Below the pieces are notes generated by a model. The model was not told the origin of the DNA. It searched no databases and worked only from the letters and a program-made list of their open reading frames with translations. Shown one piece after another: positions 1-34,927 of a DNA stretch of 34,927 nt. Position 1 is the stretch's first letter. Each line of letters opens with the position of its first letter. A program made the translations under genes and the position numbers. The stretch is from the NCBI GenBank assembly GCA_025934645.1, contig JAICWY010000020.1, positions 1 to 34,927 on the forward strand. Direction: 5' to 3'. Source of the DNA: Vulcanimicrobiia bacterium. GTDB taxonomy: Bacteria > Vulcanimicrobiota > Vulcanimicrobiia > Vulcanimicrobiales > Vulcanimicrobiaceae.

Positions 1-1
1 A

Positions 2-796
2 GGTATGGAACGTATCAAACGTTTGGTCATCGTTGACCAAAAGCCCATCGGACGCACACCGCGTTCAAATCTTGCGACGTACACCGGTCTTTTCGATGCC
101 GTGCGAAAGCTCTTCGCGGAAACGAAGAGCGCTCGGGCGCGCCGCTTCGATGCGGGGCGTTTTTCATTCAACGTCGCGAAGGGCCGCTGCGCCGTCTGCA
201 AAGGCGAAGGCTTCGTGATGGTGGAGCTGCTGTTTCTCCCGAGCGTTTACGCGCCATGTTCCGGCTGCCACGGTTCGCGTTATAATCCCGAGACGCTGAA
301 GATCCGGTATCGCGGTAAGAGTATCGCCGAGGTGCTCGATCTCACCGTCGATGCCGCGCGTGAGTTTTTTTTCGAGGACGTACACGTACTGCGCGCATTG
401 GACGTGCTCGCGCAAGTGGGGCTAGGCTATCTTCGCCTGGGGCAGCCCGCGACCGAACTTTCCGGAGGCGAAGCGCAGCGTATCAAACTCGCCACCGAGC
501 TTCAACGAACGCAGCGTGGCGATACGCTCTACGTTCTGGACGAGCCTACAACCGGTTTGCATCCGTTCGACGTTGAGAAGCTCATCCTGCAATTGAACGG
601 CCTGGTGGATGCGGGAAATACGGTGGTCGTCGTGGAGCACGATATGCGCGTGGTCGCGGGAAGCGACTGGATTATCGACATCGGTCCGGGCGCCGGTGAA
701 AAAGGCGGAAAGGTCGTTGTCGCGGGACCGCCGCAAGAGGTCGCGCAGTCACCGGCGAGCCGCACCGCGCCATATCTCGCTGCGTACGTGCGGTAA
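2..796 (+). CDS. uvrA: UvrA-family excinuclease ATPase, C-terminal part (5' end outside window)
   Basis: This is the C-terminal 265 or so residues of a UvrA-family ABC ATPase; the frame is open to the left edge, so the first ATG at 5 is probably internal. UvrA recognises damaged DNA in nucleotide excision repair. Counting from that ATG, a zinc module shows as CAVC (62-65) and CSGC (85-88). The ABC signature LSGGEAQR is at 152-159, Walker B plus D-loop LYVLDEPTTGLH at 175-186, and the switch histidine is in VVEHDM. The stretch reading LLFLPSVYAPC resembles UvrA2-type paralogues more than classical UvrA, which usually reads EMxFLPDVYVxC. The missing N-terminal half would settle which paralogue it is, by presence or absence of the UvrB-binding domain. 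It converges on the next gene, with 16 bases between the stops. Confidence 0.93.
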   Translation, partial: GMERIKRLVIVDQKPIGRTPRSNLATYTGLFDAVRKLFAETKSARARRFDAGRFSFNVAKGRCAVCKGEGFVMVELLFLPSVYAPCSGCHGSRYNPETLKIRYRGKSIAEVLDLTVDAAREFFFEDVHVLRALDVLAQVGLGYLRLGQPATELSGGEAQRIKLATELQRTQRGDTLYVLDEPTTGLHPFDVEKLILQLNGLVDAGNTVVVVEHDMRVVAGSDWIIDIGPGAGEKGGKVVVAGPPQEVAQSPASRTAPYLAAYVR

Positions 797-812
797 AAGG
801 GGCTTCGCGCGA

Positions 813-3290
813 CTACTGCAGCCGTTTGCCGGCGGCGAGCATCGCTTCAAAAGCGTCCGCGGGCACGGGACGGCTGAAATAATAGCCTTGTACGAAGTCG
901 CACCCGAAGTCACGCAGCATCTTGAGTTGGCATGCGGTTTCGGCGCCTTCCGCCACGACGTGCAGACCCAAACTGTGGGCAAGCGTTACAATAGACTGCG
1001 CGATTGCGGCGTCATTCTCGTCCGTCTCCAAGTCACCGACGAACGTACGGTCGATCTTGACCGTATTGAGCGGAAAGCGTTTGAGATACGCGAGCGAGCT
1101 GTACCCGATTCCGAAGTCGTCGACCGCAATTTTGACGCCCATAGCGCGAATCTCTCGGAGTAAGCGAAGTGCGAGATCCGGGTCGTCCATGACGGTGCTT
1201 TCAACCAGTTCGACGACGAGCTTTCCGGCGCCGGGCGTAGGTTTTCCAAAGCAAGTGGCAATCTTTTCGGTCAAACCACCGTGTTTCAATTGTCTGGGCG
1301 AGATGTTCACCGCGATAAAAAGGTCATCGCCGAAACGCTCCGCCCACTGCGCGATAGAGGCGCACGCAGATTCCAGTACCCACTCGCCTATGGGCACGAT
1401 AAGGCCGGTTTCTTCCGCCTCGTTGATAAATGCCGCGGGTGCGAGTAAACCGTTTGCCGGGTGCTCCCATCGCAGCAAAGACTCACATCCCGCAATACGT
1501 CCGCTTGCAAGATCGACGATCGGCTGATAGTGCAAGGTGAATTGCCGATCGCGAATTGCGGTTCGCAGATCCTGTTCCAGCCCCAATCGCCGGCGCGCTG
1601 CATGCTGCAGTTCCTGTGTCGCAAGCTCGATGGTGTTGCCGCCCGAAGCTTTTCCGCGATACATCGCGCCTTCTGCGCCGGCGATGAGGTCGTCCGCCGC
1701 AGTGCCGTCGCTTGGATACATGCTGATGCCGATCGTCGTCGTCATTTCGAGGTCCCGGCCGTCGATAGTATATGACGGGGCAAGCGCGCTATGCATGCGC
1801 GCCGCGAGTGTGACGACCTCTTCGACGTTTGCGCATTCGGCGGAAACGAGGAACGCCGCGCCGCTCAGGCGGCACGCGAACTCGCCGGAGCCGATCGAGC
1901 CGGTAATCCGCTCGGACATGCTTTTGAGCAATGAATCGCCGGTGGAATGCCCCAACGAGTCGTTGACGGCCTTGAAGCGATCCGGGTCGATGCAGAAAAC
2001 GGCGAGCCGGCCGCCGCTCTTTTTTGCGATCTTGATCGCTTGCGAAACGTATTCGGCGAAAACCTGACGGTTGGGGAGGCCGGTGAGTGAGTCGTGTGCG
2101 GCTAGAAATGCTGCGCGCTCTTGCGCAACCTTACGTTCGGTGATATCGAGAACCACGCCGTTTAAGCGTACGGCATTCCGGGACTCGTCGAACGTATACC
2201 GCCCACGCTCGAGAACCCATCGTTCGGCGCGGTCGGCGCAAACGATGCGGTGTTCCAATTCGTAGGATTCGTGCGTCGCGCGCGCCGATTCAATCTCGCA
2301 ACGAACGCGCGCACGATCGTCGGGATGGATGAACTCCCAGAACGCCCCGCTTTCAGGCCGGTAGCTCGCCGGATCCGTCCCGCAAATCCGGTGAAGCTCG
2401 CGGGACCAATAGGTGACCTCGCCCGGATAGTCGATTTCAAAGCTGCCCAGATGCGCGATTTCCTGCGCAAGCGCCAGCTCTGCTTCACTTCTGCGAATGG
2501 ATTCCGCTGCCGCCCGCCGCTCGGTGATGTCGCGGCAGATTACGAGAAACGTTTGCGGCTGGCGCTCGGAATCGCGTACGATCGCGCAATTCGTGTCGAG
2601 CCAGCGATACGAACCGTCTTTATGCCTTGCCCGGAAGATGGTGTGAAAGAACTCTTGATTCAGATCGGCGTGACGTCTGCGAAGATCTTCGACCTCGTCT
2701 TTGTGCACGAACTCTTCGCTGCGATGGCCGATCATCTCGGTGGGCTCGTAACCGAGAATCAATTTAGAGGCGGGTGACACGTATTGGAAGATGCCGTCGA
2801 GATCTTCGTACGCGATAAAATCACGCGAGTGTTCCGCGATCTCGCGGAAGCGCTTCTCGGTGACCTCGAGCGCAATCATCGTTCGTTTGAACGCGGTAGC
2901 GTCGTTCATGGTCAGGATTACCGCTTCCAGACGTCCCGCTTTTCCGAGCAACGGCGTTGCCGAGGCAATCCAGGTCAACCATCCGCGCGTGGGGCTCTCG
3001 AAATGATACTCACGGGCCCGCAAGGGCACGCCGGTCTTGAGCGTGCGCATGACCGGGAGCGAGAGCGGCGTGAGATGCCGGCGTTCCTGGTCCACCATCC
3101 GCATCGTCGCCTTTGTCACGGGCGCCCCGAGAATCTCGCTGCTTTCGATCTCGAACGATTCCAAAAAAGCATGGTTCACGAACATCACGCGGCCTTGCGA
3201 GTCGGTGACGGCAACGCCGGTGTCGAGCTTGTCTAAGAGCAGCGGCCACAGGGCCGATATTGTCTCTCCCCGCATCTGCTCGGACAGCAC
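813..3290 (-). CDS. PAS-PAS-PAS-GGDEF(degenerate)-EAL protein, probable c-di-GMP phosphodiesterase
   Basis: A soluble sensor and effector of 825 residues with no membrane segment. Three PAS/PAC units span roughly 18-130, 145-257 and 270-388, followed by a GGDEF domain (391-555) and an EAL domain (567-818). The GGDEF active-site loop reads RLSGAAF (474-480), so the catalytic GGDEF residues are gone and cyclase activity is unlikely. The EAL domain keeps its metal and catalytic set: ESLLRW (603), VNISPRQL, VELVEST, DDFGIGYSSL, VKID, AEGAET and QGYYFS. The net activity is therefore probably hydrolysis of c-di-GMP, with the GGDEF domain perhaps binding GTP as an allosteric site. The longest reading starts at GTG 3290, which lies inside a hairpin; ATG 3275 is an equally good start. 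The gene is divergent from the lipoprotein gene. Confidence 0.92.
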   Translation of the reverse strand: MLSEQMRGETISALWPLLLDKLDTGVAVTDSQGRVMFVNHAFLESFEIESSEILGAPVTKATMRMVDQERRHLTPLSLPVMRTLKTGVPLRAREYHFESPTRGWLTWIASATPLLGKAGRLEAVILTMNDATAFKRTMIALEVTEKRFREIAEHSRDFIAYEDLDGIFQYVSPASKLILGYEPTEMIGHRSEEFVHKDEVEDLRRRHADLNQEFFHTIFRARHKDGSYRWLDTNCAIVRDSERQPQTFLVICRDITERRAAAESIRRSEAELALAQEIAHLGSFEIDYPGEVTYWSRELHRICGTDPASYRPESGAFWEFIHPDDRARVRCEIESARATHESYELEHRIVCADRAERWVLERGRYTFDESRNAVRLNGVVLDITERKVAQERAAFLAAHDSLTGLPNRQVFAEYVSQAIKIAKKSGGRLAVFCIDPDRFKAVNDSLGHSTGDSLLKSMSERITGSIGSGEFACRLSGAAFLVSAECANVEEVVTLAARMHSALAPSYTIDGRDLEMTTTIGISMYPSDGTAADDLIAGAEGAMYRGKASGGNTIELATQELQHAARRRLGLEQDLRTAIRDRQFTLHYQPIVDLASGRIAGCESLLRWEHPANGLLAPAAFINEAEETGLIVPIGEWVLESACASIAQWAERFGDDLFIAVNISPRQLKHGGLTEKIATCFGKPTPGAGKLVVELVESTVMDDPDLALRLLREIRAMGVKIAVDDFGIGYSSLAYLKRFPLNTVKIDRTFVGDLETDENDAAIAQSIVTLAHSLGLHVVAEGAETACQLKMLRDFGCDFVQGYYFSRPVPADAFEAMLAAGKRLQ

Positions 3291-3313
3291 GGGAAGGTGG
3301 TACCCGTTTTTTT
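3289..3313 (+). terminator. Hairpin with T-run at the start of the EAL gene
   Basis: ACGGG (3289-3293) and CCCGT (3303-3307) form a five-base stem with a nine-base loop, followed on the plus strand by seven T (3307-3313). This has the form of a short Rho-independent terminator on the plus strand. No plus-strand gene ends just upstream, so it could instead stop antisense reading into the divergent promoter region. It also buries the GTG start candidate of the minus-strand EAL gene. The stem is short and the role is uncertain. Confidence 0.3.
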
Positions 3314-3418
3314 ACTCGTGGGTGGGTGGCCCACGCTTGCTATGAGGGCTAGGAATCTCAGCGGGCGCTCAGGATTAATGGACGGCCTTGCACGTTAAGC
3401 GTGTGAGGTACTTGCGAC

Positions 3419-3880
3419 ATGTCTACAACTCGATATGCAGCAGCGGCTGCGCTTGTTTTGGCCTTGACCGGGTGCGGCGGCGGCGCGGGCGGCTTGCTGG
3501 GCGGCATCGGCGGCATCGGCGGCTCCGTGCAATCGTGCTATACCGGTACAAACGTGCAACTTGCTAGTCCGACGGCATTTCAAACCGGCGTGCCGGCGAA
3601 CATCGGGCAAATCACGCTCGTAGCGGACGGCAATTCTAATGCGTTGTACTCGTCGTACAATCAGTGGAACGTGGTGCTGCAGACGAACTTCGGTCAGCAG
3701 ATTACCGGCGGTCCGCTCAACTTGGTTCCGTTTTCAAGCGGCCCGCATCCGTTTCCGTCGGACTATTACTATGCGTCTTCCGTTCCGGCGCTGAATCCGG
3801 GCACGACGTACAACGTGCTGCTCGAGCAGAATAACGGCTCGAACTGCACGGCCGTACCGATCAACTCATTCTCGACCTAA
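3419..3880 (+). CDS. Small exported lipoprotein of unknown function
   Basis: A protein of 153 residues. The N-terminus has a hydrophobic stretch ending in the lipobox LALTGC, so Cys19 would be lipidated after signal peptidase II cleavage and the protein anchored to a membrane facing outward. A glycine-rich linker (20-35) follows. The rest is Ser/Thr/Asn/Gly/Tyr-rich and looks like a small beta-rich domain, with the segments ITLVADGN, NQWNVVLQTNFG and NPGTTYNVLLEQNN suggesting strands. It carries two further cysteines. I do not recognise the family. The gene stands alone between divergent and convergent neighbours, about 130 bases from the EAL gene start. Confidence 0.75.
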   Translation: MSTTRYAAAAALVLALTGCGGGAGGLLGGIGGIGGSVQSCYTGTNVQLASPTAFQTGVPANIGQITLVADGNSNALYSSYNQWNVVLQTNFGQQITGGPLNLVPFSSGPHPFPSDYYYASSVPALNPGTTYNVLLEQNNGSNCTAVPINSFST

Positions 3881-3906
3881 GCAATGCGGCGCATCGATGA
3901 TGTGCA

Positions 3907-4671
3907 TTAGATCGGTGCTTCGGATACATGCTCACCATACGAGCGTGGCTGGAAGTACCAGTCCGGAAGCGTTTTTGGGAAGGTCACATCCGAAAAGGCG
4001 TAATCGACGCTCAAGCCGTCGCCGCCGGGTTGGTCGTCGAACGATGCGCGCGTTGAAATGTGTGTGATGGCCTCGCAGCCATTCACCAACGCGAATGATA
4101 AGGTATCGAGCTGATCGTAGACGGGGCCCGCGAGGACAAAGAGCTTATCGGCAACGACCGCTTTCTTTAGTTCAAACGTAGCAGTATCGGCCCATAGTTC
4201 GCGCAAGATGTACGTCCCGGGAACATGAAGCGGCCGAACGCGCAGGTGCCACTGCCCGCTCTCGATCTGGGCGGAAGTCACCTCGTACGCCGGGCCACCG
4301 GATGCCACGACCGACGCGATGGTTCGATAGGATGAATCCGGTTGCGGTGCCGTTGCGTTGGCGCCTGCCAGGCCGAAAATATCGGCGGTCGGAGGCCCCG
4401 GATCCCATGGGCCGTTGAATGACACGCGCGTGTAGCTCAGCGCTCCGGGCCGGCCGCGGAAAACGCGGCGCTCGAGTGCGGAAGAATCCGAAGCGCGATA
4501 CCACACGCGATACGTGTACGACCACTCCAGATCCGTCAGGCCATCCGGCGTGAGCTGGTCGCGCCGAAGCGTGTAACTTACGAATGGCGCGCGTGGCCGC
4601 GCAGTATATGTGCGGACGATCTGCGAGAACAGCGTTCCACCGGTCAACGCGGCTGCCAGAAGCAGACTCAT
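3907..4671 (-). CDS. Exported protein of unknown function
   Basis: A protein of 254 residues with a short hydrophobic N-terminus (MSLLLAAALTGGTLFSQ) that looks like a signal peptide lacking the usual leading basic residues. An in-frame stop lies only one codon upstream of the ATG, so the start cannot move further out. The mature part is beta-rich and tryptophan/tyrosine-rich, with a conserved-looking end (LPDWYFQPRSYG). Its general look recalls periplasmic proteins with an outer-membrane lipoprotein-sorting type fold, but no motif proves that. The gene is divergent from the PP-loop ATPase gene with a very short shared promoter region, and its 3' end faces the lipoprotein gene. Confidence 0.7.
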   Translation of the reverse strand: MSLLLAAALTGGTLFSQIVRTYTARPRAPFVSYTLRRDQLTPDGLTDLEWSYTYRVWYRASDSSALERRVFRGRPGALSYTRVSFNGPWDPGPPTADIFGLAGANATAPQPDSSYRTIASVVASGGPAYEVTSAQIESGQWHLRVRPLHVPGTYILRELWADTATFELKKAVVADKLFVLAGPVYDQLDTLSFALVNGCEAITHISTRASFDDQPGGDGLSVDYAFSDVTFPKTLPDWYFQPRSYGEHVSEAPI

Positions 4672-4752
4672 GATCTAGATAATACAGCATGCGCGTGCGC
4701 TGTGACCGGCATAAGCAAAGGAGCGCCGAAGCGTCCATCAAAACGAGCCCGC

Positions 4753-5487
4753 GTGAAAGAACGGGTCATTTTTTGTTGGAGCGGCGGCAAAGACTCTGCT
4801 TTGGCGCTCCACCGGATGCTGCAAGACGAGCGCTACCAAGTTGCGTCGCTCCTGGTCACGTGCAACGAAGAATTTCGGCGCGTTTCGATGCACGGCGTGC
4901 GAATCGAACTCGCTCAGATGCAGGCCGACGCCATCGGACTGCCGCTAGAGATCGTATTCGTACCGGCGGGCGGTTCCAACGACACGTATCAGCGCAAAAT
5001 GGCGGAAGTGCTGCTGGCGCACAAAGCGCGCGGCGTTACGGGCGTCGGATTCGGGGACATCTTTCTCGAAGATCTCAAGCAATGGCGCGAAGCAAACCTT
5101 GCGGAAATCGGTATGCGCGGAGTTTTTCCGTTGTGGAAAAACGAGCCGCGCGCGCTTATGACCGAGTTTATCGACCTCGGCTTTAAATCCGTCGTGTGCT
5201 GCGTAAGCGACGCGTATCTCGACGAACGCGCACTCGGCCGCACAATCAACTGGGAATTTTTGAACGCGCTTCCGGACGAAGTGGATCTGTGCGGCGAGAA
5301 CGGCGAGTTCCATTCCTTCGCGTACGAGGGCCCCATCTTCAAGCAGCCCTTGAATCTCATCATCGGAGAAAGCGTCTATCGCCCCGTCGAGCAAATGCAT
5401 CCGGGTGCTGCCGCAGCAACGGCCTGCCCGCTTACGGGCACGCGGGTCCCACGCGGATTCTGGTTTTGCGATCTGCTGCCGTCATGA
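4753..5487 (+). CDS. Dph6-like PP-loop ATPase (diphthine-ammonia ligase family)
   Basis: An adenine-nucleotide alpha-hydrolase with the PP-loop SGGKDSALAL near its N-terminus and the family's second signature GENGEFHSF near the C-terminus. In archaea and eukaryotes Dph6 amidates diphthine on EF2. Bacteria lack diphthamide, so the bacterial homologues, common as stand-alone genes, have an unknown substrate; an ATP-dependent amidation or related adenylation is the safe description. The longest reading starts at GTG 4702. I prefer GTG 4753 (244 residues), because the family begins only a few residues before the strand that leads into the PP-loop and the extra 17 residues are basic and unconserved-looking. 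The stop is followed by an inverted repeat. Confidence 0.85.
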   Translation: MKERVIFCWSGGKDSALALHRMLQDERYQVASLLVTCNEEFRRVSMHGVRIELAQMQADAIGLPLEIVFVPAGGSNDTYQRKMAEVLLAHKARGVTGVGFGDIFLEDLKQWREANLAEIGMRGVFPLWKNEPRALMTEFIDLGFKSVVCCVSDAYLDERALGRTINWEFLNALPDEVDLCGENGEFHSFAYEGPIFKQPLNLIIGESVYRPVEQMHPGAAAATACPLTGTRVPRGFWFCDLLPS

Positions 5488-5502
5488 GCCCGTAACGACT
5501 GA

Positions 5503-5526
5503 CTTGCGTACAAAACCGTACGCAAG
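5503..5526. repeat. Perfect inverted repeat downstream of the Dph6-like gene
   Basis: CTTGCGTAC (5503-5511) and GTACGCAAG (5518-5526) are perfectly complementary around a six-base spacer. It lies 15 bases after the ATPase stop and about 100 bases before the stressosome operon. No T-run follows, so it is either a weak transcription-stop hairpin or a palindromic operator for the downstream operon. The rest of 5488-5629 shows no convincing promoter. Confidence 0.5.
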
Positions 5527-5629
5527 CGTTCACCCGGCTAAGGAGATCTGACAAACATGTGTTCGTAGGCTGCGTTCGATTGAGCGTGCCGGTAGAGGGT
5601 CGTATTCGCAAAACCGGAATCAAACACTA

Positions 5630-6481
5630 ATGAAAACGCTGGCTGATGGCGGATATGACATATCCGCGTTTTTTTTAGATCATCGTGACGTCATCGCGCG
5701 CGACTGGACGCAGCGTGTTGCAAAGAATTCGACCGGGCGGATCAGCGCCGCCGAAACCCAGAGCGAACTTCTGCCGATTTTAGATGCGCTGTTGAAGATC
5801 GTTGGCGAGTGGCCGAACGTGTCCGGTGCGCCGTTCGAAGAAGTGCGCGCACTGCTATCGGAATATTCGCGCAGCCGCGCACGCAACGGCTTCAGCCCTG
5901 CGGAAACGGCGACGGCGGTATTCGCGCTACGCGACGCCGTGCTGTCCGAAGCGAATAAGAACCCGCAGGGACCGGGCTATACCGGCATCGAGCGTTTTTC
6001 GCAAATGATCGACAGCTTAGGATTGATAACGTTCGATGCCTACGTGCGCACGCGCGAGACGATCATTACGAGCCAAACGGAACAACTGCTCGAACTATCG
6101 ACGCCCGTCGTAAAACTCTGGAACGGCATCCTCGCGGTGCCGCTCGTCGGCACGCTCGATTCCGCGCGCACGCAAGTCGTGATGGAAGCGTTGCTCCAGA
6201 TGTTGGTATCGACCGAAAGCCAGCACGCGATCATCGACATCACCGGCGTCCCTGCGGTGGACACGCAAGTCGCGCAGCACCTGCTCAAAACCGTGATGGC
6301 CGCGCGGCTGATGGGCGCCGAATGCGTTATCTCGGGCATTCGCCCGCAGATCGCGCAGACGATCGTCGCGCTCGGCGTCGAATTCGGAGACATCGTCACG
6401 AAAGCTTCGCTGGCCGACGCTTTACAATTGACGCTGCAGCGCTCCGGTTTTGAAGTCCGAAAGAGCGAACGAAAAGCGTGA
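5630..6481 (+). CDS. rsbR: RsbR-type stressosome protein (N-terminal sensor domain plus STAS)
   Basis: A protein of 283 residues with an all-alpha N-terminal sensor domain (about 10-150) joined to a STAS domain (about 160-272). RsbR paralogues form the stressosome core with RsbS and hold the RsbT kinase until stress leads to phosphorylation. The STAS domain keeps both threonines known to be phosphorylated in Bacillus RsbRA: T212 in [10 protein letters not shown] and T244 in IAQTIVALG. The surrounding [11 protein letters not shown] and [10 protein letters not shown] are textbook RsbR. It is the first gene of a six-gene operon, and its TGA overlaps the GTG of rsbS by four bases. The ligand of the N-terminal domain cannot be told from sequence; I see no obvious haem or flavin motif. 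Confidence 0.93.
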
Positions 6482-6906
6482 CCGACGTTATTCCGATCCA
6501 GAAAATCGGACAGACGCTCATCGTCTCGATCCAATCGGATCTCAGCGACGACAGTACGCTAGCGTTGCACAGCTCGCTTACGAGCAAGATCGTCGAAACC
6601 GGGGCCCGCGCCGTCATTATCGACATCTCTGCGCTGGAAATCGTGGATAGCTTCATCGGACGCATGCTCTCGACGATTGCGGCGACGTCGCGTTTGCTCG
6701 ACGCCGACACTGTCGTCGTCGGTATGCGTCCCGCAGTCGCAATAACGCTCACGGAGCTTGGCTTGTCGCTAGGCGGCGTCCGGACAGCCTTGAACGCGGA
6801 AAAAGCCTTCGCACTTCTCGCCCAAAGCGGCATCTCGGGTACCACGGACGCCGGCGAAACTCCAAGCGAACTGAGCCATGACGATAGTACAACACTGGTC
6901 GATTGA
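6478..6906 (+). CDS. rsbS: RsbS, STAS-domain stressosome antagonist
   Basis: A single STAS-domain protein of 142 residues with a GTG start inside the rsbR stop (GTGA). RsbS binds and inhibits the switch kinase RsbT within the stressosome and releases it once phosphorylated. The phosphorylation-site serine is S58 in [17 protein letters not shown], at the position of Ser59 of the Bacillus protein. [14 protein letters not shown] is the expected second conserved strand-helix. The tail after about residue 118 is Ser/Thr/Asp-rich and longer than usual, and it overlaps the start of rsbT by 29 bases, so the two are probably translated together. Confidence 0.93.
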
Positions 6907-7321
6907 CGGTGTGCCGGCCGACGCGCAAGCAGCAGAGTTTGAGATACAAAGCGACGCCGATGTCGTAAAAGTGCGGCAAGCCGCGCGGCAGCTCGCGCAA
7001 AAGGCCGCGCTTTCCATCGTAGACCAAACGAAGATCGTCACCGCCGTTAGCGAGTTGGCGCGCAACACGCTGATCCATGGCGGCGGGGGCACCGCGCAAG
7101 TAGAGATCGTCAAGAACGAGAAGCGCGTCGGCGTTCGCGCAGTCTTTATGGACGAAGGCCCCGGAATTGCAGACACAACGCGTGCGTTGTCCGGCGGCTT
7201 TAGCACCGGCGGCGGCTTGGGCTTGGGTCTCTCCGGCAGCCGCCGTTTGGTGGACGCATTCGATCTCGACACCGCACCGGGCCGCGGGACGCGCGTTACG
7301 GTGACGAAGTGGGCGCGTTAA
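6878..7321 (+). CDS. rsbT: RsbT, GHKL-type serine/threonine switch kinase
   Basis: A kinase of 147 residues from the anti-sigma/RsbT branch of the GHKL family. Visible ATP-site motifs are the N-box [13 protein letters not shown] (N63), the G1 box DEGPGI (92-97) and the G2 box [12 protein letters not shown] (113-124). In stressosomes RsbT phosphorylates RsbR and RsbS, leaves the complex, and then activates a PP2C phosphatase. Here two PP2C proteins are encoded downstream in the same operon, and the receiver-GAF-PP2C protein is the natural candidate target. The N-terminal 20 residues are an extension over Bacillus RsbT and come from the overlap with rsbS. Confidence 0.93.
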
Positions 7322-8316
7322 CCGCGTATTCCTTCGATGACGAATGGCTCCCCGTCGAAGATTCCAGCGCTCCGGGCCGCGTGCGGCGCTGCGCCGTACA
7401 ATATGCGCAACGCATCGGATTCAGCGATCACCGTGCGGGTGAAGTGGCAATAGCGGCGACGGAACTTGCCACGAACTTGCAGCACCATGCCGTCCACGGC
7501 GTCATGCTGGTGCGCGTGCGTCGCGACTTTGAAGAGCCCGGCCTACAGCTGCTCGCGATTGACAGCGGGCCCGGAATATCGGACTTTACGCGGATCGCTG
7601 CCGACGGTGAATCCACGCGTGGAACGTTGGGCATTGGTCTCGGCGCGGTAATGCGTATGGCCAGCAGCTTTGCCGTGCATTCGGTGCCCGGACGCGGCAC
7701 GGTGATGGACGCGATGTTTTACGCGGCCGCCGCGCCGTCCCCGCGCGCGCCTGTTGCCGGTTTTACACGGCCGATTTCAGGTGAAACGACCTGCGGCGAC
7801 GCGTGGGGTTACTACGCAGTCGAGGATCGGCTGTATGTTGTGCTTGCCGATGGACTAGGCCATGGGGAGTTGGCGGCGACCGCGTCACGCGAGGCCGTAA
7901 AAACGTTTTTGTCCGACAAAACAGAGGGCGATTTATCGCAATCACTTCAGCGCATGGACGCTGCGCTGCAGCCGACGCGCGGAGCCGCTGTGGGGACGAT
8001 GTGCATCGACCGCGGCGCAAATAGCGTCACGTTCGCGGGCGTCGGAAACATTGCTGCGTGGGTCGATGATGGAGACCGGCGGCGCGCACTCGCATCGATT
8101 CCCGGCATCGTCGGTACAAAAATAAAAAAAATTCAAGCCGTGCAGATGCCGTTGAACCGGAATTGCAGGATCGTCATGCATTCCGATGGGCTCTCTTCGA
8201 AATGGGACCTGCGCGAATATCCGGGGCTGCGCGCAAAAGAGCTGCCGCTCATCGCTGCTACGCTGCTGCGCGACGCGGGGATTCGTCACGATGACGCATC
8301 GGTAGTCGTGGCATGA
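7309..8316 (+). CDS. Fusion of an RsbT/W-like GHKL kinase domain with an RsbX-like PP2C phosphatase
   Basis: A protein of 335 residues with a GTG start 13 bases inside rsbT. Residues 1-140 form a second GHKL domain with N-box ELATNLQHHA (N56), DSGPGI (85-90) and TLGIGLG (106-112). Residues 150-335 form a PP2C/SpoIIE-type phosphatase with CGDAW (162-166), LADGLGHGELA (179-189) and the metal-binding DDASVVV at the end. RsbX in Bacillus resets the stressosome by dephosphorylating RsbR and RsbS, so the fusion would put opposing kinase-like and phosphatase activities on one chain. The kinase half could also act as a docking module. The gene overlaps the next one by four bases (ATGA). Confidence 0.88.
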   Translation: MGALTAYSFDDEWLPVEDSSAPGRVRRCAVQYAQRIGFSDHRAGEVAIAATELATNLQHHAVHGVMLVRVRRDFEEPGLQLLAIDSGPGISDFTRIAADGESTRGTLGIGLGAVMRMASSFAVHSVPGRGTVMDAMFYAAAAPSPRAPVAGFTRPISGETTCGDAWGYYAVEDRLYVVLADGLGHGELAATASREAVKTFLSDKTEGDLSQSLQRMDAALQPTRGAAVGTMCIDRGANSVTFAGVGNIAAWVDDGDRRRALASIPGIVGTKIKKIQAVQMPLNRNCRIVMHSDGLSSKWDLREYPGLRAKELPLIAATLLRDAGIRHDDASVVVA

Positions 8317-10064
8317 GCCAACGCGTCGCGATACTTCCCGTGGATCGCACGGAAGACGTGTTCGCGTTGCGTCAGAGTGGCCGCGCTGCAGCCGCTGCAA
8401 TCGGCTGCGAGGAGTCGGAGCAAGTCCGTGTGGCGACGGCGCTAAGCGAACTAGGCCGCGAAGCGCTGCTGCATAAAGCCGGCGCATCGGTAAACGTTTT
8501 CGCTGAAAAAGACGGCGCGCTGTTCGTGGAGATCGAGCGGTTTCCGGCGATATGCGTCCAGACCGATTCGACCGTCAGCGGTTTTTCCGCCGCGCAGAAA
8601 CTGATCGGTCCTATACAGGTCGCGACTTCGGGCAATCTGGCGACGTTGACGTTTCGCATTCGCCGGGGCCCGCTTCGCGCGCCGGTGCACGTCACGCCTG
8701 GCGAGCTGCGCGAGGTAATTCGCCACACCGCGGCGCCGCATCCGCTCGAAGAACTGCGGCTGGAGAATCGCGATTTAATCGTCACACTTGGCGAGCTTAA
8801 AGCGCAGCAGCAGCAGCTGGTGGATCTCAACGAAGAGCTCCAGGAAACCAACCGCGGTGTCATGGCGATGTATACGCAATTGGCCGGGGAACTGGAAGAA
8901 ACCAATCGCGGCGTCGTCGCTTTGTACGCCGAGTTGGATGACAAGAGCGCGCGCCTGCACGAAGCGAGCCAGGCGAAGAGCCGGTTTTTGGCGAGCGTCA
9001 GTCATGAATTACGCAGCCCGGTCAACTCCATTCTGGGGTTAGCGCGGCTGCTGCTCGAGCGCACGGGCGGCGAGATCAGTGTGGAGCAGGAAAAGCAGCT
9101 GAATCTGATTAGTGCATCCAGTTCCGAACTGCTGCGTTTAGTAAACGATCTGCTCGATCTGGCGAAGGCCGAATCTGGGCGACTGCAGCCGGAGATGGTT
9201 GATCTCGATCTTGCTGCGGTTTTGACCGAGTTGCGCGCGTCCCTTCGGCCCTTCGTCCGGCCGGAAGTGAAACTGATTTTTGAGATCGATAATGCGCCCC
9301 GAATCGAAACAGATCGCCTTCTGATCACGCAAGTGGTTCGTAATCTCGTGGTCAATGCGCTCAAGTTTACGACCGAGGGCACCGTGCGCGTGAGCGCCGA
9401 GCCCGTGGCGAACGATCTCGTCGAAATTACCGTCGCCGATACGGGCATCGGGATCGCGCCCGAAAACCAATCAAAAATTTTCGAAGAATTTTTCCAGGTG
9501 CGCGGCCCGCTGCAAAGCCATTACAAAGGCAGCGGTTTGGGCCTGCCGTATGCGCGTCGCGTCGCGCAAACACTCGGCGGGAACATCCGGTTGGAAAGTG
9601 CGCCGGGTCAAGGAAGCACGTTCACCGTACAGATTCCTATGCGTCGCGAACAGGTCGCCGGCGGACCGGGCCCGTCGCCGCGGCCTCTCGCGCCGGCGCT
9701 CCTCGAACGGATTCTGGTCATTGACGACGACCAGGCGTTCCGGGCCAGAATGCGTGGCCTGCTGCAGGGTATGGCCAAGGAAATCCGTGAAGCATCCTGC
9801 GGAGTCGAGGGGCTCGGTGAGATGCGGCGCGCTAGGCCCGACGTGGCTTTTTTGGACCTGCGCATGCCGGACTTGAGCGGCGTGGAAGTATTGGGGGAAA
9901 TGAACGCTGATACAATGTTGCGCGACATTCCGGTGGTCATCGTTACGGCTTCGGAGTTGCATGCCGATTTGCGGCTAGAGGGCACGTCCGCAGCAATGCT
10001 CTCGAAACTTCAGGTGGATCGCGATGCGGTAGAACGCGCTATTGCGCAGGTGATCGGCGCATGA
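8313..10064 (+). CDS. Hybrid histidine kinase with degenerate RsbT-like N-terminus and C-terminal receiver
   Basis: A protein of 583 residues without transmembrane segments. Residues 1-118 look like a third RsbT-type GHKL module that has lost its catalytic asparagine: ELGREALLH (46-54) stands where RsbT has [10 protein letters not shown] coiled coil (145-222) contains a twice-repeated EETNRGV unit. It leads to HisKA with the phospho-accepting H231 (SHELRSPVNS), then an HATPase_c domain with N348, DTGIGI (376-381) and GSGLGL. A receiver domain follows (466-580), with acidic residues at 471-473 and phospho-acceptor D515 in FLDLRMPD. It probably integrates stressosome output with a phosphorelay; the next gene encodes a receiver-PP2C protein that may be its partner. 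Starts overlap at both ends (ATGA). Confidence 0.92.
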   Translation: MSQRVAILPVDRTEDVFALRQSGRAAAAAIGCEESEQVRVATALSELGREALLHKAGASVNVFAEKDGALFVEIERFPAICVQTDSTVSGFSAAQKLIGPIQVATSGNLATLTFRIRRGPLRAPVHVTPGELREVIRHTAAPHPLEELRLENRDLIVTLGELKAQQQQLVDLNEELQETNRGVMAMYTQLAGELEETNRGVVALYAELDDKSARLHEASQAKSRFLASVSHELRSPVNSILGLARLLLERTGGEISVEQEKQLNLISASSSELLRLVNDLLDLAKAESGRLQPEMVDLDLAAVLTELRASLRPFVRPEVKLIFEIDNAPRIETDRLLITQVVRNLVVNALKFTTEGTVRVSAEPVANDLVEITVADTGIGIAPENQSKIFEEFFQVRGPLQSHYKGSGLGLPYARRVAQTLGGNIRLESAPGQGSTFTVQIPMRREQVAGGPGPSPRPLAPALLERILVIDDDQAFRARMRGLLQGMAKEIREASCGVEGLGEMRRARPDVAFLDLRMPDLSGVEVLGEMNADTMLRDIPVVIVTASELHADLRLEGTSAAMLSKLQVDRDAVERAIAQVIGA

Positions 10065-11668
10065 TTTCGACCGAATCGCCCAACGGTTCGCAGACCGAGT
10101 CCGCGCGCATCCTGCTGATCGAAGATTCCGACAGCAACCGGTACGTGCTCAGGACGTGGCTGCACAGAGCGGGTCACGACGTCCTCGAAGCGGCTACCGG
10201 AGAAGATGGCCTGAAGCTTATTGCGTCAAATCCCGTCGATCTGGCGATTTGCGATATCAATTTGCCCGACATGACGGGCTATATGGTTTGCGAACAGATC
10301 AAGAGCGATCCGCGCACGCGCGACGTTCCGGTGCTTCACGTGTCGTCAACTGCGACTCAACCCTCGGATCGGTCCGAAGGTCTGCGCCGCGGCGCCGAAG
10401 GCTATTTGGTAGAGCCGGTCGAGGCGGAAGAATTACTCGCGACGGTCGAGGCGTTGCTGCGCGGCGCAAGCGCCCAGCGCAGAGCGGCCGGGCTCGCGCA
10501 ACGTCTGCGCCAACTCAATGACTCTACATTCGCGCTGAATCAAGCGGCGAATTTCGACGAACTTTTTCGCGCCATCTGCGTTCATGGAGCCATTCTTTTT
10601 GACTCCACCGCTTTCGCGATTGTCGCATCGGAAAGCGGCGTTCGTCTAGCGGTTGCCCAACCGGATCAATCGGTTCAAGTGCGCGATTGCGCCCCCGAAG
10701 TGCTCGACGAAGTTCTCGAGATGGCGGAATTGCGCCCCGCCGTATCGGCGGTGCAGCTTACTGAAATGCTTGGAACGCGGCCCGCGGCGGAGCAGTATCT
10801 CGCGATTGAGCTGGGCGACGGCGAGGCGCATCGCGGCGCACTTTTGGTAGGACTTCGCCGCGAAAGCGATCTGCTGCTGGACGAAGCATTCGCCGTGCTC
10901 GGTCAATATGCCCGAGCGGCGAGCACCACGATGCGGAATCTGTACTCGTACAATATCGAACGCCGGATTGCGCTTACGCTGCAAAAGAATCTTCTGCCCG
11001 ACGCCGCTCCGAAGCTTCCGGGCCTGGAGATATCGGCGTGCTACACGGCAAGCGAAGCGCACGCAGAGGTAGGCGGAGACTTCTACGAGATATTCGCGCT
11101 CTCGGAAGATAAAGTCATCGTTGCTATCGGCGATGTCGTCGGTCATTCGTTGGAAGCGGCTGCCGTTATGGCGCAGTTGCGCACGGGCATCCGCTGTTAC
11201 GCGCTCGAAGGCCGTTCTCCGACGCAGATTCTCGTGCGGTTGAACAGAGTGCTCGCGAAATTTCATTCCGAGGTCACCGCAACGGCCATTTGTATGCTCT
11301 ACGATACGAAGACGGGGGAATGCCAGCTAGCGAATGCGGGGCATCTGCCGCCGCTCCATGTGAGCGACGGCGACCATTCGTTCTTGCCGCTGGGCGGAAC
11401 GCTTCTCGGCGTCGAGCGCATAACCGTACCGCTGCACAAGTTCACTCTAAAACGGGGCGATGTTCTCGTGTTCTACACGGATGGACTGGTCGAACGCCAT
11501 GGGGAGCATATCGATACCGGCCTCAAACGCCTGAGCCGGGCGGTGAAGAAAGAGGCGCCGCTCGATCTTCTCTGCAGCACCCTCATTACGGAGGTCGGTC
11601 CCGCCAAAGCTTTGGACGACATCGCGATTATCGCGCTGCGCCGGCTTCCACTCGAGCAGACGCTGTAG
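10061..11668 (+). CDS. Receiver-GAF-PP2C (RsbU/RsbP-like) phosphatase
   Basis: A protein of 535 residues that ends the stressosome operon. The receiver domain (16-135) has ED at 21-22 and phospho-acceptor D65 (CDINLPD). The usual Lys before the conserved Pro is replaced, the loop reading YLVEPV. A GAF-like domain (150-295) and a SpoIIE/PP2C domain (305-530) follow, with VGGDFYEIF (337-345), IGDVVGHS (356-363), YTDGLVE and the terminal DDIAIIAL. RsbU-type phosphatases dephosphorylate an RsbV-like STAS antagonist and so free a sigma factor or other partner. No RsbV, RsbW or sigma gene is in the window, so the final target lies elsewhere. Its 3' end overlaps the convergent alcohol dehydrogenase gene by 41 bases. 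Confidence 0.92.
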   Translation: MISTESPNGSQTESARILLIEDSDSNRYVLRTWLHRAGHDVLEAATGEDGLKLIASNPVDLAICDINLPDMTGYMVCEQIKSDPRTRDVPVLHVSSTATQPSDRSEGLRRGAEGYLVEPVEAEELLATVEALLRGASAQRRAAGLAQRLRQLNDSTFALNQAANFDELFRAICVHGAILFDSTAFAIVASESGVRLAVAQPDQSVQVRDCAPEVLDEVLEMAELRPAVSAVQLTEMLGTRPAAEQYLAIELGDGEAHRGALLVGLRRESDLLLDEAFAVLGQYARAASTTMRNLYSYNIERRIALTLQKNLLPDAAPKLPGLEISACYTASEAHAEVGGDFYEIFALSEDKVIVAIGDVVGHSLEAAAVMAQLRTGIRCYALEGRSPTQILVRLNRVLAKFHSEVTATAICMLYDTKTGECQLANAGHLPPLHVSDGDHSFLPLGGTLLGVERITVPLHKFTLKRGDVLVFYTDGLVERHGEHIDTGLKRLSRAVKKEAPLDLLCSTLITEVGPAKALDDIAIIALRRLPLEQTL

Positions 11669-12719
11669 CCTCTTGCTGCTTTAGCGACGCCATGTCGATG
11701 GAGAAGCGGTACTTCACATCGGACTTGAGCAGCCGTTCGTACGCGCGATTGACGTCTTGAACCGGAATGACTTCGACGTCGGACGTAATGTTGTGCTTGC
11801 CGCAAAAATCCAGCATCTCCTGAGTCTCGGGGATGCCGCCGATGTTCGAGCCTGCGAGACTACGGCGCCCCGGGATCAGGCTGAAGGCCGAAACGCTTAG
11901 CGGCTCGGGCGGAGCGCCCACCAAGACCATCGTACCGTTAGGGCCGAGCAGCTCGAGATATGCGTCGACATTATGCGGCGCCGAAACGGTGTCGAGGATG
12001 AAGTCGAAGCTGTTGGCGTGTTTCTGCATCTCATCCGCACTGCTCGAGACGACCACTTCGTGCGATCCGAGTTTAAGTGCGTGATCTTTCTTGTGCGGCG
12101 AGGTCGTAAAAACGACGACGTGCGCGCCGAATGCGCGTGCAAATTTTACGCCCATGTGACCCAGCCCGCCCAAACCAACTACGCCCACTTTCTTGCCTTC
12201 AGACACGCCCCAATGGCGCATGGGTGAATACGTTGTGATTCCCGCGCAAAGCAGCGGCGCGGTGCCGGCGAGATCGAGATTCGGCGGAATTCGCAGCACG
12301 AAACGCTCGTCGACGACCACGCTATCGGAGTAGCCGCCGTAGGTGACGCCTCCGGAGTGCCGGTCCGGAGAATTATACGTGAGGACGCGATTATCGCAAT
12401 TGTTCTCGTAGCCCGCGTTGCACTGCGCGCACGTACCATCCGAGTCGACCATACAGCCGACGCCTACGATATCGCCGGTCCGGAATTTCGTTACGGCCGG
12501 GCCGGTCTTACTGACGCGGCCGACAATCTCGTGTCCCGGAACGATCGGATACACGGTGCCGCCCCATTCATCGCGCACCATGTGCAGATCGGAATGACAG
12601 ATGCCGCAAAACAAAACCTCGATCTGCACGTCGGTTTCCGTTAGATCGCGACGCGGTATGGTCGTCAGTTCGAGCGGCGAGGACGCGCTTTCGGCAGCGT
12701 ATGCTTTGGCTTTATACAC
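11628..12719 (-). CDS. Zinc-dependent NADP alcohol/aldehyde dehydrogenase (YahK/CAD-like MDR family)
   Basis: A medium-chain dehydrogenase/reductase of 363 residues, about 10-15 longer than YahK because of a Ser/Ala/Arg-rich tail overlapping the neighbouring gene. It should interconvert primary alcohols and aldehydes in the cytosol. Catalytic zinc ligands are C41 (GICHSDLH), H63-E64 (GHE) and C158. The Rossmann motif GLGGLG (182-187) and the Ser after the second strand (FTTS) point to NADP(H). The structural zinc site is odd: the family pattern C-x2-C-x2-C-x7-C has Asp at the first position (D94, C97, C100, C108). Asp might still bind zinc, or the site may be weak. The gene starts opposite the second GGDEF-EAL gene. 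Confidence 0.92.
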   Translation of the reverse strand: MYKAKAYAAESASSPLELTTIPRRDLTETDVQIEVLFCGICHSDLHMVRDEWGGTVYPIVPGHEIVGRVSKTGPAVTKFRTGDIVGVGCMVDSDGTCAQCNAGYENNCDNRVLTYNSPDRHSGGVTYGGYSDSVVVDERFVLRIPPNLDLAGTAPLLCAGITTYSPMRHWGVSEGKKVGVVGLGGLGHMGVKFARAFGAHVVVFTTSPHKKDHALKLGSHEVVVSSSADEMQKHANSFDFILDTVSAPHNVDAYLELLGPNGTMVLVGAPPEPLSVSAFSLIPGRRSLAGSNIGGIPETQEMLDFCGKHNITSDVEVIPVQDVNRAYERLLKSDVKYRFSIDMASLKQQEATASARVEAGAAR

Positions 12720-12769
12720 TTGAATAACTTATCTCCGTTATGGCACCTTGCTTTTGCCCGCAGCCCCTC

Positions 12770-12870
12770 AAGGCAACACCCAGGAAGATCCGTGAGCGGC
12801 ATACTACGCCAAGACGACGACCGCAGGCCGTCTCCTTAGAGTTCGGTTGCCTTAGCTAGCCGGGCAACCG
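12770..12870 (+). promoter_or_regulatory. Candidate structured RNA leader with two mutually exclusive helices
   Basis: AAGGCAAC (12770-12777) can pair perfectly with GTTGCCTT (12846-12853), closing a domain of about 70 nt that contains smaller possible stems (for example AGACG with CGTCT). The same 3' strand, as CGGTTGCC (12844-12851), can instead form a perfect eight-base hairpin with GGCAACCG (12863-12870). Two exclusive helices sharing one strand is the layout of a riboswitch expression platform. The tail TAGCCGGG slightly recalls c-di-GMP-I riboswitches, but the conserved core of that class is not evident. No T-run follows, so control would be of translation or the effect non-riboswitch. 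The region also holds the alcohol dehydrogenase promoter on the other strand. Confidence 0.35.
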
Positions 12871-12920
12871 GTAAACCAGGATTGCTGATTCAACGTTCGC
12901 AAGCATACCGACTGCCCGCC

Positions 12921-15314
12921 ATGAGAAACCCAATGCAGCTCGATCCGGCGATCGTCAAGCAGTTCCTGTACGCCGTGATCGTCGTCGATTCCGAAACGCA
13001 AGTCATACTCGATGCCAACGAGGCCGCCGTCCAACGGTACGGCTACTCGCGCGAACAGCTGCTTACCATGCGGATTACGGAATTGCGAGTGCCCGAGGAA
13101 AGCCATCTCGTCTCGCAGATCACCGAAGAGATGGCCGCCGCACCGGCGATTTTTGGTCCGTTCCGTCACCGGACCGCGACCGGCGAAGTCATCCGCACGG
13201 AAGTCGTTTCAATCCCCGGCGAAGTCGACGGCCGGCCGGCCATTGTCGCAATCCTGGCCGACGCGACGGAGCGCATCACCGCGCAGACCCGCGCGAATAT
13301 CCTATTCGATCGCATGCCCCTGGGCGCGTGGATTCACGATTGCGATACCTTCGAGATCTTGGCCGTGAACGATGCGGCGCTGGAGATCTACGGGTACTCG
13401 CGTGAAGAGATGCTCTCGATGACGCTGGATCAGTTCCGGCCGGACAAAGATCGCAGCGCGGTCGTGCGGCTGTTCCGCGATCATCCAACCGGCGATCTCA
13501 AAGGCCGCTACCGTCACGTCAAAAAGGACGGAACGATTATCGACGTTGAGGCGATCTCGACGCCCATTCCGTTCGGCCGAAGAAACGCACGGCTCGGTGC
13601 GGGACGGGACATCACGCAAGAATTGGCCGCGGAGCGCGCGCTCCAGCGAGCAAAATCAACGCTTGAAGAAGCGCAGGAAATCACCCACTTAGGCAACTGG
13701 CAGCACGATTTCCGAACTTGCGAGACGCGCCGTTCGCGCGAGCTGTGCCGCATTCTGGGCGTTCCCGAAGGTGAAGAAGCCATCACCATCGGCAGTTTGT
13801 ACGAATACGTGTATCCGGCCGACATCGATGCCGCGCGGGAGACCATCGAGTCAGCAAAGGCCGGCGAACTCGTGACGCTGGAGCATCGCATCGTTCGCGC
13901 CGACGGCGAAGTGCGCTGGGTCAGTTCACGCGCGCGAGTGCAACGCGATGCCATGGGGAATCTCATCAGCGCAACCGGCACCGTGCTCGATATCAACGAG
14001 CAAATGGCGCGAAACGACGAACTGCGCTTTCTCGCCTATCACGATCCGTTGACCGGCTTGCCGAACCGCCAGTCGATGAAAAGCATCTTGGATGCGGCCA
14101 TCGCGACAGGCTCAGCCGCCCTGTTTTTTATCGATTTTGACTCTTTCAAAGAAATCAACGACACGTTCGGTCATGCCGTGGGCGATGCGTTGCTGCAGCA
14201 GATCGCCTCGCGGCTCGAGGGAATGCAGGACGTCAAGACGTGCAGATGGGGCGGCGATGAATTCGTAGTCGTTGCGCCGTTGCGTGCAACGCAGTCGCAT
14301 GAAGACGCGCTCTTTCAAATCCGCACCGTACTCTCGGCATCGTACGATCACGGCGATCAGACGTTCTTTATCACGCCGAGCATCGGCATTGCGCTCTACC
14401 CGGAGCACGGCGATACCGCTGGCGAGCTCATACGCAACGCCGACACGGCCATGTACGAAGCGAAGCACATCAAAAATACCAGCGCGCTTTTCCGCTCTTC
14501 CATGGCGGACGCGGCCCGGCAGCGCCTGTACGTGCAGAACGGACTGCACGAAGCGTTGCGTTCGGACCATTTGAGGCTTTCGTTCCAGCCGGTCATTACC
14601 GCTTCAACCGGAAAAATCGCCGGCGCCGAAGCGCTGATCCGTTGGCACGATCCCGAGCGTGGCGTGCAGATGCCCGAAAGCTTCATCGGCATTGCCGAGA
14701 AGACAGGGCTGATCGGCTCGATTGGCGATTGGGTGGTGAGCGAGGCATGCCGCACGCTGCACTTGCTGCGCGAACAGAATATGCTGCTGCCGATCGCCGT
14801 GAACGTCGCCGCGCAGCAAATCGAGACGGGGCAGATCGTCGAATCGATCCGCAAATGGACCGCATTTTATGCCATCGACCCGGAGTCGCTGCACATTGAG
14901 GTTACGGAAAGCGGCATCATGGATGACGTTCCGCATGCCGTGGAGATTATGACGCATTTGCGCAAAACGGGCGTCCGTATCGCACTGGATGACTTCGGCG
15001 CGGGCTACAGCTCGCTCGCGCATCTCAAGAGTCTGCCGCTGGACGTCATGAAGATCGATAAGTCGCTCATCGCGGGGGTCGACTCCAATCCGCGCGATCG
15101 CCAGATAGTGCAGTCCGTGCTGCAGCTTGCAAAAGCGACCGATCTCTTCGTTATTGCCGAAGGCGTCGAGACGGCCGGGCAAGCGCGCGCGTTGCAATCA
15201 CTCGGCTGCGACACGCATCAGGGCTTTTATTTTAGCCCGCCGCTCTATCCGGACGATTTCTTCGAGTTCGTGCGCGCCGGCACACGTTTCGTATTCTATG
15301 AACGGCGCAGCTGA
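12921..15314 (+). CDS. PAS-PAS-PAS-GGDEF-EAL protein, bifunctional c-di-GMP enzyme
   Basis: A soluble c-di-GMP turnover protein with three PAS/PAC domains, a GGDEF domain and an EAL domain. The longest reading begins at TTG 12882 (810 residues), but ATG 12921 (797 residues) is preferred because PAS1 begins shortly after it. In the longer numbering the domains are PAS1 24-130, PAS2 137-247, PAS3 262-372, GGDEF 380-540 and EAL 550-805. Here the cyclase site is intact (RWGGDEF, 456-461) and so is the EAL site (EALIRW at 583, VNVAAQQI, EVTESGI, DDFGAGYSSL, MKID, AEGVET, QGFYFS). It has the same architecture as the 813-3290 protein, suggesting old paralogues of which only this one keeps both activities. 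Confidence 0.92.
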   Translation: MRNPMQLDPAIVKQFLYAVIVVDSETQVILDANEAAVQRYGYSREQLLTMRITELRVPEESHLVSQITEEMAAAPAIFGPFRHRTATGEVIRTEVVSIPGEVDGRPAIVAILADATERITAQTRANILFDRMPLGAWIHDCDTFEILAVNDAALEIYGYSREEMLSMTLDQFRPDKDRSAVVRLFRDHPTGDLKGRYRHVKKDGTIIDVEAISTPIPFGRRNARLGAGRDITQELAAERALQRAKSTLEEAQEITHLGNWQHDFRTCETRRSRELCRILGVPEGEEAITIGSLYEYVYPADIDAARETIESAKAGELVTLEHRIVRADGEVRWVSSRARVQRDAMGNLISATGTVLDINEQMARNDELRFLAYHDPLTGLPNRQSMKSILDAAIATGSAALFFIDFDSFKEINDTFGHAVGDALLQQIASRLEGMQDVKTCRWGGDEFVVVAPLRATQSHEDALFQIRTVLSASYDHGDQTFFITPSIGIALYPEHGDTAGELIRNADTAMYEAKHIKNTSALFRSSMADAARQRLYVQNGLHEALRSDHLRLSFQPVITASTGKIAGAEALIRWHDPERGVQMPESFIGIAEKTGLIGSIGDWVVSEACRTLHLLREQNMLLPIAVNVAAQQIETGQIVESIRKWTAFYAIDPESLHIEVTESGIMDDVPHAVEIMTHLRKTGVRIALDDFGAGYSSLAHLKSLPLDVMKIDKSLIAGVDSNPRDRQIVQSVLQLAKATDLFVIAEGVETAGQARALQSLGCDTHQGFYFSPPLYPDDFFEFVRAGTRFVFYERRS

Positions 15315-15377
15315 CGCGCGCAATTGCATTGAGAACGCGCAAAGAACGCGCCGTTAAAAGAAAATTGACCTAGGTAA

Positions 15378-15438
15378 AGTTGGTAATTCCGGCTCACCCT
15401 GCGTTTGCCGGGCGCGCCGTAGAATTGCACTACCAACT
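15378..15438. repeat. Long-range inverted repeat with inner hairpin upstream of an exported-protein gene
   Basis: AGTTGGTA (15378-15385) and TACCAACT (15431-15438) are perfect complements. Inside them CCGGC (15389-15393) pairs with GCCGG (15407-15411), so the 61-base segment can fold into a branched stem. It lies between the end of the GGDEF-EAL gene and the exported-protein gene, in a 232-base gap that also holds a TTGACC hexamer at 15365 without a clear -10 box. It could be a 3' structure of the upstream transcript or a leader element of the downstream one. It is not tRNA-like. Confidence 0.35.
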
Positions 15439-15546
15439 ATTGAACGCCAGCGCGCTCTTCACGCGTCTGCGGCGTCGCCCCCGAAAATCACCACCACGGG
15501 GCGCGGTTTTTCGTGAAAAATCATCAATAATTTGTGAAAGGCGTTC

Positions 15547-16041
15547 ATGATGAAACATGTACGGCTCTTTTCCGCCGCGGTTTTCGCTATGCTGTTCCTC
15601 GCCGCGCCCGCATTTGCCGACAGCCCCCATTGGGTGAACACGTCGGCCTCCATCAGCCAAACAACCGGTGCGCTGGATGTGGCCTTCAAAGTCGCGGGGC
15701 TCGGAAGTAATGTTTTGGATACAATCACGCTAAACGCGACTGCGTCGGCAGTGTATCAGTGCTTCAATAACGGCGGAAAAAATCCGAAAGCGGGAAACAA
15801 AACGACGGTTACGGCGCCGGTAAGCAATTCAGGATCGTTCCCGTCCGGTAAGAACGGCGCAATAAGCAGTACGATCTCCGTGGATCCGCCCGCGCAGGGA
15901 AGCTTTAGCTGCCCGTCCGGACAAACGCTTTACTTGCAAAGCGTGAGTTACACCGGCGTATCGCTGTCCGACACCTCCGGCGCAGGCAACGCGTCAATCT
16001 CGGGAACGTTCAGCGCTCTCAGCATTCACATTCAAATCTAA
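15547..16041 (+). CDS. Exported protein of unknown function
   Basis: A protein of 164 residues with a classical signal peptide: basic start, hydrophobic core, and probable cleavage after AFA near residue 24. The mature part is about 140 residues of small and polar amino acids (Ser, Thr, Asn, Gly, Ala) with alternating strand-like segments and two cysteines (VYQC and FSC) that could form a disulfide. The composition is that of a beta-sandwich surface or pilin-like subunit, but no family motif is visible. It lies 31 bases upstream of an usher-like protein gene on the same strand and is probably co-transcribed with it, which is the only hint to a surface-structure role. A second ATG follows the first directly. 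Confidence 0.72.
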   Translation: MMKHVRLFSAAVFAMLFLAAPAFADSPHWVNTSASISQTTGALDVAFKVAGLGSNVLDTITLNATASAVYQCFNNGGKNPKAGNKTTVTAPVSNSGSFPSGKNGAISSTISVDPPAQGSFSCPSGQTLYLQSVSYTGVSLSDTSGAGNASISGTFSALSIHIQI

Positions 16042-16072
16042 AAAAGATCGCACGCCTGTAACGCGCAGCAGA

Positions 16073-17554
16073 ATGATGCGATCCTTATTGGTCTGCGGGC
16101 TGGCGTTGATGTTGACGGCGGCGGCGGCATCGCCGCCGCCGGCCCATCGTGCGCAGGCTCACCGGCACAAGGCGATCTACTTCAATTACGACGTGCTCGC
16201 CGCGCCGCACGACGTGCACGCGCTTCTCGGCTGGGGCGTACGCGTTGGAAACGGCGTCGCGGAGATCGATACCGCCGCGCGGCTTCAAGGCGAAACGCGC
16301 GGCTTCACCCTTGCCGGCTTTGCGTGGCGCGCGCAATCGCCGTCCGGCGTCCTGGTCATCGGTGATGCTCAAACGCTCCGCGGCAAATACGAAGATCCCG
16401 TGCGCTTCGACGGCATCCAATTCGCGGGCCGTAACCTCACGTATGAGGCGGGGTGGGAACGCACGGACTTCGGCGATGGCGCCATGCAACTCGGCCGGTT
16501 CGTTACTGAGGCGACGGCACAGAAAACAATCAACAGCCGCTTTACGGCGCAAGCGCATCTTTTCGCCGGCAGCGAAACCGCGCTCATTGCATTGGGTGGG
16601 ACGTATAGTACGCCCTACGCCGGCCGGCTTGCATTCGGAGTTGCGCCGGAGCAAAGCGGTGCTCTCACCGGCTTTTGGAGTTACGCACTGACCGCGCCCA
16701 AGTGGAGCGCGTCCCTGGAGGATCGCATCACGCCGAATGTACGGCGGCTCTCCGCGGACGTGCATTACCGGATCGCACCAGGCTCCGAGTTGCATCTGCG
16801 TGAGGCATTCCAACGGCAGGGTGCAGTGGAACTGCGCGCGCTTACATTGGGATACGCGCAGACAATCGACGATGCGGAACTTCATGTAGATGTCGTGCGT
16901 AATGCCGGAAGTTTTTCGCATAGCAGCGGACTAACGACATATCTTTCGCTCCCGATGGGCGGCGGGCGCAGCATCACGGCGCAGAACGATCTCAGCGGCG
17001 GCGCGGCATCGCGAACGGTTGCCTATAAACAAGAAGCGCCGGATAACGCGCGCGGAACCGGATACGATATCGAACTGGGCGAGAGCGGTGGAACGCGTTT
17101 CGAAAACGCCGCTATCGTTTCGCAAACGGGTGCCTCGACAACGCAGCTCGCAATATCCCGCACCGGTGGGCCGCTTTCCTGGAACGCGGAGTTCTCAGGC
17201 TCGCTGCTGCTTCTCGATGGAAAACATCTGGCTGCGCAACAGCAGATCGGTGCAGAGGGCGCATTAGAAACCTTGAGCGGGCGCGGTGCTGCTGCGGTAA
17301 TGCTGGTCATGCGAGACGGGACGGCAGTTCCGGAAGGCAGCCTCGTGCGCGCGTTCGGCAGCGATGCGGTGTGGCGGACGGCTAGCGACGGGCGCCTGAC
17401 AATCGATAATTTGCAAGCCGGCCCGCAAACTCTGATTGTCAGCCTCCCGAAGGGTGCGTGCGTCGCGGCGATCGTCATGCCGGCATTAATCTCAGGTCCC
17501 ACAGATTTGGGCAAACAACTCTGTCTGGCCGCATCCGGGCCTTTCCGCCCCTAG
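16073..17554 (+). CDS. Exported beta-rich protein, possibly outer-membrane usher-related
   Basis: A protein of 493 residues with a signal peptide (about 1-20) and a His-rich segment just after it. The middle consists of many short amphipathic strand-like segments typical of outer-membrane beta-barrels. The last 90 or so residues (GTAVPEGSLVRAFG, then DGRLTIDNLQAG, then a Cys-containing end) resemble the C-terminal plug or carboxy domains of fimbrial ushers, where such strands frame a Gly-rich small barrel. Full ushers exceed 750 residues, so this would be a short or divergent relative. No periplasmic chaperone gene is nearby; the exported protein upstream could be its substrate. Other beta-barrel families are possible. 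Confidence 0.6.
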   Translation: MMRSLLVCGLALMLTAAAASPPPAHRAQAHRHKAIYFNYDVLAAPHDVHALLGWGVRVGNGVAEIDTAARLQGETRGFTLAGFAWRAQSPSGVLVIGDAQTLRGKYEDPVRFDGIQFAGRNLTYEAGWERTDFGDGAMQLGRFVTEATAQKTINSRFTAQAHLFAGSETALIALGGTYSTPYAGRLAFGVAPEQSGALTGFWSYALTAPKWSASLEDRITPNVRRLSADVHYRIAPGSELHLREAFQRQGAVELRALTLGYAQTIDDAELHVDVVRNAGSFSHSSGLTTYLSLPMGGGRSITAQNDLSGGAASRTVAYKQEAPDNARGTGYDIELGESGGTRFENAAIVSQTGASTTQLAISRTGGPLSWNAEFSGSLLLLDGKHLAAQQQIGAEGALETLSGRGAAAVMLVMRDGTAVPEGSLVRAFGSDAVWRTASDGRLTIDNLQAGPQTLIVSLPKGACVAAIVMPALISGPTDLGKQLCLAASGPFRP

Positions 17555-17600
17555 CGCGCGAGCGTAAGCTAGGCTACTATAGGGCTCAGGAGGGCACGCT

Positions 17601-18038
17601 ATGAAACTCCTCAGCTTTGCCGTTCCTTTTGCGCTTTTCGCAGTGCTATTCTTTAGTCCGGCGCCCGCAGATGCGGGCCTTCACGTTTGCAATAAGACCG
17701 AGAACAAGCTCTTCGTTTCTGTTGCAACGCTCTGGGGCGACTGCGACCTGACTTGGTGTCACGAGCACGTTCAAGGCTGGTGGAACATCGAGCCCGGCGA
17801 TTGCAAGACGCCGATAGGCGCATCGCTCGATACGTCCGGGGACACGGATTATTACTATTACGCCGAGGATGCGCAAGGTGGAACGTGGAGCGGCGACTTG
17901 ACGCTATGCGTCGATGGCCAGAGCGCGTTCGACTACGGAGATAGTGACGTCGATTCGTGCGAAAGCAACACGCATCGGCGATTTAAGCCCATACGAACCG
18001 AAAACTACTCCGATTATACGCTCAGTTTGACGCCTTGA
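17601..18038 (+). CDS. DUF1036-family exported protein
   Basis: A protein of 145 residues with a signal peptide ending near ADA (residue 25). The mature part follows the DUF1036 pattern: LHVCNKTENKLFVSVA at the start, GWWNIEPGDCKT (59-70), a tyrosine run YYYYAED (84-90), GTWSGDLTLCV, and a C-terminal segment ending in a strand. Several conserved cysteines (C30, C48, C53, C68, C103, C120) suggest disulfides in the periplasm. The function of the family is unknown. A strong Shine-Dalgarno AGGAGG (17588-17593) lies seven bases before the ATG, one of the clearest in the window. Its 3' end overlaps the convergent membrane-protein gene by 17 bases. Confidence 0.82.
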   Translation: MKLLSFAVPFALFAVLFFSPAPADAGLHVCNKTENKLFVSVATLWGDCDLTWCHEHVQGWWNIEPGDCKTPIGASLDTSGDTDYYYYAEDAQGGTWSGDLTLCVDGQSAFDYGDSDVDSCESNTHRRFKPIRTENYSDYTLSLTP

Positions 18039-19146
18039 CGATCCTGTCCGCGTTGAGGTGAATTCGCGAAAGTTGAGCCAGTAGCGCCGCATATGCGCAA
18101 AGCGCAACGATTGCCGGGCCGCGTGTAAACGGCGCGAAGAACCACCAGAGCCCCGCGGCGGACCACAGCAGTACGATCGACACGCCAAGACGCGGTGAGG
18201 TGAGCTGCTCGAGTAGCGGAACGTTCTTCGGGCTTTCCGCGTGCGAGCGGCGGATCCACCAAATGAATGGGACGATCCGTTGAATGTATCCGGCCACGGC
18301 GCAACCCGTGAAGAACCAGACCGCAAGTACGATCGCTTCGTACCAGTATCCGAACGCGGCGCCGGCGGCGGCGAACAATCCGCCGAAGCCGGATATCAAT
18401 GAATAGAACAGCGTTTCGCGCTGATACGCCGGGTTGCGTTTCGCCGCGATTACAAAAAGATCCGCAACGAAGATCGCCGCCGCAATCGCCAGTAAAATTG
18501 CGCCTACATGCGGCCAAAATACCGTCACGAGCGCCGATACCGTTACAAAGATCGCGCGTAGCGGTGCGCGCGTCTCGACGTTCACGCGCTCGAACATCTT
18601 CAACAAACGGAACGTCACGGCGGTTATCAACGTCCCGAAGAACCCGGCGAGGCCGATGATGCCGTGTACGCCGGGCGCGAGCGTGCCGTGTGCGACGACC
18701 ATTCCCGCCGCAAACGTTGCAAGCAGCCACGCAAATGCAGCGGTCGCAAGCCGAGACGGCATACCGGCGTTTTTGCTGCCGCGCAACGTGGCGAGCAGGA
18801 CCGTTAGTTCGAGGATCGCGCCCGCGGTGTGCAGCGCGCCCCCTAACAAGACGATCTGCAGATTCGTGACATCGAACCCGTAGGCGACGAGAGCCGTCCC
18901 CGCGATCGCCAGCGCTAGATGCGCGTACGGCAGGCGCGAGAAGCGCAGCGGCGCCATGCCGACGACCGGAACGAACTGATAGAGCGCGCCCATCGCCGTG
19001 GTGGCGAACACGCCGAGCACCAGCAAGTGTAGCAGCACGAACGCCGGCGGCGGCGCGATCGCGGCCCAGAGCAGCGCGGCGCCGAGCGTTGCGATGCTTG
19101 TCGCAAAGAACGCGAACGGAATCTGCCAGGGCGGTACGCGCTGCAT
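18022..19146 (-). CDS. Polytopic membrane protein, NnrS / haem-copper-oxidase-subunit-I-like
   Basis: About 374 residues with some ten to twelve hydrophobic helices. The open frame runs much further upstream, but that part is charged, low-complexity shadow of the transporter gene on the other strand. The credible starts are ATG 19146, just before the first helix (preferred), or ATG 19179. Helices carry histidines in settings such as LLHLLVLGVFATTAMGALYQ and VVAHGTLAPGVHGI, which resemble the haem-binding helices of NnrS and of small subunit-I-like membrane proteins. A haem or copper role is therefore possible but unproven. It begins about 40 bases from the divergent EamA transporter. Confidence 0.72.
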   Translation of the reverse strand: MQRVPPWQIPFAFFATSIATLGAALLWAAIAPPPAFVLLHLLVLGVFATTAMGALYQFVPVVGMAPLRFSRLPYAHLALAIAGTALVAYGFDVTNLQIVLLGGALHTAGAILELTVLLATLRGSKNAGMPSRLATAAFAWLLATFAAGMVVAHGTLAPGVHGIIGLAGFFGTLITAVTFRLLKMFERVNVETRAPLRAIFVTVSALVTVFWPHVGAILLAIAAAIFVADLFVIAAKRNPAYQRETLFYSLISGFGGLFAAAGAAFGYWYEAIVLAVWFFTGCAVAGYIQRIVPFIWWIRRSHAESPKNVPLLEQLTSPRLGVSIVLLWSAAGLWWFFAPFTRGPAIVALCAYAALLAQLSRIHLNADRIVKASN

Positions 19147-19188
19147 GCCGGACGGGATTCGACGCGCGGTGCGCCGCATTCTGCGCGG

Positions 19189-20064
19189 ATGCGCCGCTAC
19201 GCCTTTCTCGCGCTTGTGGTCCTCACGTTCGTGTGGGGCTACAACTGGGTTGTCATGAAGATCGCCGTGCAATACGCGCCGCCGATCGAGTTCGCGGCGT
19301 ACCGGCTGTTGGGCGGCGGCATCTTGCTTTTCATCATCATGATGGCGATGCGCCGGCCGCTGCGGCCGCGGTATTTGCGGCGCTTCATTCTCATCGGCGT
19401 TTTTCAGTCGGGCGGCTTCGTGGCGCTCGCGATGTGGGCCGTGCTTGCCGCGGGCGCCGGCAAAGTGGCCGTGCTTTCCTATACCATGCCGTTTTGGGTG
19501 GCGATTCTCGCATGGCCGATCTTCGGCGAGAAATTGCAGAAGCGGCAGATCGCGTCGATCGCGGTAGCCATGTGCGGCATTTTGCTGATTATGGATTTCC
19601 GGCACGCGAAAGGCTCGCTGGGTGCCGACGCTATTGCCGTCGCCGCAGGCGTCTCTTGGGCGATCGGCGTCATTCTGGCAAAGCGTTTGCAGATGCGTTA
19701 CGAAGTCGACGTGCTCGAGCTCACGACGTGGCAACTCATCTTCGGCGGCATCGCCGTGGGCATCGTGGCGCTCTTTGTGCCGGAGCACGCGACGCATTGG
19801 ACGCCGACGTATATCGGAGCGCTGCTCTACAACATCATCGCCGCGACCGCGCTCGGGTACTTGCTGTTCATCTTCGTGCTGCGCCAACTAACGGCGCGCG
19901 AAGCGAGCATGGGAACGTTGCTCAATCCAATCCTCGGCATCATCGCTGCATGGCTGCAGCTCGGCGAGGCGCCGTCGGCGATCGAAGCGATCGGAATGGG
20001 GCTGATCGTGCTCTCGTTAGCCGCGCTTACGCTGGAGCAACAGCGAGTTTCCGACAACGAATAG
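19189..20064 (+). CDS. EamA/DMT-family transporter
   Basis: An inner-membrane carrier of 291 residues with ten predicted helices in two EamA repeats (about 5-137 and 148-283). Repeat landmarks are VWGYNWVVMKIA at the start of the first, AAYRLLGGG in its second helix, and SYTMPFWVAILAWPIFGEKL at its end; the second repeat closes with LLNPILGIIAAWLQLGEAP. The family exports or exchanges small metabolites such as amino acids and nucleotide-related compounds; the substrate cannot be told here. The start ATG at 19189 fits the first helix well. The 3' end overlaps the convergent copA gene by 48 bases, encoding the polar tail. Confidence 0.9.
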   Translation: MRRYAFLALVVLTFVWGYNWVVMKIAVQYAPPIEFAAYRLLGGGILLFIIMMAMRRPLRPRYLRRFILIGVFQSGGFVALAMWAVLAAGAGKVAVLSYTMPFWVAILAWPIFGEKLQKRQIASIAVAMCGILLIMDFRHAKGSLGADAIAVAAGVSWAIGVILAKRLQMRYEVDVLELTTWQLIFGGIAVGIVALFVPEHATHWTPTYIGALLYNIIAATALGYLLFIFVLRQLTAREASMGTLLNPILGIIAAWLQLGEAPSAIEAIGMGLIVLSLAALTLEQQRVSDNE

Positions 20065-22170
20065 GCTCGATGCGCCCATCGCCGCGGCCGCAAGCATGGG
20101 ATGCACGATGCCGGCGGCCGCGAGCGGAACCAGCACGACGTTGTAGGCGAAGGCCCAAAACAGATTCTGACGGATCGTGCGCACCGTCGCACGCGAGAGC
20201 TCGATTCCCGACGCAACTGCGCGCGGATCGTTCGAAAGAATCGCGACGTGCGCGCTCTCCAGCGCGATCTCCGTTCCGCCGCCCATCGCAAGACCCACGT
20301 CCGCCGATGCGAGTGCCGGTGCGTCGTTGATACCGTCGCCGACAAATGCGACGCGCTCACCGCGCTTTTGCAATGACGTTACGACGGCCGCTTTTGCCTC
20401 CGGCGTAACGCGTGCGTGAAAGGTGCGCGCGTGCAATTCTTGCGCGAGCGCGCTCGTAGGCGCATCGGCATCGCCGCTGACGATTTCGACGCCGATGCCG
20501 TCGCGCTGCAAGCGCGAAACTGCCGCGGCAGCTTCCGGACGGGCAGTGTCGCCGAGATCGATCGCGCCCAGCAAAGCTGTACCGTCGCCGACGTATACGC
20601 GCGTGTGCGCGGACGCGGCGAGTCCATCGAGATGCATGCCGTGCGCGTTCATGAAAGCTTCGTTACCGGCATACAGCGTGCGATCGCCGACGCGGCCCTG
20701 CAAGCCCCGGCCGCGTTGCGCGAGCACCCCGCTCGCGCCGGTGACCGGCAATGCGCGATCGCGCGCGGCCGCGACGATCGCCGCCGCGAGCGGATGCGTT
20801 GAAGCCAGTTCCAAATTTGCGGCCGCGAGCAGGACATCGGCTTCGGTGCCGCTTGCCGCTGCGTGCACGGCGGTGACGCGCGGCTTGCCGGCCGTCAGCG
20901 TTCCGGTTTTATCGAAGAGCACGGTCGTGATTGCGCCGAGCCGTTCGATTGCATCCGCATCGCGGAACAGCAGCCCGCGCTTCGCGGCGGCGCCGACCGC
21001 AACCATAATCGCCGTCGGCGTCGCAAGCCCGAGCGCGCAGGGACATGCCACGACAAGCACCGCTACCGCGGCGGTTAGCGCGACGGGCCACGCGTGATGT
21101 GTGATGAACCAACCTGCGAACGTGAGCAGCGCGACGATCAAAATCGTTGGAACGAAAACCCCGGCAACTTTATCGGCAAGGCGCTGAACCGGCGGCGTGG
21201 TTCCTTGTGCGCGGCGCACGAGTTCGACGATCTTTGCAAGCGTCGTTCCCGCACCGATCGTTTCCGCGCGCACCGCCAGAGCGCCGTCACCGTTAAGCGT
21301 GCCTTGCTTTACGGGATCGCCGGCCTGCACGTTGACGGGAATGGGCTCGCCGGTAAGCATCGACGCATCGATGGCGCTCTCGCCTTCCAAGACGACGCCG
21401 TCGATCGGAATGCGCTCGCCCGCCGCGACCAGGAGCACGTCACCCACTCGCACGTCGTCAACGGAAATCTCTCGCACGCTGCCGTCGCTGCTGCGCAAGC
21501 GCGCCATGGGCGGACGCAAATCCAGCAGCGCTCGCACGGCGCGGTTGCTCTTGCCGCGCGCGGCCGCTTCCAGATATTTGCCGACGAACACAAGCGTCAC
21601 GATTGCGGACGCTGTTTCGTAATACGACGGCTGCATCGCGGCCGTCGCATAGATCGAATACCCGAATGCGGCGCTGGAGCCGAGCGAGACGAGCGTGTCC
21701 ATATTGCTCGTGCCGTGGCGCGCCGCTGCAATCGCCCCGCGATGGAACTCGCCGCCCACAATCAGCCACACCGGCAGCGTCAGCGCGAACATGACCCAAT
21801 CTTTGCCGGCGAACATGACCAGCGTCATACCGAGTACCACCGTCGGCACGAAGAGCGCGATTGCGAAGATCAGCAGCGCGCGCTTGCGCTGTATCTGTGC
21901 ATCGCGGCGCCGCGCATCCTCATCGCCGGTGGTATCGCGTACGGGTTCGGCGCCGTACCCGGCCCGCTCGACCGCGGCGATCAGCGCCGCCGTGTCGACT
22001 CCCGCCGCATGCTCGATGCTCGCACGCTCGGTGGCCAGGTTGACGGCAGCTTCGCTGACGCCGGGGACCTTTTTCAAGGCGCGCCCCACGTGGGCCACGC
22101 ACGAGGCGCAGGTCATGCCGGTGATGGCCAGTTCCGTCCGCGTTCCGGACGGCCGGGATGCGGCGATCAT
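20017..22170 (-). CDS. copA: Copper-exporting P1B-type ATPase
   Basis: A heavy-metal P-type ATPase of 717 residues with one N-terminal HMA domain (MTCASC, cysteines at 21 and 24). Counted from ATG 22170, TGE of the actuator loop is at 273-275, the transmembrane metal site CPC at 376-378, and the phosphorylated aspartate in DKTGT near 420. Further on are THPLA and GDGINDAPAL of the nucleotide and phosphorylation domains. YNxxL in the penultimate helix and MGASS in the last support the Cu(I) class, which pumps cytosolic copper outward. The ATG overlaps the copZ stop (ATGA), so chaperone and pump are translationally coupled; the longer open frame upstream is shadow of copZ. No regulator gene is adjacent. 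Confidence 0.95.
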   Translation of the reverse strand: MIAASRPSGTRTELAITGMTCASCVAHVGRALKKVPGVSEAAVNLATERASIEHAAGVDTAALIAAVERAGYGAEPVRDTTGDEDARRRDAQIQRKRALLIFAIALFVPTVVLGMTLVMFAGKDWVMFALTLPVWLIVGGEFHRGAIAAARHGTSNMDTLVSLGSSAAFGYSIYATAAMQPSYYETASAIVTLVFVGKYLEAAARGKSNRAVRALLDLRPPMARLRSSDGSVREISVDDVRVGDVLLVAAGERIPIDGVVLEGESAIDASMLTGEPIPVNVQAGDPVKQGTLNGDGALAVRAETIGAGTTLAKIVELVRRAQGTTPPVQRLADKVAGVFVPTILIVALLTFAGWFITHHAWPVALTAAVAVLVVACPCALGLATPTAIMVAVGAAAKRGLLFRDADAIERLGAITTVLFDKTGTLTAGKPRVTAVHAAASGTEADVLLAAANLELASTHPLAAAIVAAARDRALPVTGASGVLAQRGRGLQGRVGDRTLYAGNEAFMNAHGMHLDGLAASAHTRVYVGDGTALLGAIDLGDTARPEAAAAVSRLQRDGIGVEIVSGDADAPTSALAQELHARTFHARVTPEAKAAVVTSLQKRGERVAFVGDGINDAPALASADVGLAMGGGTEIALESAHVAILSNDPRAVASGIELSRATVRTIRQNLFWAFAYNVVLVPLAAAGIVHPMLAAAAMGASSLFVVGNSLLLQRKRG

Positions 22171-22367
22171 GCCAGTTCGTAACCTGCTTCGTCGAGCGCC
22201 GCGCTTAGTTCGCCTCGCGGCACCTCGCGCTCGGTTTCCAGCGTCGCCGAGTTGGACTCCAGGTCCACTTGGGCCGATTGCACTCCGGGCAAGGCGGCGA
22301 GCGCCTCGCGCACGTGGCGCACGCAATTTTGACACGTCATGCCGGTCACGCTTATGGTCTGTCTCAT
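22167..22367 (-). CDS. copZ: CopZ-like copper chaperone (single HMA domain)
   Basis: A protein of 66 residues, exactly one heavy-metal-associated domain. The metal motif is GMTCQNC near residues 9-15, followed by the usual helix VRHVREALAALPGV and the VDLESNSATL strand. It should bind Cu(I) in the cytosol and hand it to the HMA domain of the CopA pump encoded directly downstream with a four-base overlap. The promoter must lie in the 22368-22446 gap shared with the divergent S41 protease gene. I see no clear CueR- or CsoR-type operator there. Confidence 0.93.
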   Translation of the reverse strand: MRQTISVTGMTCQNCVRHVREALAALPGVQSAQVDLESNSATLETEREVPRGELSAALDEAGYELA

Positions 22368-22470
22368 GTTTCTCGATTACGATAACCGCATGGGGCGGTC
22401 CCGGAGATTCGCCCCCCGAAGACGAATACGCCGTTAGCCCCTCAGGTTGAAAGCGAGGTTTTTTCCGCCG

Positions 22471-23793
22471 ATGTCATTGCGTGTCCGCCGCCTGGTATGT
22501 GCACTCGCCGCTGTCTTTTTGCTCCCGGGCGTGGTCGGCGCTGCTCCGGCAGTCCTTCCCTCCGACGATTTGAGCGAGAGCTACGAGCTGCTGGCGACGA
22601 CGTATTATTCGAAGGTCGATTCGCAAAAGTTGCTCGATGGGGCGCGCGCCGCGCTGGCCGAGCACTTGCGCAAGAAGGGCGTGCACGCGAGTGTGCCGGC
22701 TCTGCACGATGCCGGCACCATGCAGAGTAACGTCGATCAGATTGCGGGCGCGATCGCGCAGATCGGCAACGCGACGCACGACTCGTCGACGCTGCTTACA
22801 TACGAGGCGATCGACGGCATGGCCAAGTCGCTCGGCGACAAGTACACGACGTTCTTTACGCCCGATGAATTTCGCGAGTTCAACCAAGCACTGGATCCGG
22901 AGAAGATCTCCGGCATCGGCGTGCTCATCTCGCCGGACGCGGCGACGAAGTATATTCGCGCGTACTATGTGGTTCCGGGAACGCCTGCAGAGAAGGCCGG
23001 TCTGCAGTCGGGCGATCTCTTCAAATCGATTGACGGCGTCTCCGTGAAGGGCATGCAGCCGGATCAGGTCACTAAACTCTTGCGCGGCATGGCCGGCAGC
23101 ACGGTCAAAGTCGTAGCGCAGCGCGGCAACAAAGAACTTGGCCCGCTCGCGATCACGCGCTCGCAAGTGCAGCCCCCGACGGTTATCTATAAAATGCTGC
23201 CGCAAGGCATCGGGTACATTTGGGTGCTCGCGTTCGGCCGTGAAACGCCCGACGAGTTTGCCACTGCGCTCGACCGCTTGCAGAAAGCGAACGTGCGCGG
23301 TTACGTGCTGGATCTTCGCAACGACGGCGGCGGCTACGTGAAATCGGCCGTCGATATAAGCTCGCGTTTCGTCGACGGCGATCCGCTGCTGACAATCGAG
23401 GAGCGCGGACCGCACAACACCACGATCCCGGCCGAGGGTGACGCACTGCCGCGCAAGCCGATGGCGATTTTGGTGAACGGCGGCACCGCATCGGCCTCGG
23501 AGATCACGGCCGGCGCGCTGCAAGACGACGGCATCGCGGTGCTCGTGGGCGAACGCACCTACGGCAAAGGCGTGATGCAGTCGCTCACGGCGCTGCCCGA
23601 CGGCGCGGCCATCAAAATTACGACGGCGCACTATCTGACGCCGAAGAACCGCGACATCAACCTCAAAGGCATCCAACCGGACTACAACGTCCCGGAAAAC
23701 AAGGACGCCATCATCGGCGATATCGACCGCGACGCGCAATTGCAAGCGGCGATGTCGATCCTAACGAAAAAGATCGCCGACGCCAAACCGTAG
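22471..23793 (+). CDS. S41-family C-terminal processing peptidase
   Basis: A carboxyl-terminal protease with a signal peptide (hydrophobic stretch VCALAAVFLLPGVVGA), an N-terminal helical region, a PDZ domain (about 150-235) and an S41 catalytic domain (about 245-430). GGTASASEITAGAL carries the nucleophilic serine and TYGKGVMQS the general-base lysine, the Ser-Lys dyad of Prc/CtpA enzymes. It would act in the periplasm or at the cell wall, cutting C-terminal tails of envelope proteins. The longest reading begins at TTG 22447 (448 residues); ATG 22471 gives 440 residues and a better signal peptide, so I use it. The gene is divergent from copZ and followed by a serine hydrolase 37 bases on. 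Confidence 0.93.
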   Translation: MSLRVRRLVCALAAVFLLPGVVGAAPAVLPSDDLSESYELLATTYYSKVDSQKLLDGARAALAEHLRKKGVHASVPALHDAGTMQSNVDQIAGAIAQIGNATHDSSTLLTYEAIDGMAKSLGDKYTTFFTPDEFREFNQALDPEKISGIGVLISPDAATKYIRAYYVVPGTPAEKAGLQSGDLFKSIDGVSVKGMQPDQVTKLLRGMAGSTVKVVAQRGNKELGPLAITRSQVQPPTVIYKMLPQGIGYIWVLAFGRETPDEFATALDRLQKANVRGYVLDLRNDGGGYVKSAVDISSRFVDGDPLLTIEERGPHNTTIPAEGDALPRKPMAILVNGGTASASEITAGALQDDGIAVLVGERTYGKGVMQSLTALPDGAAIKITTAHYLTPKNRDINLKGIQPDYNVPENKDAIIGDIDRDAQLQAAMSILTKKIADAKP

Positions 23794-23830
23794 CAAGCGC
23801 TAAGGTAGGCGTCGCGGATAGGAGGCTACC

Positions 23831-25036
23831 GTGACACTTCGCCTTGTCTCACTCGCGCTGGCAGTCGCCCTTTTACCCGCGCCCGGTTTCGCTCAGAAGC
23901 CGGGCGCGGTTTCATCTCCGGCCGGGCTTCGAACAGCGCTGCAGCGCGATCTCGACGCGTATCTGAAAGAGCGCGGCGCAAAGGAACATCTTTCGGCACT
24001 CTCGCTCTCGCTGAGTTTGAGCCCCTCGCAGCCCCTTGTGAACGCCACTGCAGGCACGACCACGTACCACGGCCGCGTTGCGGTTACGCCGGAAAATCTG
24101 TATCAGATCGGCAGCAACACAAAAGCGTTCACCGCAGTCGCGGTGTTGACATTGGAAGCGCAGGGACGGCTTTCGATCGATGCGCCGATCGGAACGTATC
24201 TGCCGCAGTATCCCGCGTACGCAAAATTGACGCTGCGCCGGTTACTGAACATGACGAGCGGTCTGGAGTCGTACGACAACACGCCCGCATGGGAGAAGCT
24301 TATCGCGCAACATCCCCAGGCGCAGTTCTCCGCCGACAAGATGATCCGGTTGGTGTATCCGTCCATCAAGTATGCGCCGGGAACGAAATACCATTATTCC
24401 AATACGGGATATCTGCTGGCTCAAGAAGTCGTCGCGGCGCGCAGCGCGAGCAAAAGCTTCGATGCCGAAATGGCGCACGTCATCGCCGCCGCTGGGCTGC
24501 AGGACACGTATTACACGTCTTATCTCTATGCGGGTCCTATTGCCCGCCGCGTCGTTGCGGGATATTACGAAAACGACGAGCGCGGACTGCAGAAATACCG
24601 CGGCGACGACGTGAGCGGATTTAGCCTGTCATGGGCGCAAGGCGCCGGTTCGATGGTTTCGACGGCCGCCGACCTGACGAAGTGGTCGCGGGTGCTCTAT
24701 CAAAACGGCGCACTGCTGCCGCCGAAACAGCAGCGCGAGCTCTTTAGCATGATTTCGATCAAGACGGCAAAGCCGCTGGCGAAAGCGACGGCGCAAGACC
24801 CTGCCGGTTTCGCGCTCGGTGTCGCGCAGCGGTACGATCCCAAGTTCGGCGCGTTCTGGTTCTATCAGGGTGAAACGCTGGGTTTTCGCGCGGCGCATCT
24901 GTACTTCCCGAAATCGAACATCGTCGTATCGATCTTTGCCAACAGCCGCCCCGTAGAATCGCAGAGCGATCTTCAGCGTCTCTTCAAGACGATCTACGCC
25001 GACATCGCTGCGTACAAAAAAGCGCTGAGCCGCTAG
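23831..25036 (+). CDS. Beta-lactamase-fold serine hydrolase (class C/AmpH-like)
   Basis: An exported protein of 401 residues with a signal peptide ending near GFA. The penicillin-binding motif SxxK is SNTK (S95, K98) and the YxN motif is YSN (Y189-N191); the third motif region reads YQGETLGF where HTG-type residues are usual. This group includes esterases, D-aminopeptidases and low-molecular-weight PBPs. No substrate can be assigned and antibiotic resistance should not be assumed. GTG at 23831 is preceded by GGAGG (23821-23825). A run of alternating Leu-Ser (57-65) is a small low-complexity patch. The 3' end overlaps the next, convergent gene by four bases. Confidence 0.9.
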   Translation: MTLRLVSLALAVALLPAPGFAQKPGAVSSPAGLRTALQRDLDAYLKERGAKEHLSALSLSLSLSPSQPLVNATAGTTTYHGRVAVTPENLYQIGSNTKAFTAVAVLTLEAQGRLSIDAPIGTYLPQYPAYAKLTLRRLLNMTSGLESYDNTPAWEKLIAQHPQAQFSADKMIRLVYPSIKYAPGTKYHYSNTGYLLAQEVVAARSASKSFDAEMAHVIAAAGLQDTYYTSYLYAGPIARRVVAGYYENDERGLQKYRGDDVSGFSLSWAQGAGSMVSTAADLTKWSRVLYQNGALLPPKQQRELFSMISIKTAKPLAKATAQDPAGFALGVAQRYDPKFGAFWFYQGETLGFRAAHLYFPKSNIVVSIFANSRPVESQSDLQRLFKTIYADIAAYKKALSR

Positions 25037-25332
25037 ACGTGGTCGATTCTGCCGGCGGGCGAGCGGTATTCGCGCGCGCCCGTCTTGGAATCGTAGTAGA
25101 CTTCTACGAGTTGTCCGGTGCCGGGGTCGATGAATTTCTCGCCGGTCGGTTCAAAACGCGATCCTGCGGAAGCCGCAGCACCGCTGCGATAGCGGCCCTC
25201 GAACAACAAACTTAGCAGCACCAGCGCGCCGAAGATCAGCAGTCCCCATCCCGTGTGCGGCGGCACGGCGGCCAGAACGATGCCCGCGCAGAGCGCCAAC
25301 GCGCCGATCGCGGCAATCACGGTGCGCAGCAT
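25033..25332 (-). CDS. Small membrane protein of unknown function
   Basis: A protein of 99 residues with two adjacent hydrophobic helices (about 3-22 and 28-44) and a soluble C-terminal part. The tail contains a striking charged segment with the pattern FIDPGTGQLVEVYYD, followed by KTGAREY, which looks like a short conserved two-strand module. I do not recognise it as a characterised domain. The ATG lies two bases after the stop of the YbjQ-family gene, so the two form an operon and may act together at the membrane. Confidence 0.78.
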   Translation of the reverse strand: MLRTVIAAIGALALCAGIVLAAVPPHTGWGLLIFGALVLLSLLFEGRYRSGAAASAGSRFEPTGEKFIDPGTGQLVEVYYDSKTGAREYRSPAGRIDHV

Positions 25333-25334
25333 GC

Positions 25335-25655
25335 TTATGCACTCTCCACGATAACCGCCGTGCCGTAGGCGACGATCTCGCTCATCGTTTGGCCCATCTC
25401 CGAAGAATCGAAGCGCATCATGATCACCGCGTTCGCGCCCATTGCCTGCGCGTTCTGCACCATGCGATCGACGGCGTGCCGCCGCGCTTCCTCGAGCAGT
25501 TGGGTGTATTCCGTAATCTCACCGCCGACCAGCGAGCGTAGTCCGGCGGCGATATTGCCGGCCAGCCCGCGGCTGCGCACGACGACGCCGAAGGTCTGCC
25601 CCAGCGTCTGCGTCACCCGATGTCCCGCGATTGTTTCCGTGGTCGCTACGATCAT
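25335..25655 (-). CDS. YbjQ/UPF0145-family heavy-metal-binding-domain-like protein
   Basis: A protein of 106 residues matching the YbjQ/DUF74 family over its whole length. Visible landmarks are TTETIAGHRV at the start, the GxVVVRSRG strand, a helix with EARRHAVDRMVQNAQAMGANAVIMMRFD, and the closing strand YGTAVIVE. Members form pentameric rings of unknown function. ATG 25655 is chosen over the adjacent GTG 25658 because a Shine-Dalgarno AAGGAG (25661-25666 on this strand) is then five bases away. It is divergent from tfuA and co-transcribed with the small membrane protein gene. Confidence 0.9.
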   Translation of the reverse strand: MIVATTETIAGHRVTQTLGQTFGVVVRSRGLAGNIAAGLRSLVGGEITEYTQLLEEARRHAVDRMVQNAQAMGANAVIMMRFDSSEMGQTMSEIVAYGTAVIVESA

Positions 25656-25660
25656 CACGC

Positions 25661-25666
25661 CTCCTT
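25661..25666 (-). promoter_or_regulatory. Ribosome binding site deciding the YbjQ-family start
   Basis: AAGGAG on the minus strand is five bases from ATG 25655 but only two from GTG 25658, favouring the ATG. Confidence 0.7.
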
Positions 25667-25729
25667 ATGGAAGTGAGTACTCGGAAAAAATGGCAGTGTT
25701 CCGCACCGCCTATGCGAAAAAGCGCGGGG

Positions 25730-26443
25730 GTGAACCGGATCGCCGTCTTCCTTGGCCCCTCGCTCCCAGCGGCGGAACGGATCGTACACCCGGCACTCAC
25801 CTACGTAAACCCGGCGGCGCGCGGCGACGTGGAGCGCGCCTCTCGCGAATTCGACGCGGTTTTGTTGATCGACGGCGTGTTCCATCAGGATCTCGCGCCG
25901 TCGCCGAAAGAAGTGTTCGCGGCGACGCAGCGATGCATCGTATTCGGCGCAGCCAGCATGGGCGCGCTGCGCGCGGCGGAGTGCTTTCCGTACGGTATGG
26001 TGCCGCTCGGCATCATCGCTCGCTGGTACATGCGCGGCGTCGTCGACGGCGACGACGAAGTCGCCGTGCTCGTCGATCCGCACACGCAAACCGCGCTTAC
26101 GGTACCGATGGTGAACGTGCGATATGCGCTGCGCATCGCGCGGCGCCGTCGACTCCTGAACCAAGCCCAATGCGAAGCGGTGTACGCAGGCGCGCGCGGC
26201 GTCTACTACATGGATCGCGGCTGGGACGATATCTTCGCGCTCGTGCCGCAGCGCGCGCAAAACGATTTTCGCGCGCTGGCGCACGAGAACGCGGATCTTA
26301 AACGGCACGATGCGCTGTTTGCGCTTCGGAGCGTGTTGCGCCGAACGCAATGGCGTAGTGAAAGTCGCCGCGGTCGATCGACCGAAGCACCGCGCCGGCC
26401 TGCTCGGCAAATCGCGAACGAATCTCCGGACGCCAAGCAGTAA
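25730..26443 (+). CDS. tfuA: TfuA-family protein, YcaO partner
   Basis: A TfuA-like core protein of about 237 residues. From GTG 25730 the family blocks are FLGPSLP (7-13), ARGD (30-33), LLIDGVFH (45-52), the hallmark GAASMGALRAAE (73-84), YGM (88-90) and DGDDEVAV (106-113), then VPMVNVRYALR. TfuA proteins work with YcaO enzymes in thioamide formation on peptide backbones (thioviridamide-type RiPPs and methyl-coenzyme M reductase) and were named from trifolitoxin synthesis. ATG 25667 and 25712 are alternative starts, but conserved sequence begins only after 25730. The C-terminal 35 residues are Arg/Ser-rich and overlap the convergent methyltransferase gene by 146 bases, an unusually long overlap. 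A ycaO gene lies 3.7 kb downstream on the same strand. Confidence 0.88.
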   Translation: MNRIAVFLGPSLPAAERIVHPALTYVNPAARGDVERASREFDAVLLIDGVFHQDLAPSPKEVFAATQRCIVFGAASMGALRAAECFPYGMVPLGIIARWYMRGVVDGDDEVAVLVDPHTQTALTVPMVNVRYALRIARRRRLLNQAQCEAVYAGARGVYYMDRGWDDIFALVPQRAQNDFRALAHENADLKRHDALFALRSVLRRTQWRSESRRGRSTEAPRRPARQIANESPDAKQ

Positions 26444-27056
26444 TGCGCAGATACGACGCGTACAGCCGTTTTGCAAAGGAGGCCGCCTCGGCGGTCGCAT
26501 CGAGCATTTCGACATCCGAAAAGTGCTCGAGCATCGCCGTGCGCGCCTGGTGCAAGCGGCCCTCGTGCCGGCCGTCGAGTGAAGGGGCGGTTATCACAAA
26601 GCGGCCGCCTTCGCGAAGTGCGCTGCGGATAACCGCGAGCAGCGAGGCCGCGAACTTTCCCGAAACCGCTACGTCGAGCGCGAACGCCGCCTCGAACTCC
26701 GGCTGAAAGGGATGCGTGCGGTAGTCCCCCTGCACGAACTGTGCCCCGGGACACTGCCGGCGTGCGGCGTCGATCGCTTCAGCAGCGCGATCTAGGCCGA
26801 ACGCTCTAGGTCCGTAGCCTCTGTGCTGCAGCCAGCGTTCCAAAAAACCGCGGCCGCAGCCGATGTCCACCACGCGCGGCCCGTGGCGTAAGTCCAGCCG
26901 GGCGCATATCCCGGCGAGCATTTCGTCGCTAACCAAACACAGGCGCCCGATACCGCTGCCGCAGCCCGCGGCCCGGGCGGCCTCGTCCAGCAACGCATCG
27001 CTGACGCCGCCGTGAAAGGCGCGGAATTGAGCTGCCACGACGACGTCTTCGAACAT
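26298..27056 (-). CDS. Class I SAM-dependent methyltransferase (first of two in the RiPP-like region)
   Basis: A protein of 252 residues from ATG 27056; the open frame continues upstream, but that part overlaps the divergent peptide gene and looks non-coding. Motif I is VVDIGCGRGFLERWL, followed by FGLDRAAEAIDAARR for the ribose-binding acidic strand and FVQGDY. A family-specific block SGIGRLCLVSDEML precedes motif I and is repeated nearly exactly in the second methyltransferase at 31382-32029, so the two are paralogues. The C-terminus (GDFHYAIAFG) also matches the partner (GAFNYTLLTG), supporting this frame through the overlap with tfuA. I infer methylation of the peptide product or of a small molecule linked to it; the acceptor is unknown. 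Confidence 0.85.
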   Translation of the reverse strand: MFEDVVVAAQFRAFHGGVSDALLDEAARAAGCGSGIGRLCLVSDEMLAGICARLDLRHGPRVVDIGCGRGFLERWLQHRGYGPRAFGLDRAAEAIDAARRQCPGAQFVQGDYRTHPFQPEFEAAFALDVAVSGKFAASLLAVIRSALREGGRFVITAPSLDGRHEGRLHQARTAMLEHFSDVEMLDATAEAASFAKRLYASYLRITAWRPEIRSRFAEQAGAVLRSIDRGDFHYAIAFGATRSEAQTAHRAV

Positions 27057-27127
27057 GCTGCCGATAAGGTTTCGCAAGAGGGCTTGCTGCGCCCCACAAC
27101 GCAACAGACCGTGAGCCGAACTTAGCC

Positions 27128-27134
27128 GGAGGAG
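27128..27134 (+). promoter_or_regulatory. Strong ribosome binding site for the peptide gene
   Basis: GGAGGAG seven bases before ATG 27142 is one of the strongest Shine-Dalgarno sites in the window and argues that this short gene is expressed. Confidence 0.8.
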
Positions 27135-27141
27135 AACAACC

Positions 27142-27411
27142 ATGGCCCTCGAGCCGCATGAGGAACCCGAAGTCGGCGAACAATTCCTGGACATGCTTGC
27201 GCGGGATGCGGAGGTCCGCCGGCGTTACCTCGACGCGGGCGACGATGAGGAAGCAGTCGCGAAAGTGATTGCCGAGCATACCGGCCGCGACGTGGAGGCG
27301 AAGAACCTCGCCGGTATGGCAAAGCATCTTTCGGAGAACAGAGCGGATCAGTGCAACGAACTGGCCGCCATGTATCCGGAGATGAATTTGGTCGTCGTTA
27401 GTACGACGTAG
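27142..27411 (+). CDS. Candidate RiPP precursor peptide with Nif11-like leader
   Basis: A peptide of 89 residues. Residues 11-63 follow the Nif11/NHLP leader pattern: an aromatic-Leu helix (QFLDMLARDAEVRRRYL), an acidic turn, an AVAKVIAEHTGRDV helix with the Gly seen before the last helix, and NLAGMAKHL. Such leaders recruit RiPP-modifying enzymes. The remaining 64-89 would hold the core: one Cys (C71), a Tyr-Pro-Glu-Met segment, and a hydrophobic end VVVSTT. There is no double-glycine cleavage site. The gene sits between tfuA and ycaO, is divergent from a methyltransferase gene, and converges with 14 bases of overlap on the regulator gene. It could instead be a small Nif11-like protein that is not processed. 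Confidence 0.72.
   Translation: MALEPHEEPEVGEQFLDMLARDAEVRRRYLDAGDDEEAVAKVIAEHTGRDVEAKNLAGMAKHLSENRADQCNELAAMYPEMNLVVVSTT
27393..27408. repeat. Hairpin at the shared 3' end of the peptide and regulator genes
   Basis: CGTCGT (27393-27398) and ACGACG (27403-27408) form a perfect six-base stem with a four-base loop. It lies inside the last codons of the peptide gene (encoding VVSTT) and across the stop of the convergent regulator gene. It may slow or end transcription from both sides, although no T-run follows. Confidence 0.4.
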
Positions 27412-30103
27412 TCTGCTCCGAATCGTTTTCGAACAACCAGCGCATCAGTTTGACGCGCGATTCGAGGTGCAGCTTGTCGAACACGTTTCCAAGGTGCCGC
27501 TCGACCGTGCGTTCGCTGAGCACCAAACTCTCCGCGATCTCGCGGTTCGACTTTCCGTCGCCTACGAGCCGGGCCACCTGGAGCTCGCGCGCGGTTAATC
27601 CGTGCGCGTGACGAGGTGCGCGCGCCCCCGTCAAGTCGGCTAATCTAATCCGTTTCAACAGCGCCAAATCCTCAGGGCGCGGCGCGCCGGCCTTATAAGC
27701 GGCATACGCGGCGAAGAAGTCCGCCGAAAGCGTGCGCGCCTGTGCGGCGGCTTGCGCTAACACGGAGGAAGCTCGGGTATTCTTAAGTGCGAGAAGCGCG
27801 ATCCCGCGGGCCAACGTCCATTGCATCGTGGTCCAGGGCGAGCGGTCTTTGAATGTTTCGGTGACCGCAAACATCTCGAGCCAAGACGTTTTTCCGGCGC
27901 GCTGCGCGTACAGTGCAACACCGAACGGCACGAAACCAATTGAAAATGGCGCAGGCGGATGCTCCGGCAGATCGAACACGACGCGCTCCAGTCGCCGCTC
28001 CATGTCGCGGTCGCGCTTGCGCAACAGCATCCACGGCACGAGTTGCAGCACAGCCTCGGGTGTGTCCAAAATATCACTGCCTCCGTCCCGTTCGGCTTCC
28101 GTCTGCGCGGCGGCGGAGAGACTGTCCAGCATGGCAGTTATCGCGCGCTGATGAACCTGCACGTGCGACGTATCGTCGGCGAAAAACGATTCCGACACGA
28201 GCTGCCGGCTCAGCTCCCAGTCACCTTTCGCGATCGCCACCCAAGCGCGGAAGATGCTGCCGAAATCGTGCTCTTTTCCCTCGACGCGGTTATTCGCAAG
28301 CCATCCGGGAAGGCGATTCTCGGCGATCGTGCAGCCCTCGTGCCGGAAGTGTAAAAGCAGCTTCGTAAAGCCCAGCGTGTCGCCTTGGCGCCGCGTGTGG
28401 TCCGCGAAAGAAATCGCTTTTTCGATTTCGGCGATTGCCTGATCGAACTCGCCGTGCGCGGAATGATAGAACGCCATCGCGCCGTGCAATCCCGCGCGTC
28501 CGTAGTTCGATAGGCCGGAATCAACGGACGGCAATTTTTTCCGTTCCGCCTCAAACGCCGCATCGTCGAACGCCATGGCGGTCGTGTTCATGGCCAATAC
28601 GATTGCGTCCGCGCGATCCGCGTCGCTTTGCAGCGTCGGGTAAAACGTCTCGTACGCGTCGATCGCCTCACGGTATTGCGCGCGCGCCAGAAACGACGCC
28701 ATGAGCATTGACAATAAAGCGCCAACGCCTTGCGTGATGCCGGAAGTCCGCGCTTTGGTAAGCGCTGAAGCCAGAACGTTGGACGCTAATTCATCCCGGC
28801 TATCCGATCGCAGCGCCATTGTGTATTGCGTATAGAATTGCACGAAATGGCGGCTGTCGATCTCCGAAATTGCTAGGGCGCGTTCGCACGCGTTAATCGC
28901 TGCGGTCCAAGACCGCGCTGTAAAGGCGCGGCTGCTCAAATCGTACAGCGTGTCCAGGGCCAATTGCTTGTCGCCGGCCGCCAATGCATGCGCCGCGAGA
29001 CGATCCAGGTCGGCAAGGGTTGGTTCCGTGAGGCTTTGCAAGGCCGCTATAATGCGTCGGCGCAGCGGTACGTCGAACGTAACGGTGGTCAAGATGGCTT
29101 CGGCTACCAAAGAATGCCGGAAGCGCAGTGCCGGCCCTTCCGGCATGAGATATGGCCGGGCGCTTCCGCTCACCAGCATTGCCACTTCGCTCGGCGTGTA
29201 GAGCGCGAAGAGCATGCGATATTCGATCGGATCGCCGAGAAGCGAACACAATTGCAAGAACTCGCGTTCGTCGGACTGCAGTGAAAGGACGCGATTGGCG
29301 ATCACGTTGCGAACGCGGTTGTCACCCGCCGTCTCGGATACTCCGGCGGAGCCGGCGGCAAGTTCTTCACACAGCGTTAGAATATCGAACGCATTCCCGT
29401 TTCCATGGTGGACGAGCGTTTCCAGCGATATTGCATCGAGCTGCGGGTAACGCGATAGCGCGAACGCCTCGGATTGCTCGGGATCGAACCGTTCCAGAAC
29501 GATCGTCCCCGAATGCGCGGGGGACTGCGCGCCTGCATCGAGCCGCTCGGCAAAGATCAGCGCCACGGAACTCGTCGCGGCATTCGCAGCGAATGCGTTT
29601 AACACGTCCAGGGATTCCGCATCGATCCATTGCGCGTCGTCACACGCAATCAGAATCTTGTGATCCGTTCCTATTCCATCGAAGAAACGAAGAAAAATCT
29701 CTTGATAGCGATTCTTGTCGATGGCCGCGGGCGCCGGCTTATCGAAAAGCAGCGCAATTTTGGAATCGAGCATGGCGAGGCCGCTCTCGAGTCCGCTGGT
29801 GTACCGCGCGCCGTCGTTGCCGAGCGATCGAAGCGCGGCTAAGACGAGGCGGTTCGCCGTGACAAACGGCGTATGGCGCTGGATCTCATGGCACCCGGTG
29901 GCGATCGTCAACCACCCGCGGCGCGCCATCTCCTCAACGAGATGCTCTAAAAAAGCCGTCTTCCCGATACCGGGTTCGCCGGCGATGCGCAAAACCGCCG
30001 GCACCGACGTGCCTTCGGATCTCTCGAGCGCTTTATAGGCCAGCGCCAACTCTCGATCCCGGCCAAAGAGCCCGGAGCCGTCGGCTGCCCAAAGGTTTCT
30101 CAG
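27398..30103 (-). CDS. Large LuxR-family ATP-dependent transcription regulator (LAL/MalT-like)
   Basis: A regulator of about 900 residues: an N-terminal AAA/NACHT-like ATPase, a long helical TPR-like middle, and a C-terminal LuxR-type helix-turn-helix in the last 65 residues (GLTARELQVARLVGDG, then SNREIAESL and ERTVERHL). Walker A is GEPGIGKT and Walker B KILIACDD. The first ATG/GTG/TTG in frame is TTG 30049, but the family's GRxxEL box (LFGRDRELALAY) starts upstream of it. CTG 30103 includes this box and is preceded at seven bases by GAGGA, so I take it as the start. Regulators of this type often control adjacent biosynthetic clusters, and this one is divergent from ycaO. The inducer is unknown. 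Confidence 0.88.
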   Translation of the reverse strand: MRNLWAADGSGLFGRDRELALAYKALERSEGTSVPAVLRIAGEPGIGKTAFLEHLVEEMARRGWLTIATGCHEIQRHTPFVTANRLVLAALRSLGNDGARYTSGLESGLAMLDSKIALLFDKPAPAAIDKNRYQEIFLRFFDGIGTDHKILIACDDAQWIDAESLDVLNAFAANAATSSVALIFAERLDAGAQSPAHSGTIVLERFDPEQSEAFALSRYPQLDAISLETLVHHGNGNAFDILTLCEELAAGSAGVSETAGDNRVRNVIANRVLSLQSDEREFLQLCSLLGDPIEYRMLFALYTPSEVAMLVSGSARPYLMPEGPALRFRHSLVAEAILTTVTFDVPLRRRIIAALQSLTEPTLADLDRLAAHALAAGDKQLALDTLYDLSSRAFTARSWTAAINACERALAISEIDSRHFVQFYTQYTMALRSDSRDELASNVLASALTKARTSGITQGVGALLSMLMASFLARAQYREAIDAYETFYPTLQSDADRADAIVLAMNTTAMAFDDAAFEAERKKLPSVDSGLSNYGRAGLHGAMAFYHSAHGEFDQAIAEIEKAISFADHTRRQGDTLGFTKLLLHFRHEGCTIAENRLPGWLANNRVEGKEHDFGSIFRAWVAIAKGDWELSRQLVSESFFADDTSHVQVHQRAITAMLDSLSAAAQTEAERDGGSDILDTPEAVLQLVPWMLLRKRDRDMERRLERVVFDLPEHPPAPFSIGFVPFGVALYAQRAGKTSWLEMFAVTETFKDRSPWTTMQWTLARGIALLALKNTRASSVLAQAAAQARTLSADFFAAYAAYKAGAPRPEDLALLKRIRLADLTGARAPRHAHGLTARELQVARLVGDGKSNREIAESLVLSERTVERHLGNVFDKLHLESRVKLMRWLFENDSEQTTSY

Positions 30104-30110
30104 GAAGCGG

Positions 30111-30115
30111 TCCTC
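30111..30115 (-). promoter_or_regulatory. Ribosome binding site supporting a CTG start of the regulator
   Basis: GAGGA on the minus strand lies seven bases before CTG 30103. No ATG, GTG or TTG is in frame between here and the upstream limit of the conserved sequence. Confidence 0.45.
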
Positions 30116-30138
30116 ATAGAAACGAACGAAGAAGATGA

Positions 30139-31398
30139 GTGGACGAATTACCCGCGTTATCCCGAGCCGACCTGCTTCGCCGGGCCGTTCCGCTTGAAGT
30201 GACTCTGGCGCATGCCGGTGCGGTACAGGCGCGGTACGGCATCACGCGAGTCGCCGAAACAACGCATTTGGACCGCGTCGGCATCCCGGTCATCAACGTG
30301 ATCGTTCCGAGCTCGCCGGATGCGATCGGCGTGTATAACGGTAAAGGACTAACCAAAGCACATGCGGTCGTCAGCGGGTTGATGGAGGCGCTGGAGCGCC
30401 AGATCTGCGCGCGTTGCGAACTCGAGCGCTTTTCCGCATCCGTCGATGAAATACGCGCATACCTCGATCTCCCGGCGCTTGGGTGGATCGGCCCGAACGA
30501 AGCGGAGATCGAATGCGTAACGGGCGTCGATCTGCTGAGCGGCGAGCAGATCGCGGTACCGCTCGGAGTGGTGCAGTGCCCGCGAACCGGTCCGCTGCAT
30601 TTCGCGCGCGTCTCAACCAATGGTCTTGCCTCGGGCAACAATGCGACCGAAGCGGTTTTGCACGCGCTGCTCGAACTGTGCGAGCGGCATCTGTGGTCGC
30701 GCGTGCACGTCCTTGCGCACATGTGGCCACGCTCATTGCGCGCGCGCACCGGCGACCTTTCGGATCGGCCGGATGATGCAATCGCAAATGAAATCATCAT
30801 GACGCAGCAGACTCCGGTTATCGGCGAACTGGCCGAACAGATCCGGCGTGCCGGCTTGGGGCTGCGCTTACTGTGTTATGCGCACGGTAAATGGCCCGTT
30901 GCGATGCTCGCATGCATCGTGGATTCGGGCGGCGGCGGAATGTTCTATCACCTTGGCATGGGCTGTTCGTGGTCGCCGCTTCATGCGGCGGCGCGCGCGA
31001 TTACCGAGGCTGCGCAGGTGCGGCTCGGCGATATTTCGGGCGCGCGGGAAGATCTGCGCCATGCGAGTGCGGCCGTTACCGGTTTCGAACATGGCAGCCG
31101 GCCTGCGGCATTTCCCACGGGACGCTGGTATTTCGATGGGCCTGCGCAGCCTATCGCTTTCGATGACTTGCCGGATCGCTCGGGTGCCGGTCTCGAACAG
31201 GAAGTTGCGATGATTCTCGACGTGCTGCGAGGTTTTGGCGAGCGGTGCGTGCCCTATGTGGACTTAAGTCCGGCGAACGCGCCGGGAATAAGCGTCGCGC
31301 GCGTCATCGCGCCGTCACTGGAACGCACGCTCGTAGACGGCTCGCTTTCACGCCGGTCATCGGCGTTGTTATCGGCGCCGCTTACACCGTTCCGGTGA
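30139..31398 (+). CDS. ycaO: YcaO-domain ATP-dependent cyclodehydratase/thioamide synthetase
   Basis: A stand-alone YcaO protein of 419 residues. ATP/Mg-site features of the fold are visible: YNGKG (66-70) with SGLMEALE (79-86), the block STNGLASGNNATEAVLHALL (159-178) with ELCER after it, and ITEAAQVR (288-295). YcaO enzymes phosphorylate a backbone amide oxygen to make azolines or, with TfuA and a sulfur source, thioamides. No partner E1/ThiF-like or RRE domain is fused or encoded next to it, and the C-terminus (SAPLTPFR) is not the PxPxP tail of azoline-forming homologues; both points favour the thioamide branch. GTG 30139 is the start. It is divergent from the regulator gene and overlaps the convergent second methyltransferase gene by 17 bases. 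Confidence 0.92.
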   Translation: MDELPALSRADLLRRAVPLEVTLAHAGAVQARYGITRVAETTHLDRVGIPVINVIVPSSPDAIGVYNGKGLTKAHAVVSGLMEALERQICARCELERFSASVDEIRAYLDLPALGWIGPNEAEIECVTGVDLLSGEQIAVPLGVVQCPRTGPLHFARVSTNGLASGNNATEAVLHALLELCERHLWSRVHVLAHMWPRSLRARTGDLSDRPDDAIANEIIMTQQTPVIGELAEQIRRAGLGLRLLCYAHGKWPVAMLACIVDSGGGGMFYHLGMGCSWSPLHAAARAITEAAQVRLGDISGAREDLRHASAAVTGFEHGSRPAAFPTGRWYFDGPAQPIAFDDLPDRSGAGLEQEVAMILDVLRGFGERCVPYVDLSPANAPGISVARVIAPSLERTLVDGSLSRRSSALLSAPLTPFR

Positions 31399-32029
31399 GC
31401 AGCGTGTAATTGAAGGCGCCGGCCTCGACGGCATGCAGCATTCGCGCGGCCTCGTTTAGGACGTGGGCTTTTACCGGCGCGTCCCACCGGCCCATCAACA
31501 TCGCCGAATACAGCGTTGCTGCAAATTCGCGCACCTGCTGCGTGAGATCGGCGACGCTAACGCTCGCGCCCTGCCGTTGCAGGCGCGCGCAAGAGCGCGA
31601 CACTTTTTCCGGGTGCGTGTCGTCGAACGATGCGAGCGTAACGACGTACTGCCCGCCGGGCGCCAGGTTCTGCGCGATGCATTTGGCAAGCGCGACCGGG
31701 ATGATGGGCGCTTCAAGGGCGAAAACGCGTTCGAATTTCGGCCCTTCGGCCGGAACGGCGGCGGCAGCGGAGTCCACGCCGACGTACCTGCAGCTCAACG
31801 AATTCCAAAGAAGCCAGCGTCCCAAAAATCCTCGCCCACACCCGATATCCAGGACAGCCGACTTCGCCGGAATCCCGACCGTTTCGACCACCTTCGCCAG
31901 CATTTGGTCGTCCAGCAGGCAGAGACGCCCGATCCCCGAGGGCAGCCCGCAACGCCGGGCATAGCAGTCTAGCACGCGGTCTCCCGCGTACCGGTAAAGT
32001 CCCCGGCGTCCGGCTGCAAGCATAGCCAT
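31382..32029 (-). CDS. Class I SAM-dependent methyltransferase (second, paralogous)
   Basis: A protein of 215 residues with the shared block SGIGRLCLLDDQMLA directly before motif I (VLDIGCGRGFLGRWL), then YVGVDSAAAA for the second strand. It is shorter than the first methyltransferase in its acceptor part and lacks the clear QGDY block. Residues after about 100 contain PGGQYVVTLASFDDTH, the expected strand region. The C-terminus (GAFNYTLLTGTV) parallels the other copy. Two related methyltransferases at the borders of one cluster suggest two methylations of one product, or a heteromeric pair in which this smaller copy might be regulatory. ATG 32029 is the only good start. Confidence 0.83.
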   Translation of the reverse strand: MAMLAAGRRGLYRYAGDRVLDCYARRCGLPSGIGRLCLLDDQMLAKVVETVGIPAKSAVLDIGCGRGFLGRWLLWNSLSCRYVGVDSAAAAVPAEGPKFERVFALEAPIIPVALAKCIAQNLAPGGQYVVTLASFDDTHPEKVSRSCARLQRQGASVSVADLTQQVREFAATLYSAMLMGRWDAPVKAHVLNEAARMLHAVEAGAFNYTLLTGTV

Positions 32030-32041
32030 GCCACTATCCTA

Positions 32042-32061
32042 TCCGGGAGCCGGCCCCCGGA
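32042..32061. repeat. GC-rich hairpin between the methyltransferase and monooxygenase genes
   Basis: TCCGGG (32042-32047) pairs with CCCGGA (32056-32061) around an eight-base loop, inside the 53-base gap. On the minus strand it follows the monooxygenase stop and precedes the methyltransferase start. It may end the upstream operon or mark a regulatory site; no T-run follows. Confidence 0.35.
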
Positions 32062-32082
32062 CATTAGGGATTTTCCGTATTT

Positions 32083-32400
32083 CTACGACGCGACGTGTTC
32101 GAAAAAGCGAAGCTGCGTGGAGGACGCAAGCAACTTCAGCCCGGATGGAATGCCGGCGTGAGAGTCATGGTATTGGTGGCTCTTATGCCAGGCACAATAC
32201 GCCTCGCGATCGCGCCAGTAGGTCAGCAGCCACATTTCGCGCAGATTTTCTTCCGGCCGGATGACGTCCAGCCGAACGAATCCGTCGGCCTGCTCTACCA
32301 AATGCGGCCGCTCAACGAATGCTTGCCGAACGGCTTCAGCCATTTCCTCGGTTCGAACCTCGAACTTGCTGAGCGCAACAAAAAGCGGCGAACTATTCAC
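32083..32400 (-). CDS. Antibiotic-biosynthesis-monooxygenase (ABM) fold protein
   Basis: A protein of 105 residues, the usual size of a dimeric ferredoxin-like ABM protein. Landmarks are LFVALSKFEV in the first strand, a helix with EEMAEAVRQAFVERP, GFVRLDVIRP, and the W/H-rich block WLLTYWRDREAYCAWH, then SHAGIPSGLKL and a final RFFEHVAS. Relatives include IsdG/HmoB haem-degrading enzymes and quinone monooxygenases; the histidines would allow haem binding but this is not shown. The start is GTG 32400, overlapping the PP2C stop as GTGA, so it is translationally coupled to the phosphatase. The longer open frame upstream is shadow of that gene. Confidence 0.82.
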   Translation of the reverse strand: MNSSPLFVALSKFEVRTEEMAEAVRQAFVERPHLVEQADGFVRLDVIRPEENLREMWLLTYWRDREAYCAWHKSHQYHDSHAGIPSGLKLLASSTQLRFFEHVAS

Positions 32401-33962
32401 TGCACATGCACCTGAAGGACGGCAATATCGTCGAGCGGATCGGAGCCTTCCAGCACGAGCTCTACCAATCTGCTCACGCTCATTTGCGCGCTTTGGCCGG
32501 CCACGCCGCATTTCGCCGCTGCAGTAATCAACCGCGTCAAGCCGTCGTCGAAATTGCGGGTCGCTTCTACCAGGCCGTCGGTGTAAAAGATGACGCGGTC
32601 GCCATGCTGTAATGCGGCACTGCGCAACTGAGGTCCGCTCGCTCCGGCGATGTCGAGGCCGAGCGGCGTTCCGCCCCAATCCAATAGTGTGGCCGTGCCG
32701 TTGCGTACGAGTACGGGCGGCGGATGTCCCGCGATGGCGTATAAGAGCTCGAGTTTCGTCGCATTAAAGCGAGCGTATATTGCCGTAGCTAGGTCGTTCT
32801 CATATGCCAAGAAATGGTGGAGGCGGGATAGCACTTCAACGGGGTCCGGACTATTGAGCCCTGCGACGCGGACGGCAGCGCGAATTTTCGCCATCGTCGT
32901 TGCAGCCTGTAGTCCGTGACCTGTGACGTCGCCGATTGATACTTCGACTTCATCGTCGCGCAACACAAAGGCATCGTACCAATCGCCGCCGATGAAACGC
33001 GGCCCTTCAGAGCTGACAATGTACGTTGCCCCGAGCTCGAACAACGCCGATGAGGGCAAGGTTTCGGGAAGCGCAGCGCGCTGCAATTGCTCAGATACCG
33101 ACCGCTCTGCCTGGTACCGTATCGCGTTATCGAGTGCGACCGAAACAATATTCGAAAATTGCTCCGCTAGGGCACGCTCATCGTCACCGTACGGTATTTC
33201 ATCGCGGCCGAAACAAATCTCGCCCAAGCGATCGTTTCGCAGATGCAGCGGTACGGAAATCGTGCGGTTCGTGCGTTCGGCGATGTCCGCACTCACCGTT
33301 TCGGTTTTGCGCCGCAACGATACCACGCCGCCGTCTCCGGCGAGATGGAATACCCTCGCGATCGGCGCGCTCAACGCACCGCGGAACTCGATGCCGGCAT
33401 AGTTTCCAAGGACCGGAATAGCCTCTGTTAACGCCTCACGTATTAATGCTTCAACGTCCCCGATATTTTGCGCACACGCAGTGGCCGAACGCGCCAAAAA
33501 CCGCAAGCGCGACTGACTGACGTGCGCTTCATCTAAACTGCGGCGTTCGGCCTCTACGGCGGTGCGCAGCATCTTCGCGTTTTGCGCCGCCTGACGGTGG
33601 GCGACGCTGAGCTCGTTGATGATGCCGCTGAGGCTGTCGTAACTTTCCTCGCGCGGCGACGCCACGGAGCCCGGCACCGCCACGATAAGAACATCGTCTC
33701 CAGCGATTACGCCGCACAAGCGAACCGGCTTGGGTTCTTCGCCATCAGACTGAAGATGCAGGCTCCAGTCGAATGCCGCCGCTCGTATAAGAATGTTTTC
33801 CCAGAAGGCGGCTGCCTTTGCGCGCGAGAGACCGTCAAACAATTCGAAAAAGGTTGTTGTGCGCGCGTCCTTTCGCGCGTGGCCCAACGACAGTAATCGT
33901 ACCGGACGGCCGGCACGGTCGTAAAAGCAAACGAAGTTCTCGCGGCACGCCAGGGCTTGCAT
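32397..33962 (-). CDS. Sensor-GAF-PP2C (RsbU/RsbP-like) phosphatase
   Basis: A protein of about 521 residues. An N-terminal PAS-like domain (about 1-110) is followed by a coiled coil (HRQAAQNAKMLRTAVEAERR), a GAF domain (about 155-300) and a SpoIIE/PP2C domain (about 315-521) with GGDWYDAF, IGDVTGHGLQAA, YTDGLVE and the closing DDIAVLQV, the full metal-binding set. Such phosphatases activate STAS antagonists in partner-switching pathways. TTG 33974 is the furthest start, but ATG 33962 lies one base after the stop of the upstream cobalamin-binding gene and fits coupled translation, so it is preferred. It is the third PP2C phosphatase in the window and has a different input from the stressosome pair. 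Confidence 0.9.
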   Translation of the reverse strand: MQALACRENFVCFYDRAGRPVRLLSLGHARKDARTTTFFELFDGLSRAKAAAFWENILIRAAAFDWSLHLQSDGEEPKPVRLCGVIAGDDVLIVAVPGSVASPREESYDSLSGIINELSVAHRQAAQNAKMLRTAVEAERRSLDEAHVSQSRLRFLARSATACAQNIGDVEALIREALTEAIPVLGNYAGIEFRGALSAPIARVFHLAGDGGVVSLRRKTETVSADIAERTNRTISVPLHLRNDRLGEICFGRDEIPYGDDERALAEQFSNIVSVALDNAIRYQAERSVSEQLQRAALPETLPSSALFELGATYIVSSEGPRFIGGDWYDAFVLRDDEVEVSIGDVTGHGLQAATTMAKIRAAVRVAGLNSPDPVEVLSRLHHFLAYENDLATAIYARFNATKLELLYAIAGHPPPVLVRNGTATLLDWGGTPLGLDIAGASGPQLRSAALQHGDRVIFYTDGLVEATRNFDDGLTRLITAAAKCGVAGQSAQMSVSRLVELVLEGSDPLDDIAVLQVHVQ

Positions 33963-33963
33963 A

Positions 33964-34926
33964 TCAGGCTCCAAGCCGCGACATCAAGTCGGGCAATTCG
34001 GCCGCGTTCCGTGCAAAACCGTCGGCGCCGATGTTCTTCCAGAGATCGGGACTCATGCGAAACGGGAGCCCGCCAACGATAATTTTTACCGGCAGCATCG
34101 ATTTGCGAACCGCATCGATGATTTCACGCACGCGTTGCACGTGAAACGTCATCGTCGCGGAGATTGCGAGTACGTCGGCTTTTTCACGAACTATTAAGCG
34201 AATGATATCGGCAGCCGGGGTATTCGCGCCGACGTAAATAGAGCTCCAGCCTTCCATTTCCAGGAAGTCGCAGACGATTCGAAGCCCGATCTCGTGCAGC
34301 TCGCCCGAAACGCATATTGCTACTACGCATTTATTGCATGGCGCAGCAACCGTGAGATAGTCATATAGCCGCGCGATAATGCTTTGCGTGGCTGCGGTAC
34401 AGTAATGTTCCTGGCCGACGCTAATGGCATTCGTTTGCCACAATCTGCCGATTTCGTATTGAACGCGTTCAAAGACGCCGAGGTACAGATCGCGGATGCT
34501 TACGCCTTCGTCAAGTGCGCGGATGACGAGTGAATACGCCGAGGAGCGATCCATGCGCAGAAGCGCCGCAAGATAGGTTCGAGCGAGCTCGTCGATTGGC
34601 GCATCGCCATCCAGGTGCGACGGCTGCGCGGAGATTTCTCCCTGCGTAAGCGCGTCAATGCCGGCCTGCAAAAAATCTGCTGCTTTCGTGGCTTCCCCGT
34701 CCGAGAGGCGGCGTGCAACCAGCGGCGCGGCTAAGCGCAGATTCGTAAGGAGATGCTCGCGGCCGATATTGCGCGACTCAAGCAAAACCGCGGCCCAGCG
34801 CAGGTATGCGACAAAGAGGCCCGCGTCCGACGCGCGCAGCGCCTCCGATAAAAAGGAGAGAAGATATGACGCGTCTTCCTTACACCGCTGTACGCCGGCC
34901 TCGCCGTAACGTTTCCAGAGTTCCGG
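33964..34926 (-). CDS. Cobalamin-binding photoreceptor-type protein (5' end outside window)
   Basis: The open frame continues past TTG 34785 to the window edge with coding-like sequence (PELWKRYGEAG, then YLRWAAVLLES), so the real start is outside. The downstream part has a helical bundle containing W at 34438-34440, nine residues, then Glu-His at 34405-34410: the W-x9-EH motif that marks CarH/LitR-type adenosylcobalamin light sensors. A B12-binding Rossmann domain follows with ELHEIG, the DxHxxG-type motif carrying the cobalt-ligand histidine (first residue Glu, as in photoreceptors), and VGANTP and VGGLPF loops. No DNA-binding domain is visible in the part seen. It is directly coupled to the PP2C gene, so I infer a light- or B12-dependent input to that phosphatase. 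Confidence 0.88.
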   Translation of the reverse strand, partial: PELWKRYGEAGVQRCKEDASYLLSFLSEALRASDAGLFVAYLRWAAVLLESRNIGREHLLTNLRLAAPLVARRLSDGEATKAADFLQAGIDALTQGEISAQPSHLDGDAPIDELARTYLAALLRMDRSSAYSLVIRALDEGVSIRDLYLGVFERVQYEIGRLWQTNAISVGQEHYCTAATQSIIARLYDYLTVAAPCNKCVVAICVSGELHEIGLRIVCDFLEMEGWSSIYVGANTPAADIIRLIVREKADVLAISATMTFHVQRVREIIDAVRKSMLPVKIIVGGLPFRMSPDLWKNIGADGFARNAAELPDLMSRLGA

Positions 34927-34927
34927 C

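Follow-up and report, generated by a model that had tools for sequence, protein, structure and literature searches.

Do the tfuA, ycaO and small peptide genes clustered in the Vulcanimicrobiia bacterium assembly GCA_025934645.1 make a thioamidated RiPP, and do they belong to a described class? The window analyzed here is the whole 34,927-nt stretch of contig JAICWY010000020.1 (positions 1 to 34,927), from a 2.6 Mb draft genome with a completeness of 85% in the phylum Candidatus Eremiobacterota (Vulcanimicrobiota in NCBI). A sequence-only reading had proposed six clustered genes, which a domain scan located at the same positions, with tfuA and ycaO intact:

25730..26443, + strand: tfuA, GTG start; PF07812 E 7.9e-32, above cut-off
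26298..27056, - strand: methyltransferase 1 with a complete class I SAM fold; PF13649 E 6e-11
27142..27411, + strand: putative precursor peptide, 89 aa; GGAGG 9 bases upstream of the ATG
27398..~30049, - strand: LuxR-type AAA regulator (LuxR-ATPase); AAA_16 E 4.4e-17, GerE E 8.1e-17
30139..31398, + strand: ycaO, GTG start; PF02624 E 5.8e-49
31382..32029, - strand: methyltransferase 2, a shorter paralogue of the first; PF13649 26.0 bits, cut-off 27 bits

The open frame of the LuxR-ATPase comprises 947 codons, and its true start may therefore lie upstream. Two intergenic regions between divergent genes of the cluster span 85 bp (27057-27141) and 89 bp (30050-30138). The window cluster is a real gene cluster conserved in one bacterial group, and it very probably directs the biosynthesis of a thioamidated RiPP, as a new and order-specific variant on the TfuA/YcaO class.

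The window TfuA was 54–63% identical to those of 25 relatives in the phylum. The best-scoring curated models for TfuA and YcaO were both McrA-glycine thioamidation models, with scores below the cut-offs (NF033432, 160.8 bits against 235.2; TIGR03266, 183 bits against 365). A sequence search against solved structures identified relatives of both enzymes (PDB 6PE3/6PEU, 6CI7/6CIB and 6XP8), which we take to be the YcaO and TfuA proteins of McrA-glycine thioamidation in methanogens, and the YcaO resembled MJ1094. This system differs from the window in its substrate, which is a large enzyme, whereas the candidate substrate in the window is a short precursor. The ATP-binding residues of the window YcaO were intact (SGLME, HALLELCE and EAAQ), and the ATP-binding Glu and Gln were kept in all 27 YcaO sequences. 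Residues preferred in TfuA-associated YcaO proteins (Met, His and Ala; PMC8120280) were found in 25, 26 and 21 of the 27, respectively, at positions that we mapped ourselves.

A thioamide product fits the McrA-type scores, the likeness to MJ1094 and the existence of cores without Cys, Ser or Thr. YcaO proteins are generally capable of forming azolines or macroamidines instead, and the window core does contain Ser and Thr, but we regard such a product as very improbable given the TfuA partner, the McrA-type scores and a YcaO tail without a PxPxP motif. The E1-like or dehydrogenase partner was also missing among the ten window genes covered by the domain scan, and 11 of 31 single-core precursors lacked Cys, Ser and Thr altogether in their last nine residues, so that azolines cannot be the general product.

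The candidate precursor consists of a helical leader of ~77 residues followed by a C-terminal core ending in MNLVVVSTT. AlphaFold2 predicted five helices reaching residue 77 (pLDDT 81), while residues 86–89 had a pLDDT below 50 and no predicted structure. The peptide matched no curated family at cut-off in Pfam or NCBIfam, its predicted fold matched no PDB entry at an E-value of 0.001 or better in Foldseek, and no relatives were found in viral contigs by a search sensitive to close relatives only. It was nevertheless the best window ORF (E 6.9e-13) for a profile trained on one relative without the window sequence, and seven peptides of one genus showed purifying selection with a dN/dS of 0.09 in the leader and 0.08 in the core. 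The independent profile match and the dN/dS of about 0.09 argue against a chance ORF, and the conservation of the core speaks for a role in physiology and against an arms race.

The leader had been described as Nif11-like, a label of which only a weak, sub-threshold similarity remained. Nif11 (PF07862) scored 13.4 bits against a cut-off of 23.8 (E 0.096) on the window peptide and reached an E-value of 0.1 or less in 2 of 27 family members (best E 0.0089), and profile-profile comparison with hhalign gave a probability of 32% (P 4.8e-4, 54 columns). The two groups share a helical leader of similar layout, but the window family lies below the Pfam cut-off, its cores differ and the window peptide contains no GG motif. 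The Nif11-like precursors of the TfuA survey, in contrast, have a GG cleavage motif (PMC8120280). No C39 peptidase (PF03412) was found in the 85% complete source genome. Most family members have a core Gly, which is missing from the window peptide. A true Nif11 precursor was found in another genome, G005, between ycaO and tfuA (L033:8585-8872).

A profile search across 149 genomes from the phylum detected the precursor family in 28, consisting of all 26 with the close TfuA clade together with G063 and G071, in both of which ycaO is truncated by a contig end. Although most of the genomes matched had also served as the training set of this family profile, the one-relative profile (E 6.9e-13) constitutes an independent test. 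Among the loci with a more distant TfuA (47 from a contig scan and L031–L033), no member of the family was found; the sole strong match, L080, comes from Eremiobacterota and is identical to L056, which the count above includes. The family is undescribed in the databases and papers searched. The cluster adds a precursor family undetected by Pfam and NCBIfam models.

In one relative, a single precursor repeats the C-terminal core five times in tandem, as HVGxxFVVQ units (L037:10097-10564), and in another the core occurs twice (L050:3144-3518), which identifies the family members as RiPP precursors; L057 and L171 carry tandem precursor genes. Together with the dN/dS and the profile match, the tandem cores bear out the earlier proposal of a TfuA/YcaO RiPP cluster with a genuine precursor. 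These architectures do not suit the alternative in which the small protein serves YcaO/TfuA as a folded accessory subunit while the enzymes target another protein, as E. coli YcaO does with ribosomal protein uL16. The five predicted helices (pLDDT largely in the 80s) would agree with a subunit, as would the equal purifying selection on core and leader in one genus, and there are protein-modifying YcaO enzymes that stand alone (PMC13063428). On the other hand, the model gives the last residues no structure and little confidence, and suspected uL16-type ycaO genes are reported without a nearby TfuA (PMC13063428), and we consider an accessory subunit unlikely. For the favored RiPP reading, the natural multi-core member is well suited to identification of the modified residue.

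Conserved synteny, which had been proposed as a check of the cluster, was observed across relatives, where all 28 genomes with the precursor family also had a YcaO match (147 genomes searched). Two loci, L170 and L171, retained the order and strands of the window without tfuA, with YcaO proteins 60% and 57% identical to that of the window, respectively, and L171 had a second precursor and one further gene in addition. In the two closest relatives, G086 and G058, tfuA and the cluster were on separate contigs, although both lie near contig ends in G058 and their true distance could be a few kb. The window YcaO, LuxR-ATPase and peptide were closest to those of G086/G058, but the window TfuA was not. 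G086 also contained a second ycaO-precursor pair (L175) with no tfuA within the 14 kb examined. In L040, L045 and L051, from genomes of the same order, the LuxR gene sits between ycaO and tfuA. In this analysis, the cluster variant was confined to a single order of Eremiobacterota.

The alternating strands, with no single operon, might suggest that the six genes are chance neighbors and the peptide ORF not a gene. This explanation is refuted by gene sets conserved across 28 genomes, by the dN/dS of the peptide and its independent profile match, and by parallel divergence, tested on six gene pairs, in each of which 0 of 999 permutations attained the correlation observed.

The 12 other window genes did not recur beside the relatives' clusters, except for scattered matches of 28–32% identity. 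The ORF at 20017-22335 reads by eye as a heavy-metal P-type ATPase; a copper link through this gene was rejected, as the only ATPases in the relatives' loci are 29–32% identical, come from a single genus (five genomes) and are presumably Kdp. A monooxygenase-like gene at 32083-32397 (PF03992) was likewise dropped as a tailoring enzyme, having no counterpart in the relatives' loci.

Of the two paralogous methyltransferases originally proposed, one is an intact enzyme. Methyltransferase 1 was modeled by AlphaFold2 with a pLDDT of 92, its best PDB matches were small-molecule methyltransferases, and it has counterparts in L171 (48% identical) and L170 (37%). Methyltransferase 2 (31–33% identical to methyltransferase 1) is better read as a probably degenerate paralogue: it covers only positions 1–42 of the 97 of PF13649 and has 215 residues against 243 in its L170 counterpart, relative to which gaps of 19 (internal), 3 and 2 residues leave part of the SAM fold missing. 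No methyltransferase was detectable in the locus in 6 of the 28 genomes.

The folded, helical leader would bring the short hydrophobic C-terminal core to YcaO, which would use ATP to activate a backbone amide of the core. TfuA would deliver the sulfur, probably freed from a ThiS-like thiocarboxylate carrier, to form one or more backbone thioamides; two ThiS-family matches were found in the source genome. The product may then be methylated by methyltransferase 1, perhaps complexed with its degenerate paralogue, and the leader removed by a general protease. The domain scan of ten window genes, run without a dedicated RRE model, found no protease, exporter or RRE; the clusters of known thioamidated peptides are likewise reported to be devoid of transporters (PMC8120280).

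TfuA-related clusters for thioamidated RiPPs, with a YcaO and a nearby precursor, have been surveyed (Malit et al. 2021, PMC8120280), some with fused tfuA-ycaO genes and some with Nif11-related precursors. These were mostly from Proteobacteria and Actinobacteria with tfuA adjoining ycaO, whereas the window is from Eremiobacterota and its two genes are 3.7 kb apart with three genes between them. In 11 of 26 genomes here, the tfuA frame continues into ycaO as a single open frame of 652–714 codons. Adjacency is a usual feature of the class and not a chemical requirement. The terms Eremiobacter, WPS-2 and LuxR are absent from the main text of the survey, and the window adds a phylum unnamed in that main text (PMC8120280). 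Thiovarsolins likewise involve YcaO and TfuA, a precursor in which as many as five repeats occur, and no cluster-specific protease (Santos-Aberturas et al. 2019, PMC6511847), but are actinobacterial, with APR cores and heme-oxygenase-like, ATP-grasp and amidinotransferase partners unlike those of the window; the terms LuxR and methyltransferase are absent from the article text. RiPPs of marine Eremiobacterota have been described in an ocean survey (PMC9259500), in the available text of which TfuA, thioamid and YcaO are absent. No paper paired TfuA with the names of this phylum (Eremiobacter, WPS-2, Vulcanimicrob) in the literature searched, which excludes most subscription journals and supplements. 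The suggestion that the gene set is not a described class held in that it had no described counterpart in this literature.

The convergent LuxR-ATPase would control the cluster and may sense its product. All 27 assessable genomes had, in their main locus, a large regulator gene lying tail to tail with the precursor gene; the regulator was a LuxR-ATPase in 25 (25 of the 28 precursor-family genomes), and precursor and regulator diverged in parallel (r 0.90); the pairing was absent from the second locus, L175. Peptide import by an OPT transporter was suggested by its presence within ~10 kb on the same contig in at least 7 of the 28 genomes (G033, G034, G087, G088, G096, G097 and G098, from three genera), but OPT occurs in 117 of the 149 phylum genomes and was not found in the 85% complete source genome. 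In RRNPP peptide signaling of Gram-positive bacteria, a peptide gene is paired with a regulator; the pairing is common to both systems but the regulator class differs. We tentatively suggest, at rather low probability, that the thioamidated and perhaps methylated peptide is a released cell-to-cell signal that cells take up again, where the convergent LuxR-ATPase binds it. If true, a little-cultured phylum would possess a peptide-pheromone system with a thioamide RiPP signal and a MalT-like sensor. The fixed precursor-regulator pairing makes such a signal directly testable.

The cluster at window positions 25730-32029, carried by a draft genome of 2.64 Mb (157 contigs, 85% complete), represents a genuine variant among TfuA/YcaO RiPP clusters, for which thioamide formation, methylation and signalling are hypotheses. 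The sequence-only reading had put the gene set forward as a candidate undescribed class, and no described counterpart was found in the literature and databases searched. Its naming of TfuA (PF07812, E 7.9e-32), YcaO (PF02624, E 5.8e-49), a LuxR-type regulator bearing AAA_16 (LuxR-ATPase) and one SAM methyltransferase was confirmed by Pfam. The nearest TfuA matches with titled records were 21 loci (55-63% identity) in MAGs titled Candidatus Eremiobacterota, a phylum that is Vulcanimicrobiota in NCBI, or just 'bacterium', in a scan from which records very close to the window's own genome were possibly absent. Streptomyces, cyanobacteria, rhizobia, archaea and others accounted for the remaining 47 loci (30-47%). 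Of the phylum's 149 genomes, 29 had TfuA: 26 formed a single clade, and G122, G132 and G005 were distant (28-41% identity).

The 89-residue peptide (27142-27411, forward strand) had no match at the curated cut-off in Pfam or NCBIfam, and an initial search with it gave weak matches (E 0.6 and worse), ten of which adjoined a LuxR gene. A profile built from those ten recovered peptides in nearly all loci. To prevent circularity, an independent profile was seeded from one distant member (locus L054) with the window sequence kept out of training; after four rounds it had collected 32 ORFs, all of which neighboured a ycaO or regulator of a cluster, and its top-scoring window ORF was the peptide (47.3 bits, E 6.9e-13). 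With a leave-window-out profile, the peptide scored 27.5 bits against 8.0 for the best of 1000 shuffles. The family was found in 28 of 149 genomes, namely all 26 with a close TfuA plus G063 and G071, in which ycaO is truncated by a contig end; since most of these 28 contributed training sequences, absence from the other 121 is the informative part. All 28 also had a YcaO match (147 genomes searched). Identity to the window peptide was 49% and 33% for the two closest relatives and about 20% or less for other members, and a loosely defined Shine-Dalgarno-like word lay within 20 bases upstream of 31 of the 33 copies. Additional copies included two tandem genes at L171:11064-11785, three at L057:8367-9451 and one on a separate contig (G062:C4:2298-2579).

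Tandem cores mark the family members as very probable precursors. One precursor (L037:10097-10564) carries five tandem units of the DAPSHVGxxFVVQ type, the lead-in of the first differing, and another (L050:3144-3518) carries two cores. A related motif ends many single-core members (e.g. HVGLVFLMQQ, TVGFFVLMQH), and VG or AG occurs within the last 16 residues of 22 of 33 copies; a Gly-less sub-type comprises MNLVVVSTT of the window and MNFIIVTTA and MNLIIFTTR of relatives. Across seven peptides of one genus, dN/dS was 0.088 for the leader and 0.08 for the core, and the product is therefore conserved there. AlphaFold2 predicted a helical leader (pLDDT 81) and an unstructured tail for the window peptide. 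Azolines are disfavoured as a general product because Cys, Ser and Thr are all missing from the last nine residues in 11 of the 31 copies with a single core (the two multi-core copies were excluded). Two copies of ycaO are also present in the L037 locus, as is another precursor, with a single core, at 14065-14355.

Behind the label 'Nif11-like' stands weak similarity (13.4 bits against a cut-off of 23.8), and comparing profiles against nine Nif11 peptides from this phylum gave 32% probability. A true Nif11 precursor, with a GG motif and flanked by ycaO and tfuA, was found at L033:8585-8872 (G005:C3), in a genome from a different family within the phylum.

Regions around all 28 TfuA genomes besides the window's own were compared, as were eight more regions with ycaO or a cluster, and the expected synteny was borne out, with YcaO, LuxR-ATPase and a small peptide recurring across loci. 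The closest YcaOs were those of G086 (locus L170, 60%) and G058 (L171, 57%), whose LuxR proteins (38% and 39%) and peptides were likewise the closest to the window's. YcaO, LuxR, peptide and both methyltransferases have the window's order and orientation in both loci, although L171 contains an additional precursor and one gene more. In both genomes tfuA is on a different contig from the rest of the cluster; in G058 it may be just a few kb away, because both lie close to contig ends. The window's TfuA has nearest relatives other than those of G086 and G058, so within this sub-group tfuA may have evolved separately from the rest of the cluster. In three genomes from a second family of the same taxonomic order (L040, L045, L051), LuxR lies between ycaO and tfuA, and L040 and L045 have one methyltransferase beyond ycaO. 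In 11 of the 26 clade genomes, the tfuA frame reads through into ycaO, giving one ORF of 652-714 codons. Twelve other window genes had only scattered matches in relatives' loci (28-32% identity): five loci matched a P-type ATPase, two an alcohol dehydrogenase-like gene and one a SpoIIE gene. The ORF at 20017-22335, some 3.4 kb from tfuA and by its sequence a heavy-metal P-type ATPase, was not specifically common to these loci.

The best NCBIfam models for TfuA and YcaO were those for McrA-glycine thioamidation, both scoring below curated cut-offs. The window YcaO aligned to MJ1094 (6PE3; E 3.7e-33), and the ATP-binding Glu and Gln were kept in 27 of 27 YcaO sequences. Met, His and Ala, given as preferred in TfuA-associated YcaO by PMC8120280, were present in 25, 26 and 21 of these by our own mapping onto the alignment. 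TfuA resembles 6XP8 and is described, in a 2026 paper (PMC13063428), as a hydrolase aiding sulfide-equivalent transfer from a thiocarboxylated ThiS-like carrier; the window's own genome has two ThiS-family matches.

Two SAM methyltransferases had been proposed, of which Pfam supported the first, while the second fell short (26.0 bits against 27) with a match covering positions 1-42 of 97. The predicted structure of methyltransferase 1 (pLDDT 92) resembles small-molecule methyltransferases, a likeness that does not specify what it methylates. At 215 residues, methyltransferase 2 is shorter than its L170 counterpart (243), against which it shows gaps of 19, 3 and 2 residues; in the L171 counterpart the glycine-rich first SAM motif is gone. 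Methyltransferase 2 may be a non-catalytic partner. Among the 28 genomes, the locus methyltransferase was of a different type in 17 and of the window's type in 5 (window counted), with none detected in 6.

LuxR-ATPase is convergent with the precursor on opposite strands in 25 of 28 genomes, with 3' ends 2-130 bases apart; in the window these overlap by 14 bases. At L044 and L052 the convergent gene is another large regulator (both copies in one BLAST cluster, that of L044 with HTH and AAA domains), and in G056 the contig end falls inside the precursor. Across 23 loci, pairwise distances of LuxR and precursor correlated at r 0.90, more strongly than those of any other of the six gene pairs tested; for every pair, all 999 permutations stayed below the observed value. 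Part of this correlation reflects shared ancestry. Of seven LuxR-ATPase matches in the window's own genome, only the cluster copy was full-length. In the relative's locus L170, a second LuxR-ATPase copy (40% over residues 1-539) lies just past methyltransferase 1, at L170:12-1628. The true start of the window gene is probably within the interval that also carries the ycaO promoter, because the frame remains open upstream of the TTG (30050-30138), where it codes for a GRDREL stretch resembling the beginning of the L170 copy.

At the second precursor locus of G086 (L175:6321-7840, G086:C57), a second ycaO immediately follows a 105-residue family member; no convergent regulator of this kind was present and no tfuA or LuxR-ATPase match was found in the 14 kb read, and an upstream long ORF on the opposite strand appears regulator-like. 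Genes for SBP_bac_5 oligopeptide-type extracellular binding proteins lie beside the cluster in four genomes:

L040:3629-5194, SBP_bac_5 binding protein gene
L045:2290-3930, SBP_bac_5 binding protein gene
L048:14115-15821, SBP_bac_5 binding protein gene
L051:14131-15558, SBP_bac_5 binding protein gene

Several candidate signalling-type ORFs (phosphatase, histidine-kinase-like, B12-binding-like) lie at window positions 7309-11668 and 32397-34926; a Pfam scan covered the SpoIIE gene (32397-33974), and the others were named by reading the sequence.
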